DNA of 64,000 nucleotides from Parvibaculum sp. (lineage in GTDB: Bacteria > Pseudomonadota > Alphaproteobacteria > Parvibaculales > Parvibaculaceae), in NCBI RefSeq assembly GCF_030651915.1, contig NZ_JAUSBV010000005.1, positions 310,001 through 374,000 on the forward strand, read 5' to 3'. Below, piece after piece: positions 1 to 64,000 of this stretch. Both the position numbers and the translations under genes were made by a program. Under the pieces are notes generated by a model. It worked only from the letters and a program-made list of their open reading frames with translations, was not told the origin of the DNA and ran no database searches. Position 1 is the stretch's first letter, and each line of letters opens with the position of its first letter.

Positions 1-2
1 AT

Positions 3-3000
3 GTTGAGTGCGTTCTTGAAGCTTCGGTCGCGCTGTTCGGCGGCGAGCGCCACTGCGTCGAGATGCTGGAGATTCGTCGTCCGATCGTGCTCACGCGTGG
101 ACAAATACTCAGCTTCCGGTTCATTTATGACGCCGACGACAAGGCATTCCGTATCGAGACGCGGAAGCGCACAAGCGAAGACCCATGGGCGCTGAATGCG
201 GTCGGCCGATTGACCGAACACCTGGCCGGCGATGACGACACACCGACCCTGCCTCGCGATTTGGCATCGTCCAGCCGGATTTCGCACAACGAACATTACC
301 GGATTGCCGCTGCGCTGGGCCTCAATTACGGGCCTGCCTTCCAGACGGTCGAGTCGGTGCTTGTGGCAGGAGACAGCGCGGTTGCCGAATTGCGGTCGCC
401 GGACGCCGTTGTCGGGATGCTCGATACGTTCGTCCTCCATCCGAGCCTCCTCGATGGCTGTCTGCAGACACTGTTTTCGATCCTCTTCGAGGCCGGCGTC
501 AAGGAGACCAATGCCTACCTGCCCTATCAGTTCAACGGCATCAAGGTGTTTCGGCCACATGCTCTCGCCGTTCGCTGCCATACGAAGCTCCGATCGCGCA
601 GCGAAAAGTCACTCGTTGCCGATTTCGCGTTATTCGACGCCGAGAATAACTGTGTCGCCGAGGTGACCGGGCTGCGTTTTCTGCGAGCCGAGCTCCAGAA
701 CGCCAGTGCCGGCACGCGGCGCTTCCGGTTCGAAACGCTTCCGCTCGATTATGTTTCCGCCGAATGCGAAACACCTGACGCAGCGACGCTCGCCGCCGCG
801 CTGGGCTTTGTCGAACGGAACGCCGCCCTCTCCGACCACGGGCCCGATCTTGACGCTATTGCGCGCGACCTGCTGCCGCACAACGACGCCGAACAGCACG
901 CTCTCAGCAACGGTGCAAACGGACATCCCAATCCGGTGACGCTACCGTCGCCGGTGAATGGCACCGCCTATCGCCAATTGCACCGCATCGAAGCGCTACC
1001 GGGTGAAAACGGTCTGCGAATGTGGCAGGAAGCCTTGGCGCGCCATCCGGCCTATCTGGCCGAACTCAACGCCCTGATGTGCTGCAATGGCGAACAGAAG
1101 CCGAGCGCGACCAGCCGCGATCATTTGTTTGAAGGCTCGCCAAGTTTCGCACCAGCGCGTGCCTTGCTGGCAGAAGCGCTGGTCAAGATTGCGTCGCTTT
1201 GGCCCGTCAACCGGCGTCTTCGTATTCTGGAAGTCGGAACGGCCATCGGACTGGTGCGTGACGCCGCATCGATCTCCGCTACAGGCGCTGTCGATTTCAC
1301 GGTCATTTCGGGCGACGAAACAAAGCTTTCCACTCTTGAAATGGACATCGACGCCCCGAACGTTCGGTTTCTCCACGCCGATCCAGCAGGGCTTTTGTCC
1401 GAAAGCGACATCAAGAAGCTCGGCGAATTTGACGTTGTCGTCTGTCCACTGCCGTCAGCCTCCGGCGGTATGACGCCGGCGCTTCGAGGGAATGTCAGCG
1501 AGTTGGTCGCGGCGGGTGGATTGCTGCTTCTGTCCGAACCCAAGCCCTCGGCGTGGATCAATGCCGTTGTCACGGCAGCAGGCCCAGATGTCGGCGTCGA
1601 CATGCAGGAAGGCCGTATGGACGTCGAGGGCCTTGTCCGCTTTTTCGCGGCCGATGGGTTCTGTAATATTCAAACCGCCAATGCAGGCAGCGCGACAGTC
1701 TTTATCGCCGATGCACCACGGCCCGGTGACTTCAGAACCGCCCCGGCCCGAGCCAACATTGACGTCGCGGGATCGGGGTGGCTGGTTGTCTATGATCCAT
1801 CCAAGGCCGAGGCGAACAGCGCGCGTGCACTGTGCGACGAGCTGGAGCGGGCCGGCGCCGTCGCGATCCAGGCGCATGCTGGCCATAACCCCGGGCAGGA
1901 CGACGACGCGCTGCCGCTCGATCCGGATGTGGAAATGCAGTGGCTCGAAACCTATCAAGCCATGGCCGGAACCGGCATCGATCTTGGGGGCGTCGTCCTT
2001 TTCGGTGATATGTCGGCCGACGCTCGGCCCGGATGGAGCGCCTTGCTTGCGGCTCGGGCGATGTCGCACGCCGAGTTCAAAACGATGCCGCGGCTGCATA
2101 TCGTTACGCGCAATGCATCGAGCTTCCGGGCAACCGACAAGATGAACCTCACACAGGCGCCGCTCTGGGGCATCGGGCGCGTTATCGCCAACGAAGTGCC
2201 AAAGACACGCTTGCGCATGATCGATCTGCAGGGCGACGATCCGGCGCAGACGGAGCTTATTTCCGCGCTCTGTGCATCTCTTCTCGATGCCGATCCTGAG
2301 TCCGAACTCGTTCTCAGCCCGGATGGGTCATTTGCGCCACGTCTGCGTGTTGTCGCGAACGAACAGTCCGCAGAAGCGGGTTTGAATGCAAGGAAGTTGA
2401 CATTCACAACGGGCCGTCTCGGGTCTCTTTCCTGGCGGCCGGCCGCCATGCCGAAGCCAAAGCCGCATGAGATTGTTGTCGCACCGCGCGCCGCCGGCCT
2501 CAACTTCCGCGACGTTATGTATGCTTTGGGCGTGCTGCCGGAAGAGGCGCTCGAAGCGGGATTTGCCGGGCCGAGCCTCGGCATGGAGGCTGCGGGTATC
2601 GTGACCGAAGTCGGCGAGGATGTTACGGGCTTCCGGCCGGGCGACGCGGTTCTGTGTTTCGCGCCGCATTGCTTCGACAGCCACATTGTGACGCCTGCAG
2701 CGGCGGTGGCGATGAAGCCATCGCGCTTGAGTTTCGAGGAAGCAGCTACAATCCCGGCAGCATTTTTTACGGTTCAGTACGCACTCAAATATCTGGCGCG
2801 CTTGAGAAAAGGCGAGCGGATCGTGATTCACGGTGCGGCCGGCGGTGTTGGTCTCGCTGCCATTCAGATCGCGCGCCACATTGGCGCGGAAATTTTTGTG
2901 ACGGTCGGAACACCGGAAAAAAGACGACTGATGAGGATGCTCGATATTCCGGAAAGCCGTATATTCGACTCGCGCTCGCTACTGTTTGCCGACGAGATCA

Positions 3001-4631
3001 TGAAAGTGACTGGCGGCGAAGGCGTGGATGTCGTCCTCAATTCGCTTGCCGGAGAAGCGATTCACAAAAATCTAGGTCTGCTCCGTCCGTTCGGCCGTTT
3101 CATCGAACTCGGCAAACGCGATTTTTATGAGAACAATCGGATCGGGCTCAAATTCTTTCGGAACAATCTCAGCTATTTCGGCGTCGACGCCGACCAACTC
3201 ATGGTTGAGCGACCGGAGCTCGCGCGCGAAATATTCGACGAGCTGATCCGCCTCTTCGACGCTGACATCTATACGCCCCTGCCTTACCGCGTCTTCGATT
3301 CAGACCGGGTGTCAGACGCCTTCCGGCTGATGCAGAAATCCGGGCATACCGGCAAGATCGTCCTGCGGCCGCCCGTCACCGGCGTTGAAGTGCCGAAGCG
3401 CGAGACTGCCGCCTTTCCGGTGCGGCGCGACGCGGCTTGCCTTGTGACCGGCGGGCTTTCAGGCTTTGGACTTGCCACAGCACGTTGGCTTGCCGGAAAA
3501 GGTGCCGGCGGGCTGGTTCTTATCGGGCGCTCCGGCGCAACCAGCGATGAAGCGCGTGCGGCCATCGCCGAGTTTGAAAAGCTTGGCTGCCACGTCATCG
3601 CTCGCGCCTGCGATGTGACCGACGTCAAGGCGATCGGTGCTCTTTTCGACGAAGCCGAAGCCGCCGGGTTCCCGATACGCGGTATCGTCCACGCGGCTGC
3701 GGTGTTCGACGATGCTACGATGGAAACACTCGATCAACGCCAGTACCAGCGCGTCATTGAGCCGAAAATCCGTGGCGCCCTTGTGCTGCACGAGGTCAGC
3801 CTCGGACGGGATATCGACTTCTTCGTGCTCTATTCGTCGATCACCACCGCATTCGGCAATCCCGGGCAGGCCAATTACGTTGCTGCGAATGCCTTCCTTG
3901 AGGCCTTGGCACAGCATCGTCGGGCCGCCGGGCTGCCGGCGCAAGCCATCGGCTGGGGCGCCATCGGGGATGCCGGTTATCTCGCCCGCAACGCCGACAT
4001 GCGCGACCAGCTCGCATCGAAACTCGGCGCCGCTCCACTCAGCACCAGCGATGCAATGGCGCTTCTCGAAGGAGTTGTGGCGCGCGACGAATCCAATTTC
4101 TATGCGGCCGGTATAAACTGGCAACGTCTGCGCGCCGGGCTGCCCGTTTTGCAGGCGCGCGTATTCAGCGAGTTGGCACCCAGGGCTGAGCGAAATGCCG
4201 ATGGCGCCAGCGCCGATGACATTCTGTCGAAATTGGCGGACGCCCCCCTGGAAGAGGCCGTCGGCCTGGTGTCAGAAATTCTCGCGGAGGAGATCGGCCA
4301 GGTTCTGCGCTTGACGCCGGACAAAATAGATCTCGGAAAGTCGGTGTTCGACCTGGGCATGGACTCTCTGATGGCGCTGGAGCTGAAACTCGGGATCGAG
4401 GATCGCTTCGGGATCGAAATTCCGGTCATGGCCCTATCCGAAGGTGGCAATGTCCTGTCGCTCTCGCTCCAGATCGTCGACCAGTTTCGCGGCAACAAAT
4501 CGGGAGATCAATTCGCCGGCGATGTGCAATCGATAATCTCTCGCCATATCAATGACGACGATGTTGATAATGTCCGCAGAACAGACGACACTCGCGAAGT
4601 CTCAACAAGCGAAGATCAATTCGGCACGTGA
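3..4631 (+). CDS. Reducing type I polyketide synthase, C-terminal part (partial)
   Basis: Partial gene: the frame is open from base 3, so the ketosynthase and acyltransferase lie off the left edge and the ATG at 63 is internal. From base 63 (residue 1) the order is dehydratase (about 1-215, with HPSLLDG carrying the presumed catalytic Asp131), a methyltransferase-like region (about 370-560) with a degenerate SAM loop (LEVGTAIG), a KR structural half, enoylreductase (about 780-1110, HGAAGGVG nucleotide loop), ketoreductase (about 1120-1365, GGLSGFG loop, Tyr1272) and an acyl carrier domain (GMDSL, phosphopantetheine Ser about 1435). There is no thioesterase, so the chain is probably handed to the overlapping oxoamine synthase. 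The architecture resembles the rhizobial RkpA synthase, needed for K-antigen capsule. Base composition is less GC-rich than in the right half of the window. Confidence 0.93.
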   Translation, partial: VECVLEASVALFGGERHCVEMLEIRRPIVLTRGQILSFRFIYDADDKAFRIETRKRTSEDPWALNAVGRLTEHLAGDDDTPTLPRDLASSSRISHNEHYRIAAALGLNYGPAFQTVESVLVAGDSAVAELRSPDAVVGMLDTFVLHPSLLDGCLQTLFSILFEAGVKETNAYLPYQFNGIKVFRPHALAVRCHTKLRSRSEKSLVADFALFDAENNCVAEVTGLRFLRAELQNASAGTRRFRFETLPLDYVSAECETPDAATLAAALGFVERNAALSDHGPDLDAIARDLLPHNDAEQHALSNGANGHPNPVTLPSPVNGTAYRQLHRIEALPGENGLRMWQEALARHPAYLAELNALMCCNGEQKPSATSRDHLFEGSPSFAPARALLAEALVKIASLWPVNRRLRILEVGTAIGLVRDAASISATGAVDFTVISGDETKLSTLEMDIDAPNVRFLHADPAGLLSESDIKKLGEFDVVVCPLPSASGGMTPALRGNVSELVAAGGLLLLSEPKPSAWINAVVTAAGPDVGVDMQEGRMDVEGLVRFFAADGFCNIQTANAGSATVFIADAPRPGDFRTAPARANIDVAGSGWLVVYDPSKAEANSARALCDELERAGAVAIQAHAGHNPGQDDDALPLDPDVEMQWLETYQAMAGTGIDLGGVVLFGDMSADARPGWSALLAARAMSHAEFKTMPRLHIVTRNASSFRATDKMNLTQAPLWGIGRVIANEVPKTRLRMIDLQGDDPAQTELISALCASLLDADPESELVLSPDGSFAPRLRVVANEQSAEAGLNARKLTFTTGRLGSLSWRPAAMPKPKPHEIVVAPRAAGLNFRDVMYALGVLPEEALEAGFAGPSLGMEAAGIVTEVGEDVTGFRPGDAVLCFAPHCFDSHIVTPAAAVAMKPSRLSFEEAATIPAAFFTVQYALKYLARLRKGERIVIHGAAGGVGLAAIQIARHIGAEIFVTVGTPEKRRLMRMLDIPESRIFDSRSLLFADEIMKVTGGEGVDVVLNSLAGEAIHKNLGLLRPFGRFIELGKRDFYENNRIGLKFFRNNLSYFGVDADQLMVERPELAREIFDELIRLFDADIYTPLPYRVFDSDRVSDAFRLMQKSGHTGKIVLRPPVTGVEVPKRETAAFPVRRDAACLVTGGLSGFGLATARWLAGKGAGGLVLIGRSGATSDEARAAIAEFEKLGCHVIARACDVTDVKAIGALFDEAEAAGFPIRGIVHAAAVFDDATMETLDQRQYQRVIEPKIRGALVLHEVSLGRDIDFFVLYSSITTAFGNPGQANYVAANAFLEALAQHRRAAGLPAQAIGWGAIGDAGYLARNADMRDQLASKLGAAPLSTSDAMALLEGVVARDESNFYAAGINWQRLRAGLPVLQARVFSELAPRAERNADGASADDILSKLADAPLEEAVGLVSEILAEEIGQVLRLTPDKIDLGKSVFDLGMDSLMALELKLGIEDRFGIEIPVMALSEGGNVLSLSLQIVDQFRGNKSGDQFAGDVQSIISRHINDDDVDNVRRTDDTREVSTSEDQFGT

Positions 4632-5986
4632 CAACATCAGATCCCAATGAGCCGCGCAAACTCTCCAAGGAATCCAAGGAGGAGGCGCTAAGGCGTATCC
4701 TCAAAAAGCGTAACGAGCTCTCGGGGGAGATGAATGGCGTCGCCGTTCGCGATTCCTCCAGTATCCCGGAGTCGCACTACAAAATCGAGAAGTTCGCCGA
4801 CTACCAAACGCTGGTGTTGCAGCAGAGCCTGGCAAAGAAAGTCAATCTGGAAAGTCCGTACTTTCAAGAGCACGATGTTCTGGCGCGCGATACGACAGTT
4901 ATCGGCGGTCGAGAATTCATAAATTTTGGAACATATAATTATCTCGATCTGAACGGGCATCCACGTGTCAACGAGGCAGCCCATCGGGCCATGATCGAGT
5001 ATGGCACTTCGGCCTCCGCGAGCCGCCTTGTTTCCGGAGAACGACGACCACACCGGGAGCTCGAGGCAAAGATCGCCGAACTTCACGGCACCGCCGCCGC
5101 TCTGACATTCGTGTCGGGTCATGCGACAAACGTAACGACGATCGGCACGCTGCTTGGGAAGCGCGATCTTATTCTTCATGACCGGTTGATTCACAATTCG
5201 GTCCTGCAGGGGGCGCTTCTGTCCGGTGCGCAACGGCAGCCGTTCGATCACAATGACTGGCGCGGTTTGGACGATTTGCTGACGCGCTCGCGTCGCAAGT
5301 TCGAAAAGGTATTGATTTGCGTTGAGGGCGTTTACTCGATGGACGGCGACATACCGCCGATGCCCGAGATCATCGACGTCGCACGCAAACACAAGGCATT
5401 GACGATGGTCGATGAGGCGCATTCATTCGGCGCTCTCGGCACGCGGGGGCGCGGCATCGGCGAGCATTTCGGCCTGAGGGCAAACGATGTCGACATCTGG
5501 ATGGGAACGCTCTCCAAAACGCTTGCGGGCTGCGGTGGCTATGTGACCGGCTCGGAAGCGCTGATCATGCTGCTCAAGCACACTGCGTCAGGGTTTCTCT
5601 ATTCAGTCGGCATGCCGCCTCCGATGGCGGCGGCCTCGCTTGAGGCGTTGCGGATCATGGACGAAGAACCGGAGCGTGTGCGGAAGCTTCAGGCAAACGG
5701 CAAATTAATGCTCGATCGCGCCCGTGAAGCGGGCCTCAACACAGGCTACGCAATCGGCTCCACGGTTCTGCCCGTTATCACCGGCAGTTCGCTGTTAGCT
5801 GTACGTTTGTCACGCGCGCTTTTTGAGCAAGGTATCAACGCACCGCCGATCATTTATCCGGCCGTCGAAGAACGAATCGCGCGCTTGCGGTTTTTCCTCT
5901 CCAGCGCTCATTCCGCAGATCAAATTCGCTACACAGTGGCGGAAGTGGCCAAGCAGAAGAAGCGCCTCGAATCCTCGCCGCTATAG
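4628..5986 (+). CDS. Alpha-oxoamine synthase (AONS / serine palmitoyltransferase-like), RkpG-type
   Basis: A 452-residue PLP enzyme of fold type I. The GTG start overlaps the synthase stop (GTGA), so translation is probably coupled. Visible family motifs are VDEAHSFGALG (cofactor Asp and His) and GTLSKTLAG with the Schiff-base Lys297. The family condenses an acyl thioester with an amino acid, losing CO2, to give a 2-amino-ketone. Here the acyl donor is probably the chain on the preceding ACP, because the synthase lacks a thioesterase. An N-terminal extension of about 60 residues precedes the usual core, as in carrier-protein-dependent homologues. In rhizobia the equivalent gene is rkpG, next to rkpA. 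The amino acid used cannot be told from sequence; biotin synthesis is unlikely because no bio genes are nearby. Confidence 0.9.
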   Translation: MTTSDPNEPRKLSKESKEEALRRILKKRNELSGEMNGVAVRDSSSIPESHYKIEKFADYQTLVLQQSLAKKVNLESPYFQEHDVLARDTTVIGGREFINFGTYNYLDLNGHPRVNEAAHRAMIEYGTSASASRLVSGERRPHRELEAKIAELHGTAAALTFVSGHATNVTTIGTLLGKRDLILHDRLIHNSVLQGALLSGAQRQPFDHNDWRGLDDLLTRSRRKFEKVLICVEGVYSMDGDIPPMPEIIDVARKHKALTMVDEAHSFGALGTRGRGIGEHFGLRANDVDIWMGTLSKTLAGCGGYVTGSEALIMLLKHTASGFLYSVGMPPPMAAASLEALRIMDEEPERVRKLQANGKLMLDRAREAGLNTGYAIGSTVLPVITGSSLLAVRLSRALFEQGINAPPIIYPAVEERIARLRFFLSSAHSADQIRYTVAEVAKQKKRLESSPL

Positions 5987-5989
5987 TCT

Positions 5990-6325
5990 TCAGAGACCGA
6001 CAACTGTTTTCCATGACCGTTCGGTAAGGCAGACGGCGCTTACCTGTGACCGGCCATTGTCATCAGCCAGAATAACCCGACGACAGCGATCTCCCGTCGC
6101 GGAGACATAGTCGGCACCCACATGTACCAGCATGTTGTTGCCAGAAGGGGTGACGACAGGTCCGGTCGAGCCCGGCGCTGCGTTGACCGCATAAAGCGCA
6201 ATCGAATCGCCGGTCGGGTTACTGCCGGCAGCCGCATCCGCGGAGGCAAGTTCGCTGGACGTCGGCATGGTTTCACAGGCTGCCAACCCGACCGAGAGAA
6301 TCAAAGCAGCCAAAAATCCCCGCAT
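5990..6325 (-). CDS. Small putative outer-membrane lipoprotein
   Basis: A 111-residue protein starting MRGFLAAL, with a short hydrophobic signal and a lipobox (SVGLAAC) placing the lipidated cysteine at 17. The start is set by a GGTAAGG ribosome site just upstream; a longer reading frame exists but its extra N-terminus is low-complexity Arg/Ser sequence. The mature part has a small conserved-looking C-terminal half with cysteines at 81 and 99 (RCRRVILADDNG, SAVCL) that could form a disulfide. It is the last gene of the leftward capsule operon, 80 bases after the glycosyltransferase, and ends 3 bases from the stop of the convergent oxoamine synthase. I do not recognise the family; a role at the capsule export site is inference from position. 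Confidence 0.75.
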   Translation of the reverse strand: MRGFLAALILSVGLAACETMPTSSELASADAAAGSNPTGDSIALYAVNAAPGSTGPVVTPSGNNMLVHVGADYVSATGDRCRRVILADDNGRSQVSAVCLTERSWKTVVGL

Positions 6326-6405
6326 AGCCTTACCTTTTCCAACACCCGCCACAGCACTGCTATCAGCGGTGCTGCTGTTTGATCTTACCATAGAAAATTT
6401 TCTTG

Positions 6406-7482
6406 TCATGCCGTGCCTTCCTTCGCATCGTCGGGCGCCAAACGCCGGAGCATCGGCGGCGTTTTTATCTCGGTCGGCCAGCCGATTGCCGCGGTAAGCC
6501 GACGCCGCAACGTCGAATCTCGCAGAAGGTCGATCAAGGCTTCCGACCATGCCAACTTGCTGTCTGGCGGCCGCAGAAGTCCATTGTAACCGTCCTGAAC
6601 AACGCTTTCGTAAGGCTCCCCTGCCGCAAAAATTCCGACAGCGCCGAAGCGGGCAATGTCGAGATATTTTATCCAGGATCGCGCAGTGTTGAAGGGTGTC
6701 GACACAAGCGGTGCAAGACCTATGTCGAGGCGCGTCGTCTGGCTTCGCCGCCGGTATTCCGGCCACTGCATGGGCGGCAGCACCGTCACCCTCCGCAATC
6801 CGGCGTAATATCGCCCTGCCTGGCTGTCACCGACAATCTCGAAGCTGCAGGATGAACATTCGTCGAGCACAGGAGCCATCACGTCCCTGAGCCACTGCCG
6901 GTCAGCGCGATGTGTCTTCTGGCCGTGATAGAACACGCTCACACCGGCCTTCTCATTTGGCAGACGCGCGTTTGGTAGCGCAAACCGTTCCGGCGCCGGG
7001 TCGATGCGGTGTACGTTGCCCGCCGCGGCATAGCGGCGCGCCAACACATCAGACGAAACCCACAATTCGCTCGCAAGGACTCCTATGCGTCGCGCATAGC
7101 GAGCCCAGAAATGCATCATATAGAGCCGATAATGCAAAGGGAGATATCGATCCCCGATTGCCGCAGCCAGATCATCGTCGAGTAGATAGGCGACGCCAGC
7201 AAGACTGCTCTTCGCCTTCTCGAGGGCTCCCAACGATGCTGCATCCACATACCGCACGATAATCACGAAAGCATCGTCCAGCGGGACCGGCGGCCGCTCC
7301 CCCAAACCCCAGAAATGCACCGGCAAAGTCGAGCGCCGAAGCCGCTCACGCAAATAGATGTCGCATGTTGGCGACGGTACCGGTGTAAGAACGACTATGT
7401 GACCCGGTGTCCGCGCATACTCGCCGCAACAGCGAAACGATGCTGCGGAAAGAAGCGAACGTTGGCCCAAAGCCGGTTTCAC
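6406..7482 (-). CDS. Glycosyltransferase-like protein of the capsule operon
   Basis: A 358-residue cytoplasmic protein with a GTG start 8 bases after the KpsD-like stop. The C-terminal half resembles the nucleotide-sugar domain of GT-B glycosyltransferases: SVFYHGQKTHRADRQWL opens the second Rossmann fold, followed by LDIGLAPLVSTPFN, SWIKYLDIARFGAVGI and a GYNGLLRPPDS segment, where GT1/GT4 enzymes bind the sugar donor. The usual glutamate pair of GT4 (EX7E) is not obvious. It probably builds or modifies the capsular polysaccharide. Donor and acceptor are unknown. No strong ribosome site precedes the GTG, so translational coupling to the upstream gene is likely. Confidence 0.75.
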   Translation of the reverse strand: MKPALGQRSLLSAASFRCCGEYARTPGHIVVLTPVPSPTCDIYLRERLRRSTLPVHFWGLGERPPVPLDDAFVIIVRYVDAASLGALEKAKSSLAGVAYLLDDDLAAAIGDRYLPLHYRLYMMHFWARYARRIGVLASELWVSSDVLARRYAAAGNVHRIDPAPERFALPNARLPNEKAGVSVFYHGQKTHRADRQWLRDVMAPVLDECSSCSFEIVGDSQAGRYYAGLRRVTVLPPMQWPEYRRRSQTTRLDIGLAPLVSTPFNTARSWIKYLDIARFGAVGIFAAGEPYESVVQDGYNGLLRPPDSKLAWSEALIDLLRDSTLRRRLTAAIGWPTEIKTPPMLRRLAPDDAKEGTA

Positions 7483-7490
7483 CGTCGCGA

Positions 7491-9257
7491 TCAGTTGGCG
7501 TTGATAACAACGGCAGCGGCCAGCGCCACACGAAAGATAACCTCGACGATGTCCCTGAACACGGCGAACGTCTTCTGGTTTGCAGCCGGAAGGACCATGA
7601 TGTGATCGCCACTGCGGATCGGCTTATCGCCGTCATGCACCGATCCATCGTTCCGCATGACCAAGATGCGCCCTGCGTCACCCCGGTTGCTCACGCCGCC
7701 GGCATCGCCGATATAGGCACGTATTGATTTTCGTTCCTGCCAGAGCACGGTTTGCGGCAACTTCACCTCGCCGGAAATCACGACGACATCGCTCTTCTTG
7801 GGGATCACTATTTCATCGCCATCCTCAAGAATCATTTCACGCCAGTTGCTTCCGGCAAGCACAACACGTCCTTCCGGCCGGACCGCCCGGACTTGGGACA
7901 CAAAACGCTCGACCAGCGCCGCTTCCTGCACGCGCATTGCCGATTCAGTTGCGCTAATGGAACTGTCCGTCAACACGGACCGCTGCAGCTCGTAAAGAGC
8001 GCGATCAATTGCCTGCTGTTGCCGCAATGCCACCGATTGACGGCGAAGATAGATGGAATTGATGTCGGCAAGAGATGGGTCGATTTCGATCAACTGCGCC
8101 ACGGCACCCAATCTTGTCGCTCGCGGAACCGCAAATGCAGACGGCCCCATATCGTTGCCGTCAACCTTGACCACGATCGTTTCGGCCTCCCGATCCGCCT
8201 CGATCGCGATCGAATCGCCATCTGTCGGTTTGTAGGACGCCATCTGGCTCAGCGGGACGTAGGTGTTGAACTGCTTGCCTTCGCGCACGCCACGGATGAG
8301 CGCATGACTGGCTGACGGCCGGGGCTGCGCCAGCGTGATCAATTCAGCGCCGGTTGAACGGGCGGGATCGTATTCATAGCGATACTCGCTTCTCACATCG
8401 CCCGAGATTGTGATGGTTGGCATCTGCGCGCCCACTACAATCGAATCGTTGTCGGAGAAACGCACCGACGGCATGTCGCCGTCCTTCAGAAACCGGTAAA
8501 GGTCGATTGTCGCAACCGTTGCACCACGCCGGACCACCCGGATGTCCCGGAAACTGCCGCCGTCGAGATCAATGCCGCCAGCACGCGCCAGATAATAAAG
8601 GACGCTGTCATCCTTTGAACCCGGATAACGGCCGGGATACGGGACAGAGCCTGTGACGAAAACGCCGAGCGGCTGCGTACCGAGCAGATTCGTGTAAACC
8701 TTCACGTTGTCGGTAAAGACACTCGCAACGCTGCTCCGAACCCGCTGCGCAAGTTGTGCATTTGTGACCCCCTCAACCGTTACCGGTCCGATTTCGGGGA
8801 GGAAGATGTTTCCCTGGATGTCGACCACAAGAACCCCATCGAATGTTCTAGCGCCCCACATTCTGACCGCAATGCGGTCGCCTTGGGCGATCCGGTAGTC
8901 CGGATTAACACCGACGCTGCGGTCAACCAGACTGGAATTGGCAAAAATCTGCGAACCGAAAGGCAACAGTGCGCCAGTTGCAACCGGCGGAACAGCATTG
9001 GGAATGTCGGTACGCTTGCCACTCTGTTCACGCAAAAGCAGATCGCCGACAACAGGGCTTGTCTGCATTGCTTGCGGCTGCTCGCTGCCGCCCGGATCAC
9101 CAAAGATTTCGCCCAGCGGTTCCGGCTCGAACGAGGTCGACGGCGCGCGCAAGGGCGCGTTCCCTCCCGGCCCGCCCATCGTCCCCTGGGCATGAAGCGC
9201 CCCGGCGCCAAGCGTGGTCAGCAGCATAGCTGTAAAGAAAGTCCCCCAGATTCTCAT
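7491..9257 (-). CDS. kpsD: Capsule export outer-membrane protein, KpsD/CtrA type (OPX)
   Basis: A 588-residue periplasmic/outer-membrane polysaccharide export protein. It begins with a cleavable signal peptide (cleavage near ALHAQG, about residue 24). The Poly_export domain follows at about 115-200 (PDYRIAQGDRIAVRMWG, then IQGNIFLPEIGPV), then SLBB beta-grasp repeats, for example GVFVTGSVPYPGRYPG and VVISGEVKLPQTVLW. It forms the trans-envelope channel that receives polymer from the KpsMT transporter through KpsE. ATG overlaps the kpsE stop by four bases. The length fits KpsD (about 560 residues) rather than the shorter Wza lipoproteins, and no lipobox cysteine is present, which supports the ABC-transporter-dependent class. 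Confidence 0.92.
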   Translation of the reverse strand: MRIWGTFFTAMLLTTLGAGALHAQGTMGGPGGNAPLRAPSTSFEPEPLGEIFGDPGGSEQPQAMQTSPVVGDLLLREQSGKRTDIPNAVPPVATGALLPFGSQIFANSSLVDRSVGVNPDYRIAQGDRIAVRMWGARTFDGVLVVDIQGNIFLPEIGPVTVEGVTNAQLAQRVRSSVASVFTDNVKVYTNLLGTQPLGVFVTGSVPYPGRYPGSKDDSVLYYLARAGGIDLDGGSFRDIRVVRRGATVATIDLYRFLKDGDMPSVRFSDNDSIVVGAQMPTITISGDVRSEYRYEYDPARSTGAELITLAQPRPSASHALIRGVREGKQFNTYVPLSQMASYKPTDGDSIAIEADREAETIVVKVDGNDMGPSAFAVPRATRLGAVAQLIEIDPSLADINSIYLRRQSVALRQQQAIDRALYELQRSVLTDSSISATESAMRVQEAALVERFVSQVRAVRPEGRVVLAGSNWREMILEDGDEIVIPKKSDVVVISGEVKLPQTVLWQERKSIRAYIGDAGGVSNRGDAGRILVMRNDGSVHDGDKPIRSGDHIMVLPAANQKTFAVFRDIVEVIFRVALAAAVVINAN

Positions 9258-10483
9258 ATACGCGCATGCTCCCTGACAGCGGCCCCGATCAACATAAGCA
9301 GCCCATATGCTAACAGGCCACAGGCCAGAAACGACAGGATAATCAGCAACCGTTCCGGCTTGGATGGATCATCCGGCAAGGACGGTTCAACGAACGCCAC
9401 CAAGTAGGCCTGCTTGCGACCCGCGTCGGCGCGCGCCAATTCCAGTGCGGAAACGGTGGAGGTGTAGGCCGATCGCGCGAACTCCTCTTCGATGAGCAGA
9501 CGTTCATAGCCGGCCAGCAGATCCGAATAGGTCGTTCCCGGCAGGTCCTCGTTTCGTGTCAACCGGCCGCGCTCCGCCTGCATTTGCTGTTCGATGGCGG
9601 CAATGCGAGCCTTGACGCCTGCGATCTGTGCACTGTCCTCGCGCATATAGCTCCTGAGCGATGCCAACTCGGTCTTGTACCGCGACAACTCTCCTTCGAG
9701 GCTTGCAACGATGCCGCCGATGGCTTCGGCGGAACGCACCGGATCGAGATCACTGTGCTCCTCGCGGAATCTGTAGAGGGCCATGCGATTGTCTCTCAAT
9801 CTGTTTTCCGCCAGCTTCACTTCGTCGAGTGCGAATTGCAGCGCATCGGACCGCGACTCCTGAGAGATGCGATTGACCATGTCGTCGCTTATTTCGATGA
9901 TCGCCGCCGCAATCCGCTTGGCATCCTCAGGGCGATAGGCCTGGACGTCGAGGTGTACAACATTGGCGGTACTGTCGAAGTAGACGTCAATCCGGCTCAG
10001 ATAATATTGGAAAAACTCCTCGAAGCTGGCATCGGCGCTCAGCCGCGACCATATGTCTGCCTCCGGCGCCATATAGATCGATCGCAGATCGATGGCTTCA
10101 TCGATCTTCCGGGCGATTTCACGCGACTGGATGTATGCTTCAACGACATAGCCGTCGACGAGTCCCGTATTCGTGCCGCCGATCGACCCCAGCAGTCCGC
10201 CGACCGCCGTGGCAATTTGCGAATCAGCGGTCCGCACCGTCATTAACGACTGCGACACATAGCGATCCGATGCCCAGAACCCGTAATAGATGAAAGCCAG
10301 GGCCGTCGGCACAATCACCATGCATGCGAAAAGAATCTTCGAAACGCCGAGCTTTACAACGGCCGCAAGCTCGCGTTCGACGAATGGCCGTGCCCTCTGC
10401 CGGGTGAACTCGTTGAAGCGGTCCAACGGACCTCCGGGACGGACCAGCCGCTCGAATTGATCTTTGCCGAACGGAGAATTCAT
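9254..10483 (-). CDS. kpsE: Capsule export inner-membrane protein, KpsE/CtrB type (PCP-3)
   Basis: A 409-residue polysaccharide co-polymerase of the capsule-export class. A first membrane helix (ILFACMVIVPTALAFIYYGF, about 50-70) is followed by a periplasmic region with coiled-coil stretches (about 210-330, rich in ELASLRSYMRED-like heptads) and a second membrane helix near the C-terminus (LLIILSFLACGLLAYGLL). It bridges the KpsMT transporter to the outer-membrane KpsD. I chose the ATG at 10483 because AGAAGG lies about 8 bases upstream; a GTG three codons earlier would leave no spacer. ATGA overlaps join it to kpsT upstream and kpsD downstream. Confidence 0.92.
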   Translation of the reverse strand: MNSPFGKDQFERLVRPGGPLDRFNEFTRQRARPFVERELAAVVKLGVSKILFACMVIVPTALAFIYYGFWASDRYVSQSLMTVRTADSQIATAVGGLLGSIGGTNTGLVDGYVVEAYIQSREIARKIDEAIDLRSIYMAPEADIWSRLSADASFEEFFQYYLSRIDVYFDSTANVVHLDVQAYRPEDAKRIAAAIIEISDDMVNRISQESRSDALQFALDEVKLAENRLRDNRMALYRFREEHSDLDPVRSAEAIGGIVASLEGELSRYKTELASLRSYMREDSAQIAGVKARIAAIEQQMQAERGRLTRNEDLPGTTYSDLLAGYERLLIEEEFARSAYTSTVSALELARADAGRKQAYLVAFVEPSLPDDPSKPERLLIILSFLACGLLAYGLLMLIGAAVREHARI

Positions 10484-11139
10484 GGTGCGCACCTTCTCAT
10501 ATAAAAATCGATCGCATCTTCGATGTCGGCAAATGGCACCAGAACGCCGTCAAAGAGAACGAGGGCAATTTCGCAATACTCACGAATGGTGGCCTCACTA
10601 TGCGAAACCAGCAACATGCCCGCACCCTTCGATTGTTCGAGAAACACCTGGCGCGATTTGGCCCGGAAAAAGCGATCACCGGCGCCGATCGTTTCGTCGA
10701 TCAGGTAACAATCGAACTTGATAGCGAGACTGAGACCAAACGCCAAACGAGATTTCATGCCGCCGCTATAGGTCCGCACCGGCATATCGACATAGCTGCC
10801 GATTTCTGCAAAATCTTCGGTGAGGTCGAAGGTTTTCTCGTAGTCGACGCCATAAAGCCGCGCGACAAAAGAGATGTTTTCCCGTGCCGTCAGGTCGCCG
10901 TGAAAGCCGCCGGCATAGCCAAGAGGCCATGACAGGCGGGCGTTCTCGCGTACGATCATGCCCGACGACGGTTGATCCACACCCGCCACCATGTTGAGCA
11001 GAGTCGATTTTCCTGCACCATTCCGACCGAGCACACCGACACGCTTGTCGGTCGGAATCGAAAGTCGAGTTTCGCGCAGCACCTGGCGAACGCCGACATC
11101 GGTGTTGAAATGTTTTTCGACGTCGATCAGGTGAATCAT
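10480..11139 (-). CDS. kpsT: Capsule ABC transporter ATPase, KpsT/CtrD type
   Basis: A 219-residue ATP-binding subunit, the usual KpsT size. Walker A GRNGAGKS is at 38-45, the signature YSGGM at 124-128 and Walker B CYLIDE at 144-149, with a final switch histidine in VSHSEATI. It energises export of lipid-linked capsule across the inner membrane with the permease encoded just upstream. The ATG at 11139 overlaps the permease stop (ATGA); a longer frame reaches 11208 but would lie inside the permease gene and adds no conserved sequence. The family normally works as a KpsM2-KpsT2 complex. Confidence 0.94.
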   Translation of the reverse strand: MIHLIDVEKHFNTDVGVRQVLRETRLSIPTDKRVGVLGRNGAGKSTLLNMVAGVDQPSSGMIVRENARLSWPLGYAGGFHGDLTARENISFVARLYGVDYEKTFDLTEDFAEIGSYVDMPVRTYSGGMKSRLAFGLSLAIKFDCYLIDETIGAGDRFFRAKSRQVFLEQSKGAGMLLVSHSEATIREYCEIALVLFDGVLVPFADIEDAIDFYMRRCAP

Positions 11140-13013
11140 CGATCCAGAACCCGGCTTCGAAGTGCGCGATCCGCAAGCAACCCAAGCGCGAGGATGGCCA
11201 CAGCCCAACTGAATGCATAAACGATGTCCACGCGGGTGCCGCCCATCAGAGGATTGAAATTACCTCTCACGCCATCGACAAAATGCAAAAGGGGATTATA
11301 GGCCATGTACTGCGCGACCGACGCCGGCATCATGTCGAGCGTAAAGAAAACGCCCGAGGTGATGTAGAGCAGACGGTTCAGCCCATCCATGATGTTCTTT
11401 ATCGATTCGACAAACACAGCCAGAGATCCGAGCGCGAGCCCCGCTCCAATGCCGAATATCCAGAGGCCGAACAGATTGACCAGTACCGACAATGCACTAC
11501 CGAACGTGTATTTGTCCACGAACACATAGATGAAGGTGACGAACAGGATCAGAACGAAGATGTGCGTAAAGAGCTCAAGAATGCTCCTGGCAAAGAATAT
11601 ATCCATCGGCTGCACGCGCGAATGGTTCAAGAGCGGCCGGTTCTGCTTCAGCGCATTCGTCAACTGATTGTAGGTCTTGAGATAGACGAACAAAGGGACC
11701 ACGCCGGTCGTCACAAACAGGACCATATTCATGCCCAGAGAATCGCGGGCGCGGATGAAGTAGAAAATGAGGGAGATGACGAGCACGTGCATCATCGGCT
11801 CCAGGACTGCCCACAGATAGCCGAGTTCGTGTCGCCCGAACCTGGCCATCATCTCGCGGAGCATCAGGGTTCGCACCGAATGCGATAGCCGCTTGATGGC
11901 CGTTAACGGGTTTCCGCGCGCTGCCAGCGTTTCGGGCGTCCAGCGCGGCACAAATTCGGCCGGCATGTTCGACATGATCTTCTTGACTTCAGGATCCTGA
12001 AGAACGTCCTGTCTTTTCCCGCGCTTCTTTCTGGGTGTCCCGGGCGGCACCGCCTCCGGCATGTCGTCGGCGCCAGCATTGCGCAGCCGTGCAAGCAATT
12101 CGCGCCGCTCGTTCTCATACTCGGAGGCAGCGCCTATTTCCTTCAGAATTCGACGCGCTTCCTTGTCACGGCCGCCTTTGACAAGGCAACGAGACAGGAG
12201 GATCTTGCCCTCGACCCATGCATCATCAAGGGCGAGCTGCGCTTCAAGCCGCGTAATTGCCGGCGCGATACGACCTTCGCGGTAGGCACATCGAGCGGCG
12301 ATCCGCCCGAGCACTATATCATTCGGGTCAAGACGGATGCCGCCTTCGGCCGTCGCTCGTGCCTTTTGCCACTCGCCATCTTCGAAATACGCTTCCGCAA
12401 GGAGGCGTGTTCGCGCGGCCGTTGCCCCCAACATACGGTTGGCCTGCTCGGCCCACTGAATGACCAGATCTTTCCGGCCCTCTCGATGTGAAATGCGCAA
12501 CGCCGCCGCCACTTCGCGTTCGCTCACCTGATCGAATTTGAGATGCTCATCAAATAGCGCCAACGCAATGGCGGTCTGCCCGGCCATCGCCCGCAATCGG
12601 GCTTCGATCAACGCAATCCCATGTCTTTGGCCCGCAGGCGCTTCCCGGCGAGCAGCGTCGAGAATTTCAGCGGCCGGCTCAATTTCGCGACACAGAGCCA
12701 GAAAGACGCCGCGCAAATAGAGTGCGCGCCAGCCGCGATATCCCTGTTTCCAAACCTGTTCCGTCAGTTCGAGGCCGAGACGGTAACGCCGTCGCGCAAC
12801 CAGTTCGCCGCAGAGCCACCACAAACTCTCGAACGGCGGAATAAATGGTGTCTCGCCTTCAAGTGCCGTCACGGCAATCGCGATGGCAGCATCTTCCTCG
12901 CCAGCCGCATAGGCCCGCGAGAACTCTTCCGCCTGAACGGAACGCGACGATTGGTCGACAACGCTCAAACTCACCGGATAGATCCGCCTGTCTCTCGTGA
13001 GCATGGCCGGCAT
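11136..13013 (-). CDS. kpsM: Capsule ABC permease KpsM with a large N-terminal TPR-like extension
   Basis: A 625-residue fusion. Residues about 375-625 are an ABC-2 permease of the KpsM/CtrC type: the amphipathic LMLREMMARFGRHELGYLW, then about six membrane helices starting with MHVLVISLIFYFI. A normal KpsM is about 260 residues and is covered by this part alone. Residues about 25-300 are helical, Ala/Arg/Leu-rich and look like degenerate TPR or Sel1-type repeats (AYFEDGEWQKARATAEGGI, RCAYREGRIAPAITRLEAQL). A basic linker (PRKKRGKRQD) joins the two. The N-terminal part should be cytosolic, where it could dock glycosyltransferases or KpsS to the exporter; that is inference. The stop overlaps the kpsT start. 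The start is not certain: an ATG three codons later is equally good. Confidence 0.88.
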   Translation of the reverse strand: MPAMLTRDRRIYPVSLSVVDQSSRSVQAEEFSRAYAAGEEDAAIAIAVTALEGETPFIPPFESLWWLCGELVARRRYRLGLELTEQVWKQGYRGWRALYLRGVFLALCREIEPAAEILDAARREAPAGQRHGIALIEARLRAMAGQTAIALALFDEHLKFDQVSEREVAAALRISHREGRKDLVIQWAEQANRMLGATAARTRLLAEAYFEDGEWQKARATAEGGIRLDPNDIVLGRIAARCAYREGRIAPAITRLEAQLALDDAWVEGKILLSRCLVKGGRDKEARRILKEIGAASEYENERRELLARLRNAGADDMPEAVPPGTPRKKRGKRQDVLQDPEVKKIMSNMPAEFVPRWTPETLAARGNPLTAIKRLSHSVRTLMLREMMARFGRHELGYLWAVLEPMMHVLVISLIFYFIRARDSLGMNMVLFVTTGVVPLFVYLKTYNQLTNALKQNRPLLNHSRVQPMDIFFARSILELFTHIFVLILFVTFIYVFVDKYTFGSALSVLVNLFGLWIFGIGAGLALGSLAVFVESIKNIMDGLNRLLYITSGVFFTLDMMPASVAQYMAYNPLLHFVDGVRGNFNPLMGGTRVDIVYAFSWAVAILALGLLADRALRSRVLDR

Positions 13014-13106
13014 ACCGCCGGCTGCTCACACTTCCCATTGGCCATCAGCATACGATGCACCCTCGTCCCGGCGCGAATACGGCGGATCGGCCCGCGGCAA
13101 GCGCCG

Positions 13107-14447
13107 TCAAAGGCGGCCAGCCGTAACAATCGACTGCGGCGCGTTGTCCGGCGCCGGCACCTGATCGGCCACGACCACCCTGCTTCGATGGCCGTGTATC
13201 ACCACATCGGACGCCACGTTCGCGACTGTATCGACGCGATCCTGTCCGACCGCCTCGAATCTAGCGATCGCATTTGCGACGGCAAGCCGAATTCCCATCG
13301 GCGTGTAATAGTCGCCATTGATCATGCTCCGCGTCAAAAGCTGCCGCCGAAAATCCGCAAACAACCCCTTGTCGGGCGTCGTCGCCGATGACCAGAACTG
13401 GTCCAGTCCTCCCTGGAACGTCAGCCCCGGCCTGTCGAAAATGGCCGTGCCAAGGCAAATCAAGGGGCATCCAAGACCAAGCGCAGTCAGACCGACCGTG
13501 CTGTTCAACGTCACAACGCCCCGCGCGCTGCCGATCAGCGCCTGCAGGTCGCCCCCGTCGACGTAGTCAACCCTGTCCGATATGCCGTACCGACCAGCGA
13601 GCATGCGAACCCGCCGACGAAAATTGGTCCAACCATTGTCGAGTGGATGGGCCTTGACGACGAGCCGACACGGCGCAGGCATGTGAGACGCGAAGCTGCT
13701 TATTACATATTCCAGCGCCGACGTCATATCGGGGTGGGAAGAATGCAGCCGCACCTGCGAATCGCTGTCGAGCTGCATTGGAAAGACAAAATAGGGATCA
13801 CGTCCCTTTGCAAGACAATCGACCGTCCGCCTGGCTTGCCGACCGCGGAACGGCAGGGTGACCAGCCGACGCACCCATGTCGCATACTCCGCCCAAATCG
13901 GAAATGGGCGGTGCGTTCGGTATTTGGGATAGCGCAGCCATCCCAGATAATTCCATATCTGCCATTGGAAATCATAGATGACGCGGCGACGCATGGCCGA
14001 CTCGAGAGAGACGAAGCCCGGTTCGTCCGGCACGTCACCATCGCCATGACCGGAAAGCAAAGACGGATCGCGCAGCAATGGCGAATAACCGTTGATCCCG
14101 CCCTCTTCCAAAGTGAGCCAGTGCGGGCGAATATAACCCTCTTCGAACACCCAGGTACGGCACACCATCCCATCGATCGCATCTATGATTGCGCGATGAA
14201 GCGGACGGCAGTCATTGTGCATGATGATGTCGGAGACACCCTCCGCGACAATCAGGTCGCGTGCAAAAGCTGCAAAGTCGTCCGGCGCGCCGCGATAGTC
14301 GACGGCATTCCAGTCACCCCAGAAGAAACGGTCGCCGCCGCATAGGTTGATGCGCCTGACATGGTAACCGCGATCGACCAATGCATGTCCGAGCGCCAGA
14401 AAGAAATGGCTACTGTTTCCCTGAAGAAAGAGGAAGACACGGCTCAT
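13107..14447 (-). CDS. kpsS: Capsule polysaccharide biosynthesis protein, KpsS/LipB type
   Basis: A 446-residue member of the Capsule_synth family. The N-terminus shows the family pattern of an opening LFLQGNSSHFFLALGHAL, NDCRPLHRAIIDA and the hallmark FEEGYIRPHWLTLEEGG. Known KpsS and KpsC enzymes are Kdo transferases that build the poly-Kdo linker on phosphatidylglycerol, joining capsule to lipid. No separate KpsC is present in this window, so either this enzyme does the job alone or KpsC lies elsewhere. In rhizobia the cluster gene rkpJ belongs to this family. The start overlaps the preceding sulfatase-like gene by four bases, and 93 bases separate its stop from the permease start, the largest gap in this part of the operon. 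Confidence 0.88.
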   Translation of the reverse strand: MSRVFLFLQGNSSHFFLALGHALVDRGYHVRRINLCGGDRFFWGDWNAVDYRGAPDDFAAFARDLIVAEGVSDIIMHNDCRPLHRAIIDAIDGMVCRTWVFEEGYIRPHWLTLEEGGINGYSPLLRDPSLLSGHGDGDVPDEPGFVSLESAMRRRVIYDFQWQIWNYLGWLRYPKYRTHRPFPIWAEYATWVRRLVTLPFRGRQARRTVDCLAKGRDPYFVFPMQLDSDSQVRLHSSHPDMTSALEYVISSFASHMPAPCRLVVKAHPLDNGWTNFRRRVRMLAGRYGISDRVDYVDGGDLQALIGSARGVVTLNSTVGLTALGLGCPLICLGTAIFDRPGLTFQGGLDQFWSSATTPDKGLFADFRRQLLTRSMINGDYYTPMGIRLAVANAIARFEAVGQDRVDTVANVASDVVIHGHRSRVVVADQVPAPDNAPQSIVTAGRL

Positions 14448-16111
14448 CGAGACTCTCCCGCGCGCCTTTCATCTCTCCTGTCGTCGCTACCTTGCTCCGG
14501 CACATCGCGTTCATTCTTTGCCAAAGCTCTTGCATCGGCATCGGTCAACGCCACAGCTACGGTTTCGAGCAAGAGACGGTTCAGCGCATCGGCGCTGACA
14601 TTCACGGCGCGCGTGTCGCTCCGCGCCCTCTTGCGCCAGACAAAATAGTCGGTCCGGGGATCATCGTAACCGATCGTCCGGAACGCGTTGGGCAAGCTTG
14701 GCAGATGATCTCCGTAGAAACAAAAAACCGCGTCTCCTTTCATCTCCTGCAAAACTTTCCTTAGCCGTCCAATCATCTTGTCGGCGTTCTGGAGATGACT
14801 GAGATACTGCAAAACAGCTTTTGACCGGACGGGCGCCGCCGCACGAATTTCCTCCGGCACTTCAATGCGCGGTTTCGCCCATGGACCGTGATTTTCCATC
14901 GTTATCGCGAATACGAAGAGAGGCTGCGTTGTTTCCTTGAGAAGCGTTTCGATTTTCGTCGCTACGGCGGCATCCGACGTATAGGGCCCTATGCGGTCTG
15001 CCTCTTCAAACGCGGCTATGTCGATGAATTCGTCAAACCCGAGATGCGGATAAGCTTTATCACGCCGGAAGAAAGACTTGTGGAAGGGATGAATACAAAC
15101 AGTGCGGTATCCGATGCTCTGCAGGTAGGATGCAATCGTCCATACCGGTTTAGCGCAATAGCCGAGATATGGGTTGAAGCGATCGACACCCATCGCCTCG
15201 TCCGGAATGCCGGAAAGGAAAGCGAACTCGGTTCTGAGCGTATTTGCACCCCAGGCCGGGACGCGTAGCTGCCCACAGTATCGCGCCTCTGCAGCCATGC
15301 GGTCGAAGTGCTTCAGAAATCCGGTTGGTGCCTGCGCCATGATGCGGCGTGCATCGAAGAACGACTCGCTCTGCACCACGACCACAGAAGGTCGCGAATT
15401 GGATCGCCCGAAAGGCCGCGCGCGATCCTCGTCCTCATTCTTCTGCGAACGCGCGGTCGCCTCTTCGCTTTCACCGGCTATCAAGAAATAGAAGATCAGC
15501 GTCGTTACGAGGCTCAGCTTGTCAACGTCTTCCTTGACGTCGGTCGACGGCCCGAATTCCTTCAGAATTTGCCTGAATTCGTTTCTGAGCGGCCCTCGTG
15601 TGATGGCATAGATTGCGCCGAAGAAGACCAGACTATAGGCAAGTGTCGGCATCCATTCGGTGGCCTCGTCTCTCCTGAGAATCGGCGCCTCGAAGATCAA
15701 GCCCGCTGCGATCGCCAATGCGCCGGCGAAAATCACAGCCGCCACTTTCAATGGGCCGATATAGGTCACATACAGGCGCGGATGGGCGATCGCCTGACGC
15801 AGCAAGGCAAAATCGGAATAGACGAGCGGCTCGCGAAGTTCGCGGACCTTGGCGTTGTTGACGACGACAATGCCGAGAAAGACGATGATGACAAAAGCCG
15901 CCGAGAAAACCGGCCGGTAGGTCACCATGAGAATTGAAACATAAAACAGAATCAGCGGCATCGCCGCGAGCAGGCCGACCCTGTGCAGGATCGGCGTTCG
16001 ACGCCGCTGCGGTCTGACAAAACGCTCAAGGATCAACACTGCGGCAAGGGCCGTGAAAAGCCCGGCAAGACCGGCGATCATCGAACGTCCCCCGTGGAAG
16101 CCAAAAAACAC
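14444..16111 (-). CDS. Membrane-anchored LTA-synthase-like sulfatase/phosphotransferase
   Basis: A 555-residue alkaline-phosphatase-superfamily enzyme of the LtaS/OpgB branch. Residues 1-210 contain about five membrane helices, and the periplasmic catalytic domain runs from about 240. Metal and catalytic residues are recognisable: Glu249 in ESFFD, the presumed nucleophile Thr291 in GANTLRTEF, then MENHGPW and FCFYGDHLP for the distal metal site. The branch moves phosphoglycerol or phosphoethanolamine from phospholipids to glycans. In this operon it may decorate the capsule or its lipid. A similar membrane protein (rkpI) follows rkpH in rhizobial K-antigen clusters, as far as I recall. It starts directly after the SDR stop; an alternative start is Met11. 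Confidence 0.83.
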   Translation of the reverse strand: MFFGFHGGRSMIAGLAGLFTALAAVLILERFVRPQRRRTPILHRVGLLAAMPLILFYVSILMVTYRPVFSAAFVIIVFLGIVVVNNAKVRELREPLVYSDFALLRQAIAHPRLYVTYIGPLKVAAVIFAGALAIAAGLIFEAPILRRDEATEWMPTLAYSLVFFGAIYAITRGPLRNEFRQILKEFGPSTDVKEDVDKLSLVTTLIFYFLIAGESEEATARSQKNEDEDRARPFGRSNSRPSVVVVQSESFFDARRIMAQAPTGFLKHFDRMAAEARYCGQLRVPAWGANTLRTEFAFLSGIPDEAMGVDRFNPYLGYCAKPVWTIASYLQSIGYRTVCIHPFHKSFFRRDKAYPHLGFDEFIDIAAFEEADRIGPYTSDAAVATKIETLLKETTQPLFVFAITMENHGPWAKPRIEVPEEIRAAAPVRSKAVLQYLSHLQNADKMIGRLRKVLQEMKGDAVFCFYGDHLPSLPNAFRTIGYDDPRTDYFVWRKRARSDTRAVNVSADALNRLLLETVAVALTDADARALAKNERDVPEQGSDDRRDERRAGESR

Positions 16112-16930
16112 CTAACCCAGACGATCAGTATTGGCCCCCTGGCGGGAAATCGTAAAAGCAAAGGCGGGCAGGATCAAGCGCACAAGCCACTCTGGCAAGA
16201 TGTTGAGACAACGAATTCCGATAGCAAAAACAACGGGGTAGGCAATTCTGGCCTTGTTCCGCGCCAGACCGGCCTTGATCTTGAGGGCGGCCTCGGCCGG
16301 CGAGATCTGGAATGGCTTCGGGCCGCTCAACCGCCCGCTCATATCGGTTTCGACATAGCCCAGTGTCGCAATACTCAGCCTGACCCCTTTCGGGGCAAGC
16401 AGATGCCGGAGCGCCAAAACATAAGTCTCCAAGCCGGCCTTGGAGGCGCTGTAGGCGGGGCTGAAGGGCAAGGGTGCAAGCGCCGCAAGCGAGCCGATAC
16501 CGGCGATCTGACCCCGCCCCCGAGCGACCATCAGCTCGGCGACCGGCGCAATTGTCCGCAGCGCACCCATGAAATTGGTTTCGGCGGCACGCCGCGCCGT
16601 ATCCCAGGGTTCAAGGCCGTCGACGTCCGAAATGCCGGATGTGACGCCGGCATTCGCGATCAGCAGATCGATCGGGTGTGCCGCGTCGAAGGTCCGCAAA
16701 ACCTCTTCGATTTCCGGCGTGGTGACGTCGGCCAGGAGGATTGCGGCTTCTGCGCCTTTTGCCCGGCAGGCGTCGGCGACCCGGCGGAGCTTGTCTTCAT
16801 CGCGCCCGACCAGCCCGAGCGTAACCCCTTGCGCGGCATAGGCATTCGCCAAAGCGGCACCGATCCCGCCGCCGGCGCCCGTGATGACCACAACATCTGG
16901 CTTGTCCAATGGGCGCCTCCAGATCGCCAC
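16112..16930 (-). CDS. Short-chain dehydrogenase/reductase, RkpH-like
   Basis: A 272-residue classical SDR. The nucleotide loop TGAGGGIG (17-24), an NAG motif and a catalytic YSASK are all present. The C-terminus is hydrophobic (LPEWLVRLILPAFAF), as in membrane-associated ketosphingosine-reductase-like SDRs. In rhizobial capsule clusters rkpH occupies this place next to the oxoamine synthase rkpG. A reasonable role is to reduce the 2-amino-ketone made by the oxoamine synthase to an amino alcohol; this is inferred from pathway logic. It sits without spacing between the GNAT gene and the sulfatase-like gene, so the three are surely co-transcribed. Confidence 0.87.
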   Translation of the reverse strand: MAIWRRPLDKPDVVVITGAGGGIGAALANAYAAQGVTLGLVGRDEDKLRRVADACRAKGAEAAILLADVTTPEIEEVLRTFDAAHPIDLLIANAGVTSGISDVDGLEPWDTARRAAETNFMGALRTIAPVAELMVARGRGQIAGIGSLAALAPLPFSPAYSASKAGLETYVLALRHLLAPKGVRLSIATLGYVETDMSGRLSGPKPFQISPAEAALKIKAGLARNKARIAYPVVFAIGIRCLNILPEWLVRLILPAFAFTISRQGANTDRLG

Positions 16931-17530
16931 TCAGGCAACCGGACACTGAAGCAGCAGCATCGGCGCGTCATGCCGCAATTTGGCGGTTCGCGGTATCTCG
17001 ACCTTGTCGACGCATTCGAAGCCGCGCGCGTTGTAGAGGCTCAGCGCCGTCTCGTTGTCGCCCCAGGCATGCAGCGTCATGCTGGTGCAGCCGGCGCCTT
17101 GGGCGAGTTCGGCGGCAAAATCCAGCAAAAGGCCGCCGACACCCTGGCCGCGCACGGATTCATCGACCGCCAGCGTATTGATATAGAGGCTTCCCGGAAC
17201 ATGCTCTTCGAACAAGGGCCGCACGGGATCGAGACGATCGGGCGTCAAAACGCTGTAGGCGAGTTCGGGCAGCCCGACCTGTTCGGCGGGAAATGCGATC
17301 AGACAACCGACGACACGGTTGTCGGATTCGACAAGATAGGCGTTCTCGAAATGATAAGGGCTTTCGGCATCGCCGACGCCAAGGGCCAGCGCATCGCGCG
17401 CCGTCAGCCCGGGATAGGCGTCGTCGAACAGATATTCGAACAACCCCTCCCCCGCCATCAGTAGAAACCGGACGAGATCGTCGAGATCCGTCGCGGTTCC
17501 AAGTCTCACATCCATGCCCAATGTCTTCAC
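16931..17530 (-). CDS. GNAT family N-acetyltransferase
   Basis: A 199-residue GNAT protein. The acetyl-CoA pyrophosphate loop is clear in SVRGQGVGGLLLDFA (motif A, about 125-140), followed by the usual motif B near the C-terminus (ALSLYNARGFECVDKVEI). Its stop abuts the SDR start, so it belongs to the capsule operon. It could acetylate an amino sugar or the amino group of the putative lipid. It also resembles general small-molecule acetyltransferases, and the substrate cannot be assigned. Met6 is an alternative start. Confidence 0.82.
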   Translation of the reverse strand: MKTLGMDVRLGTATDLDDLVRFLLMAGEGLFEYLFDDAYPGLTARDALALGVGDAESPYHFENAYLVESDNRVVGCLIAFPAEQVGLPELAYSVLTPDRLDPVRPLFEEHVPGSLYINTLAVDESVRGQGVGGLLLDFAAELAQGAGCTSMTLHAWGDNETALSLYNARGFECVDKVEIPRTAKLRHDAPMLLLQCPVA

Positions 17531-17552
17531 CCCGTTGCAGAAAATGCGGTTG

Positions 17553-19385
17553 TCACGACAGGCCGATCAAATACGCCGTCGGATCGTGGCGGGCCCGCCA
17601 CACAGAGGCCGACGCGGCATCATCCGTGCCGCTCAAATCCTCAAGCGGCAGATCGACTGGCCCGGCCATGCGCCGTTCATGACAATCCGCTATCTGCGAC
17701 ATCAGCCGATCAAACCATGCCGGGAAATCCGCGCCAAGGGATTCCACCCGGATATCGCCGGAAAAGCCGGCGCCGGGCGCCTTGCCGAAAGCGGCGACAT
17801 GGATCGTGTCGGCCGGAAGCGCCGACATGCCGGGCAGCGCGAGCCAGATCGCCACATCGTCGCGCATCGACACCGGCTGCCGGCGCGCCTGCGCCTTGGC
17901 CACGCGAACCGCGTGACCGGCAGAAATCAAGGCGTTGCAGAGGTTGGTTGCGACGGCGGATCCGCTTTCCGGCACAAGCACGACAACCCGCAACCGCTCG
18001 CGCAGGAAACCGGCCACGATGTCGCGCAAGGCGTCGCCGAGGCGGCGTGTGCCGATCGCGGCAACCGGCCGGCCGAGCTTCGCGGCCCATCGGGCGGCGG
18101 CGCCTTCATCATCGGCGATCAAGATGTCGTAGGCCGCCGCGTTATCGGCCCAATCGCTGTCATCGGCGCCGAGCCAGCCCAGCTTGAGCGCCATCGGACC
18201 GAGATTGCGCGCATGCGCGAAGGAAAAACGCGGAAGGCGCGACAGGACCAGATCGTAGCCAAACAGGTCGTATTGGCCGAAACCCGGTTGCTTGAGCGTT
18301 GCGAATTCGCCGAACCTTTCCGCCAGCGACGCTGCCGCCCGGGATGCCGCCTCGTCGGCCTTGTCCGCCAGAACGGCAATGGCGGGCCTGCGCCCCCAAT
18401 CGAAGCCGTCGGCGGCGCCAAAGAGCCCGAGCCAGGCCAGCCGGCGGTTGCGATAACCGTAGCGGGCGCGGAGGACGGCGCGACTGTGGCGATGCCAGCG
18501 GATACGCCGGCGCAAATTGGCGCGTTTGATCCGCGTCGCGCCCATCAGATGTACGGCCGCGACGTTGTTGAGCGCGATCGACGGCCGGTCGAAGCGCGCC
18601 GCAGCTTTCAGGCAGAGATCGACATCCTCATAGGCATAGAGGTAATCCTCGCAGAAGCCGCCCATTGCGAGGAATTCGGCGCGGTTGCAGGCGAGGACCG
18701 CTCCGGTTTCGGCGGGCATCCGGCATGGCTGCGCCGCTCGCAGCGCATCGCGCGGGCCAGGCATGGCGTCATAGGGCGCCGTCCAGCCCTGCCGCAGATT
18801 CCAGCGGAAACGCACGCCGATATGCGGCCGGGGCATCGTCCGGCCGCCGGGCTGTTTGCGGACCAGCCTGATGCCGACAAGGCCGCCCGTCGCCTGAACG
18901 CCGGCGACGACCGGCGGGATGGCATCTTCGGTCAACTCGATGTCGTTGTTGAGAAACAGCACGATCTCTCCCCGGGCAATCTGGGCGCCGCGATTGCAGG
19001 AGAAAGCGAAGCTGTAGTTTCGTCCGGGTTTGACGTGGCGGATGTGAAATTGCGTGGATGCCGCGGCAATGACGTCCTTTGTCTCATTATCCGTACCGTG
19101 ATCGATGACGATGATTTCGATGTCGGGCCAGGTGTTGAATCGCTCAAGCGAGGCAAACAGCGCCCGCAGCATTTCGCCGCCGTTCAAAGTCAGGATGACG
19201 ATGGAAACGAGCGCGGGCTGCGCTGGCGGCAGGGGTTCGGCCCAGAGGCCTGCCTCGTCCGCCGGCAGGCTTTCCGGGCGATGGGCCGCGAGGAACCGTT
19301 CCAGCGCCCGCACAGGGCGCGCACGCGCGAAAGCCATGCGCGCGACGGTTTCCAAGGCTTCGACGGCGCGGTCAAACAATGGCAT
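17553..19385 (-). CDS. GT2 family glycosyltransferase with an extra C-terminal domain
   Basis: A 610-residue protein, first gene of the leftward capsule operon. The GT-A domain lies at about 55-300: VSIVILTLNGGEML opens the Rossmann half, FLNNDIELTEDAI carries the acidic metal-binding pair, and YAYEDVDLCLKAA matches the ED motif of rhamnosyl/galactosyl-type GT2 enzymes. After a basic helical stretch (RRRIRWHRHSRAVLRARYG), residues about 320-600 form a second alpha/beta region (LRVVVLVPESGSAVATNL, AIWLALPGM) that looks like a degenerate GT-B half. I placed the start at the ATG at 19385; the frame can be extended to a TTG at 19442, but that would crowd the divergent LpxC-like gene. The sugar is unknown. 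Confidence 0.85.
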   Translation of the reverse strand: MPLFDRAVEALETVARMAFARARPVRALERFLAAHRPESLPADEAGLWAEPLPPAQPALVSIVILTLNGGEMLRALFASLERFNTWPDIEIIVIDHGTDNETKDVIAAASTQFHIRHVKPGRNYSFAFSCNRGAQIARGEIVLFLNNDIELTEDAIPPVVAGVQATGGLVGIRLVRKQPGGRTMPRPHIGVRFRWNLRQGWTAPYDAMPGPRDALRAAQPCRMPAETGAVLACNRAEFLAMGGFCEDYLYAYEDVDLCLKAAARFDRPSIALNNVAAVHLMGATRIKRANLRRRIRWHRHSRAVLRARYGYRNRRLAWLGLFGAADGFDWGRRPAIAVLADKADEAASRAAASLAERFGEFATLKQPGFGQYDLFGYDLVLSRLPRFSFAHARNLGPMALKLGWLGADDSDWADNAAAYDILIADDEGAAARWAAKLGRPVAAIGTRRLGDALRDIVAGFLRERLRVVVLVPESGSAVATNLCNALISAGHAVRVAKAQARRQPVSMRDDVAIWLALPGMSALPADTIHVAAFGKAPGAGFSGDIRVESLGADFPAWFDRLMSQIADCHERRMAGPVDLPLEDLSGTDDAASASVWRARHDPTAYLIGLS

Positions 19386-19482
19386 GATGAAGGGCAAGTC
19401 GTTGAAAGTGCTGTAGATTGAGCGGCGCCGAGAATGCGACAAAGCGACCGGCGGACAAAGGCTTTAATTCGGAATCTCCTGC

Positions 19483-20373
19483 ATGACTGCCCCTCCTTTT
19501 TTCAGCAGCCGGCAAGGCACCCTGCAAGGGCCCGCCACCTTCGAAGGTATCGGCCTGCATACGGGCCGCCGCACGCAGGTGACGGTGATGCCGGCACCGG
19601 CCGGTCAGGGCATTCGCTTCCGCCGCAGCGACCGGGCGGGCAAGGGCGCGGAATTGCAGGCGGATTGGCGGAACTGCGTCGATTTTCCCCGCTGCACCAT
19701 GATGCAGGCGCCGGGCGGCGCCAAGTTCCAGACCATCGAACATCTGATGGCGGCGCTGTTTGCGCTCGAGATCGACAATGCGACCGTGCTGATGGACGGA
19801 CAGGAAGTGCCGATCATGGATGGCAGCGCGGCGCCGCTGATCGAGGCGATTGCGGCGGCCGGCCGCGAGGAACAGGAGGCGCCGCGGCAATTCCGGAAAA
19901 TCGAACAATCCCTGACAGTTACCGACGACCGGATTTCGCTGCGTATCGAGCCAAGCGAGCGGTTCGAGATCGACTACACGCTGGAGCTGCCCTATTGGGG
20001 GACGCAGCACTGGGCTGGCGAGGTGACGCCGGAAAGTTTCCGCCGCGAGATCTGCTATGCGCGAACCTACGGCATTCTTTCGGTTATCTGGCCGGCGCTC
20101 ATTCTGGGCAAGCTGCGGCTGATCCCGCTGGTGCGCGGGGCGTCGCTCGGCAATGCGTTGCTGATGTACAAGGACCGCGTGCTCAACAAGGGCGGCCTGA
20201 AAAGCCCCGACGAGTTTTTGCGCCACCGCATCATCGATCTGGTCGGCGACCTGACGCTGGGCGGCGGGCCGATCATCGGCAAGGTGACGGCGTTCTGTTC
20301 CAACCACAAGCACAACCGGGCGCTGCTGCGCGCGATCGAGGCCGAAAAAACGGCGGAACTGAAGGCTTCCTAG
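19483..20373 (+). CDS. LpxC-like deacetylase (divergent UDP-3-O-acyl-GlcNAc deacetylase paralogue)
   Basis: A 296-residue protein with the LpxC order of motifs: GIGLHTG (22-28), TIEHLMAAL with Glu86 and zinc ligand His87, EVPIMDGS, ARTYG with Thr195, FLRHRIIDLVGD with zinc ligands His248 and Asp252, and a late HKHN with His275. All zinc and acid/base positions are therefore kept. Two features depart from housekeeping LpxC: the active-site lysine after the zinc His is Arg249, and the GGSLDNA-like segment reads RGASLGNAL. No cell-division or lipid A genes are nearby, whereas lpxC usually follows ftsZ in this class. I therefore read it as a second copy that may deacetylate a different lipid or sugar. 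The stop overlaps that of the convergent monooxygenase (CTAG). Confidence 0.8.
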   Translation: MTAPPFFSSRQGTLQGPATFEGIGLHTGRRTQVTVMPAPAGQGIRFRRSDRAGKGAELQADWRNCVDFPRCTMMQAPGGAKFQTIEHLMAALFALEIDNATVLMDGQEVPIMDGSAAPLIEAIAAAGREEQEAPRQFRKIEQSLTVTDDRISLRIEPSERFEIDYTLELPYWGTQHWAGEVTPESFRREICYARTYGILSVIWPALILGKLRLIPLVRGASLGNALLMYKDRVLNKGGLKSPDEFLRHRIIDLVGDLTLGGGPIIGKVTAFCSNHKHNRALLRAIEAEKTAELKAS

Positions 20374-21875
20374 TTTCCGACCAGCGCGTATTCGGCGAAA
20401 TCGGGATGGCGCATCTGCCACCAGTATCTGGCGGTGAAGCTCGACCAGTTGTTGGTGACCTTGCCATCGGCGGTCTTGTACCAGCTTGAGCAACCGGCGG
20501 CCCAGACGGTCTTCTGCATGTCCTTCTGTAGCGCGGCGTTGAACTCCGCCATCGCTTCCTTGCGGACGTCGATATAGCGCAGCTTGCCGTTTTGCAGCGC
20601 CTGCACGCATTGCGTGATGTAGTTGGCCTGGCACTCGATCATGAAGATGATCGAGTTGTGGCCGAGATTGGTGTTGGGGCCGTAGAGCATGAAAAAATTG
20701 GGGAATCCGGCCACCGCGACGCCGCGATGGGCCTCGGCGCCGCGCGACCAGACCTCGTTGAGATCGGCATTGCCACGGCCGACGACCTTCATCGGGGCCA
20801 GGAAATCGGTCGATTCAAAGCCGGTCGCATAGATGATGACGTCGGCGGGATGCGAGACGCCGTCTTCGGTGACGACGGCGTTTTCGCTTACGCGCGCGAT
20901 ATGGCTGGTTTCGACATCGACATTGGGGCGGGCGAGCGCCGGGAACCAGTCATTGGTCAAGAGGATGCGCTTGCAGCCGGCCGGATAGTCCGGGGTCAGC
21001 TTGCGGCGCAGCTCGGGATCCTTGATGTGGGCTTCGAGTTCCTTTTTCGAGGCCTTTTCAAAGAGTTTGCCGAACCAGCTGCCTTGCGTGAAAGCCAGGA
21101 AGTTGCGTTCGAGCATGATCCAGGTCAGCCAGCGCTGGGCGCGGACGAGCAGCGGAAAGGCGCGGAAAAGCTTCTTCTCGCGCTCGGTGAAGGGGCGATC
21201 CGCCTTGGGCACACACCAGTTGGGCGTGCGCTGGAAGATGGTGAGCTTGCCGGTTTTCGGCGCGATCTCGGGCACGAACTGGATGGCGCTGGCGCCATTG
21301 CCGATGACGGCGACGTTTTTGCCTGCAAGATCAACGGCATGGTCCCAGCGCGCCGAATGGAAGGCCGCGCCCTTGAAACTGTCGAGGCCGTCGATCTTCG
21401 GGAAGGCCGGGCGGTTGAGCTGGCCGACGCCGGAAACCAGCACATTGGCGGCGAATTCCTCGCCGGTGGCGGTGCGGATCCGCCAGAGGCCGGCTTCCTC
21501 GTCGAAGCGGGCTTCGGTGACTTCGGTGTTGAAACGGATATGCGGCATCAGGCCGTATTTGCGGGCAACGCCTTCGAAATAATCGACAATTTCGGCCTGC
21601 CCGGCGAATTTGCGGCTCCAGTCCGCCTTCGGTTCGAAGGAGTAGGAATAGAGCATCGAAGGCACGTCGCAGCCCGAACCCGGATAGGTGTTGTCGCGCC
21701 AGGTGCCGCCGACGCTGGGACCTTTTTCGAGAATGGTGATGTTGTCGATGCCGGCGTTGCGCAGCTTGATCGCCATGCAGAGACCGGCCGCGCCGGCACC
21801 GAGAATGGCGACGCTGAGCGGCCGCTGCTTCACCTGCGGGCCGGAAAGGATGGTGTTGACCGACTGCTGCGACAC
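20370..21875 (-). CDS. FAD-dependent monooxygenase, Baeyer-Villiger type
   Basis: A 501-residue class B flavoprotein monooxygenase. It has an N-terminal FAD loop (ILGAGAAGLCMAIKL), the Baeyer-Villiger fingerprint FKGAAFHSARWD, an NADPH loop (VIGNGASAIQFVPEIA) and the ATG motif YATGFES. Such enzymes insert oxygen next to ketones, using NADPH and O2, in the breakdown of cyclic or long-chain ketones. The GTG at 21875 is preferred because AAGGGAG lies about seven bases upstream; the frame can be extended 18 codons without an RBS. It is monocistronic and convergent with the LpxC-like gene. An inverted repeat about 60 bases upstream suggests control by a TetR-type repressor. Confidence 0.9.
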   Translation of the reverse strand: MSQQSVNTILSGPQVKQRPLSVAILGAGAAGLCMAIKLRNAGIDNITILEKGPSVGGTWRDNTYPGSGCDVPSMLYSYSFEPKADWSRKFAGQAEIVDYFEGVARKYGLMPHIRFNTEVTEARFDEEAGLWRIRTATGEEFAANVLVSGVGQLNRPAFPKIDGLDSFKGAAFHSARWDHAVDLAGKNVAVIGNGASAIQFVPEIAPKTGKLTIFQRTPNWCVPKADRPFTEREKKLFRAFPLLVRAQRWLTWIMLERNFLAFTQGSWFGKLFEKASKKELEAHIKDPELRRKLTPDYPAGCKRILLTNDWFPALARPNVDVETSHIARVSENAVVTEDGVSHPADVIIYATGFESTDFLAPMKVVGRGNADLNEVWSRGAEAHRGVAVAGFPNFFMLYGPNTNLGHNSIIFMIECQANYITQCVQALQNGKLRYIDVRKEAMAEFNAALQKDMQKTVWAAGCSSWYKTADGKVTNNWSSFTARYWWQMRHPDFAEYALVGN

Positions 21876-21933
21876 GCGCTTCTCCCTTGTTTTCAAACGG
21901 CTTTCACCGCCCGCCCGGACGCTGTGCACGTCC

Positions 21934-21949
21934 TAGGGTACGTGCCCTA
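21934..21949. promoter_or_regulatory. Inverted repeat upstream of the monooxygenase gene
   Basis: TAGGGTACGTGCCCTA is a 16-base inverted repeat with one central mismatch pair. It lies 59 bases upstream of the GTG start of the monooxygenase gene. Size and place suit a dimeric repressor of the TetR or MarR class, but no regulator gene is adjacent. Confidence 0.4.
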
Positions 21950-21997
21950 ACGTCTATATCAGGGTGCAAGGGAGTTCAACACGGAGAACGGCGCGAC

Positions 21998-22063
21998 GCC
22001 CGCGCCTTTTCCAGATGAGGACCGCCGGTGGGGTGACCGGGCAGACCGGAAAAGGGCGCGGGC
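21998..22063 (-). terminator. Long stem-loop just after the ompW stop
   Basis: Arms at 21998-22012 and 22048-22063 pair over 15 bases with a single bulge, around a 35-base loop. The structure begins 10 bases after the ompW-like stop codon. There is no T run, so it may be a 3' end stabiliser or a weak terminator rather than a classical one. Confidence 0.45.
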
Positions 22064-22072
22064 GCCTGCCCC

Positions 22073-22729
22073 TCAGAACTTGTAACCGACGCCGAAGCCG
22101 ACGATCCAGGGATCGAGATCGACATCGGCCATGATGGCGCCGCCATTGATCGACACATCGGTGCTGAGGAAGATCTTCTTGATGTCGGCGTTGACGTACC
22201 AGTTGTCGGTCACCGCGTAGTCGACACCGGCCTGGAGGGCCCAGCCGAAGCTGTCATCGTAGTCGATCGAGGTGACGGCGCCGCCGGGCGCGTCCTCGTT
22301 GTAGAAGAAGGTGTAATTGACGCCGGCGCCGACATAGGGGCTCAGACGCTCCTTGGGCATGAAGTGGTATTGGAGCGTAAGTGTCGGTGGCAGAAGGCTT
22401 ACTTTGCCGAGGCTGCCGGCGATATTGTGCGAGACGTCGTGGCGCGTGGTGGCCGCGATCAGCTCCAGCGCGATGTTGTCGGTGACGAAATAGGTGAAGT
22501 CGATTTCCGGCACCCATTCGTTGGAGGCGTCGACCGAGCCGCCCAGGATCGTGACCGAGGCATCCTCATCCGGAATGACGCCGATGACGCGGGCGCGGAC
22601 CATGATGTCGCCGGCCGACTTGCCGCTAAAGCCTTGCTGCGCTTGAGCTTCCGGTGCCGCCAGACCGGCGGCGGCCATGCCGAGGGCCAGTGCCGCAACA
22701 GCTGTGCGGGATTTCGTCGTGAGTTTCAT
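22073..22729 (-). CDS. ompW: OmpW family outer-membrane beta-barrel protein
   Basis: A 218-residue exported protein. The signal peptide ends near EAQAQQG (about residue 30). The mature part shows OmpW hallmarks: alternating strands, GVIPDEDASVTILGGSVDASNEWVPEIDFTYF-type early strands, the LPPTLTLQYHF segment, YVGAGVNYTFF, and a C-terminal VGFGVGYKF ending in Phe for barrel assembly. It forms a small eight-stranded pore for hydrophobic compounds. The start MKLTTK is set by GGAGAAG about six bases upstream; an ATG eight codons earlier lacks an RBS. A role in hydrophobic substrate uptake would suit the neighbouring monooxygenase but is not proven. Confidence 0.9.
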   Translation of the reverse strand: MKLTTKSRTAVAALALGMAAAGLAAPEAQAQQGFSGKSAGDIMVRARVIGVIPDEDASVTILGGSVDASNEWVPEIDFTYFVTDNIALELIAATTRHDVSHNIAGSLGKVSLLPPTLTLQYHFMPKERLSPYVGAGVNYTFFYNEDAPGGAVTSIDYDDSFGWALQAGVDYAVTDNWYVNADIKKIFLSTDVSINGGAIMADVDLDPWIVGFGVGYKF

Positions 22730-22880
22730 GTGAGCTTCTCCGTGAGGCGGCATCGGACCCCCCGATGCGTGATGAATTCGTCCCCTTCACATTCGCTCAG
22801 TATCCATATTTTTTGAGTGGTCATTTCGCCGCAGCGGCCCGCCGCGATGTCGCACCCCCCGGGGATTCAGGCGCGACCTG

Positions 22881-24320
22881 CTAAGTGCCTGTATCGCCTT
22901 GCAAAATATGAAGATAGGTGCGGACCTGCTGGACGAAATGCACCGCCTGCCCGCCCCGCGCCGGGCCGTGGCGGAGGCGGCCGGCATGGGCCGGATCGGC
23001 CAGCAGCGGCAGGGTGCGGCGCAGATCGGCCCAGCTGTTCTTGTCGCGGCCGAGGCTTTCGGCCAGGGCGCGGGCGTCGTAGACATGGCCGAGGCCGAGA
23101 TTCCAGGCTGCCAGCGCCATCCAGGTGCGGTCGGGCTCGGCCACTTCCACCGGCAATCTCTTTTTCAGATCAACGAGATAGCGCGCGCCGGCGGCGATGC
23201 TGGCGGTCGCGTCGCGGCGGTCTTCGAGGCCCAGATGCGTGGCCGTCTGCTGCGTCAGCATCATGAAGCCGCGCACGCCGGTGGGGCTGACGGCCTCCGG
23301 GTCCCAATGCGATTCCTGGTACGAAATCGCCGCAAGTAGTTGCCAGGAAAGGTTATTTTCGCGCGCGGCGCGGCGCAGCGCCTTTTCCCAGTTGGGCAGG
23401 CGGTCGCGCGTGGCGCGCTGGAAGGCGCTGAGATCGACATAGTCGAAACGCGGCAGGAAACCGAAAAAACGGCGCTCCAGCGCCGAAAATTGACCGGACT
23501 TGATGGCGCCGGCATGCCAGCGGCGGAGCTGTTCGGCGAGGTCTTCCGAACCCGGCGCCGCCAGCCATGCGACCGGAAAATCCCCTGTTAATTCAAAGGC
23601 TTGCATCAGCTCCGGGTAATAGGGATTGACGATGCGGAAGATGCGGGCATCGCTGAGCGCGCAGTCGAGGCTGCCGGCGGCGACGCGGGCCAGCAAAGCC
23701 TCTGTGTTTTCAGTGACATAGGTCTTTTCGAGGCCGGCGCCGGCCAGCAGCGCGGCGCCCGGCGTGCCCGCGGCGGCGGCAAAGCGCAGGCCGGCCAGAT
23801 CGTCGATTTTGCGTGGCCTTTCAACGAGTTGGCGGTTGCAGGCGACGATGAGGCGCGTCGTCGCATAGGTGGGGCCGCTGACGAAGGCCTTGCTGCGCGC
23901 CTCATCGACCGCCAGCCCTGCCGCCGCGACATGCCCCTTGCCGGCCGCCAGCGCCCGCACAAGCCTTTGTTCCGTCGGGTAAATCCGGAACTCGACCGCG
24001 ACGCCGAGCGAGCGGCCGAAGGCCCGCATCGCCTCATATTCAAAGCCGGTGAGGCCGTCGACGCCTTCATACCAGGTGGTGGGGCCGAGCCGGGTGAGCA
24101 CCACCAGCTTTCCATTTTCGCGAATGGATTCAAGGCCTTGATCGACAGGCGGCACATAGAGGCGGAGGAAAATCAGGTGGTTGGCGCCGAACAGCACCGT
24201 GAGCGCCAGCAGGAGCCAGGGAAAGCGCGAGCTGGCGCGCGCCGCCCAGGGGCCGGGCGTGCGCAGCCAGGCCAGCAGAGCAGCGGCCCAAGCCCTTGAT
24301 TTCGCAACGATTTCCGACAA
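22881..24320 (-). CDS. mltF: MltF-like membrane-bound lytic transglycosylase
   Basis: A 479-residue protein. It has one N-terminal membrane helix (WLLLALTVLFGANHLIFLRL, 35-54), a periplasmic solute-binding-protein-like domain (about 65-290, starting GKLVVLTRLGPTTWYEG), and an SLT lysozyme-like domain (about 305-430) whose catalytic Glu336 sits in AISYQESHWDP. This order is that of MltF, which cleaves peptidoglycan to 1,6-anhydro products at the envelope; the binding domain senses cell-wall peptides. The start is a TTG and is the first possible start in the frame. Pho-box-like repeats lie 71-144 bases upstream, suggesting phosphate-linked control. Confidence 0.88.
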   Translation of the reverse strand: MSEIVAKSRAWAAALLAWLRTPGPWAARASSRFPWLLLALTVLFGANHLIFLRLYVPPVDQGLESIRENGKLVVLTRLGPTTWYEGVDGLTGFEYEAMRAFGRSLGVAVEFRIYPTEQRLVRALAAGKGHVAAAGLAVDEARSKAFVSGPTYATTRLIVACNRQLVERPRKIDDLAGLRFAAAAGTPGAALLAGAGLEKTYVTENTEALLARVAAGSLDCALSDARIFRIVNPYYPELMQAFELTGDFPVAWLAAPGSEDLAEQLRRWHAGAIKSGQFSALERRFFGFLPRFDYVDLSAFQRATRDRLPNWEKALRRAARENNLSWQLLAAISYQESHWDPEAVSPTGVRGFMMLTQQTATHLGLEDRRDATASIAAGARYLVDLKKRLPVEVAEPDRTWMALAAWNLGLGHVYDARALAESLGRDKNSWADLRRTLPLLADPAHAGRLRHGPARGGQAVHFVQQVRTYLHILQGDTGT

Positions 24321-24390
24321 GCGCCGCGCCCCGGTTGCCTCTTCCGGGGGCAGAATAGCATGGGCGCGGGGGACGGCGCGGCGGCGATTG

Positions 24391-24464
24391 TGACAGTTGC
24401 GTGACAGCGGAAATCACGGCGGACCCCCCCTCTGTCACAAAACTGTCAAAAAACTGTCACAAAC
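24391..24464. promoter_or_regulatory. Pho-box-like array of 11-base repeats upstream of mltF
   Basis: Three CTGTCA repeats on the plus strand start at 24432, 24443 and 24454, spaced exactly 11 bases with A-rich fillers. Two more on the opposite strand (TGACAG at 24391 and 24402) are also 11 apart. Two 11-base direct repeats of CTGTCA plus four or five A/T-rich bases are the known PhoB-binding Pho box. The opposite-strand pair points to mltF, 71 bases from its start codon. The plus-strand triplet points to a region with no gene. Confidence 0.6.
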
Positions 24465-24510
24465 GGGGTTCGGGGTGTTCCGTGTACGGATGATCGGCGC
24501 GCGGACGGGC

Positions 24511-24532
24511 GGGGATAAACGGGGTTATCCCC
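24511..24532. repeat. GGGGATAA / TTATCCCC inverted repeat
   Basis: GGGGATAA (24511-24518) and TTATCCCC (24525-24532) pair around a six-base loop. The same octamer recurs next to the second Pho-box-like triplet near 51.1 kb, so the two elements may be one composite repeat. Confidence 0.5.
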
Positions 24533-24600
24533 GGGGGGTGCGGGCGGCGCGGGGGGATTCGGACGTGTGCGGATGAGGGCTCGGGAGTGGGCGGCGTTTG

Positions 24601-24696
24601 GGGACGAGATGAGGGACGAGATGGGGGACGAATTGAGAGACAAAACGGGAGGCGAGATGGGAGATTAAATGGGAGACGAGATGAGAGACGAATTCG
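24601..24696. repeat. Eight tandem 12-base repeats
   Basis: Eight consecutive 12-base units with consensus GRGACGAGATGR fill 24601-24696 just downstream of the ridA stop. Units differ at one to five positions. The rest of the 392-base spacer between mltF and ridA (24321-24712) holds the Pho-box-like array and the GGGGATAA palindrome; I see no gene there. Confidence 0.8.
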
Positions 24697-24712
24697 GCTC
24701 CGGTTTTGGGGG

Positions 24713-25105
24713 TCAGGCGGGAATGCGGGCGATCACCTTGATCTCGAAGTCGAAGCCCGCGAGCCAGTTGACGCCGACCGCCGTCCATGCGGGATAAGGC
24801 GGCGCGCTGAAGATTTCCTGCTTCACCGCCATCAGGGTGGCGAACTGGTTTTCGGGATCGGTGTGAAAGCTGGTCACGTCGATAATGTCGTCGAAGCCGC
24901 AGCCCGCCGCCTTGAGCGTCGCCTCGAGATTGGCGAAGGCCAGGCGGACCTGGCTTTCGTAACCCGGCTCGGGCGTGCCGTCGGGGCGGCTGCCCACCTG
25001 CCCGGAAACGAAGAGAAGATCGCCGGAGCGGATGGCCGCCGAATAGCCGTGCGCCTCGTAGAGCGCATGCCGGCCGTCCGGAAATACCGGGTCGCGTTTC
25101 GCCAT
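24713..25105 (-). CDS. RidA/YjgF/YER057c family protein
   Basis: A 130-residue RidA-superfamily protein. It shows the family segments LLFVSGQVGSRPDG, QVRLAFANLEATLKAAGCGF and PAWTAVGV, then FEIKVIARIP at the end. Canonical RidA deaminases carry an arginine in a CR(V)Q(V)-like segment; here the equivalent end is VNWLAGFDFEIKVIARIP, so imine deaminase activity is not assured and it may belong to an Rid2-7 subgroup. The start has an AAGGAA ribosome site. It is monocistronic, with the tandem 12-base repeats just after its stop. Confidence 0.87.
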   Translation of the reverse strand: MAKRDPVFPDGRHALYEAHGYSAAIRSGDLLFVSGQVGSRPDGTPEPGYESQVRLAFANLEATLKAAGCGFDDIIDVTSFHTDPENQFATLMAVKQEIFSAPPYPAWTAVGVNWLAGFDFEIKVIARIPA

Positions 25106-25308
25106 GGGGGATTCCTTTTTGCGGTGGCGGGGTATCGCGGCGGCGGCGGGCGCCGCCCGCTTCGCGGGCGCCTCGCCCCGGGGGGTTTGCAGGCATCCTC
25201 ATATCGGGAGGCGGTGGCGGGAGCGCAAGGTGCGATGGGGGATCACAAGGTGTTATGGGGGATCAGATGTGTGGCGTACGCGAAGCGCGGAGAAATGTTG
25301 ATTGCCAC

Positions 25309-26385
25309 TTACGAATACCGCACAACACCAGAAAGTGGGCTCGGTCCATCAAAGACGATGGCGACACTGTGACGCGCTCGGGTCACGCCCACATACATTT
25401 TCTCAACAGAGCCCTTTACGTAATCGTAGTTCCCTGACTTCAACCATTCTTTCCCCTTACCATGGGGAAAGATAAGCACTCGGCCAAAGGTCATCCCTTT
25501 GGATTCGCCAAAGTTCATCGCGTCGTAGCCACCACAAGGTGTCCTACGATCTAGACGCAAGACCTGAGGATTGTACTTCGCGATGTAGGTGGGTACGGAC
25601 TGAGTTGATACGAGGAACACCCCATCGTGCCCTGTGACACATTTATTCTTGGAGAGTGTCTTAGGCTCGGCAGGATAGAATGAATCCGCAAAATCTGCGA
25701 TCAACTGATGACAGCGATGCGTCTCCTGCTCGTAAGAGATTGTCACCAACCCATGCCTCTCCCAATCACGAAACTTGGAGACGATACCACCTCGCGAGAA
25801 AGAACTGTTTTTGGCGGCGTTGTTGGTTCTGTATGTTGCTTGTCGATGGTCACCGACCATCACTAGGTTGATCTTCGACCGTAAAATGAGCTCTAGCACC
25901 TCTAAATCGTAGCCCGCCATATCTTGAATTTCGTCGATAAAGATCGTGTGAAATCGATCCTCAAGCCGAGCGGCTACAGCGCCGCCTGTCTGCTCATTAC
26001 AATCGACGATGAAGCGGGCGATTTTATCAGAATAAATGTCATTCCCTTTTGATAGGAAGAAGGGGATGGCTTTGTCGCGCGCAACGCGAGGCGAACGCCC
26101 CTTGACCCAAGCAAGCCCATCAATACGACGATCTAGAATTGCACTCTGATATGGCCTCGCCATCTCATGCAGCAAGAAGCGATACCACGACCAAACTTCA
26201 GTATGCGCAGGTGGGGCGGCATGTATCTCATAGAGTTTATTTTTGATCTCCTGCACATTGGTCGTCGTGTAGGTAACGAGCGCCACCTTGCCGGCCTCAT
26301 GCGCATGTGCTCGAGCGGTCAAGCGTGTCGTCTTTCCCCCACCCGCAGCAGCGATGATAACCTCACTAGCCAATTGCTTCCTCAA
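25309..26385 (-). CDS. gajB: Compact UvrD/Rep-like helicase, Gabija GajB-like
   Basis: A 358-residue superfamily 1 helicase-like protein. All main motifs are visible: Walker A AAAGGGKTT (12-20), DEIQD (151-155), GDHRQATYR (178-186), ETHRCH (221-226), SKGMTFGRV (295-303) and VGVTRARHS (332-340). It lacks most of the extra subdomains of full UvrD and is clearly shorter than the characterised GajB (about 490 residues). Its start overlaps the GajA-like gene by 20 bases, so the two are translationally coupled. In Gabija, GajB senses nucleotide depletion or DNA ends and joins the GajA nuclease complex in anti-phage defence. The A/T-richer composition against the neighbours points to horizontal transfer. 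Confidence 0.82.
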   Translation of the reverse strand: MRKQLASEVIIAAAGGGKTTRLTARAHAHEAGKVALVTYTTTNVQEIKNKLYEIHAAPPAHTEVWSWYRFLLHEMARPYQSAILDRRIDGLAWVKGRSPRVARDKAIPFFLSKGNDIYSDKIARFIVDCNEQTGGAVAARLEDRFHTIFIDEIQDMAGYDLEVLELILRSKINLVMVGDHRQATYRTNNAAKNSSFSRGGIVSKFRDWERHGLVTISYEQETHRCHQLIADFADSFYPAEPKTLSKNKCVTGHDGVFLVSTQSVPTYIAKYNPQVLRLDRRTPCGGYDAMNFGESKGMTFGRVLIFPHGKGKEWLKSGNYDYVKGSVEKMYVGVTRARHSVAIVFDGPSPLSGVVRYS

Positions 26386-27958
26386 TATAGGCGGGGGCTG
26401 TCCAAGGCATTTCCGTCTTGAAGAACTTTAGCGCGACATCCGTCTTCCGATTTTCCATGTAGGCGAGAAGTTCGGCATCTGTTTGATACTGTGTTCCGAG
26501 TATGGCGTTGATCACCGAGATGCCGTTGGCCTTGAGAAGCTGAGGCTCAAGGGTTCTACAGCCCACATCATTGTCGTAGTGAATCTTGATACGCTCCTTT
26601 TCAAGATAACCTTTGTACTTTTCCCTAAGCGCATCGATATCGCCGTCGTTGTCTGTAACCACATCTGTCTTCAGATTTAGCAAGTTCGCGATTTCCAGAA
26701 AGCGCTTAAACGCCAGAGCGCGGACAGCGATGACATCAACACCGGCTTGCAGCGGCATCTTCCCGTGTCTTCTGTTGAAGGCGGCCTGAACTATCAATTC
26801 ATCGGAAGGGCCTTCTACTAATATCGTACGTTCCGCGAGGATCAGCCTTAGTGTGTCATGGCCGGGAAGTTTCAGGAAATAGTCCTTTGTCTCAGGAGTA
26901 AGTTGCTTGAGCGTCATACTCCCTGCTTTGCCGAATAGAAGCACACTTTCGATACCGAGCTTGTTGAGCACATAACTGCTGTGCGTCGTGATAAGAAGCT
27001 GGCGGTTCCCCCGATTTTTTGAGATATGCTCGATCAGCGCATTGAGGTTTGAATGAGATAGATGGTTTTCTGCTTCCTCGACCATAACCAAATGCGAGTC
27101 AGCAGATGTTTCAAGCGATAGCTTTACTTTGACGCTGCTCTGTTCCCCCTTGCCGACGAGCGTAATCGGTATATCGTCGAGTTGCGGCATGACACCTGTC
27201 TCCCAACTCGTCCTCGACGATGTATCGAGAGAAATGGTGAGCGATTTATTCGACACGCTCCCCCTTTTCTTAGCCAGTTCTGCGTTTATTGCCGCAACCT
27301 TCTTCTCATCAAGAAATCGGTCCCGCATGAGCCGATAGGAGAGTGCAAGATCGACCTGATCCTTGTTGCTCAAACTGCTTTTCACTATGTCCACCACATA
27401 ACGATTAGCAGCAACACCATTTCGGATTGTACTTGCATCGATCAGACTTGATTTGATTGGAATAGCCCGCGGCGTGGTGTCGTTATCCGTGAAGGCACGA
27501 AGCTTATAAGAATAGAATTCCACTGGAATGGTGCGGACTAAACTGGGATCCGCGATGTAAGACGCGTACGAATCCTTGTTCGCCTCGTCGAACTCGATGC
27601 TGAGCTTAACGCCTGGAACATCTTCTCTAAGCGAGTTGTTGATACCCTTGAACTTTGCAAGCTCTGGAACGTCGGCGAAATACAGTTCTATCAAGATGTC
27701 TGGCAGGGGAGGTTTCTTCCCAGCCCGAAGAGCACTTATGTATTGGAGCACCACTTCCTGATTGAAGAGGTATGGATGCAGCTCCACGATAAGCGGCCTA
27801 CCGTTCAGCTGACCGCTTAGCGCCAGATGTATGGCCTCCAAGAGAGTGGTTTTGCCGCATTCGTTGTTCCCTACGATCACGCTCAGCGTGTCATTGAGAA
27901 CCGTTGTCGAGTCACGCAGGCAACGATAATTCTTAACAACTACCTTTGTGATGTGCAC
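26366..27958 (-). CDS. gajA: OLD family ATP-dependent nuclease, Gabija GajA-like
   Basis: A 530-residue class 2 OLD nuclease. The ABC-type ATPase has Walker A VGNNECGKTT (29-38), a GKGEQSS signature-like loop, Walker B MVEEAENHL (292-300) and the switch TTHSS. The C-terminal TOPRIM nuclease has LVEGPSDE (380-387) and the acidic DNDGD (436-440), with a basic ENRKTD near the end. Size and layout match GajA (about 580 residues), which is a sequence-specific DNA nickase whose activity is held back by nucleotides. I chose the GTG at 27958, which has GGGAGGG about eight bases upstream; the open frame extends 30 codons further without an RBS. The adjacent helicase makes the pair Gabija-like. Confidence 0.87.
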   Translation of the reverse strand: MHITKVVVKNYRCLRDSTTVLNDTLSVIVGNNECGKTTLLEAIHLALSGQLNGRPLIVELHPYLFNQEVVLQYISALRAGKKPPLPDILIELYFADVPELAKFKGINNSLREDVPGVKLSIEFDEANKDSYASYIADPSLVRTIPVEFYSYKLRAFTDNDTTPRAIPIKSSLIDASTIRNGVAANRYVVDIVKSSLSNKDQVDLALSYRLMRDRFLDEKKVAAINAELAKKRGSVSNKSLTISLDTSSRTSWETGVMPQLDDIPITLVGKGEQSSVKVKLSLETSADSHLVMVEEAENHLSHSNLNALIEHISKNRGNRQLLITTHSSYVLNKLGIESVLLFGKAGSMTLKQLTPETKDYFLKLPGHDTLRLILAERTILVEGPSDELIVQAAFNRRHGKMPLQAGVDVIAVRALAFKRFLEIANLLNLKTDVVTDNDGDIDALREKYKGYLEKERIKIHYDNDVGCRTLEPQLLKANGISVINAILGTQYQTDAELLAYMENRKTDVALKFFKTEMPWTAPAYIEEAIG

Positions 27959-28029
27959 GGAATTTTCCCTCCCTAGACAACCGTTCGAGCAGCCTAATCT
28001 CACTCGTCCAATGCGTCCACGCATCCTAG

Positions 28030-28092
28030 AATACGGTGACAGGAGCAACGTTCCCTTCTGAGCATGGGAATCATTGCTCCTGTCACTGTATT
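28030..28092. repeat. Long imperfect hairpin between the two defence operons
   Basis: Arms at 28030-28055 and 28066-28092 pair over about 26 bases with two mismatches and one bulge, around a 10-base loop. It lies 72 bases upstream of the gajA-like start, in the spacer to ptuA. It could be a mobile palindromic element or be transcribed as a structured RNA. Confidence 0.75.
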
Positions 28093-28128
28093 CCTTGGCC
28101 TCTCCTCTCGCGGTGAGGTGGATTGGGT

Positions 28129-28147
28129 CCCGGGGACAAGCCCCGGG
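28129..28147. repeat. CCCGGGG / CCCCGGG palindrome
   Basis: A seven-base-pair stem with an ACAAG loop, a common intergenic palindrome of alphaproteobacteria. Together with the long hairpin and the repeat at 28207 it fills the 379-base spacer 27959-28337; I see no gene there. Confidence 0.6.
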
Positions 28148-28206
28148 ATGACACTTTTATTTTTGGCGGCTCGGAATTTTCGCGGGCGCGTTTGAAGAGT
28201 CCTTGC

Positions 28207-28246
28207 GAAGAGAGACGCCGCCAAAGGCGGCTTCTGGATTGCCGGG
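28207..28246 (+). repeat. Palindromic repeat, copy A (left of the Septu-like operon)
   Basis: The copy contains GAAGAGAGACGCCGCC, a three-base loop, then GGCGGCTTCTGGATTGCCGG. The same 36 bases recur in the same orientation at 30708-30747, on the other side of the ptuAB-like operon. Copy A stops short: the second palindrome that follows in copy B is missing. Confidence 0.8.
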
Positions 28247-28337
28247 CCAAATTGATAGCGACAACACGGCTTGAACGACATTTGAATGTAATCTCGAACG
28301 GGACCATAATATAAGGGCAATCTAGCGGGGGCGGGGC

Positions 28338-29855
28338 TTGCAGATACTAGTTTACAATCGGCGACGGACGGTGCCGCAACGCGCTGAACTCCGGCATCCT
28401 TACATCAGCCTCTTTCAGGACAACTGGGATGATTTCGGATGGAAGTGCCGCTTCGAAGCGACCCTGCATCTATCCGAAGACGAGGAGGTCGATCTCGGTC
28501 CGCTGAGAATCGCTGCAGACGATAACGCCTTCCGTGTTCACGACCTGCCAACTGTGCTCGACCAGCTTCCGGCACGAAGCGCTTCTCTCGGCGAATCCGT
28601 CGCCTACTATCGGAAAATTCGCGGCTTGCTCCCGAGGACGCGAAGGCTCTACCTGAATACCGTTCGCGATATCGTCGCGAGGCCTACTCGGCGCAAGCGC
28701 ATCCGAAACGAAAAGCTGTGGAACGACTGTTTTATGCGAGTGTCTTCCTCGCGTCACGCCCTTGATCGTGGTGGCTACTACATCGGAACACCGTTCGTCC
28801 AAGCTGAGCCTCCGAGCTTTCAGTTTAGGATGCGCCTACCCGGCGCAACTGGTGATCATCGATTCAACCTCGACTTTTCGAGCCACAACGACCTACCCAA
28901 CCGGACCATTCTCCTGGTCGGTCGAAACGGTACAGGAAAAACACGCGCCTTGGCGGGGCTGGCGGCCAGCGTAATGCCGCAAAAGGTCTTCAGCAGCGAA
29001 AGCGTGGATCGACTTCCCGATGCTGATGTGACTCCGCCCCTCACAATCAGCCGCTTGATCGCCGTCTCCTATAATGCGTTCGACGAATTTCCTTTACCTC
29101 GACGCGTGAGTCTAAAGTCACCTCGGATCGGTGGTGTCGCTTACAAGTCCCGCGGCTCCTATAAATACTGCGGGCTACGGGGTCAGGATGGCGCGCTCAC
29201 TACCAATGAGATAGGCCAAATGCTGAATGAGGCATTGGAACCTGTTATTCGGAGCGACCGCGTTGAGAGTCTCCAACGCGTCCTATCGACCCTGATAGAC
29301 CCGGAGCACGCCCAAGCTCTAACCGCCGATGACAAAGAAGATCGTGAAATGACCGCTCGCGCATTGAGCGCCGGGCAACGCTTGGTAGTTTCCATTTTTA
29401 GCAACATCATCGGATTTATTGAGGAAGGGTCCTTGTTACTGATCGACGAGCCCGAGACTAACCTCCACCCGGGTCTCCTGAGCACCTTTGTGGCAGCCCT
29501 CAACGAAACGCTCAAAGAGTTCGACTCCTATGCGGTCGTGGCCAGCCACTCGCCGATCCTGCTGCAGCAAGTTCCGAGCCGCTATGTTCGCCATTTCAAA
29601 CGCAACAACATGGACCATCCGCAGGTTCGCATACCTAATTACGAAACCTTCGGCGAAGACCTCGGGGAGTTAACCCGCCATGCGCTGGGGCTAGACGATC
29701 CGGAAATCGACTTCACCAACGTGCTTGATCGGCTCTTCAACCTGCATGGCAGCGCCAAGGCGGTTGCGGACCTCTTCGACCACCCACTGGGCATTCCGGC
29801 AACGGCCCACCTATATGGCTTGGAGAGCGATGCGCAGGAGCCCTCCGATCAATGA
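28338..29855 (+). CDS. ptuA: AAA/ABC-type ATPase, Septu PtuA-like
   Basis: A 505-residue ATPase of the SMC/OLD-like group without a TOPRIM domain. An N-terminal region of about 180 residues precedes Walker A VGRNGTGKT (194-202). The signature LSAGQ is at 343-347, Walker B LLLIDEPETNLHPG at 366-379 and the switch ASHSP at 402-406. The next gene, an HNH nuclease, overlaps by four bases (ATGA), which is the Septu arrangement of PtuA ATPase and PtuB nuclease. PtuA is thought to form a complex that gates PtuB until phage infection. The start codon is a TTG with a G-rich stretch (GGGGGCGGGG) upstream. A retron-borne PtuAB was considered, but no reverse transcriptase is present. Confidence 0.82.
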   Translation: MQILVYNRRRTVPQRAELRHPYISLFQDNWDDFGWKCRFEATLHLSEDEEVDLGPLRIAADDNAFRVHDLPTVLDQLPARSASLGESVAYYRKIRGLLPRTRRLYLNTVRDIVARPTRRKRIRNEKLWNDCFMRVSSSRHALDRGGYYIGTPFVQAEPPSFQFRMRLPGATGDHRFNLDFSSHNDLPNRTILLVGRNGTGKTRALAGLAASVMPQKVFSSESVDRLPDADVTPPLTISRLIAVSYNAFDEFPLPRRVSLKSPRIGGVAYKSRGSYKYCGLRGQDGALTTNEIGQMLNEALEPVIRSDRVESLQRVLSTLIDPEHAQALTADDKEDREMTARALSAGQRLVVSIFSNIIGFIEEGSLLLIDEPETNLHPGLLSTFVAALNETLKEFDSYAVVASHSPILLQQVPSRYVRHFKRNNMDHPQVRIPNYETFGEDLGELTRHALGLDDPEIDFTNVLDRLFNLHGSAKAVADLFDHPLGIPATAHLYGLESDAQEPSDQ

Positions 29856-30676
29856 GACGCCAAGGTCCCTACGACGCTCAACGCGTTCCAAGCTTTGCTG
29901 TGCTGGTCGAAGCATCCACTAAGGAGCGGGCGGATTTGATGAGGCCACTTGTCGGCCGAGTTGATCGCGCCGGCCGGCAATACGTTAGGAGCCTGCCCGA
30001 CGTTCACGGCATGCGTTCGACCGTTGCGGGCAAGGCTGACCGAAATGCCCTAGTTGATGGCTATGACGGACGCACCGTGGCGATCAAACGCTTGCTCTCG
30101 GCGATGGTGGACAGCTTGCCGGAGGAGAACGCCGACCTCTGTCCTTATTGCAGCCTCGATCAAAATCCGGACCTCGACCATTTCCTGCCAAAGGCCAAGT
30201 TTGCCGAGTTCTCGCTTTTCGCGCGAAACCTGATCCCAATCTGTACGCCCTGCAATCGCAAGAAGCTAAGCGCCGTGAAGACAGGAAATGGCGACCGGAT
30301 GTTCCTCAATCCGGCTTTTGAACCATCGATCGACCAGCCCATCCTGGAAGCGTCAATCAGTTATGCGGCTGAAAAGGTGTTTGTTACCTATGCGATCAAC
30401 AATGCTGGACCGTTGCCCGCCCCCGAACTAGCGGTTGCCAAACGACACTTTAAGCGGCTTGACCTCGCGGATCGCTACCGCAAACGAGCGCACGCCTTTC
30501 TGTCGGCGCTTAAGAATTCCACAAAGAAAATGTCGCCGGCGGTAAAGGCTGAGGCCCTTCGGAACAAAATTGAGGGCGCGCATTTGGGGTGTCCGGCAAA
30601 TAGCTGGGAACCGGCTTTGGCGCGAGCGATAGAAGAGGATCTGCCCGCCATGCTCGCTTGGCTGGCCGAACCCTGA
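29852..30676 (+). CDS. ptuB: HNH endonuclease, Septu PtuB-like
   Basis: A 274-residue protein with a zinc-supported HNH core: CPYC (97-100), DLDHFLPKAKF (107-117, catalytic His110), NLIPICTPCNRKK (126-138, Cys131 and Cys134). This is the pattern of PtuB and related defence nucleases. The C-terminal 120 residues are helical and basic and may bind PtuA or DNA. ATG overlaps the PtuA-like stop. In Septu, PtuB degrades nucleic acid on infection while bound to PtuA. It is somewhat longer than usual PtuB proteins. After its stop the sequence returns quickly to repeats and then GC-rich chromosome. Confidence 0.82.
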   Translation: MRRQGPYDAQRVPSFAVLVEASTKERADLMRPLVGRVDRAGRQYVRSLPDVHGMRSTVAGKADRNALVDGYDGRTVAIKRLLSAMVDSLPEENADLCPYCSLDQNPDLDHFLPKAKFAEFSLFARNLIPICTPCNRKKLSAVKTGNGDRMFLNPAFEPSIDQPILEASISYAAEKVFVTYAINNAGPLPAPELAVAKRHFKRLDLADRYRKRAHAFLSALKNSTKKMSPAVKAEALRNKIEGAHLGCPANSWEPALARAIEEDLPAMLAWLAEP

Positions 30677-30707
30677 ACTAGCTTCGGCAACGAGAATGAG
30701 TCGTTGT

Positions 30708-30762
30708 GAAGAGAGACGCCGCCTTGCGGCGGCTTCTGGATTGCCGGATCAAGTCCGGCAAT
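30708..30762 (+). repeat. Palindromic repeat, copy B (right of the Septu-like operon)
   Basis: Copy B repeats the 36 shared bases of copy A (28207) and continues into a second palindrome, ATTGCCGGA-TCAAG-TCCGGCAAT (30740-30762). Both stems are typical of alphaproteobacterial REP-like elements. Confidence 0.8.
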
Positions 30763-30887
30763 GACGATGTTGGGGGTGCTTGCGGGCCGAAGGCGGGCGC
30801 GCGTTTTTCCCTGTACGGATCGTTTTTCCGGCCCTTCGCTTGCGCTGCGGGCGTTCGAACTCGAAAACGTCCCTCGCCCCCCGCCCC

Positions 30888-30906
30888 AAATTCGCTGCGC
30901 GAATTT
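30888..30906. repeat. AAATTCGC / GCGAATTT palindrome
   Basis: An eight-base-pair stem with a TGC loop inside the 305-base spacer 30677-30981, followed by a CCCTCCCC/GGGGAGGG stem. The spacer holds only such palindromes and the Rrf2 operator; I see no gene. Confidence 0.6.
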
Positions 30907-30964
30907 GACCCTCCCCGAGGGGAGGGTGGGAAAGAACGGCGAGGCTTGACTCCCGCCGCGACTC

Positions 30965-30981
30965 GTAACATATGTTGTTAC
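30965..30981. promoter_or_regulatory. Operator-like inverted repeat touching the rrf2 start codon
   Basis: GTAACA-TATGT-TGTTAC is a perfect six-base inverted repeat with a five-base spacer. It ends on the base before the ATG of the Rrf2-like gene. It also overlaps the place where a ribosome site would be expected, so the mRNA may be nearly leaderless and autorepressed. Confidence 0.6.
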
Positions 30982-31446
30982 ATGAAACGGAACAGCCAGC
31001 TTTCAGGTGTGCTGCATGTGCTGCTGCACATGGCCGGCGAGGACCGCCCGGTGACCTCCGAACGGCTGGCGCAGGCGATGATGACCCATCCGGTGGTGAT
31101 CCGGCGGATCATGGCGGGCTTGCGCGAGGCGGGCTATGTGCGCTCCGAAAAGGGGCATGGCGGCGGCTGGCGGCTGACCTGCGACCTCAAGCGCGTGACG
31201 CTGCGCGATGTCTATGACGCGCTGGGGCGCCCTTCCCTGCTGGCGATGGGGAACCGGACGGAGGCGCCGGGCTGCCTGGTCGAGCAGGCGGTCAACGCGG
31301 CGCTGGCGCCGGCCTTTCGCGACGCCGAGACGCTGCTGCTCGAGCGGCTCGGCGAAGTGACGCTGGCGGCGCTCAGCGCGGATTTCCACAAACGCTTCGC
31401 CGCGCGCGGCGGCGCCCACAGTCTGGAGAAGGCCCATGCGTCCTGA
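30982..31446 (+). CDS. Rrf2 family transcriptional regulator
   Basis: A 154-residue Rrf2-type winged-helix regulator. The N-terminal helix-turn-helix (SERLAQAMMTHPVVIRRIMA) and the wing KGHGGGWRLTCDL fit the family well. Fe-S members such as IscR and NsrR use three cysteines in the C-terminal half; here I count one after the wing (APGCLVEQ), so it probably senses something without a cluster, like YwnA/CymR-type members. The start is fixed by the operator-like repeat that ends one base before the ATG. Its last codons overlap the start of a truncated methyltransferase gene, the partner often found beside this regulator. Confidence 0.88.
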   Translation: MKRNSQLSGVLHVLLHMAGEDRPVTSERLAQAMMTHPVVIRRIMAGLREAGYVRSEKGHGGGWRLTCDLKRVTLRDVYDALGRPSLLAMGNRTEAPGCLVEQAVNAALAPAFRDAETLLLERLGEVTLAALSADFHKRFAARGGAHSLEKAHAS

Positions 31447-31582
31447 CGCCCTCAACGACATGCTGGCGCATTTCAACGACCCGGCGGCGGTCGCTCAGTA
31501 TGCGGAGGGACCGCTGCGCTTCGTGCCTCGACGCGCGCCCCTTCGCCCGGGTTACGGCGGGCGGCGACGCGGGAGGAATTGA
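31436..31582 (+). pseudogene. Truncated SAM-methyltransferase gene, N-terminal remnant
   Basis: An ATG inside the end of the Rrf2 gene opens a frame reading MRPDALNDMLAHFNDP, then AVAQYAEGPLRFVP, which resembles the start of class I methyltransferases encoded next to Rrf2 regulators. After about 31 residues (near base 31530) the sequence turns into Arg/Gly-rich translation of repeat DNA and stops at 31582. Everything carrying the SAM site is missing. The break falls at the edge of a palindromic repeat cluster, which may have caused the deletion. Confidence 0.6.
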
Positions 31583-31599
31583 AAGGAAGGAAGACGTGG

Positions 31600-31621
31600 A
31601 TGGCCCGCCTGCGCGGGCCAT
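31600..31621. repeat. ATGGCCCGC / GCGGGCCAT palindrome
   Basis: A nine-base-pair stem with a CTGC loop, a widespread alphaproteobacterial intergenic palindrome. It lies just after the methyltransferase remnant and begins the 444-base gene-free stretch 31583-32026. Confidence 0.7.
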
Positions 31622-31638
31622 GACGTTTTGGGGTTGGG

Positions 31639-31760
31639 GCACGCGAAGGCGCGAAGACGCGAAGAAAGTTTGTTGGCGCTTCGCGCCGAAGGGCGATGTG
31701 GGGGGACGTGTGGGGGGGCACGCGGAGGCGCGGAGAGGATTTTCTGGCGCTTTCGCGCCG
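31639..31760. repeat. GCGAAG / GCGGAG repeat block
   Basis: The block contains an ACGCGAAGGCGCGAAGACG run (31641 on) and an ACGCGGAGGCGCGGAGA run (about 31720 on), separated by TTGTTGGCGCTTCGCGCC. The same pieces appear in the large inverted array at 34364-34640. The rest of the spacer up to 32026 holds GC-rich sequence with no convincing gene. Confidence 0.65.
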
Positions 31761-32026
31761 TCGGGCACGAGCGCCCGCCGTTGGCGGCGCCGCACCCAAA
31801 CCAGTCATGGCGCCCATGGTCGATAAGGCCTAACAATGAAACCGGGTCGCCGCTTGAGGGCCGACCCGCCTCGGTTCAATCGTCAGAGAGGGAGACGCCG
31901 GCACTCAAGCCTTCGGCGGCCGGTCCGGCGCGCCGGCGGAAGGGCCCGGCGAATTGCGAAAGAACTGAAAGGCCTTCCGGCGAGGCCCGTCAGTGCGTTG
32001 ACGTCAACTCAACGAGGAGCGGGACC

Positions 32027-33037
32027 ATGAACCAGCGAACCGACCGCAGCGCAGGCACTGCAAAAAAGGGAAGCGTATCGGGATCCGCCGCGGCGTTTGC
32101 CGTCGCTGTGGGGCTGGCCCTGGCGCTGATGGCGCCGGCCGCGATGGCCGCCAGCAACCCCATACCCGGCGTCGACATCATCGTGAGGAAGAAACCCCCG
32201 AAAACCGCCATCGTCGTCCCCGTCGACACATCGGGCAAGTTCTCCCTGCGGCTGAAGGAGCCCGGCACCTACGCGATCTCGACCGCCTGCCGCACAGACG
32301 GCTGCCCCGCCGGCGCGCTCTCGCTCAACGTTGCCGGCAAGGCGCAGAAACCCGATGCCGATGGCAATGCCAGCTACGAATTCGACGTCGGCCAAGGCGG
32401 CCTCGACCTCGGCGGCCAGATCTTCGTGCGCGGCGCGCAGCCGATCATCGTCAACGGCAAGAGCGTTACCCCGAGCGGCGTTTGGGACGATACCGACATT
32501 GTGCATGGCATCAAAATTGTCGAGATCATCGGCAATCAATCTCCGGAGGCCGGCACTGCCCCGCCAAGAGTTGAAAATGACGATGCACTTCCGGGCATCA
32601 GGGGCGATCCTATCCCGGGCACAGACGTTGGGCTTGAACACGACCCTGAAGGCGTAATGATCGATCCCACGACGACGGACGCGAACGGGGCTTTCCAATT
32701 CAACAAGCTGCCGCCCGGAAAATACAAACTGACGATCGACGATCAGCCGCCGCGATCGGTCAGCGTCGACGCCGAGGGAACCCTCGGCGGCAGCGTGAGG
32801 CGCGGCAGCGACGGCGACGTCGAGATCTTCGATCGGTGGGGCAAGCTTCTCACCGCCTCGGCGCCCGCGGGCGACGAGAGCCCTTCGAATGATGAAGCGC
32901 TTGCGGGCATAGCGGGTGATCCCATCCCGGGCGTCGATTACAGGAAACACAATATGGGCCCCGGTCCCGGCATGCGCCCACCTCCGAGTCCCCGCCCCGG
33001 CACAGCCCCGGCAGGGCCCGGCGCCGGGCGCCCTTGA
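32027..33037 (+). CDS. Secreted protein with PIPG repeats and a proline-rich tail
   Basis: A 336-residue exported protein of unknown function. The start is set by GAGGAGC six bases before the ATG. A signal peptide (LALALMAPAAMAAS) ends near residue 42. Directly after it comes NPIPGVD; the motif returns as GDPIPGTD and GDPIPGVD, each followed by a charged segment. Between the repeats are two beta-rich segments, the second (TTTDANGAFQFNKLPPGKYKLTI) like carboxypeptidase-regulatory or SpaA-type beta-sandwich folds. The C-terminus is Pro/Gly/Ala-rich and low in complexity. Periplasmic or cell-surface localisation is likely. Neighbours give no clue: repeats lie upstream and a YeiH-type transporter downstream. 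Confidence 0.78.
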   Translation: MNQRTDRSAGTAKKGSVSGSAAAFAVAVGLALALMAPAAMAASNPIPGVDIIVRKKPPKTAIVVPVDTSGKFSLRLKEPGTYAISTACRTDGCPAGALSLNVAGKAQKPDADGNASYEFDVGQGGLDLGGQIFVRGAQPIIVNGKSVTPSGVWDDTDIVHGIKIVEIIGNQSPEAGTAPPRVENDDALPGIRGDPIPGTDVGLEHDPEGVMIDPTTTDANGAFQFNKLPPGKYKLTIDDQPPRSVSVDAEGTLGGSVRRGSDGDVEIFDRWGKLLTASAPAGDESPSNDEALAGIAGDPIPGVDYRKHNMGPGPGMRPPPSPRPGTAPAGPGAGRP

Positions 33038-33188
33038 TCGATTCCGCCATTGGCGGGGCGGCGGCGGCGACGGGCGCGGCGATTTTGGCGTTGCCGCGGG
33101 GGGCGGCGGGGTTCGATGATGGGCGCGGGATCAGCGCCCGCCGGCGGCAGGGGCCAGAGCGGGGGCCAGAGCGGGGAACAGCCGGGCG

Positions 33189-34334
33189 ATGAACGAAGAG
33201 GAACTCGAAAAGGCACGGCGCCGGCTCGCCGCGCCGGCCGGCGCGGCCGGGCAGCCGACGACGCTCGATCAGCTGGCCTCGCTCGACAGCATGGAAGGGA
33301 TCGCGCAGGCCGAGAAATCGCCGGTGCCGGCGCTGCTGCGCCGGCTGCCCGGGGGCGCGCTGCTGCATGCGGTCTATCCCGGGCTGCTGGTGGCGCTGAC
33401 CATCGGCATCGCCTCGGCCTGGCTGTCGACGCGCTATGGCGCGCCGGTGATGCTGTTCGCGCTGCTGCTGGGCATGGCGTTCCACTTCCTGCATGAGGAA
33501 GGGCGCTGCGTGGCCGGGATCGAATTCGCCGCACGCAATGTGCTGCGGCTCGGCGTGGCGCTGCTGGGGGTCCGGATCACGATCGAGCAGATTGCCGGGC
33601 TCGGGCCGGGGCCGGTGCTGATGGTGGTGGCCGGCGTCGCAAGCACGATCCTGGCCGGCTGGGGCCTGGCGCGGCTCATGGGGCTGCGGCCGACGCTCGG
33701 CATCGTGTCGGGCGGATCGGTCGCGATCTGCGGCGCCTCGGCGGCGCTGGCGATTTCCTCGGTGCTGCCGCGCAACCCGGCGCTGGAGCGCGACACCATC
33801 CTGACCGTGGTGGCGGTGACGACGCTGTCGACCGTGGCGATGGTGCTCTATCCGCCGGTTGCCGCGATGCTGGGGTTCAGCGACACGCAAGCCGGCATCT
33901 TTCTCGGCGGCACGATCCACGACGTGGCGCAGGTGGTGGGCGCCGGCTACATGATTTCGGCCGAGGCCGGCGAGGTGTCGACCTATGTCAAGCTGCTGCG
34001 GGTGGCGATGCTGCTGCCGGTCGTCTTCATCATCGCGCTGATCGTGGCGCGCGGCGCCGGCGGGACGGCGGGCGCGCGGCTGCCGCTGCCGCTGTTCCTG
34101 TTCGGCTTCGCCTTTCTGGTCGGCCTCAACAGCACGGGCCTGCTGCCTGCCGCGCTGGCCAGCGGCGGGGCCGATCTGTCGCGCTGGTGCCTCGTCACCG
34201 CGATCGCGGCGCTCGGCATGAAGACCTCGTTCCGGGAACTGGCCGCTGTCGGCTGGCGGCCGGTGGCGCTGATCGTGGCGGAAACGGGCTGGCTGTTCGT
34301 GCTGGTGCTGGCGGCGCTGTTCCTGGTGCTGTGA
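33189..34334 (+). CDS. YeiH/YadS-type putative sulfate exporter (UPF0324)
   Basis: A 381-residue inner-membrane protein with about ten membrane helices after a cytosolic N-terminal stretch of about 60 residues. Family segments are visible: GMAFHFLHEEGRCVAGIEFAAR with NVLRLGVALLG, the conserved GGSVAICGASAALAI and GGTIHDVAQVVGAGY. Members of this putative sulfate exporter family are also found near taurine and cysteate degradation genes; no such gene is visible here, so the substrate is open. The N-terminal extension is longer than in most members. It ends just before a long inverted repeat array. Confidence 0.87.
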   Translation: MNEEELEKARRRLAAPAGAAGQPTTLDQLASLDSMEGIAQAEKSPVPALLRRLPGGALLHAVYPGLLVALTIGIASAWLSTRYGAPVMLFALLLGMAFHFLHEEGRCVAGIEFAARNVLRLGVALLGVRITIEQIAGLGPGPVLMVVAGVASTILAGWGLARLMGLRPTLGIVSGGSVAICGASAALAISSVLPRNPALERDTILTVVAVTTLSTVAMVLYPPVAAMLGFSDTQAGIFLGGTIHDVAQVVGAGYMISAEAGEVSTYVKLLRVAMLLPVVFIIALIVARGAGGTAGARLPLPLFLFGFAFLVGLNSTGLLPAALASGGADLSRWCLVTAIAALGMKTSFRELAAVGWRPVALIVAETGWLFVLVLAALFLVL

Positions 34335-34363
34335 GGCGGCGGCTTGAAGGAAGAGAAGGTTTT

Positions 34364-34640
34364 GCACGCGGAGACGCGGAGACGCGGAGAAGAGAAGGAA
34401 GAAGGGGTTCACGCAGAGGCGCAGAGACGCAGAGAAGAGAAGGATTTGCACGCGAAGGCGCGAAGACGCGAAGGAAGAGAAAGGATTGCGCCTTCGGCGC
34501 GAAGAGTCTTCCAGCGCGAAGCGCTAACAAACCTTTTCTTCTCTGCGTCTCTGCGCCTCTGCGTGCACATTCTTCTTCGCGTCTTCGCGCCTTCGCGTGC
34601 AAATCCTTCTCTTCTCCGCGCCTCCGCGTCTCCGCGTGCA
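34364..34640. repeat. Large inverted array of three repeat flavours
   Basis: Left half, plus strand, in order: GCACGCGGAGACGCGGAGA type, CACGCAGAGGCGCAGAGA type, GCACGCGAAGGCGCGAAGA type. Right half holds the same three flavours on the minus strand in the order GCAGAG, GCGAAG, GCGGAG. The centre (about 34490-34530) carries GCGCCTTCGGCGCGAAG and AGCGCGAAGCGCT stems. With the terminator at 34694 it fills most of the 492-base spacer 34335-34826; no gene is visible there. Confidence 0.85.
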
Positions 34641-34693
34641 TAAAACAGCGGTTGCGGCGGATTTCCGGACCCGCGGGTGACAGCGGCGGAAAG

Positions 34694-34725
34694 AAAAAGC
34701 CCGGGTCTTTCGACCCGGGCTTTTT
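34694..34725. terminator. Bidirectional rho-independent terminator
   Basis: A perfect 14-base-pair stem, AAAAAGCCCGGGTC against GACCCGGGCTTTTT, with a TTTC loop. It has a T run on either strand, so it can end both the YeiH-type gene (plus) and the acyl-CoA dehydrogenase operon (minus). Confidence 0.85.
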
Positions 34726-34826
34726 GTCGATGGGTGGCGCGCCCCCTCACCCTTCCACGGCCGCCTTGCGGCCGTTCCCTCCCTCTCCCCGACGGGGAGA
34801 GGGAAAGGAGGCGATTGCGCAGAAGA

Positions 34827-36056
34827 TTATTTTCCCTTGGGGGCCTGGTTGAAGGGGAGGTCCTTGTCGACGCGGATGTCCTGGGGCAGGCCCAGCACGC
34901 GTTCGGCGACGATGTTGCGCAGGATTTCATCCGTGCCGCCGGCGATGCGGTAGCCGGCCGCGCCGATCCATTGTTCGGTATAGGCGCCCTCTTCCGGCGA
35001 GATCTTGCGGTCGCGGATGACGCCGCCCATGTCCTGCAGGTCCATGCCGAAGGAGCCGAGATCCTGCATCTTCTTGGCGGCCACGATCTTCGAGATCGAG
35101 GATTCCGGTCCGGGGGTTTCGCCCTTCGACAGAGCCGTCAGTGTACGGAACCTTGTGAACTTCAGCCCTTGCGCCTGGACATACCAGTCGGCGATGCGCT
35201 CGCGGACGCCGCCGTGACGGATCGCCGGTTCGCCGGCGATGTCGGTGTCGCGGGCAAGCCGGATCAGCTCGTCGGTGTCGGCATTGCCCTGGCTGCCGCC
35301 CACGGCGAGGCGTTCGTTCATCAGCGTGGTCAGCGCCACCTTCCAGCCGTCACCGACACCGCCCAGACGCTGGCTGTCCTTGACGCGCAGATTGGTGAAG
35401 AAGACCTCGTTGAATTCGGCGCCGCCCGACATCTGCTTGATGGGCCTGACTTCGACGGCCGGGTCCTTCATGTCGATCCAGAACATGGTCAGGCCCTTGT
35501 GCTTCGGGACGTTCGGATCGGTGCGGGTCAAGAGGATGCCGTAGTCGCAGAAATGGGCGCCCGAGGTCCAGACCTTCTGGCCATTGATGACCCAGTCGTC
35601 GCCGTCTTTCTCAGCCTTGGTGCGCAGGCCGGCAACGTCGGAGCCGCCGGCGGGTTCGGAGAAGAGCTGGCACCAGATTTCGTCGCCGCGCACGGCCGGC
35701 TTGACGAAGCGCTGCTTGGCTTCATCGGGGCCCCAGCTCATGACGGTCGGGATGCACATGCCGAGACCGATGGCGAAGATGCCGCCGGGCACCGCATATT
35801 TCGATTCCTCCTGGCCGTAGATCACATTGTTGATGGTGGTGCCGCCGCCGCCGCCCCATTCCTTCGGCCAGGTGATGCAGGCGTAGCCGGCATCGGCCTT
35901 TTTCGCCTGCCAGGCTTTCGACTGGGCGATCATTTCCTTCAGGTCTTTCGGCGGCGCGATGTCCCTGGCGTTTTCCTTGCGGGTGGCGTTTTTATCCAGC
36001 CAGGCGCGCACTTGCGCGCGGTAGGCGGCTTCTTCGGTTGTGTCGTTGAAATCCAT
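34827..36056 (-). CDS. Acyl-CoA dehydrogenase, subunit 1
   Basis: A 409-residue flavoprotein of the acyl-CoA dehydrogenase family. The FAD/substrate segment CQLFSEPAGGSDVAGLRT and the KVWTSGAHFCDYG strand are typical, as is the end AGGTDEILRNIVAERVLGLP. The start MDFNDT has GGGAGAA about seven bases upstream; earlier codons lack an RBS. It follows a second, different family member by 51 bases on the same strand. Adjacent unlike pairs of this type commonly form mixed alpha2beta2 enzymes that oxidise unusual acyl-CoAs such as sterol side chains or branched acids. The substrate is not evident. Confidence 0.92.
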   Translation of the reverse strand: MDFNDTTEEAAYRAQVRAWLDKNATRKENARDIAPPKDLKEMIAQSKAWQAKKADAGYACITWPKEWGGGGGTTINNVIYGQEESKYAVPGGIFAIGLGMCIPTVMSWGPDEAKQRFVKPAVRGDEIWCQLFSEPAGGSDVAGLRTKAEKDGDDWVINGQKVWTSGAHFCDYGILLTRTDPNVPKHKGLTMFWIDMKDPAVEVRPIKQMSGGAEFNEVFFTNLRVKDSQRLGGVGDGWKVALTTLMNERLAVGGSQGNADTDELIRLARDTDIAGEPAIRHGGVRERIADWYVQAQGLKFTRFRTLTALSKGETPGPESSISKIVAAKKMQDLGSFGMDLQDMGGVIRDRKISPEEGAYTEQWIGAAGYRIAGGTDEILRNIVAERVLGLPQDIRVDKDLPFNQAPKGK

Positions 36057-36107
36057 CTTGGTTCTCCCGAATTGCTGTTTGCGTTTCACGTTCCGGCGGA
36101 CGCGGGC

Positions 36108-37250
36108 TCAGGCCGCGTTCTTCGCCTCAAGGCGCGAAACGAGTTTTTCCTTCCACTGGATGGCGGCGCCGACGGCGAGTGCCAGCAGCTTGGCGCGGCG
36201 GTAGTGGAACTGGCAGTCGGATTCCCATGTGTAGCCGATGCCGCCATGGGTCTGGACGTTTTCCTGGGCGGCGAAGACATAGGCGTCGGTGCCGGCGATG
36301 CGCGAGGCGGCGGCGGCTTCGGTCAGCTCCGCGCCCTCGTCGTTCAGCATCATGGCGCCGAAATAGGCGTTGGATTTCGCCAGTTCCTTTTTGACATAGA
36401 TGTCGGCCAGCTTGTGCTTGATCGCCTGGTAGGAGCCGATCTGGCGGCCGAAGGCGTAGCGCTCCAGCGCATAGCCGCGCGCCATTTCGAGCGCGGCTTC
36501 GGTGCCGCCGACCTGTTCGAAGGCAAAGAGCACGGCGGCGCCGTCGAGCACGCGCGACAGTTGCGACCAGCCCTCGCCGGCCTTGTCGCCGAGAATCTCC
36601 GCCGGTGCATCCTTGAAGCTCAGCGTCACATGCTGGCGCGAGGGGTCGAGCGTGCGGACGGGCTCGGCCGAGACGCCGGCCGCTTTCAGATCGACGATGG
36701 CGAGCGAGACGGCCTGTTCGCCCTCCTTTGATTTATTTGGGCCGCCGGTATTGACCGCGACGATGGCGACCGAGGCAGCGCCGCCATCGGCGACCGGCTG
36801 CTTGACGCCATTGAGCTTGCCGCCGGCGAGCTTGACCGCGATGTTGCGCGGATGGGCGGCATGGGTGCCTTCGGAGACGGCCAGCGTGCCGATGATCTCT
36901 CCGCTCGCCAGTTTCGGCAGCCAGGTTTCCTTCTGCTTCTTGGTGCCGAAAAGCTTGATCGCTTCGGCGGCGAGATAGATCGACGAAGAGAAGGGCACCG
37001 GTGCGGCGGCGCGGCCGAGTTCCTCGGCGATGACGCAGAGCTCAAGGGCGCCGAGGCCGAGGCCACCGAATTCTTCCGGGATCGCGGTGCCGGTCAGGCC
37101 CATCTCCACGAGGCCCTTCCAGACTTCGGCCGCATAGGGCTCTTCCTTTTCGAGGACGCGGCGCGTCACCGTCATCGGGCATTTGTCGGCGAGGAACTTG
37201 CGGACCTGCTCCTTCAGCAATTTCTGGTCGTCGGAAAAATCGAAATTCAT
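36108..37250 (-). CDS. Acyl-CoA dehydrogenase, subunit 2
   Basis: A 380-residue acyl-CoA dehydrogenase-like protein, co-directional with and upstream of the other subunit. The N-terminal helical domain (MNFDFSDDQKLLKEQVRKFL), the GTAIPEEFGGLGLG segment and the C-terminal NVQTHGGIGYTWESDCQFHYRR are family features. The central beta-domain is shorter and lacks the usual SEPxxGSD segment seen in subunit 1 (it reads LAVSEGTHAAHPR). That asymmetry suits a partner subunit. The start has GGGAGA six bases before the ATG. A gene further upstream in the frame would be an artefact of GC-rich sequence. Confidence 0.9.
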   Translation of the reverse strand: MNFDFSDDQKLLKEQVRKFLADKCPMTVTRRVLEKEEPYAAEVWKGLVEMGLTGTAIPEEFGGLGLGALELCVIAEELGRAAAPVPFSSSIYLAAEAIKLFGTKKQKETWLPKLASGEIIGTLAVSEGTHAAHPRNIAVKLAGGKLNGVKQPVADGGAASVAIVAVNTGGPNKSKEGEQAVSLAIVDLKAAGVSAEPVRTLDPSRQHVTLSFKDAPAEILGDKAGEGWSQLSRVLDGAAVLFAFEQVGGTEAALEMARGYALERYAFGRQIGSYQAIKHKLADIYVKKELAKSNAYFGAMMLNDEGAELTEAAAASRIAGTDAYVFAAQENVQTHGGIGYTWESDCQFHYRRAKLLALAVGAAIQWKEKLVSRLEAKNAA

Positions 37251-37435
37251 GACGTCTCCCTTTTCGTCCTGGCCGCGTCTCGGCGGGCCGGCCGGTCTCT
37301 CATGACCGAAATCGGTTGAAATCCGCCGCCGGCAAGGGCGGCGGGCGTTCAATTGGGGCGCATTGTTCCTGCAATCGGGGCGGCTGAAAAGGGCCATGCA
37401 TTTGACGCCGCGTCCGCTTGGGGCGGGCGGGCGCT

Positions 37436-38713
37436 TCAGTGGCGGCGGCGGGCGCGGCGGGCGCGAATGAGGCCGAAAGCGGCCAGAAAAAGGATGACGG
37501 CCCAGCCCGCCAGCAACGCGCGCAGCATGGCCGGTATCCGGCCGTCGATCTCGCGCACATCGACCTCGCCGGCATGCCAGTAGACCCATTCGCCGCCCAG
37601 CTGGGCTGGCAGGCCCGGATTGCCGGTCGCCAGCACGATGATGCCGTCGCCGGTTGCCGGGTCGAGGCGGGCGGTGGTTTCGATGGCGGGGAAGTTCATG
37701 CCCTCATGGCCGATGATGTAGCCGCCGGGCCTCCCGGTACCCGGCGCCTCGGCATAGAGAATGACGCCGAGGCCCCAGATCGGGACGCCATATTGCGTCG
37801 CATGGGGCGCCGACATGGCGGCGGCAAGAGCGGGCGGCAGCGCGGGATCGCGCGCGCCCTCCATCTGCGCTTCGAGGAAGCGGGCGAGATCGGCGGCACT
37901 TGCATGAAGTGCGGCGGCGGCGGGCGCGGCAAAGCTGTTGTAGGCGCAAGGCGCGCCGTCGGCGTCGAAACAGGGGGCCAGCCCCGCTTCCTCCGCCGCC
38001 GCCAGATCGAAGGTCGCCTGCGACATGCCGAGCGGAGCGAAGACCGCGCGCTTCATATAAGCGGCGAAGGGCTCGCCCGAAATTTCCTCGATCAGAAGCT
38101 GCAACAAGGCATAGCCGCCGCCCGAATAGCTCCAGCTGCTGCCTGGCGCTTGGCCGATACGGGTGCGGCCATCGGCGCCGGGCATCGGGTCGGCGGCTTG
38201 CGTCAACGATGCCTCGAGCGTCTGGACGGGCGTGCCCGGCGCGAAGCCCATGTAGCCGAGGCCGTCCGTCAGGCCGCCCATGTGCGAAAGGAGGCGCCGC
38301 GCGGTGACGCCGTCGGTGCCGAATTCGCTTTCAGGAAGCTGCCAGCGGGTCAGATAGCGCGACACCGGCGCATCGAGATCGAGCTTGCCATCGGCGGCGA
38401 GTTTCAGCACGCCGAGTGCGGTTGCCCATTTGCTCAGCGAGGCAAGCTGGAACAGCGTGTCGCGCGACACCCGCGCGCCGGCCGAAACATAATGTTCGCC
38501 GAAGACCTCGCCCTTTTCGATCAGCACGAAGGCGACGGCGCCCTGCTCCGCCGCGTCGATCGCCGCGACGGAGGTTTCGAAAAAGGCCCGCGCATCGCCC
38601 GATGGCGCGGCCGCCTGGCGCCCCCAGCCTTCCAGCGTCGCGACCAGCACCAGCAGCGCCCAAAGCGCCATCGCCAGCAGAGCGGCAAGAATCAAGAGGA
38701 AGAGGTTGCGCAT
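37436..38713 (-). CDS. Beta-lactamase-fold serine hydrolase with two membrane helices
   Basis: A 425-residue class C beta-lactamase/penicillin-binding-protein-like hydrolase (Pfam Beta-lactamase group). The nucleophile is in LASLSKW (SxxK), the second motif is YSGGG (Y-S in place of YxN) and the third is GHEGMN (HxG type). Membrane helices lie at both ends (LFLLILAALLAMALWALLVL and AGWAVILFLAAFGLI), so the catalytic domain is probably periplasmic and anchored. Such proteins are usually esterases or peptidases, not resistance enzymes. A GC-rich 185-base spacer separates it from the next gene. Confidence 0.85.
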   Translation of the reverse strand: MRNLFLLILAALLAMALWALLVLVATLEGWGRQAAAPSGDARAFFETSVAAIDAAEQGAVAFVLIEKGEVFGEHYVSAGARVSRDTLFQLASLSKWATALGVLKLAADGKLDLDAPVSRYLTRWQLPESEFGTDGVTARRLLSHMGGLTDGLGYMGFAPGTPVQTLEASLTQAADPMPGADGRTRIGQAPGSSWSYSGGGYALLQLLIEEISGEPFAAYMKRAVFAPLGMSQATFDLAAAEEAGLAPCFDADGAPCAYNSFAAPAAAALHASAADLARFLEAQMEGARDPALPPALAAAMSAPHATQYGVPIWGLGVILYAEAPGTGRPGGYIIGHEGMNFPAIETTARLDPATGDGIIVLATGNPGLPAQLGGEWVYWHAGEVDVREIDGRIPAMLRALLAGWAVILFLAAFGLIRARRARRRH

Positions 38714-38790
38714 GGATTATGGTCATCGACCTGCGGAGGGCAGTCAAGTCTCAGCGTGTGGCGGGGCGGCGGCGAATCCGGAGCCGACTC

Positions 38791-39897
38791 TCATGCAAGC
38801 GGTTGACTCGCCGGGACCGCCCGCACTCCGACATATCTCCGCTCTTCCCCGGTACCTTCTCCAAAGATGCGGAGCCAGCGGTCATCGGCGGCGTCGACCC
38901 ATCTGACGATGACCGGGTCAAAGTGCCCGGTTGAAAACCAACCCTCTTTCAACGGCTCCCGCTTCCCGGTCTGCAAATCGTAGTAGTGCAGTTCATAGTC
39001 CAAGAAGCATTCGTAGATCGCCTTGTCGATTTCGATGGCCTTCTGCCACCTGGCTGCATCCTCCGTCGGGAACGAAGTGCTGACATTGAGGCTGGTCGTC
39101 AGGCAATCTTCGTCTTGACCCACCACGCGAAGCGCCCTCCCGAGATGCTTCTCCGCCATTTCAAAATCCTTGCCATACGGGCGCATGTGCGGAAAGCCAT
39201 CCGCGGTCACGGTATAGACAAGCACGTCCGGACAGATATCCTCCAGCCAGCATTCATTGGAGAGCGTCGCGAGTTCGCTTTTTGGCGGGCGTTCGCCGAC
39301 AACAACGAAAGAGCGGAAATATGTGATGTCGTCCGGCGTATCGAGAAGGACACCACCCGCCATCCGGTGCCGGTCGTCGATCACGGGCTGGACGATGCTG
39401 GAGAGAGGTGCCAAGCGGCAGATTTCCGCCACGACACGACAGACCGTTTCCCGGGTGCATCTGTTGCCACCGCCGTAAAATGTGGTCGCTCCGTTCAGAT
39501 CACAAAAATGCTCACGTCGCATTTCCGCGCGATCGGGAAGCGGCGGACACTCTCCGTTGATGGTGATACCCGCGCGCCGGCAAAGCTGGCCCAGCGACAA
39601 GCCGCCATGGAAATCTGGTCCGACATTTTCGAGGAACACGCGGAAGTCTTCGTCATAGGCCTCTTTTCCCGGCGCGTCGGCAACGAATACCTGTAACCAG
39701 CCGCCGCGATAGCGGCAATAAACCTTCCGGCCGTCATGGGTTTCGCCTTCAAATTCCGCGGGCGCCCAACCGCCCCCGCCAAGCGAGGCAAGATCGAGGT
39801 TCAACGGCTCAAGAGGAGGAGGCGTAAGAAACCGGTTGTTCGGGAAACGCGGCAAATCTCTTCTCCCCAAAATGCGCGCCGAAAGCACCCGCAGCAT
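38791..39897 (-). CDS. Hypothetical protein, 368 residues
   Basis: No family recognised. The start has AGGAAG about six bases upstream, so the frame is real. The protein is soluble, rich in acidic and aromatic residues, and shows no signal or membrane segment. It may have two parts: residues about 45-120 (KVYCRYRGGWLQVFVADAPGK, then an Asp/Glu-rich helix) and a longer part from about 165 with many Cys, His and Trp (CRVVAEICRL, ECWLEDICPDVLVY, HFDPVIVRWVDAADDRWLRI). Composition is less GC-rich than the flanks, which may mark an acquired gene. Neighbours are a serine hydrolase and a MarR regulator with no evident functional tie. Confidence 0.7.
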   Translation of the reverse strand: MLRVLSARILGRRDLPRFPNNRFLTPPPLEPLNLDLASLGGGGWAPAEFEGETHDGRKVYCRYRGGWLQVFVADAPGKEAYDEDFRVFLENVGPDFHGGLSLGQLCRRAGITINGECPPLPDRAEMRREHFCDLNGATTFYGGGNRCTRETVCRVVAEICRLAPLSSIVQPVIDDRHRMAGGVLLDTPDDITYFRSFVVVGERPPKSELATLSNECWLEDICPDVLVYTVTADGFPHMRPYGKDFEMAEKHLGRALRVVGQDEDCLTTSLNVSTSFPTEDAARWQKAIEIDKAIYECFLDYELHYYDLQTGKREPLKEGWFSTGHFDPVIVRWVDAADDRWLRIFGEGTGEERRYVGVRAVPASQPLA

Positions 39898-40004
39898 AGC
39901 TTCCTACCCAACTGTCGCCACGAGAAGTGCCCCAGCGCCATGGGCCCCGGCTTGCGGTGGGGTGACACAGCAGATGCGTTCAAGCAATGCGCCCGCGGCG
40001 GCGC

Positions 40005-40490
40005 TCAGGCTTCAGGTTCCTCGGCTTCCTGCAGATTGGATTTGATGCGCTCGAGAAAGTCCATCAGCTGCGCATATTCGGCCGGGGTGAAGCCCTTGAC
40101 CGCGGTGTCGAACATGCCGAAGGCGGCCTGCCAGAGATCGCCGGTCAGTTCCTCGATGCGCGGCGTGACGTGGACGCGGCGGACGCGGCGGTCGGCCGGG
40201 TCGTTGCGGCGTTCGACCAGGCGCTGCGCCTCCAGCGCGTCGAGCAGACGGCCCAAGGGCGCCTTTTCCATTTCGACGGCTTCGGCCAGTTCGGTCTGGG
40301 TCAGGCCGTCGCGGCGGCGCAGTTCGGCCAGGATGCGCGATTTTGCCGGATTGATGCCGGTGCCCGAGGCCTGCAGGCGGCGCGCCCAGGCCTTGCGGAA
40401 GAGGCGATAGACATCGTGATGCAGCCAGCCGAAGGCCTCGTCCGGACGGACGCCCTGCTGGCTTGCCTGCGATCCGGTCCTGCCGGCCAT
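40005..40490 (-). CDS. MarR family regulator of the adjacent efflux pump
   Basis: A 161-residue winged-helix regulator. The recognition helix region LTQTELAEAVEMEKAPLGRLLDALEAQRLVERR and the wing DPADRRVRRVHVT are typical of MarR. It is transcribed away from the RND pump genes across an 88-base spacer that carries an inverted repeat, the usual layout for a repressor that controls both itself and the pump and is released by a phenolic or drug ligand. Confidence 0.92.
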   Translation of the reverse strand: MAGRTGSQASQQGVRPDEAFGWLHHDVYRLFRKAWARRLQASGTGINPAKSRILAELRRRDGLTQTELAEAVEMEKAPLGRLLDALEAQRLVERRNDPADRRVRRVHVTPRIEELTGDLWQAAFGMFDTAVKGFTPAEYAQLMDFLERIKSNLQEAEEPEA

Positions 40491-40524
40491 CGGCGCGGGT
40501 TCCCCTGCGATTTCGCTTTGCGGG

Positions 40525-40546
40525 TATCGTAACCAAAGATACGATA
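40525..40546. promoter_or_regulatory. MarR operator-like inverted repeat
   Basis: TATCGTA-N8-TACGATA is a perfect seven-base inverted repeat in the divergent spacer between the marR-like gene and the pump adaptor gene. It lies 32 bases before the adaptor start and 34 bases before the regulator start, the right place to block both. Confidence 0.7.
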
Positions 40547-40578
40547 ACCTTCTATACGTTTTTTGCGAGGGCCCCCCG

Positions 40579-41754
40579 ATGTTCGTCCGGTTCGAGTTTT
40601 CCCGTTATGCGCGGCCGCTGGCGGCCGGACTGATGGCGCTGGCGCTGACGGCCTGCGGCGAAAACGCGGATGAAGAGGCGGCCGATCCGGATGCCGGCGC
40701 CATCGCCGTTTTCGCCGGCACGGTGACGACGCGGGAACTGGCCGAGCCGATCACCGGCACCGGCACCATCGCCGCACACAAGACGACGACGCTGGGGCCG
40801 CGGGTCGACGGCATCATCGAGGAGATCATGGTGCGCGTCGGCGACCGGGTCAGCGAGGGCCAGCCGCTCTTCCGCACCCGCGATGTCGAGCTCAAGCTCA
40901 AGGTCACCGAACTCGAAAACCAGGTGCGGCTGGCCAAGGCCGATCTGCGCAATACCAGCCTCGCCTTTTCGCGCGCCAGCGAGCTGCATGCCAAGGGCTT
41001 CGTCGCCGATGGCCGGCTCGACGATGCGCGGGCCGCGCGCGACGCCTCGCAGGCACGGCTCGGCATTGCCGAGGCGCAGCTTGCCGGCGCCAACCAGATG
41101 CTGACCGATTGCGTGGTGACCGCGCCCTTTGGCGGCGTCATCACGCGGCGCGATGTCGACGAAGGCAAGTTCATGGCGACGCGGATGGGCGGCATGGGCG
41201 GCATGGGCGATGCCGGCGGCGGCGGCGTGCTGCAGATCATGAAGATCGACATTGTGGCGGCGATCGTGACCGTGCCCGAAATGCAGCTGTCGAAAATCGC
41301 CGTCGGCACCAAGGGCCGCGTCTTTATCGACGGCATCGACCGCAGCTTCGACAGCTATGTGGCGATCCTCAACGACTATGTCGATCCGGTGACGCGCTCG
41401 GTCGAACTCCGGCTGCCGATCCTCAACGAGGACTATGCGGTCAAGCCGGGGCTCTTTGCCCGGGCCGAACTCTATCCCGAACCGCGCCGCGTTCTGTCGC
41501 TCGACCGGCGGATGCTGCAGGGCGGCGAGACTGACCGGCATGTCTTTCTCGCCGAAAATGGCGTGGCGCGGCGCGTCAGCGTGACGGTGCGCCAGATCGA
41601 TGCGCAATCGGTGGAAGTGCTTTCCGGGCTCAAGGCCGGCGACACGGTGCTGGGCGGGCCCAATGCGCCGCTGCTGGCCGACGGCGTGCGGGTGCGGATC
41701 GAGGTGGAGCCCGGCCAGATCGCGGCCGGCGCCAGCGACAGCGTCGCCCAATAA
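40579..41754 (+). CDS. RND efflux periplasmic adaptor (membrane fusion protein)
   Basis: A 391-residue adaptor of an RND pump. An N-terminal lipoprotein-type signal (LMALALTAC) places a lipidated cysteine at about residue 27. A lipoyl/biotinyl half-motif (ITGTGTIAAHKTTTLGPRVDG), a coiled-coil hairpin (about 105-175) and the second lipoyl half (CVVTAPFGGVITRRDVDEGK) follow, then the beta-barrel and membrane-proximal domains. An unusual Met/Gly loop (MGGMGGMGDAGGGG) sits just after the lipoyl domain. It links the inner-membrane pump encoded 21 bases downstream to an outer-membrane channel, which is not encoded here. Confidence 0.93.
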   Translation: MFVRFEFSRYARPLAAGLMALALTACGENADEEAADPDAGAIAVFAGTVTTRELAEPITGTGTIAAHKTTTLGPRVDGIIEEIMVRVGDRVSEGQPLFRTRDVELKLKVTELENQVRLAKADLRNTSLAFSRASELHAKGFVADGRLDDARAARDASQARLGIAEAQLAGANQMLTDCVVTAPFGGVITRRDVDEGKFMATRMGGMGGMGDAGGGGVLQIMKIDIVAAIVTVPEMQLSKIAVGTKGRVFIDGIDRSFDSYVAILNDYVDPVTRSVELRLPILNEDYAVKPGLFARAELYPEPRRVLSLDRRMLQGGETDRHVFLAENGVARRVSVTVRQIDAQSVEVLSGLKAGDTVLGGPNAPLLADGVRVRIEVEPGQIAAGASDSVAQ

Positions 41755-41775
41755 CACCAGCGGGAGGGGAAGCGC

Positions 41776-44700
41776 ATGTGGATTTCAGACGTTTCGATTC
41801 GCCGTCCGGTTTTCGCGGTGATGGTGATCGGCGCGCTGGTGGTGCTGGGCTGGATTTCGCTCGGCCGCGTCGGCGTCGATCTTTTCCCCAAGGTCGAATT
41901 TCCGATCGTCTCTGTGACGACGGTTCTGGAAGGCGCCTCGCCCGAAGGCATCGAAAGCGACGTGACCGACCCGATCGAGGAACAGGTCAACACGATTTCG
42001 GGCATCGAGACGCTGTCCTCGACCAGCGCCGAGGGCTTGAGCCAAGTCGTCGTCGCCTTTGACCTCAACGAGAATGTCGACGTCAAGGCGCAGGATGTGC
42101 GCGACAAGGTTTCGCTGGCGCGCGCCAACATTCCGCCGGAAGCCGAACAGTCGATCGTGCAGAAGATCGACCCGGATGCGCAGGCGATCATGTCGATCAT
42201 GATCGCCGGCGACATGCCGATCCGGGCGCTGACGCATTTTGCCGACAAGGTGGTCAAGGAACAGCTGCAGCGGATTTCCGGTGTCGGTTCGATCACGCTG
42301 GTCGGCGGGCGCGACCGCGAGGTGCGAATCTGGCTCGACGCGGTCAAGATGCGCGCCTATGGCGTGACGGCCGAGGACGTGACCGGGGCGCTTCGGCGCG
42401 AGCATGCGGAAATCCCTGGCGGGCGGCTCGAGACGCCGGGGATGGGCGCCGAATTCCCGGTCAAGACCAAGGGCGAGGTTACCAGCGTTCCCGAATTCAA
42501 CAGCATCGTCGTCGCCTTCCGGCGCGACGGCGCGCCGACGACCATCGGCGATGTGGCGCGCGTCGAGGACGGGATGGCCGACGAGCGTTCCTATGCCGAG
42601 CTCAACGGCAAGCGCGGCGTCTCGCTCGACGTGCGCAAGCAGTCGGGACGCAACACGGTGGAGGTGGCGCGCGCCGTGCGCGAGGCGGTGGCCGAGATCG
42701 AGAAGTCGGCGCCGGCCGGCCTCGACATGCGGATCGCGCGCGACACAGCCGTCTTCATCGAGGGTTCGGCCGCCGACGTCTTCGTCGATATCCAGCTCGG
42801 CATCGTGCTGGTGGTGCTGGTGACGCTGGCCTTCCTGCTGTCGGTGCGCGCGACCGCAATCGTCGCCATCGCCATGCCGACGGCGCTGGTCTCGACCTTC
42901 TTCGCCTTCTACGTGATGGATTTCACCATCAACATGATGACGCTGATGGCGCTGTCGCTGGCGGTGGGGCTGCTGGTCGACGACGCGATCGTGGTGCTGG
43001 AAAGCATCTATCGCAAGCTCGAAAGCGGCTTGCCGCCGATGCAGGCGGCGGCCGAGGGCACGAAAGAAGTCGGGCTGGCGGTGCTGGCCGCGACCTTCTC
43101 GATCGTCGCCGTCTTCGTTCCCATCGCCTTCATGAGCGGCGTCGTCGGGCGCTTCTTCTTTCAGTACGGGCTGGCCATCACCTTTTCGGTGCTGGTGTCG
43201 CTGCTGGTTTCGCTGACGCTGACGCCGATGCTCAGTTCGCGGGTGCTGAAGCGCGAGGACACCGATCCGGCGACCTATGGCCGCGTGGCTCGCTTTTTCG
43301 ACAATGGCTATGCGGGCCTCGACCGTTTTTACGGACGGCTGCTCGACCGGGCGTTCGGGGCGCGCTGGGTGGTGATGCTGGCCGCGGTATTTGCGGTCAT
43401 TGCCGGGGTGATGGTGGCGCGGACGCTGCCGATGGCCTTCGACTCGCGCGCCGACCGCGCCGAGTTCCTCGCGACCGTCGAACTGCCCTTCGGCGCCGGT
43501 CTTGAAGAGACACGCGGGGCGGCCGCGCGCGTCGCCGCCGCGGTGCGCGGCGTCGACCAGGTCGAGAACGTCTTCTTCACCATTGGCTCCGATCCGCAGA
43601 AGAGCGTCAACAAGGCCTTTTTCCATGTCGGGCTGACGGCCAAGGATGCGCGGAACGAAAGCTTCATTCCGATCATGGATCGGGCACGCCTGGCGATGCT
43701 GGCCGCCGCGCCCGACGCCAAGCATATTTCGCTGTCCGACGTGCCGTGGATTTCGGGCGGCGGCTTTTCGGAATTCGCGATGATGTATGTGCTGCAGGGA
43801 CCCGATCTCGCGGTGCTGGAGGCAAAGGCCAATGAAGTGGCCGCACGGATGCGGGCCAGTCCGCTCTTTGCCGACGTCAAGACCAGCTACGATTCCGGCA
43901 AGCCCGAAGTGCAAGTCGAGATCGACCGGCGGCGCGCCGCCGATCTCGGGGTTTCGGTGCGCACACTGGCCGAAACGCTCCGGGCGACGGTGGGTGGCGT
44001 CAAGGCCGGCTCGTTCGAGGAGTTCGGCCAGCGCTACGATGTGCGGGTGCGGCTGGCGGAAGAGCAGCGCGACGATATTTCAAAGCTTTCGATGATCCAG
44101 GTGCGCGCGACCAACGGGCAGCTGATCGACATGCCCAATGTGGCGCGTTTCAATATCGACACCGGACCGGCGCAGATCGAGCGGCAGAACCGGGCGCGGC
44201 GCATCGCACTGCTGGCCAACAATCCGGAAGGCGCGGCGCTGGGACCGGCCTCGGCCGAGATCGAGCGCTATCTCGACGAGCTGAAACTGCCGCAGGGCTA
44301 CAGCTGGAGCGCCGAGGGGCGTTCGAAGCGGATGAAGGAGACGGGGGCGGCGATCGGCTTTGCGTTCATGCTGGCGCTGATCGCGCTCTACATGATCCTC
44401 GCCTCGCAGTTCAACAGCTTCGCGCAGCCGGCGATCATCATGCTGTCGGCGCCGCTGTCCTTTGTCGGCGCCTTCGTGGCGCTGAAAATTTCCGGCCAGG
44501 AAATGACCATGTTCAGCCAGATCAGCCTGCTGGCACTGATGGGGCTGGTGATGAAGAACGGCATTCTGCTGGTCGACTACACCAACCAGTTGCGGGCGGC
44601 CGGTGCCACGGCCTTCGAGGCAGCGCGCAAGGCCGGGCCGGTGCGGCTGCGGCCGGTGTTGATGACGCAGATCGCGACCATTTGCGGGCTCATTCCGGTG

Positions 44701-44910
44701 GCGCTGTCGACCAGCCAAGGAGCCGAATTCCGCAATGCGATGGGCATTCTGGTGATTGGCGGGCTGATTTCCTCGACGGCGCTGACGCTGGTCGTGGTGC
44801 CGGTCGCCTATACGTTGATGGAAGATGCGCGGGCCGGAATCGGCGGGCTTGGCGGCCGTTTCCGGCGGATGGCGGGCCGCATTCGGCCCGGCGGCGCGCC
44901 GGCGGAGTGA
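41776..44910 (+). CDS. RND family multidrug efflux transporter (AcrB/MexF-like)
   Basis: A 1044-residue RND transporter with twelve membrane helices and two large periplasmic loops. Proton-relay aspartates are in AVGLLVDDAIVVLE (helix 4), and a matching SLLALMGLVMKNGILLVDY lies in the second half, with the lysine in helix 10. Length is typical of HAE-1 pumps. A GGAGGGG ribosome site precedes the ATG. The outer-membrane partner is not adjacent, so it must be shared with another system. Control is expected through the divergent MarR gene. Exported compounds are unknown. Confidence 0.95.
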   Translation: MWISDVSIRRPVFAVMVIGALVVLGWISLGRVGVDLFPKVEFPIVSVTTVLEGASPEGIESDVTDPIEEQVNTISGIETLSSTSAEGLSQVVVAFDLNENVDVKAQDVRDKVSLARANIPPEAEQSIVQKIDPDAQAIMSIMIAGDMPIRALTHFADKVVKEQLQRISGVGSITLVGGRDREVRIWLDAVKMRAYGVTAEDVTGALRREHAEIPGGRLETPGMGAEFPVKTKGEVTSVPEFNSIVVAFRRDGAPTTIGDVARVEDGMADERSYAELNGKRGVSLDVRKQSGRNTVEVARAVREAVAEIEKSAPAGLDMRIARDTAVFIEGSAADVFVDIQLGIVLVVLVTLAFLLSVRATAIVAIAMPTALVSTFFAFYVMDFTINMMTLMALSLAVGLLVDDAIVVLESIYRKLESGLPPMQAAAEGTKEVGLAVLAATFSIVAVFVPIAFMSGVVGRFFFQYGLAITFSVLVSLLVSLTLTPMLSSRVLKREDTDPATYGRVARFFDNGYAGLDRFYGRLLDRAFGARWVVMLAAVFAVIAGVMVARTLPMAFDSRADRAEFLATVELPFGAGLEETRGAAARVAAAVRGVDQVENVFFTIGSDPQKSVNKAFFHVGLTAKDARNESFIPIMDRARLAMLAAAPDAKHISLSDVPWISGGGFSEFAMMYVLQGPDLAVLEAKANEVAARMRASPLFADVKTSYDSGKPEVQVEIDRRRAADLGVSVRTLAETLRATVGGVKAGSFEEFGQRYDVRVRLAEEQRDDISKLSMIQVRATNGQLIDMPNVARFNIDTGPAQIERQNRARRIALLANNPEGAALGPASAEIERYLDELKLPQGYSWSAEGRSKRMKETGAAIGFAFMLALIALYMILASQFNSFAQPAIIMLSAPLSFVGAFVALKISGQEMTMFSQISLLALMGLVMKNGILLVDYTNQLRAAGATAFEAARKAGPVRLRPVLMTQIATICGLIPVALSTSQGAEFRNAMGILVIGGLISSTALTLVVVPVAYTLMEDARAGIGGLGGRFRRMAGRIRPGGAPAE

Positions 44911-44993
44911 AATCCGCGGCATTTCCTTAATCGGACGCTAACCGGCGGCGGCGGATACTGGCGGCTCCCTATCAGCCAGAGGATCCTCGTCAG

Positions 44994-45530
44994 ATGGCGA
45001 AAGCGCAGTTCCACAAAAACCAGCGGGTCTATGTGCGCCCGGTCGGCACATGGGCCGTGATCGAGCGGATCGTGCCGCAATGGGTCAAGGACATGGATGA
45101 GCCGCTGCGCATCCATTACGACGTCGGGCTCGGGCGCGATTTTGCCGCGAAGGAGCTCGAAACCGAGGAGGTTTCGGCGCTCTCTCATCTCGATCCCGAG
45201 ATGGAGGATTGGCAGGTGGTGCGGGTGCCCAACAAGTGGCGCTCGGCCGAGGAATGCGCCGGCCACCCGGTGCCCGGCACACATCCCGTGGTCGTCACCG
45301 GCAGCCATGATGGCGGCGGCTGGCGCGTGCCCGGCGTCGAATACGATCTGACGCCCGACCGTGTCGAGCTGCAGGCGAAGGTGATCGCGGCGGCGCCCAA
45401 GTTCATGGTGCTGCTGCAGCGGCTCGCCAATTATGCGCGCAGCAATGGCGAGAACCTGCCCGACGATGTGATGGCGGTCGCCAGCGATGCCGACATGCTG
45501 ATTTCCAGCATCATGGGACCGCAGGCCTAG
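44994..45530 (+). CDS. Hypothetical protein, 178 residues
   Basis: A soluble protein with a good ribosome site (GAGGA). It begins with a small beta-rich segment (FHKNQRVYVRPVGTWAVIER) like an SH3 or Tudor-type barrel, followed by acidic and proline-rich stretches and a helical C-terminus (VIAAAPKFMVLLQRLANYAR). It has no signal, membrane helix or catalytic motif I recognise. It looks like one of the conserved proteins of unknown function in alphaproteobacteria. Its stop overlaps the stop of the convergent GNAT gene. Confidence 0.78.
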   Translation: MAKAQFHKNQRVYVRPVGTWAVIERIVPQWVKDMDEPLRIHYDVGLGRDFAAKELETEEVSALSHLDPEMEDWQVVRVPNKWRSAEECAGHPVPGTHPVVVTGSHDGGGWRVPGVEYDLTPDRVELQAKVIAAAPKFMVLLQRLANYARSNGENLPDDVMAVASDADMLISSIMGPQA

Positions 45531-46153
45531 AGCGCGATCCCGAACCAGATCGTCTGCCGCGGCGGCCTGGCGCTTTCCAGTTCCCGAAATCCATATGCCC
45601 GATAGAAGGCGATGCCGCGCGCATTGGCGGCGCCGACGCCGAGATGGGCGCCGGGCGCGCCACGCTCGCGCATGCGCGCAAGCCAGCGGTCGATCAACCG
45701 GCGACCGAGGCCCCTGCCCTGCAGGCGCGGCAGCAGATTGATGTGGAGATGCGCGGGGTATGGATCGACGATGCGGGCGGGCGCGCGGCCCGGATTGTGG
45801 ATCGACCAGCTGCGCAACTCGTCGGCAGTCCATGTTTCGGGCGGCGTGACAGGCGCCGTGTAACGGGCGCGCAGGTCCGGCCACCATTCGGCCTCGAGCC
45901 GGGCCTCGAAGGCGCGCGTGTCGGCCGTGCCAACGATGTAACCGCCGACGCCTTCGCCATCCTCGACCACAAAGGCGCTTTCCGGTTCCAGCCACGCATA
46001 GGGTGCGGCGAAGATATGGCCGATCAGCTTCGGGTCGCGGTGAAGCGCGGTCGCGTCGGTCCCGTTGGCGCCGGTCTTCAGCGCGACATGATAGATGGCG
46101 TCAAGATCGGCGGGACGGACCGGCCGGATCGCCGCATCGTTCCGATCATTCAT
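45527..46153 (-). CDS. GNAT family N-acetyltransferase
   Basis: A 208-residue GNAT protein. It starts IRPVRPADLDAIYHVALKTG and carries the acetyl-CoA loop LQGRGLGRRLIDRWLARM (about 140-157) and a motif B (ANARGIAFYRAYGFRELE). The start MNDRND is preferred because GGGGGA sits in front of it; an ATG four codons earlier has no RBS. The N-terminal pattern resembles GNATs that are sometimes fused to O-GlcNAcase-like domains, but here it stands alone. The substrate is unknown. Confidence 0.85.
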   Translation of the reverse strand: MNDRNDAAIRPVRPADLDAIYHVALKTGANGTDATALHRDPKLIGHIFAAPYAWLEPESAFVVEDGEGVGGYIVGTADTRAFEARLEAEWWPDLRARYTAPVTPPETWTADELRSWSIHNPGRAPARIVDPYPAHLHINLLPRLQGRGLGRRLIDRWLARMRERGAPGAHLGVGAANARGIAFYRAYGFRELESARPPRQTIWFGIAL

Positions 46154-46255
46154 GCCATCCCCCATAATCGCGCTTGCCCCGATGCCCTATTTCCGCCATT
46201 CCCGTCGCGAATGCTAGAGTGACATTCGCGGCCCACACGCTTTTCGAGTGCCCCC

Positions 46256-48895
46256 ATGCGAACCGAAGACCCCCGCCCGATCCGACTGAACGACTATACG
46301 CCGCCGGCCTTCAAGGTCGACACCGTCCGACTCGAGATCGAACTCGATCCGGCCGACACACGGGTGCGGTCGGCGCTGCGGATGCAGCGGAATTCCGGCA
46401 CCGGGCCGCTGGTGCTCGACGGTGAAAAGCTGACGCTGCATGAAGTCAAGATCGACGGCGTCAAGCTCGGGCCCAATGCCTATCAGGTCGATGACGAACA
46501 TCTGACGATCCTCGACGTGCCGGCGGGGCCGTTCACGCTGGAGACGCTGACATCCTGCGCGCCGGAAGAGAATACGGCGCTGACCGGGCTCTATCTTTCG
46601 GGTGGCATCTATTGCACGCAATGCGAGGCCGAAGGCTTTCGCCGCATCGCCTATTCGCTCGACCGGCCGGACGCGATGGCGGTGTTCACGACGCGGATCG
46701 TCGCCGACCGGAAGGCCCTGCCCGTGCTGCTGTCGAACGGCAATCCGGTGGCGCAAGGCAAGCTCGCCGACGGGCGGCATTTTGCCGAATGGCACGATCC
46801 CCATCCGAAGCCGACCTATCTCTTCGCGCTGGTGGCGGGCGATCTCGCTCATGTCGAAGACACGTTCGTCACCATGTCGGGCCGGAAAGTGACGCTGCGG
46901 ATTTTCGTCGAGCGCGGCAATGAAGATCGCTGCGCCTATGCGATGGAAGCCCTCAAGCGATCGATGAAGTGGGACGAGGACGCCTTCGGGCGCGAATACG
47001 ACCTCGACATTTTCATGATCGTGGCGGTCAGCGCCTTCAACATGGGGGCGATGGAGAACAAGGGGCTCAATGTCTTCAACGACAAATATATTCTGGCGCG
47101 GCCCGACACGGCGACCGATGCCGACTACGCCGCCATCGAGGCGATCATCGCGCATGAATATTTCCACAACTGGACCGGCAACCGCATCACCTGTCGCGAC
47201 TGGTTCCAGCTCTGCCTGAAAGAAGGCCTGACGGTTTTCCGCGATCAGGAATTCACCAGCGATATGCGTTCGCGCCCCGTCAAACGGATTTCGGATGTGC
47301 GGCTGTTGCGCGCGCATCAATTTACCGAGGATGGCGGGCCGCTGGCGCATCCGGTGCGCCCCGACAGCTATATCGAGATCAACAATTTCTATACGGCGAC
47401 CGTTTACGAAAAGGGCGCCGAGCTGTGCCGGATGATCCATACGCTGGCGGGACCGAAGCGGTTTCGCAAGGGCATGGATCTCTATTTCGAGCGGCATGAC
47501 GGCGAAGCGGCGACGGTCGAAAACTTTCTCGACGCGCTGGCCGATGGCGCCGGGCTCGACCTGACGCAATTCAAACGCTGGTACAATCAGGCCGGCACAC
47601 CGGAAGTTCTGGCGTCCGGACGCTACGATGCGGCGCGGCAGATCTATACGCTGAAGCTCAGCCAGATCTGCGCGCCGACGCCGGGACAGCCGCACAAGGC
47701 GCCTTATCATATTCCGATCGCCGTCGGTCTTGTCGGTCCGGACGGCAAGGACATCAAGCTACAGCTTGAGGGCGAGGACAAACCCGGCGCGAAGACGCGC
47801 GTGCTGAGCCTGACGGAACGCGAGGCGACCTGGCGCTTCCGCAACATCGCCGAACGGCCGGTGCCGTCGCTGCTGCGCGGTTTCACCGCGCCCGTCAAAC
47901 TCAACGCCAATCTCAAGGAACGCGATCTTGTGTTCCTGATGGCGCATGACAGCGACAGCTTCAATCGCTGGGAAGCCGCGCAACGCTATGCGATGGGCCT
48001 GATGACGGCGACCGTCGAGGCGCGGAAGACCGGCGGCGGCGCGCGCAAGGGCACTGCATTCGCCGAGACGATCCGGCAATTGCTGGCCTCAAAGAAGACC
48101 GATCCCGACTTCGTGGCGCAAATGATCATGCTGCCGAGCGAACAAACGCTGGCGCAGGCGATCGGCAAGGATGTCGATGTCGATGCGATCCATGCGGCGC
48201 GGGAGGGCTTGCGCACCTCGATTGCAACGCAGCTCAAGGACGTGCTTGTCGGCGCATATCAGGCGTTGAAGATCGAAGGACCCTACAGCCCCGACGCCGC
48301 CCATGCCGGAAGGCGGGCGCTGCGCAATGCCTGTCTTGGCTATCTCGCGGCCGCGCCCGGCCGTGACGGCATCGATCTCGCGGCGGTGCAATTTGCCGAA
48401 GCCGACAACATGACCGACCAGATCGCGGCGCTCTCGGTGCTGGCCAATATCGATTGTCCGGAACGCGTGGCGGCGCTCGAAGCTTTCCGGGCGCGGTGGA
48501 AGGACGATCATCTCGTGATGGACAAATGGCTGTCGATCCAAGCGATGTCGGCGCTACCCGATACGCTGGACGAGGTGAAGTGGCTGACCACGCATCCCGT
48601 TTTCACCATGCGCAATCCCAACAAGGTGCGGGCATTGATCACCAGCTTTGCGACCATGAACCAGCTTCGCTTCCACAGCGCGAACGGCGCCGGCTATGCC
48701 TTCGTCGCCGACAAGGTTCTGGAACTCGACGCGCTCAACCCGCAAGTGGCGGCGCGACTGCTCGGCGCCTTCAAGAGCTGGCGGCAATTCGAGCCGAAGC
48801 GACGCAACCTGATGGCCAAGCAACTGAAACGGATCGCGGCCGGCGAAAGACTGTCGCGCGACGTCTATGAAATCGCCAACAAGACGCTCGCCTGA
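46256..48895 (+). CDS. pepN: Aminopeptidase N
   Basis: An 879-residue M1 zinc metallopeptidase of the bacterial PepN type. The exopeptidase motif GAMENKGLN (about 264-272) and the zinc site HEYFHNWTGNR (299-309) with the distal Glu in KEGLTVF are all present. Length matches Escherichia coli PepN (870). The C-terminal helical part is typical. It removes N-terminal residues from peptides in the cytosol. No strong ribosome site precedes the ATG; it is monocistronic. Confidence 0.96.
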   Translation: MRTEDPRPIRLNDYTPPAFKVDTVRLEIELDPADTRVRSALRMQRNSGTGPLVLDGEKLTLHEVKIDGVKLGPNAYQVDDEHLTILDVPAGPFTLETLTSCAPEENTALTGLYLSGGIYCTQCEAEGFRRIAYSLDRPDAMAVFTTRIVADRKALPVLLSNGNPVAQGKLADGRHFAEWHDPHPKPTYLFALVAGDLAHVEDTFVTMSGRKVTLRIFVERGNEDRCAYAMEALKRSMKWDEDAFGREYDLDIFMIVAVSAFNMGAMENKGLNVFNDKYILARPDTATDADYAAIEAIIAHEYFHNWTGNRITCRDWFQLCLKEGLTVFRDQEFTSDMRSRPVKRISDVRLLRAHQFTEDGGPLAHPVRPDSYIEINNFYTATVYEKGAELCRMIHTLAGPKRFRKGMDLYFERHDGEAATVENFLDALADGAGLDLTQFKRWYNQAGTPEVLASGRYDAARQIYTLKLSQICAPTPGQPHKAPYHIPIAVGLVGPDGKDIKLQLEGEDKPGAKTRVLSLTEREATWRFRNIAERPVPSLLRGFTAPVKLNANLKERDLVFLMAHDSDSFNRWEAAQRYAMGLMTATVEARKTGGGARKGTAFAETIRQLLASKKTDPDFVAQMIMLPSEQTLAQAIGKDVDVDAIHAAREGLRTSIATQLKDVLVGAYQALKIEGPYSPDAAHAGRRALRNACLGYLAAAPGRDGIDLAAVQFAEADNMTDQIAALSVLANIDCPERVAALEAFRARWKDDHLVMDKWLSIQAMSALPDTLDEVKWLTTHPVFTMRNPNKVRALITSFATMNQLRFHSANGAGYAFVADKVLELDALNPQVAARLLGAFKSWRQFEPKRRNLMAKQLKRIAAGERLSRDVYEIANKTLA

Positions 48896-49036
48896 AGCGT
48901 AAATCGCGGCGGCCTCAGCGATAGCGGCCCGAAGCGGCACACCGATCCGGTTGGCATTTAACCCGGCATTAACCTCATTTGCCCATGAGTCGGGTGAGTC
49001 CTATTTGCATCGGTTAACAAAAAGTAAACGCCGCCT

Positions 49037-50986
49037 ATGGACATCCAGACTCGCAAGCCGAATCATCGTCTCAAGCCGTTTGATTCGGACGGGAAGAAAA
49101 GCTCTGCCGATGCTAAGTTGAGTTCGGCCTCCAGACGTTTCATCGGGGCGAAGCGACGCATGTCCGACGCGACCACCACACGATCCGAAGCCCTGAAATG
49201 GGAAGACGCGGCACCGCCGCGCCGCCGCGTGCTGCCGGCCGGGCTGCTGCCGCGCATCGCGCTCGGCATTTCGGGCGTGGCGCTGGCCGGGCTCAATGGG
49301 GCGCTCTATTTCCAGGACGGTCCGTCGCGCGCATTGATCTTCTCGGCGCTGCTGTCGGGCGGCTACATGGCGCTCGCCTACATGCTGGTGCGGCTGCGCG
49401 AGAGCAAGATCGAGGCGGATGCGGCGCTGGTCGAAAACCAGCATCGCTTCGACATGGCCTTTGCCGGCGCGCGCTGCGGCATCTGGGACTGGGATCTGAC
49501 CACCAATCGCATCTACTGGTCATCGGCGATGTTCGACATGGTGGGTCTGAAGCAGCCGTCGAAGCGCCTGACGCCGAACGAGGTCAAGGCGCTGACGCAT
49601 CCCGACGATATCGACGCCATCGACGACATCATGGATGCGGCGGCGCGCCCCTCGCGCTCCTACGACACGACGTTCCGTCTGCGCCATGCCGAAGGCGGCT
49701 GGGTGTGGATGCATGCCAAGGGGCAGGTCTGGGGCGGCGGGCGCACGGGCAGCGAGCGTCTCGTCGGCATCACGGTCGATATCACCGATCAGAAAATCGC
49801 CGAAGCGCGCGTTTCGGAAGCGAATGAACGGCTGCGCGACGCGATCGAAAGCGTCGGCGAGGCTTTCGTGTTGTGGGACGCCAATAACAGGCTGGTGACG
49901 GCCAACAGCAAGTTTGCCGAATTCCTCAATCTCGACGATGCGAACCTGCGCGCCGGCGCTTCGCGCGCCGAGGTGATGGCGCGGGCCGGCCTTGCCGATG
50001 CCTGGCCGAGCGCCGGTGCGGCCGCCGACAGCGTCAGCGAAATCCGCCTGCCGACCGGGCGCTGGCTGCAGATGAGCGAGCGGCGCACCAAGAATGGCGG
50101 GCATGTGAACGTCGGCACCGACATCACGGCGATCAAAGGCCAGGAAGCGGCTCTGACCGACAACCAGCTGGCGCTCGAAAAAACCGTGCGCGACCTCGAG
50201 GCCTCACGGCGCAAGCTGCAGGAACAGGCGCGACAGCTGATCGATCTTGCCGAGAAATATGCGGCCGAGAAGACGCGGGCCGAAACGGCCAACCGGTCGA
50301 AGTCGGAATTCCTCGCCAATATGAGCCACGAGCTCAGGACGCCGCTCAACGCCATTATCGGTTTTTCGGAGATCATGGAGACGGGTCTTTTCGGCGAACT
50401 CGGCTCGCCGAAGTACAAGGAATACGCCACCGACATTCGCGCGAGCGGCGGGCATCTGCTGGAACTCATCAACGACATTCTGGATATGTCGAAGATCGAG
50501 GCCGGCCGCATGACGCTTGAAACGCAACGCCTGCCGCTCGACGAAGTGGCGACGGAATCGCTGCGGCTGGTGTCGGGCCGGGCGGAAGTCGCCAGCGTCA
50601 AGATCATCGACACGCTCAGGGACGACCTGCCGCCGGTCGAGGCCGACAAGCGCGCCGTCAAGCAGGTGCTGTTGAATCTGCTGTCCAATGCGATCAAGTT
50701 CACGCCGGCCGGCGGTTCGATCTATCTGCGCGCCAGCGCCGCCGACGGCATGGCGACCGTGACGGTGGAGGATACCGGCATCGGCATTCCGGCCAGCGCC
50801 TTGCCGAAGATCGGCCGCCCCTTCGAGCAGGTCGAGAGCCATCACGCCAAATCGCACAAGGGCACGGGACTGGGGCTTGCCCTGTCGCGTTCGCTGGTCG
50901 AAATGCATGGCGGGACGCTGACGATCGAGAGCACCGAAGGCGTCGGCACCAAGGTCAGCTTCACGCTGCCGCTGGCGCAGATTTAA
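49037..50986 (+). CDS. PAS sensor histidine kinase, PleC/DivJ-like
   Basis: A 649-residue membrane kinase. Two membrane helices (LLPRIALGISGVALAGLNGA and ALIFSALLSGGYMALAYMLV, about 70-120) have almost no loop between them. Two PAS domains follow (about 135-260 and 270-370), then a coiled coil (about 380-420), a HisKA domain with phosphorylated His431 in NMSHELRTPLNAIIGF, and an HATPase domain ending GTGLGLALSRSLVEMHGG. The HisKA sequence is of the PleC/DivJ class that controls asymmetric division in this group. No receiver is attached, so a separate partner such as DivK is likely. The start is uncertain: the first 40 residues are poor and Met42 is possible. Confidence 0.9.
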   Translation: MDIQTRKPNHRLKPFDSDGKKSSADAKLSSASRRFIGAKRRMSDATTTRSEALKWEDAAPPRRRVLPAGLLPRIALGISGVALAGLNGALYFQDGPSRALIFSALLSGGYMALAYMLVRLRESKIEADAALVENQHRFDMAFAGARCGIWDWDLTTNRIYWSSAMFDMVGLKQPSKRLTPNEVKALTHPDDIDAIDDIMDAAARPSRSYDTTFRLRHAEGGWVWMHAKGQVWGGGRTGSERLVGITVDITDQKIAEARVSEANERLRDAIESVGEAFVLWDANNRLVTANSKFAEFLNLDDANLRAGASRAEVMARAGLADAWPSAGAAADSVSEIRLPTGRWLQMSERRTKNGGHVNVGTDITAIKGQEAALTDNQLALEKTVRDLEASRRKLQEQARQLIDLAEKYAAEKTRAETANRSKSEFLANMSHELRTPLNAIIGFSEIMETGLFGELGSPKYKEYATDIRASGGHLLELINDILDMSKIEAGRMTLETQRLPLDEVATESLRLVSGRAEVASVKIIDTLRDDLPPVEADKRAVKQVLLNLLSNAIKFTPAGGSIYLRASAADGMATVTVEDTGIGIPASALPKIGRPFEQVESHHAKSHKGTGLGLALSRSLVEMHGGTLTIESTEGVGTKVSFTLPLAQI

Positions 50987-51056
50987 TCCGCTTACAGATC
51001 AATAAAGGGTCCGCCGGGGCCTTTTCGACAGCGAAAAAGGGTCAAAAACACCCCCT

Positions 51057-51089
51057 CTGTCACAAATCTGTCGTAAAACTGTCACAAAT
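51057..51089 (+). promoter_or_regulatory. Second Pho-box-like triplet, in a convergent spacer
   Basis: CTGTCA at 51057, CTGTCG at 51068 and CTGTCA at 51079 are exactly 11 bases apart with AAA-rich fillers. The segment is clearly related to 24432-24464, including the C-rich run before it. It lies between the stops of the kinase gene and the puuA-like gene, so it can serve neither as a simple promoter. Confidence 0.6.
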
Positions 51090-51092
51090 CGA

Positions 51093-51147
51093 CTTATCCC
51101 CGGGGGATAAGTGCACTTATCCCCGGCCGACAGGCCGCGTTATCCCC
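51093..51147. repeat. TTATCCCC palindrome cluster
   Basis: CTTATCCCC-G-GGGGATAAG (51093-51111) is a perfect 9-base-pair palindrome. TTATCCCC recurs at 51117 and 51140. The cluster follows the Pho-box-like triplet, as a GGGGATAA/TTATCCCC repeat does at 24511. Confidence 0.65.
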
Positions 51148-51193
51148 GGTTGCGGGCGCATGCCGGCGCGGGCGGGACGACCGCGACCGTCGC

Positions 51194-52579
51194 CTACAGA
51201 TACCAATCGTATTCCAGCGGCGAGATGGCGCGCTGGAATTTGTCGTATTCGAGCATCTTGGTTTCGGCATAGACATCGACATAGCGGTCGCCGAGATAGT
51301 TGCGCATCACCTGCGAATTGCGCAGGCGCTTCAGGGCGCTTGGCAGGAAGAAGGGGATGCCCTCATCCATGATCTCGCAGGCATTGCCCTCGGCCGGTTC
51401 GCCGGGTTCGATCTTGTTGACGATGCCGTGGTGGATGCCGGCGAGGATCGCGGCCAGCACCAGATAGGGGTTGGCGTCGGCGCCGGAGACACGGTGTTCG
51501 ACGCGGCGCGATTCCGGCGAACCGTTGGGCACGCGGAAAGCGACCGAGCGGTTGTTGTAGCCCCAGGTGCGGTTGACCGGCACGAAGAGATTGGGGCCGA
51601 AACGCCGATAGGAATTGAGGTTCGGCGCGAAGAAGGCCATGGCATCGCCCAGCGTGTCCTGCAAGCCGCCGATCGCATGGCGCAGCATCGGCGAGCCGTC
51701 TTCGGTGCCGTCGTCGAATATGTTCTTGCCCTGCCTGTCAACGACCGAGCAATGCACATGCAGACCGTTGCCGGTCTGATCGACAAAGGGCTTGGCCATG
51801 AAGCTCGAGGTGAAGTTGTGGCGGCGCGCGATGGCGCCGACCAGATGCCGCAGCATGATGGCGTGATCGCCGGCGCGCAGAACGTCGTCCTCATGCTTGA
51901 GGTTGATCTCGTACTGACCGGGCGCAAATTCGGCAGTGGCACCGGAGGCCGGTACGCCCTGCGCGGCGGCGGCTTCGTCGATGTCTTTCAGCAGGCCCAT
52001 GAAACCGTCGAGTTCGGTGATGCCGTAAACCTCGTTGGCGGTTTCGCGGTAGCCGGTGGCCGGATTGATCGGCGCCTGCGGGCGGCCCTTGCGATCGAGA
52101 TCCTTGTCGAGAATGTAGAATTCGAATTCGCAGGCCGCGATGGCGCGCAGGCCGATTTCGTCGAGCTTCTTGACGACATTGGCGAGCACGTTGCGCGGCT
52201 CGAGCAGCAGCGGCGCGCCGTCCTCATCGACCATGGTCATCAACACCTGGGCCTGCTTCATCGAGGCCCAGGGCACCGGCACGATCGAGCCGGCGACGGG
52301 ATGCGACTGGGCGTCCGGATCGCCGTCCGAGAAGCCCATGCCGAGCACGTCTTCGTTGACGCCCGTCACATCGAAGAAATAAAGCGATTGCGGCATCTGG
52401 ACGCCATCGGTGAAGACCTTGTCCGCCTCTTCGGAGGGGAAGCGCTTGCCGCGCACGGTACCGCACATGTCGACGAAAATGGCGTCGAGATAGTCGATCT
52501 CGCCATATTCCGCGAGGAAGGTGTTGAATTCGCCCAAGGTCGCCCGCCCCAAGGGAGCGGGGTTTTGCCGGTCACTCAT
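51194..52579 (-). CDS. Glutamine-synthetase-like gamma-glutamylamide synthetase (PuuA-like)
   Basis: A 461-residue member of the glutamine synthetase superfamily (type III-like small forms). The catalytic barrel shows EFEFYILDKD, GQYEINLKHEDDVLRAGDHA, the NGLHVHCSV strand and NRTWGYNNRSVAFRVP, with EHRVSGADANPYLVLAA near the end. The N-terminal beta-grasp (DAIFVDMCGTVRGKRFP) is of the PuuA rather than GlnA type, and the tyrosine loop used for adenylylation in GlnA is not evident. It follows a PuuB-like oxidase gene by 12 bases, so it most likely glutamylates putrescine or another amine for catabolism. Confidence 0.88.
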   Translation of the reverse strand: MSDRQNPAPLGRATLGEFNTFLAEYGEIDYLDAIFVDMCGTVRGKRFPSEEADKVFTDGVQMPQSLYFFDVTGVNEDVLGMGFSDGDPDAQSHPVAGSIVPVPWASMKQAQVLMTMVDEDGAPLLLEPRNVLANVVKKLDEIGLRAIAACEFEFYILDKDLDRKGRPQAPINPATGYRETANEVYGITELDGFMGLLKDIDEAAAAQGVPASGATAEFAPGQYEINLKHEDDVLRAGDHAIMLRHLVGAIARRHNFTSSFMAKPFVDQTGNGLHVHCSVVDRQGKNIFDDGTEDGSPMLRHAIGGLQDTLGDAMAFFAPNLNSYRRFGPNLFVPVNRTWGYNNRSVAFRVPNGSPESRRVEHRVSGADANPYLVLAAILAGIHHGIVNKIEPGEPAEGNACEIMDEGIPFFLPSALKRLRNSQVMRNYLGDRYVDVYAETKMLEYDKFQRAISPLEYDWYL

Positions 52580-52591
52580 GATTTTCCAAGC

Positions 52592-53932
52592 TTATTTATC
52601 CTGGAGGCGATAGTAGCCGAGAGCACCCCGAAGATACCAGCGCCGCAGCGCCGGCACGGGAATGGGCGGCGGCGCGCCCCGCATCGGCGCCGGAATATCG
52701 GACAATTCCGCTTTGCCGCCAATGAGTTGCGCCAGAAGGCGGCCGCTCCAGGGGGCCGCCGAAACGCCGTCGCCATGATAAGCCAGCGCAAACCAGATGC
52801 TCCCGTCATCGTCCATGCGGCCGATCGACGGGGTCAGCCGGCGCGTCATGCAGACGAAGCCACGCCAGTTATGCGTGGTTTCGACGTGGCGCCAGCCCGG
52901 AAAGACCTCGCCGAGGCGGCGCTCCATGAAGCGGCGCATCTTTGCGCCGTCTTCGGGCCTGCCGGTCAGATCGCCGCGGGCGCCGAAGAGGAAGCGGTTG
53001 CCGGGGAGCATGCGGTAGTAAAAGAGAAGGCGGCGCGTGTTGGCGCAAGGGCGTTCGGTACGCCAGTTCTGCGCCGCCAGCTCGGCTTCGGTCAGCGGCC
53101 GGGTGACGACGATGTTGGACATGACCGGCATCAGGGAGCGCGCCAGACCAGGGTGAACATCGTCGCGGGTGAAGCCGTTGGTGGCGATGACGATGCGGCG
53201 GGCGCGCAGCGTGCCCGACGGCGTCGCCAGAAGATGCCAGCCATCCACTTTTTCGCGATGGGTAACGGGCGAAGACCCATGCAGTTTCGCGCCGGCACGG
53301 GCGGCGGCGGCGGCGAGGCCGCGGGCGAAACGCAGCGGCTGCAGGCCGAAGCCGACCGGGTTCAGCAGCGCGCCGAATTGTTCGGTTGAATCATACTCGG
53401 CTTCGGCGATCTCCGCGCGCGACATCAGGCGGGCCGGAATGCCGAACATGCCGTTCAGCAAATCGCGTTCATGTTCGAGCGCAGCGAACATCGCCGGGTG
53501 ATGCGCGACATGCAGCGTGCCGTCGCCTTGCGGTTGCAGGTCGATATTTTCATCGCGCGCCAGATTGCGCACCAGATCGACGGCTTCGACCTGCGAGGCA
53601 ATGAAGCGCTTCGTCTCGGCCTCGCCGTAGCGGGCGATCAGTTCGCCGGGGCCGAGACCCGACGGCGGATAGGTGCAGAAGCCGCCATTGCGGCCCGAGG
53701 CGCCCCAGCCAAGCGGACCGGCTTCGAGCAGGCGGACATCAATGTCGAAATCGCGCGCCAGATGCAGCGCGCAGGAAAGACCGGTATAGCCGCCGCCGAT
53801 AATGGCGACATCGCAGGTGTCGTCGCCGACGGGCCCGAGATCGATGCCGGCGCCAAGCGGCGGCGCTTCGTCGTCCCAGAAACAACCGACGTCACGCGCC
53901 GGATCGTACATGCCCGGATGATACCAGCTCAT
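52592..53932 (-). CDS. FAD-dependent oxidoreductase, PuuB-like
   Basis: A 446-residue DAO-type flavoprotein. The FAD loop VAIIGGGYTGLSCALHLA (about 42-59), the GWGASGRNGGFCTYPP segment and a C-terminal DGSIWFALAYHGDGVSAAPWSG cover the family hallmarks. PuuB oxidises gamma-glutamylputrescine; the adjacent PuuA-like gene supports this reading. The gene starts the two-gene unit with a GGCGGAA ribosome site. Other members of the family act on sarcosine-like amines, so the substrate stays open. Confidence 0.9.
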   Translation of the reverse strand: MSWYHPGMYDPARDVGCFWDDEAPPLGAGIDLGPVGDDTCDVAIIGGGYTGLSCALHLARDFDIDVRLLEAGPLGWGASGRNGGFCTYPPSGLGPGELIARYGEAETKRFIASQVEAVDLVRNLARDENIDLQPQGDGTLHVAHHPAMFAALEHERDLLNGMFGIPARLMSRAEIAEAEYDSTEQFGALLNPVGFGLQPLRFARGLAAAAARAGAKLHGSSPVTHREKVDGWHLLATPSGTLRARRIVIATNGFTRDDVHPGLARSLMPVMSNIVVTRPLTEAELAAQNWRTERPCANTRRLLFYYRMLPGNRFLFGARGDLTGRPEDGAKMRRFMERRLGEVFPGWRHVETTHNWRGFVCMTRRLTPSIGRMDDDGSIWFALAYHGDGVSAAPWSGRLLAQLIGGKAELSDIPAPMRGAPPPIPVPALRRWYLRGALGYYRLQDK

Positions 53933-53978
53933 TTCCGCCCTGCCCGTTCCGGAAGCCGGAACGGCCAGCCGGTTTTTC

Positions 53979-54500
53979 TCAATCCGCCGCTTCTTCGCGA
54001 CGGTCGCGAAGACGCATCTTGTAGCGGCTGCCCTCGTCGCGCATCGCCTGCGCCACGCGCTGACGCTGTTCCGGCGTCAGTTTCGCAAACCCGGCCAGCA
54101 TAGCGTCGCGGCCGATGGCCGTCATCTCGCGCATCGCCGCGTCCATGCCGTCGAAGGCGGCGCGGGCCGCCGTTTCGTCATAGGGATCGGCGGCCAGCGC
54201 CTCGGCAAGCACCGCACGCGCCGCGCCCATGTCGCGCAGATGTGGACGGATTGCCGGGAAGTGACCGCGCATCGTATCGCGGATCGCCTGGCGGTCTTCG
54301 CGCGGCAGTTCCTTGAGGCTGTGATACATGCCCGGCATTCCCAGATGGTGGCCGCGCCCTGCGCCGTCGGGCGGGCCGATGACGAAAGGCACCGCAATCA
54401 GCGCGAGCAGAAAAAGGTTCAGCGCCACGGAGGCCAGCAATGCCGGGCCAAGCCAAGGGCGGTGGCTTTTCGCGGCGGGCGTTTCAGGGCTTTCGCTCAT
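53979..54500 (-). CDS. Periplasmic metal/stress sensor, Spy/CnrX-like
   Basis: A 173-residue membrane-anchored protein with one helix (GPALLASVALNLFLLALIAVP) and a periplasmic, all-helical part rich in His, Met and Arg. The segments SLKELPREDRQAIRDTMRGH and LTPEQRQRVAQAMRDEG match the LTxxQ-type repeats of Spy, ZraP and CnrX (metal-resist family). It is the third gene after an ECF sigma factor and its presumed anti-sigma factor, overlapping the latter by ATGA, the same order as in CnrYXH-type sensor systems. It could sense metal or envelope stress and pass the signal to the anti-sigma protein. Confidence 0.85.
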   Translation of the reverse strand: MSESPETPAAKSHRPWLGPALLASVALNLFLLALIAVPFVIGPPDGAGRGHHLGMPGMYHSLKELPREDRQAIRDTMRGHFPAIRPHLRDMGAARAVLAEALAADPYDETAARAAFDGMDAAMREMTAIGRDAMLAGFAKLTPEQRQRVAQAMRDEGSRYKMRLRDRREEAAD

Positions 54501-54994
54501 TGCATCCACTCCTCGGGCCAATCGATGTCGGCCATTGCCAAGGCGATTATCTGATCATCCGCCGTTGCTTCCGACGCCATGATCGTCGTTTCGGCAAGCG
54601 GCGAGAAATCGCCGGCGCTGCCGACCAGTATGCCCAGCATGATGGAGGCCGCCAGCGTTCCGGCCGGAATGGCGGGCGAGCCATAGGGCCAGACGGCTTC
54701 AAGCAGGCCACGCCAGCGGTTGCGGGTTTCGGGCGCGCGTTGCGGCGCGGCGACGGGGCGCGGCCGGGCGGCCATCAATCGCGCCATCAGCGCGTCCGAC
54801 GGCGCTTCAACCGGCGCGGCATCGAGCAGCAGATCGAGACGCAAGGCCTCGTCGACCAGCCGGCGCGCCTCGGCAGAGGCTGCGACCAGCGCCTCGGCGG
54901 CGGATCGCTCAGCCTCCGGCCAGCGGGACGGCGATGCGCCCCAGGCGTCGACGATCTCCTGCAGACGCCCGATCGAGATTTCGTTCTTCATCAT
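54497..54994 (-). CDS. Putative anti-sigma factor
   Basis: A 165-residue protein with an acidic/helical N-terminal part (ISIGRLQEIVDAWGASPSRW) and one membrane helix (IPAGTLAASIMLGILVG, about 115-132) before a periplasmic tail with acidic residues. It lies 26 bases after the ECF sigma gene and overlaps the Spy-like gene. Its size, one membrane helix and place suit a membrane anti-sigma factor. I see no zinc-binding HxxxCxxC motif, so it is not a ZAS-type protein. Confidence 0.75.
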   Translation of the reverse strand: MMKNEISIGRLQEIVDAWGASPSRWPEAERSAAEALVAASAEARRLVDEALRLDLLLDAAPVEAPSDALMARLMAARPRPVAAPQRAPETRNRWRGLLEAVWPYGSPAIPAGTLAASIMLGILVGSAGDFSPLAETTIMASEATADDQIIALAMADIDWPEEWMQ

Positions 54995-55020
54995 TCCGGT
55001 TCCGTGTACCCCAAAGCGCC

Positions 55021-55602
55021 TCAGGCGCCCGTTCTGTTTATACGCAGGACCTCGTCCCTTTCCGTCGCCAGCGTTTCACGAAGCTGACGCCGGGCGCGGC
55101 CCAGTAGCGATTCCACCGCCTCGACGCTGACTTCGAGAATTTCGGCCGCCTCGATGTTCGAAAGACCCTGAAAGTGCGAAAGCACGATCGCCAGGCGCTG
55201 ACGTTCGGGGAGCGCCTGCAGGGCCGCTTCCACCCGTTCGGCCAGTTCGCGGCGCTCCAGATTTTCGTCCGGACGCGGATCGCCGCTCACGGGCTCAGGG
55301 ATATCGTCGATGTTTTCGGGCCGGCGCTTGCGCAGGCGGTCGAGACAGAGATTGGTGGCCACGCGGTGGAGCCAGGTGCCGAATTGCGCCCTGCCCGGCT
55401 GCCAGCGTTCGGCATGGGTCCAGACGCGCAGAAAGACTTCCTGCGCCACATCCTCGGCATCGGCCCGATTGCCCAGCATGCGACGGGCCAGCGCGACCAT
55501 GCGCGGCAAGTGCCGCTCCATCAGCAGACGGCAAGCCTGCTCGTCGCCTCTGGCGACGGCAGCTACCAGATCATCGTCCGATGGCGCATCCAACCGGCAC
55601 AT
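55021..55602 (-). CDS. ECF RNA polymerase sigma factor
   Basis: A 193-residue ECF sigma factor. Region 2 is at about 10-75 (MVALARRMLGNRADAEDVAQEVFLRVW pattern) and region 4 at about 120-180 (LPERQRLAIVLSHFQGLSNIEAAEILEVSVEAVESLLGRAR pattern), with a helix-turn-helix at the end. Start choice: ATG at 55602 with GAGGGGA in front; the frame can be extended to 55635. It leads a three-gene operon with the anti-sigma and Spy-like genes. A perfect hairpin upstream separates it from the EF-hand gene. Confidence 0.93.
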   Translation of the reverse strand: MCRLDAPSDDDLVAAVARGDEQACRLLMERHLPRMVALARRMLGNRADAEDVAQEVFLRVWTHAERWQPGRAQFGTWLHRVATNLCLDRLRKRRPENIDDIPEPVSGDPRPDENLERRELAERVEAALQALPERQRLAIVLSHFQGLSNIEAAEILEVSVEAVESLLGRARRQLRETLATERDEVLRINRTGA

Positions 55603-55647
55603 TCCCCTCGATCGTCCGGCGGCATTGCCCGCCAAACAGGCGTGAAA

Positions 55648-55671
55648 GGATGCCGGTTTTCACCGGCATCC
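55648..55671. terminator. Hairpin between the EF-hand gene and the ECF sigma gene
   Basis: GGATGCCGGT-TTTC-ACCGGCATCC is a perfect 10-base-pair stem; on the minus strand the loop is GAAA, a stable GNRA tetraloop. It lies 28 bases after the EF-hand stop. A short T-rich stretch follows on the minus strand, so it probably ends that transcript. Confidence 0.6.
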
Positions 55672-55698
55672 CTCGCCACTCCCAGTCCGGTTCCAAGC

Positions 55699-56430
55699 TT
55701 ACTCGGATTTGGACTTCATGCCATGACCGCCGCGAATCTCGTCGCGCTCGATCTTGCCGTCGCTGTTCTTGTCCATGCGGGCGAACATCTTGTCGCTCGC
55801 GGCCAGGAATTCGGCTTTCGAAATCCGGCCATCGCTATCGGTGTCGAGACGGGCGAAGCGGTCGCCGCGATCCTTGCCGTCGTGCTTGCCGCCGGCTCGT
55901 TCGCCGTGCATCGGCCGATCCTTGGCCGCCGCCTGCATTTCGGCGAGCGTCACGGCGCCGTCACCATCGGCGTCCATCGCCTTGAAACGGCTTTCCAGAC
56001 GTTCGGCATGGCGTTCGCCGTGCTTTTCCGCGCCGTCCTTCTTGCGGTCGGCCATGCGCTTTGCCATGGCATCCTTCATTTCCTGAAGCGTCAGCTTGCC
56101 GTCGCCGTCGGCGTCGGCGGCCGCGAAGCGCTCTTCGGCCGTGCCGGCGCGGTGGGACTGCCACTTTGCACGCATTGCTTCGTGCGCGGCAGTCATTTCC
56201 TCTTTCGTGAGGTGGCCGTCGCTATCGGCATCCATCTTCGCAAAGCGCGCCTCGGCGGCTGTGCGGAACTCGGCGGCGGTGACGGCACCGTCCTTGTCGG
56301 CGTCCAGCATCTCGAACATCTTGCCACCGTGATGGTCCTTGCCGCCCCAGGCGGAAGCGGTCATCGGCAGGGCGACGGCCATGGCAATGGCGGCGGCGCC
56401 GGCGAGAAGTCCATATTTCAACTTGCGCAT
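55699..56430 (-). CDS. Secreted calcium-binding protein with six EF-hands
   Basis: A 243-residue exported protein. The signal peptide ends near TASAWGG (about residue 27). Six EF-hand loops are visible: DADKDGAVTAAE, DADSDGHLTKEE, DADGDGKLTLQE, DADGDGAVTLAE, DTDSDGRISKAE and DKNSDGKIERDE, each with the acidic residues at positions 1, 3, 5 and 12. A Lys/Glu/His-rich helix with HGERHAERLE joins loops 3 and 4. A periplasmic calcium buffer or sensor is likely. It is co-directional with the ECF sigma operon downstream and may supply its signal, but a hairpin separates the two. Confidence 0.9.
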   Translation of the reverse strand: MRKLKYGLLAGAAAIAMAVALPMTASAWGGKDHHGGKMFEMLDADKDGAVTAAEFRTAAEARFAKMDADSDGHLTKEEMTAAHEAMRAKWQSHRAGTAEERFAAADADGDGKLTLQEMKDAMAKRMADRKKDGAEKHGERHAERLESRFKAMDADGDGAVTLAEMQAAAKDRPMHGERAGGKHDGKDRGDRFARLDTDSDGRISKAEFLAASDKMFARMDKNSDGKIERDEIRGGHGMKSKSE

Positions 56431-56473
56431 CTCGTATTCCTTGTTCTGTCCAGGTTTGTACCCCTGGGTTTTC

Positions 56474-56510
56474 CGGGTTCCCGGCGCCGCATGAGGACGC
56501 CGGGAACCCG
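56474..56510. terminator. Long hairpin after the GcvT-like gene
   Basis: CGGGTTCCCGGCG and CGCCGGGAACCCG form a perfect 13-base-pair stem with an 11-base loop. It stands about 120 bases after the gcvT-like stop and 44 bases before the EF-hand start. No T run follows, so termination is possible but not sure. Confidence 0.5.
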
Positions 56511-56627
56511 AGCGGCCGAGCGGGCTGCGCCGTTCGGGGGGACGACAAGGCGGGAAAGCCTGCCGGCCGCTCGTTCTTCCATTAACGGGCGGGGTGGCGC
56601 ATTCCGTCGGTCGCAGAAGCGGGATTT

Positions 56628-57929
56628 TCAGGCGGTCAGCGGGGCCGGCACCGCATGGCGGCGGGCGGGCGCCCAGAACGGCTCGTCCACCAGACGGGCC
56701 GGCAGCACGACACGGCGGACCGCCAGTTCGTCGCGGATTTCGGCATCGACCGTCAGGCGGGCCGTCAGCGCGCCGGTGTCGAGCGTTGCCAGCGCCAGGT
56801 TGCAGCCCAGCGCCGGCGAGAAGCCCGTGGTCGTGACAATGCCGACCGGACGGCCGTCCGCCAGAACCGAGACGAAACGCGCCGGCTCCAGCCCGTCGAC
56901 CACCAGGCGGGCCAGACGGCGCGGCGGCGCGGCGGCGGCAAGGCGGACGAGCGCGGCGCGGCCATTGAAATGCGGTTTGACGAGCGCGACCTGCCGTTCG
57001 GCGCCGAGTTCGAAGGGCGTGCGCGCATGGACGGGGTCGATGGCGGCGAAGGCACCGAGATAGTCCCGCCCGGCACGCGGCAGGCCGGCCTCGAGCCGCG
57101 CCAACTCGCGCAACCCGACGCCTGACGGGTACAGGCCGAAGCCCGCGCCTGCCTGCATCAGATGACGCCAGACATACAGCGCTTCCTCCGGATCGACCCA
57201 GATTTCATAGCCGAGATCGCCGCTCATGCCGGTGCGACTGACATAGACCGGTATGCCGGCCAGCGCCGCCCAGCAGCCGGCCATCGGCTGCAGGCGTTCG
57301 ATACCGGCAAGACCGGCCCTGGAAAGATGGAAGGCCGCCAGCGGGCCTTGCAGGCTCATCGCCGCCAGCGTATCGCCGACATCCTCAACGCGGACACGGA
57401 AACCGATGGCGCTGTCCATCAACCATGCCAGATGCGTTTCCTCCGTAACGAGACGATATTCCTCGTCGCCGAGCCGGAACAGCAGGCCATCGCCCAGCAC
57501 CAGCCCCTGTTCCTCGCAAAAGAGCACATGCATGGCGCGGTCGACGGCGAGCGGCGCCACTTCGCCGGTGACCAGCCGGTCGAGAAAGGCCAGCGCATCG
57601 CGCCCGGCGATCCGGTATTTGATCAGCGGCGAAATGTCGGCGAGCGTCGCCGCGCCGCGCAACGCCCGATATTCGTCACCCAGATCGGTCAGCCATGCTG
57701 CGACCGTGAAGCCGTTCCAGCGCGTCCAGCGATTGACCCGGCTCTCGGCGGCGACGGCGGCATGCAGCGATGTCGTCAGCACCGTGCGCTCAAAGGGCGG
57801 CGCACCGGCCGGCGGTTCGAACAGCGACGGATCGACGGCGGCCCGTTCGTCCTGCGGATCGATTTCCGGCCGGAGCGGACTTTCGGCGTCCTGTTCGCCC
57901 AATGGCGGCGGCAAGGTGTCCGGTGTCAT
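56628..57929 (-). CDS. GcvT-like aminomethyltransferase / folate-binding protein
   Basis: A 433-residue protein of the T-protein family. The folate-binding fold shows ADISPLIKYRIAGRDALAFLDRL, SRTGMSGDLGYEIWVDPEEA and LRELARLEAGLPRAGRDYLG, close to GcvT and DMSP-demethylase-type proteins. The first 75 residues are an unmatched Pro/Glu-rich extension. ATG overlaps the stop of the flavoprotein gene before it. GcvT-like proteins pass one-carbon units to tetrahydrofolate; here the donor may be a methylated product of the two flavoproteins, but this is inference. It is not a glycine-cleavage operon: no gcvH or gcvP is near. Confidence 0.85.
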   Translation of the reverse strand: MTPDTLPPPLGEQDAESPLRPEIDPQDERAAVDPSLFEPPAGAPPFERTVLTTSLHAAVAAESRVNRWTRWNGFTVAAWLTDLGDEYRALRGAATLADISPLIKYRIAGRDALAFLDRLVTGEVAPLAVDRAMHVLFCEEQGLVLGDGLLFRLGDEEYRLVTEETHLAWLMDSAIGFRVRVEDVGDTLAAMSLQGPLAAFHLSRAGLAGIERLQPMAGCWAALAGIPVYVSRTGMSGDLGYEIWVDPEEALYVWRHLMQAGAGFGLYPSGVGLRELARLEAGLPRAGRDYLGAFAAIDPVHARTPFELGAERQVALVKPHFNGRAALVRLAAAAPPRRLARLVVDGLEPARFVSVLADGRPVGIVTTTGFSPALGCNLALATLDTGALTARLTVDAEIRDELAVRRVVLPARLVDEPFWAPARRHAVPAPLTA

Positions 57930-59464
57930 CGGGCCCTCCTTTCCGCAACGATCGCCGCGGCGGCGCTGCAGCCGGCCAGACCGGTGGCGCCGTCGCCCGG
58001 ATGGCTGCCGGGACCGCAGAGCCAGAGGCCGGGTACCGGTGTGGCCTGCCGCGCCGCGCCGGCATGGAGGCAGGGCCGCTCCGCCGGGCCGAGACCGCCG
58101 CCCGGAATGCCGGATTTGGCTTCGATGTCGGGCGGCGTCAGAAGATCGCCGGCGATCACGCGGTCGGCGAAATCAGGCGCATATTGCGCGATCGTCCGGA
58201 TGACGGATTGCAGCACCGCCTCGCTGCGCGCCGGCCAGCCGCCCTCGATGTCGTGCGGCATAAAGGGCAGCAGCACCGACATCACATGATGTCCGGCCGG
58301 CGCCAGCGCCGGATCGGCGATGCTCGGGATGGTGATTTCCATTACCGGTTCGGCAGCGATGTCGCGTTGCGCGCAGAGTGTCGCCGCACGATCGACATCG
58401 TCGAGCGAGGGTGCGATCAGCAAGCGCGCGCCGCACAGGACCGACGACAGACCCCGAAAGTCCGGAAGACCGTCGAGCGCCAGATTGACCTTCGCGACGC
58501 TGCCGGCGGGTGCGGTCGCGGGCAGACGGCGCACTTGCGCGGTCTCGATATGCGCGGCACCCAGAAGATCGAGCATGGTGGCGCGCCGGCCGAGGCTCGA
58601 CACGACCAGCGGCGCGATGATCGCGGTGCCGTCGGCGGTTTCAACGCCAGCAATGGCGCCGCCTTCGACCAGCAGGCGCGAGACGCGCGCGCCGGTGCGG
58701 ATTTCGCCGCGTTGCGCGGCGACGGCGGCGGCCAGTGCATCGGTGACCGCGCCCAGACCGCCGGCGGGAATCGAATAACCCCGACCGAGGCCGCGCAAGG
58801 CCAAGCGGTGAAGATAACGCAGCATGGTTCCCGGTGCATAAGGCCCGTCGACACTGCCCAGAACCGCATCGAGCGCGAGCGCGCCCTTCAGCAGCGGATA
58901 TTCGAATTCGGCGTCCAGCAAATCGCCGATGCTCTGAGGCAACAGATGCAGCAGATCGGCCAGCGTTCCGGCCGCGCGCCATTCGGCGCGCCAGACCAGC
59001 CGCCGCAGGGCCGGCTGGATCGATGCCGTGTCGTCGAACAGCAGCGGCGCGATCAGGGCGACATGCGCCTTCATGCGGGCGTCGAAGACACGCCAGGCGG
59101 CGGCGTCCGCCGGGCGGGTGCCGGCCAGCGCCGCGACGTCCTTGCGGTTGCGCGGCAGGACGAGATGCCCGCCGTCACGGTCGAGCGCAACCGTCGGCAG
59201 GTCGCGCGCCGCATGTCGTAGCCCGTGCTTCGACAGTTTCAGGTGCCGCTCGATGCGACGCGGCAAGGCCTCGACCAGGTGCGCCATGGTCGACGCTTCG
59301 TATTCCGGCAGGATTTCGGCGGTGACGGCCGCGCCGCCCAGCCTGTCGCCGGCCTCCAGCAGAAGCACACGCAGGCTTGCCCGCCCCAGACAGGCGGCGG
59401 CGGCAAGACCGTTATGATCCCCGCCGATCACGATCGCATCGAATTTGCGTCCGCCCCATGCCAT
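57926..59464 (-). CDS. Phytoene-desaturase-like FAD oxidoreductase (PYROXD2-like), second copy
   Basis: A 512-residue flavoprotein. The N-terminal FAD loop reads IVIGGDHNGLAAAACLG, a variant of GxGxxG, followed by LLLEAGDRLGGAAVTAE. The C-terminal FAD segment (VPGLWLCGPGSHPGDGATGLAG) is of the phytoene desaturase/CrtI and PYROXD2 kind. The start MAWGGRKF lies four bases after the stop of the other copy. Co-occurrence of two such unlike copies with a GcvT-like gene suggests a shared pathway. No carotenoid synthesis genes (crtB, crtE) are visible, so carotenoids are not the likely substrate. Confidence 0.88.
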   Translation of the reverse strand: MAWGGRKFDAIVIGGDHNGLAAAACLGRASLRVLLLEAGDRLGGAAVTAEILPEYEASTMAHLVEALPRRIERHLKLSKHGLRHAARDLPTVALDRDGGHLVLPRNRKDVAALAGTRPADAAAWRVFDARMKAHVALIAPLLFDDTASIQPALRRLVWRAEWRAAGTLADLLHLLPQSIGDLLDAEFEYPLLKGALALDAVLGSVDGPYAPGTMLRYLHRLALRGLGRGYSIPAGGLGAVTDALAAAVAAQRGEIRTGARVSRLLVEGGAIAGVETADGTAIIAPLVVSSLGRRATMLDLLGAAHIETAQVRRLPATAPAGSVAKVNLALDGLPDFRGLSSVLCGARLLIAPSLDDVDRAATLCAQRDIAAEPVMEITIPSIADPALAPAGHHVMSVLLPFMPHDIEGGWPARSEAVLQSVIRTIAQYAPDFADRVIAGDLLTPPDIEAKSGIPGGGLGPAERPCLHAGAARQATPVPGLWLCGPGSHPGDGATGLAGCSAAAAIVAERRAR

Positions 59465-59468
59465 GCGA

Positions 59469-61067
59469 CTAGCCTCGCTTCCGGTGAAGCGCCAGAACGC
59501 GCGCGGCGGCGTTGGCACCGGCCTGACCGGGCATCAAGGGGCCCGGATGGGCGCTCGGCGAGCAGACGTAGAAATTCCGGACCGGGGTGTCGTAGCCGCC
59601 GGTTCCGGGCAAGGGGCGGTTGACGAACATCTGGTCGAGCGTCGCCTCGCCATGGGCAATGTCACCGGCGGTCAGACCGATCTCGTTTTCGAGATCGGCG
59701 GCGAGAACAACGTCCCGCGCCACAATGCGACCGGCGAGGCCGGGGCTTGCCGCCTCAAGCCGCGCGACCACGAGATCGCCCAGCGCATCGCGCCGCTCCG
59801 CGGTCCAGGCGCCGTCGTGCAATGTTTGCGGCACATATTGCACCAGTGCCGAGAGCACATGGCAGCCGGCCGGCGCGATGGTCGCATCGGACAAGGAGGG
59901 AATAAGGACTTCGATCAGCGGATCGCGCGGCGGCATATGCGCGCGCCAGTCGTCGAAGGCACGCTGCATGCCGTCCATCGAACCCGCCAGACGCAAACCG
60001 CCCGCGAGCGCCGGGCAGCCTTCCGGCAATGCCGGAAATTCGGGGGTGCCGTCGAGTGCGAGGTTGATCTTGGCCGTCGCGCCCTTCATCCGGAAACGGC
60101 CGACGCGGCCCACCAGACCTTGCGGCAAATCCTTCCATTGAAAGAGGCTGAGGAAGCTGCGCTTCAGATCGAGACCGGAGAGAACGGCACCGGCGGCGAT
60201 TTCCTCGCCATTGGCCAATATCACGCCACGCGCCTTGCGATCCTTCATCGCCACGTCGGTGACTTCGGCTTCCATGCGCAGGCGGCCGCCATGCGCTTCG
60301 ATGACGGCAACGAGTGTCGCTGTCAGCGCCGCCGAACCGCCATGGGGGAGCAGAATGTCGGGCGCGCCGCCAGCGGCATCGCCGCCGGTCGCGAGCCATG
60401 GCGTCAGCAGCCGGCCGGCGCTGCCGGGCGAGAGCGGACCCAGGGTGCCACCCATCATCGCGGCGGCGGCCAGATGCACTTTCACAATGTCGGATTCAAA
60501 ATAGGTGTCGAGAAATTCGGCGGCCGACAGCGTCCACAAATCGAGCGTATCGCGCAGCCGGCCGGCCTCCATCGCGGCCAGCCCATCGGCCAGACCAAGC
60601 CGTGCCTTCAATGCCTTGAAACCGCGGGTCACCGGGAGTTCGGCCGCCGTTTCGAGGCGCGGCCTCAGCAGGCGGGCGGCGCGCAACATGTCGCGGCGAT
60701 AGCGTGTCCAGGCATCGGCATCGCGGCGCGAGAAGCGCGCGATCTCGCGGCGATGAACGGCGCCGTCGCGATAGCCGGCGTGGTGGCGGCCATCGGGAAA
60801 AAGCGTGACGCCGCCTTCGGCGCGAACAAAGCGCAGGCCATGGCGCGCCAGATCGAGATCGGCGACAAGACGCGCCGGCAGACCGCCGGCGCCGAGCAGA
60901 TAGCGCGGCAGACGGAAACCCGGTGCGATCTCATGCGATGCCGACAAGCCGCCCGGCGCCGCATTGCGATCGAGCACAAGAACGCCGAGACCGGCGCGGG
61001 CCAGAGTGGCCGCGGCGGTCAGACCGTTAAGGCCCGCGCCTATGACGATCGCATCGTGACGCTCCAT
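59469..61067 (-). CDS. Phytoene-desaturase-like FAD oxidoreductase (PYROXD2-like), first copy
   Basis: A 532-residue flavoprotein and first gene of the three-gene operon. The FAD loop is IVIGAGLNGLTAAATLAR with LVLDRNAAPGGLSASHE after it. The substrate-domain segments LDLKRSFLSLFQW and NLALDGTPEFPALPEG parallel those of the second copy, so the two arose by duplication or are related subunits. The C-terminal segment (NFYVCSPSAHPGPLMPGQAG) completes the FAD site. Its distinct first Rossmann loop is canonical, whereas the second copy has an altered one. The start MERHDAIV is direct, without a signal. Confidence 0.88.
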   Translation of the reverse strand: MERHDAIVIGAGLNGLTAAATLARAGLGVLVLDRNAAPGGLSASHEIAPGFRLPRYLLGAGGLPARLVADLDLARHGLRFVRAEGGVTLFPDGRHHAGYRDGAVHRREIARFSRRDADAWTRYRRDMLRAARLLRPRLETAAELPVTRGFKALKARLGLADGLAAMEAGRLRDTLDLWTLSAAEFLDTYFESDIVKVHLAAAAMMGGTLGPLSPGSAGRLLTPWLATGGDAAGGAPDILLPHGGSAALTATLVAVIEAHGGRLRMEAEVTDVAMKDRKARGVILANGEEIAAGAVLSGLDLKRSFLSLFQWKDLPQGLVGRVGRFRMKGATAKINLALDGTPEFPALPEGCPALAGGLRLAGSMDGMQRAFDDWRAHMPPRDPLIEVLIPSLSDATIAPAGCHVLSALVQYVPQTLHDGAWTAERRDALGDLVVARLEAASPGLAGRIVARDVVLAADLENEIGLTAGDIAHGEATLDQMFVNRPLPGTGGYDTPVRNFYVCSPSAHPGPLMPGQAGANAAARVLALHRKRG

Positions 61068-61282
61068 GCGTCATTACTCCACACACGCTCCGTTCGCCTC
61101 AGGTTCTACCTACCCGAAACGTGCCGGATTGACACGCTCCCGAGACGAATGCTTCCCGGCGATCCGCTGCATCGCCGTGCGATTTACCATGCATGTCCGG
61201 GATTTCCTTGCCTTCAGCGCGCAAACACAAAGCATGGTTAACGCGCCGTTCGTCCCGGCCAGCATGTCCGCGCTGCAAATTG

Positions 61283-64000
61283 TCAGCCAGCCGGCGTGCC
61301 TGCGGCCGCAACGACGATAGCATCGAACGCCGCGCGCACATGAGCCTGACTTTCGAGCAGTTCGGCTTCGAGCGCGGCGAAGTCGGGCGCGTTGCCGGCG
61401 CGCGCCAGCAGCGCCTTCAGGCCGATCGTCGCTTCGGCCGGATTGAAGACGCCTTCGACGCAGATGCGGATGACCTGCGTCAGATTGTGATTGAGCTCGA
61501 TGGCGGCGACCAGCATGTCGGCGGTATCGGGCGGCAGCAGACCGGCGGCGGCGATGCGCGACAGCGCGGTGCGCGTGTGCGGGTGCAGGATTTCGGGATG
61601 GCCGCTGCCGTGGATCAGTTGCAGGTACTGGCAGATGAATTCGATATCGACCAGTCCGCCGCGCACATGCTTCAACTCCCAGGGATCGGCGCTGACGCGC
61701 TCCCTGGCGATGCGGGCGCGCATGTCGGCGACATCGGCGGCGATTTGCGCCGTGTCGCGGGTGGCGCGCAAGGTTTTGCCGATCGCGCCGGCGACACGCG
61801 CGCGCAGATCTTCGGGGCCGGCAATCGGGCGCGCCCGCGTCAGCGCCATGTGTTCCCAGGTCCAGGCTTCGGTCTGCTGATAGGCGACGAAACTTTCGAA
61901 AGCGGTCGCGATGGGCCCGGCATTGCCGGAGGGGCGCAGACGCATGTCGACTTCGTAGAGCTTGCCTTCAGCGGTCGGCGCGGTCAGCGCACCGATCAAT
62001 TGCTGGCAGACGCGCGCATAATATTGCGCGGCATAGAGCGGGCGTTCGCCATCCGACATCGCGTCGGGATCGTCGAGATCGTAGATCACAATCAGATCGA
62101 GATCGGAACTTGCGCTCATTTCCTCGCTGCCGAGCTTGCCCATGGCAACAACGCAGAAGCGGCCGCCGGGCATGCGTCCATGCTTCTCGGCCACGCGCGT
62201 TTCGGCGACGGGGGCAAGGACCGCCACGAGCTCGGCCGCGAGCGCCGCATAGGCCGGGCCCGCCTCCTCGGCATCGGCGCTGCCGGTCAACACACGCACG
62301 CCAAGACGGAAGCGGTATTCGCGCGCCCAGACGCGCACGAAATCGAGCGTGTCCTGATAGTCGCTGGCGTGAGCCAGCATATCGGCGAGGCTTCGATGCA
62401 GCTCGACCGGATCGGGCAAGCCCTTGAAGAAGTCGGGATCGACGACCGCTTCCAGCACACGCGGGTTCTGACTGAGGTAGCGCGCCAGACGCGGCGCGGT
62501 GCCGCAAATGCCGGCCAGCAGATCGAGCAGGCTCGGATTGGAATAGAGCATCGAGAAAAGCTGCACGCCCGCCGGCAGGCCGGTGAGGAATTTATCGAAA
62601 CGGGAAAAGGCGGTGTCGGGGCTTGAGGTGCGCGAGAGCGCGCGCAGAAGCGCCGGCATCAGGCTGGTCAGCAATTCGCGCGAGCGGGGCGTGCGTGTGG
62701 CGGCGAAGCGGCCCGTGTGCCAACCGCGAATGGCCTCCGACATTTCCGAGACTTTCTCGAAACCGAGACCGCGCAGCGTGTCGAGCGTTTCGGGATCGTC
62801 CTCGGTGCCGGTGAAGACCAGACTGCCGCCGTCCTCGCCGAGCGGCGGCGCCGTCTCGAACAGCTTGGCGTAGTGACCCTGCACGCATTGCAGCCGCTTC
62901 GTCAGTTCTTCCGAAAACGACGCGCGGTTGTCGAAACCCATGAAGCAGGCGACGTGATCGAGCCCCTCGTCTGTCTTCGGCAGCGTGTGGGTCTGCTCGT
63001 CGTCGATCATCTGCAAGCGATGCTCGAGCTTGCGGAGAAAGCGATAGGCTTCCTTCAGTTCCGCCGCCGCTTCGGGCGCGATCCATTGCTTGCGCGCCAG
63101 CTCGTCGAGCATCGCGCAGGTTTGCTTGCCGCGCAGTTCATGATCGCGGCCGCCGGCGATCAATTGCTGCGTCTGAACGAAAAACTCGATCTCGCGGATG
63201 CCGCCGCGTCCGAGCTTGATGTTGTGACCGGCGACGGCGACGACGCCGTGGCCGCCGACGGCGTGGATCTGGCGCTTCATCGAATGAATGTCGTCGATGG
63301 CGGCGTAGTCGAGATTCTTGCGCCAGATATAGGGCGTCAGGATTTTCAGGAAGCGCTCGCCGGCCGCGATGTCGCCGGCGACGGCGCGGGCCTTGATGAA
63401 GGCCGCGCGCTCCCAGTTCTGGCCGCGGCTTTCGTAATAGCTTTCGGCCGCCGGCAGCGATACCGCGACCGGCGTGCCGCCCGGATCGGGGCGCAGGCGC
63501 AGATCGGTGCGGAAGACATAGCCGTCGCCGGTCCGTTCCTGCAGCAGCTTGACGAGGTCCTTGGTCAGGCGGACGAAAAAATCGCCGTCGTCGAGACCCT
63601 GTTTCAACGGCAGCTGGCCGGGCTCGTAGAAGACGACGAGATCGATGTCGCTCGAATAGTTCAGCTCCCGGGCGCCGTATTTGCCCATGCCGAGAATGGC
63701 CAGACCCGAGCCGCGCGCCGAAACCTCTTCCGGTGCGCGGGCGATCTGGCCGCGTCTGGCCGCATCGACGAGGAGCCAGTCGATGCCGGCACCGACCGCC
63801 GCATCGGCGAAGGCGCTCAATGCGCCGGTGACCGCTTCCAGGTCCCAGGCGCCGCAGATGTCCGCCATGGCGATCAGCAGCGCCGCTTCGGACTTGGCCA
63901 TGCGCAGGGCGGCCATGATGTCGGCCTGCGTCGCGCAGGCGGCGGCCCCGTGCACGCGGCCGATCAGATCGTCCAGCGCCGTTTCAGGCGTGTGCAGGAG
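61283..64000 (-). CDS. glnE: Glutamate-ammonia-ligase adenylyltransferase (partial at the right edge)
   Basis: Partial: 905 codons of a normally 950-990-residue protein; the N-terminus lies beyond 64000, and the GTG at 63955 is internal. Two nucleotidyltransferase domains are visible. The N-terminal one (adenylyl removal) has GMGKYGARELNYSSDIDLVV; the C-terminal one (adenylylation) has AMGKLGSEEMSASSDLDLIV. A linker region with SMKRQIHAVGGHGVV and the conserved GRGGIREIEFFVQ lies between. GlnE controls glutamine synthetase by adding or removing AMP in response to PII protein. It is separated by 215 bases from the flavoprotein operon downstream. Confidence 0.96.
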   Translation of the reverse strand, partial: LLHTPETALDDLIGRVHGAAACATQADIMAALRMAKSEAALLIAMADICGAWDLEAVTGALSAFADAAVGAGIDWLLVDAARRGQIARAPEEVSARGSGLAILGMGKYGARELNYSSDIDLVVFYEPGQLPLKQGLDDGDFFVRLTKDLVKLLQERTGDGYVFRTDLRLRPDPGGTPVAVSLPAAESYYESRGQNWERAAFIKARAVAGDIAAGERFLKILTPYIWRKNLDYAAIDDIHSMKRQIHAVGGHGVVAVAGHNIKLGRGGIREIEFFVQTQQLIAGGRDHELRGKQTCAMLDELARKQWIAPEAAAELKEAYRFLRKLEHRLQMIDDEQTHTLPKTDEGLDHVACFMGFDNRASFSEELTKRLQCVQGHYAKLFETAPPLGEDGGSLVFTGTEDDPETLDTLRGLGFEKVSEMSEAIRGWHTGRFAATRTPRSRELLTSLMPALLRALSRTSSPDTAFSRFDKFLTGLPAGVQLFSMLYSNPSLLDLLAGICGTAPRLARYLSQNPRVLEAVVDPDFFKGLPDPVELHRSLADMLAHASDYQDTLDFVRVWAREYRFRLGVRVLTGSADAEEAGPAYAALAAELVAVLAPVAETRVAEKHGRMPGGRFCVVAMGKLGSEEMSASSDLDLIVIYDLDDPDAMSDGERPLYAAQYYARVCQQLIGALTAPTAEGKLYEVDMRLRPSGNAGPIATAFESFVAYQQTEAWTWEHMALTRARPIAGPEDLRARVAGAIGKTLRATRDTAQIAADVADMRARIARERVSADPWELKHVRGGLVDIEFICQYLQLIHGSGHPEILHPHTRTALSRIAAAGLLPPDTADMLVAAIELNHNLTQVIRICVEGVFNPAEATIGLKALLARAGNAPDFAALEAELLESQAHVRAAFDAIVVAAAGTPAG

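What the first reader, a model, noticed from the sequence alone, without database searches (positions are those of the whole stretch)
25309..30676. Two back-to-back defence pairs: Gabija-like and Septu-like
A GajA/GajB-like pair reads left and a PtuA/PtuB-like pair reads right from a shared 379-base spacer. Both pairs have overlapping genes, and the block is more A/T-rich than the DNA around it. Gabija and Septu are known anti-phage systems. Their tight divergent pairing could let the two share control or act as one unit. Novelty of the pairing itself is inference.
Basis: partly seen in the sequence, partly recalled or inferred. Interest (0 to 1): 0.72.

Follow-up and report, generated by a model that had tools for sequence, protein, structure and literature searches.

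The report
Two unrelated neighbouring anti-phage gene pairs
A bacterial chromosome carries two known kinds of predicted virus-defence gene pair side by side in one insertion hotspot; each pair is real and widespread, but their back-to-back arrangement was found nowhere else and looks like ordinary accumulation of defence genes, not a new joint system.

Summary
The four genes, their overlaps, the 379-base spacer and the A/T-rich block are all there. Left pair: a Gabija pair (PADLOC GajA E=8e-221, GajB E=7e-126). Its GajB is a compact form, 358 aa, that lacks the stretch holding the C-terminal accessory (2B-like) subdomain of Bacillus GajB. Right pair: an ABC ATPase plus HNH nuclease. Its best profile match is PADLOC candidate PDC-M01 (E=2e-103 / 5e-41); the PtuA profile comes second (4.5e-60), and the modelled HNH protein aligns with solved PtuB chains at Z 8-10. 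So 'Septu-like' is right as a kind, but it is not a confirmed Septu. The shared-unit idea fails. None of 80 related GajA loci (most with 10 kb flanks) has the M01 pair, and none of 52 M01 loci in viral contigs has Gabija. Two Rhizobiaceae plasmids carry both within a larger defence island, on the same strand and about 7 kb apart. The spacer is largely dispersed repeats, the two pairs differ in third-position GC, and the interval between the flanking genes is nearly empty in a sister genome: a defence hotspot. By-product: the M01 pair is homologous to phage lambda-type Ea59-Ea31, a link not found in the held literature.

The parts
25309..26385 (-). gajB, compact UvrD-like SF1 helicase (358 aa; start TTG 26385, or more likely TTG 26373)
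   Evidence: PADLOC GajB PDLC00148 E=7.1e-126, profile of 369 positions; Pfam UvrD-helicase; model pLDDT 95.5, Z about 25 to UvrD/PcrA/Rep and 18 to GajB 8sm3; the region of BcGajB 249-413 is reduced to about 35 residues
26366..27958 (-). gajA, OLD-type ABC ATPase + TOPRIM nuclease (530 aa, GTG start, GGGAGG-type ribosome site upstream)
   Evidence: PADLOC GajA PDLC00102 E=8.4e-221; OLD-like_TOPRIM PF20469; invariant Walker A G35-K36, E294-E295, H326, TOPRIM E382 and D436/D438 across 53 relatives
27959..28337 (.). 379-bp spacer, largely dispersed repeats; one weak promoter-like match, facing the right pair only
28029..28093 (.). 65-nt palindromic dispersed element (27-nt arms, 85% complementary)
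   Evidence: four other places in this genome at 88-92% identity
28197..28250 (.). dispersed repeat; near-identical copy at 30698-30752 on the other side of the right pair, same orientation
   Evidence: 92% between the two copies in two blocks; further copies on other contigs
28338..29855 (+). PDC-M01A / PtuA-like / lambda Ea59-like ABC ATPase (505 aa, TTG start aligned with the ATG of the Bradyrhizobium relative)
   Evidence: PADLOC PDC-M01A E=1.8e-103, PtuA1 E=4.5e-60; 61.5% identity to Bradyrhizobium sp. 62B; Walker A, signature, Walker B and H-loop residues invariant in 11 relatives
29852..30676 (+). PDC-M01B / PtuB-like / lambda Ea31-like HNH nuclease (274 aa)
   Evidence: PADLOC PDC-M01B E=5.3e-41; C97, C100, D109-H110, N126, C131 and C134 invariant in 40 sequences, N135 nearly so; model pLDDT 88; PtuB chains Z 8.1-10.0
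30698..30752 (.). second copy of the dispersed repeat, flanking the right pair
24320..30992 (.). insertion hotspot between a lytic-transglycosylase-like gene (22881-24320) and an Rrf2-like regulator gene (about 30993-31446)
   Evidence: the interval is about 0.5 kb in genus relative G396, about 3.5 kb with other genes in G386 and about 4.1 kb with other genes in G388

Best explanation
Two separate two-gene anti-phage modules sit next to each other by accretion in a chromosomal insertion hotspot. The left module is a compact-GajB Gabija: GajA (ATPase gate plus TOPRIM nuclease) with a helicase-like partner probably attacks invading DNA with exposed or unprotected ends. The right module is a PDC-M01 pair of the Septu/PtuAB kind: an ABC ATPase that most likely senses infection and holds or releases an HNH nuclease, whose substrate is unknown here (host tRNA in the one Septu tested to that level, PMC13096335). 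Each works on its own; the divergent layout has no special meaning. Shown here: homology, pairing within each module, motifs, fold of GajB and M01B, lack of conserved pairing, spacer content, hotspot. Inferred: anti-phage activity, sensing and substrates.
For: Profiles. Fixed within-pair synteny: GajA-GajB 79/80, M01A-M01B 10/10 and 50/52. Cross-pair adjacency: 0/80 GajA loci, of which 67 have at least 2.5 kb and 59 at least 8 kb upstream, and 0/52 M01 loci in viral contigs. In two Rhizobiaceae plasmids both modules lie in one island, same strand, about 7.3 kb apart, with Z1-domain, restriction-modification and other genes. The 66 GajA loci with a large upstream neighbour have it on either strand 33:33. 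Neither module is in the other 26 genus genomes. Hotspot in relatives. Spacer largely repeats. GC3 0.56-0.57 vs 0.64. Fold of M01B = PtuB. Literature: Gabija targets DNA without RecBCD (PMC12407980); Septu needs PtuA Walker and PtuB H-N-H residues and cuts tRNA-Tyr (PMC13096335); defence systems cluster non-randomly in islands (PMC10121019, abstract).
Against: Co-residence in two Rhizobiaceae plasmid islands could hint at a mild preference for company, though those two hits were picked because they matched both queries. Both modules are foreign in composition and could have arrived together. No anti-phage activity is shown for either.
Confidence: 0.86

Rival explanations
1. The two pairs form one regulated or cooperating unit: the 379-base spacer is a bidirectional control region and the two nuclease systems act in sequence or back each other up.
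For: Tight divergent layout; co-residence in two plasmid defence islands; one promoter-like match in the spacer.
Against: 0/80 and 0/52 conservation of the pairing; the spacer is built largely from repeats present elsewhere in the genome; no promoter-like match toward gajA; on the plasmids the two are neither divergent nor adjacent.
Confidence: 0.04
2. The two pairs arrived in one transfer event as a ready-made block, without functional coupling.
For: Both lie in a single interval that is nearly empty in a sister genome; close relatives of both are found in Rhizobiales.
Against: Different GC3; no donor block with this layout found; the right pair alone is bracketed by direct copies of a dispersed repeat.
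Confidence: 0.25
3. The right pair is a nuclease module of prophage or plasmid origin with a role in phage biology (as lambda Ea59-Ea31 might have), not bacterial defence.
For: Homologues in lambdoid phages next to int/attP and in 52 viral contigs; lambda ea59 and ea31 are non-essential for lytic growth (PMC10695390).
Against: Two plasmid members sit in defence islands; PtuB fold; prophages often carry defence genes against rival phages, so the two readings are compatible.
Confidence: 0.12

Closest known systems
Gabija (GajA-GajB, Bacillus cereus VD045; PDB 8sm3, 8jqb)
   Same: OLD-type ATPase-TOPRIM nuclease followed by a UvrD-like helicase in overlapping genes; TOPRIM glutamate and DxD motif and the ATPase histidine kept; PADLOC GajA/GajB profiles
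   Different: GajB is 358 aa instead of 494 and the stretch corresponding to BcGajB 249-413, which includes the Cacc (2B-like) subdomain 314-416 named in PMC10681800, is reduced to about 35 residues; sequence similarity of GajA to solved GajA is weak (about 44-49 bits)
Septu (PtuA-PtuB) and retron Ec78/Eco7 PtuAB
   Same: ABC ATPase gene overlapping an HNH nuclease gene; PtuA1 profile E=4.5e-60; M01B model aligns with PtuB chains over 183-194 residues at Z 8.1-10.0, the next row being 5.7
   Different: Better match to PDC-M01 profiles; far below NCBIfam cut-offs for Ec78 PtuA (38.5 of 500 bits) and PtuB (17.3 of 150); no reverse transcriptase gene evident next to it
PADLOC candidate PDC-M01
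   Same: Best match of both right-hand proteins; same two-gene order
   Different: No difference found; a candidate in PADLOC, described as unpublished and treated as duplicating Septu in 41 cases in PMC11811056
Phage lambda-type Ea59-Ea31 (HK630)
   Same: Homologous pair in the same order with overlapping genes; M01A-family model 506 bits, M01B-family model 193 bits; PADLOC PDC-M01A E=8e-202, PtuA1 E=8.8e-185, PDC-M01B E=5.8e-113 for the HK630 proteins
   Different: About 27% identity to the window ATPase; lies next to attP of a temperate phage

Membership tests
Gabija | GajA: OLD-type ATPase plus TOPRIM nuclease | tested here: met
   PADLOC PDLC00102 E=8.4e-221, AAA_15 and OLD-like_TOPRIM above cut-off; catalytic residues invariant
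Gabija | GajB: UvrD-like SF1 helicase encoded next to gajA | tested here: met
   PADLOC PDLC00148 E=7.1e-126; UvrD fold Z about 25; 79/80 synteny
Gabija | Four-subdomain GajB as in the solved B. cereus protein | tested here: not met
   Residues matching BcGajB 249-413 are reduced to about 35; PADLOC's own GajB profiles include this short form, so this marks a sub-form
Gabija | 4:4 GajA-GajB complex with anti-phage activity | not testable with these tools
   needs experiment
Septu (PtuAB) | ABC ATPase PtuA followed by HNH nuclease PtuB | tested here: met
   Motifs, gene order and PtuA1 profile
Septu (PtuAB) | PtuB fold | tested here: met
   Nine PtuB chains at Z 8.1-10.0, then a drop to 5.7; Foldseek E 2e-3 to 0.4
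Septu (PtuAB) | Curated PtuA/PtuB (retron Ec78) profile cut-offs | tested here: not met
   38.5 of 500 and 17.3 of 150 bits
Septu (PtuAB) | PtuA-PtuB oligomer and nuclease activity on infection | not testable with these tools
   needs experiment
PDC-M01 | PDC-M01A plus PDC-M01B encoded together | tested here: met
   Best profile hits of both proteins; M01A-M01B adjacency in 10/10 and 50/52 relatives
Joint Gabija/M01 unit | Conserved divergent pairing | tested here: not met
   0/80 and 0/52

The most novel reading that the evidence does not exclude
The PDC-M01 pair is a PtuAB-type ATPase-HNH immune module whose best-known members are Ea59-Ea31 of lambdoid phages, so lambda itself would carry a Septu-like system that guards its lysogens against rival phages.
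Probability: 0.45. Interest if true: 0.55.

Novelty: new member of a known kind. Interest (0 to 1): 0.3.

Why it matters
It shows that a striking divergent pairing of two defence modules can be plain accretion in a hotspot, and gives clear numbers for it. It also documents a widespread compact GajB without the accessory-subdomain region of the Bacillus protein, so that region is absent from many natural Gabija pairs, and links a candidate defence pair to long-known lambda genes of unknown role, which can be tested in standard E. coli strains.

Tried and rejected
(2) A single-sequence scan of viral contigs for M01A found no relative; the profile scan found 64 loci. (3) The weak M01A-profile hits in the 80 GajA loci are nearly all GajA itself (shared ABC fold), the rest weak AAA matches at about 22 bits or less. 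(4) A transposase between paired copies of the 65-nt palindrome was considered; nothing obvious in the ORFs of two such places, no family scan made. (5) Shared promoter: one weak match, facing the right pair only. (6) Filing the right pair simply as Septu: rejected as too strong because curated PtuA/PtuB cut-offs are missed. (7) Papers that hold both ea59 and ea31 were not titled as defence papers, and no paper joined the names with Septu, HNH and anti-phage terms; only PMC10695390 was opened, and it lists them as non-essential. Absence from this library is not proof that the link is unpublished.

Full report
What is there. Four ORFs lie at the stated places with the stated overlaps and a 379-base spacer. 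The block is poorer in GC than its immediate flanks, above all at third codon positions: 0.56-0.57 for the left pair, 0.64 for the right pair, 0.79-0.92 for the flanking genes measured.

Left pair. PADLOC names the proteins GajA (E=8.4e-221) and GajB (E=7.1e-126). GajA has the OLD ATPase and TOPRIM domains, and the Walker A lysine, the ATPase histidine, the TOPRIM glutamate E382 and the D436-x-D438 motif are invariant in 53 relatives. In 79 of 80 related loci from a GTDB genome collection a short GajB gene follows, nearly always overlapping. In one (L106) it lies about 3 kb further on, and the locus without it (L097) ends inside gajA. GajB is compact: its model (pLDDT 95.5) has the UvrD fold (Z about 25 to UvrD/PcrA/Rep, 18 to GajB of 8sm3), and the profile alignment jumps from residue 248 to 414 of the B. 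cereus protein while the compact form spends only about 35 residues there. That gap contains the Cacc (2B-like) subdomain 314-416 described in PMC10681800. PADLOC already holds profiles of this short length, so it is a known sub-form, not a discovery.

Right pair. The best profiles are the PADLOC candidates PDC-M01A (1.8e-103) and PDC-M01B (5.3e-41), with PtuA1 next for the ATPase after two PDC-M01A models (4.5e-60). PMC11811056 treats PDC-M01 as duplicating Septu in 41 cases. Curated PtuA and PtuB (retron Ec78) cut-offs are missed by far. The ATPase has the full ABC motif set in 11 relatives. The nuclease has the zinc-HNH pattern C97, C100, D109-H110, N126, C131, C134 invariant in 40 sequences. 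Its predicted structure (pLDDT 88) aligns to nine solved PtuB chains at Z 8.1-10.0 over 183-194 residues; the next row falls to 5.7, while Foldseek alone gives PtuB chains at E 2e-3 to 0.4. So it works like PtuAB and is best filed as PDC-M01. The pair is the same two-gene module in ten plasmid and genome loci and in 50 of 52 viral-contig loci, the two others being cut by the contig end.

The pairing. None of the 80 GajA loci holds an M01 pair; 67 of them have at least 2.5 kb and 59 at least 8 kb upstream. None of the 52 M01 loci in viral contigs holds Gabija. No other genome of the genus (26 searched) has either module. In a sample of 385 genomes of the class only four have this GajA form with strong scores and only the window's genome has M01A at E<=1e-40; at phylum level 5 of 398 have M01A at E<=1e-60. 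Two Rhizobiaceae plasmids carry both modules in one island, on the same strand and about 7.3 kb apart, with Z1-domain, restriction-modification and other genes. Among 66 GajA loci with a large upstream neighbour, that neighbour is on the same or the opposite strand 33 times each, so divergence in itself is what chance gives.

The place. In genus relatives the genes on either side are kept but the interval between them varies: about 0.5 kb in G396, about 3.5 kb with other genes (one reading like a TIR domain) in G386, about 4.1 kb with other genes in G388. The window's insert is therefore one filling of a hotspot. The spacer is largely dispersed repeats: a 65-nt palindrome with four other places in this genome, a 34-nt element, and an element of about 50 nt that also lies directly downstream of the right pair. 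Only one weak promoter-like match was found, facing the right pair. This does not look like a control region kept for joint use.

Mechanism. For Gabija I adopt the published picture: GajA cuts DNA and is gated by nucleotides (PMC8136825), and Gabija targets linear DNA not guarded by RecBCD (PMC12407980). For the M01 pair I infer a PtuAB-like mechanism: ATPase sensing, HNH nuclease release; in the Septu studied in PMC13096335 the result is cleavage of host tRNA-Tyr. Whether M01 cuts tRNA or DNA cannot be told from sequence.

By-product. A search of phage records found that M01A is a relative of Ea59 of lambdoid phages (about 27% identity, E=8e-35). In HK630 the gene next to it, annotated HNH endonuclease and in the position of lambda ea31, matches the M01B family model with 193 bits, and PADLOC profiles score the phage pair at E=8e-202 (PDC-M01A), 8.8e-185 (PtuA1) and 5.8e-113 (PDC-M01B). 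PMC10695390 lists ea59 and ea31 as non-essential in lambda. I found no held paper that ties them to Septu. This makes a simple, standard lambda test possible.

Verdict. Real, correctly read genes; ordinary in kind; the claimed unit is not supported.

Noticed in passing
L223 (phage HK630 NC_019723.1, record 24321-26785): Lambda-type Ea59-Ea31 is homologous to the PDC-M01 / PtuAB-like pair; no held paper was found that makes the link.
   Followed up: partly
24320-30992: Variable insertion hotspot between a lytic-transglycosylase-like gene and an Rrf2-like regulator gene; genus relatives carry other cargo there, one ORF (L153 9601-10359) reading like a TIR domain protein.
   Followed up: partly
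28029-28093: 65-nt palindromic dispersed element; the other places in the genome lie in two pairs about 600-800 bp apart (G000 C5:500001/500788 and C8:648010/648604).
   Followed up: partly
1-16111: Type I polyketide synthase piece and a class I/II aminotransferase next to a capsule export and synthesis set (Poly_export, ABC transporter, Capsule_synth) and a sulfatase.
   Followed up: no
L146 and L147 (NZ_CP109970.1, NZ_CP104037.1): Near-syntenic Rhizobiaceae plasmid defence islands with compact Gabija, a Z1-domain gene set, an M01 pair, a helicase/EcoRII-N/ATPase/HNH set and a restriction-modification system.
   Followed up: partly
24600-24691: Imperfect 12-base tandem repeats (GGGGACGAGATG units) between the lytic-transglycosylase-like and RidA-like genes.
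   Followed up: no
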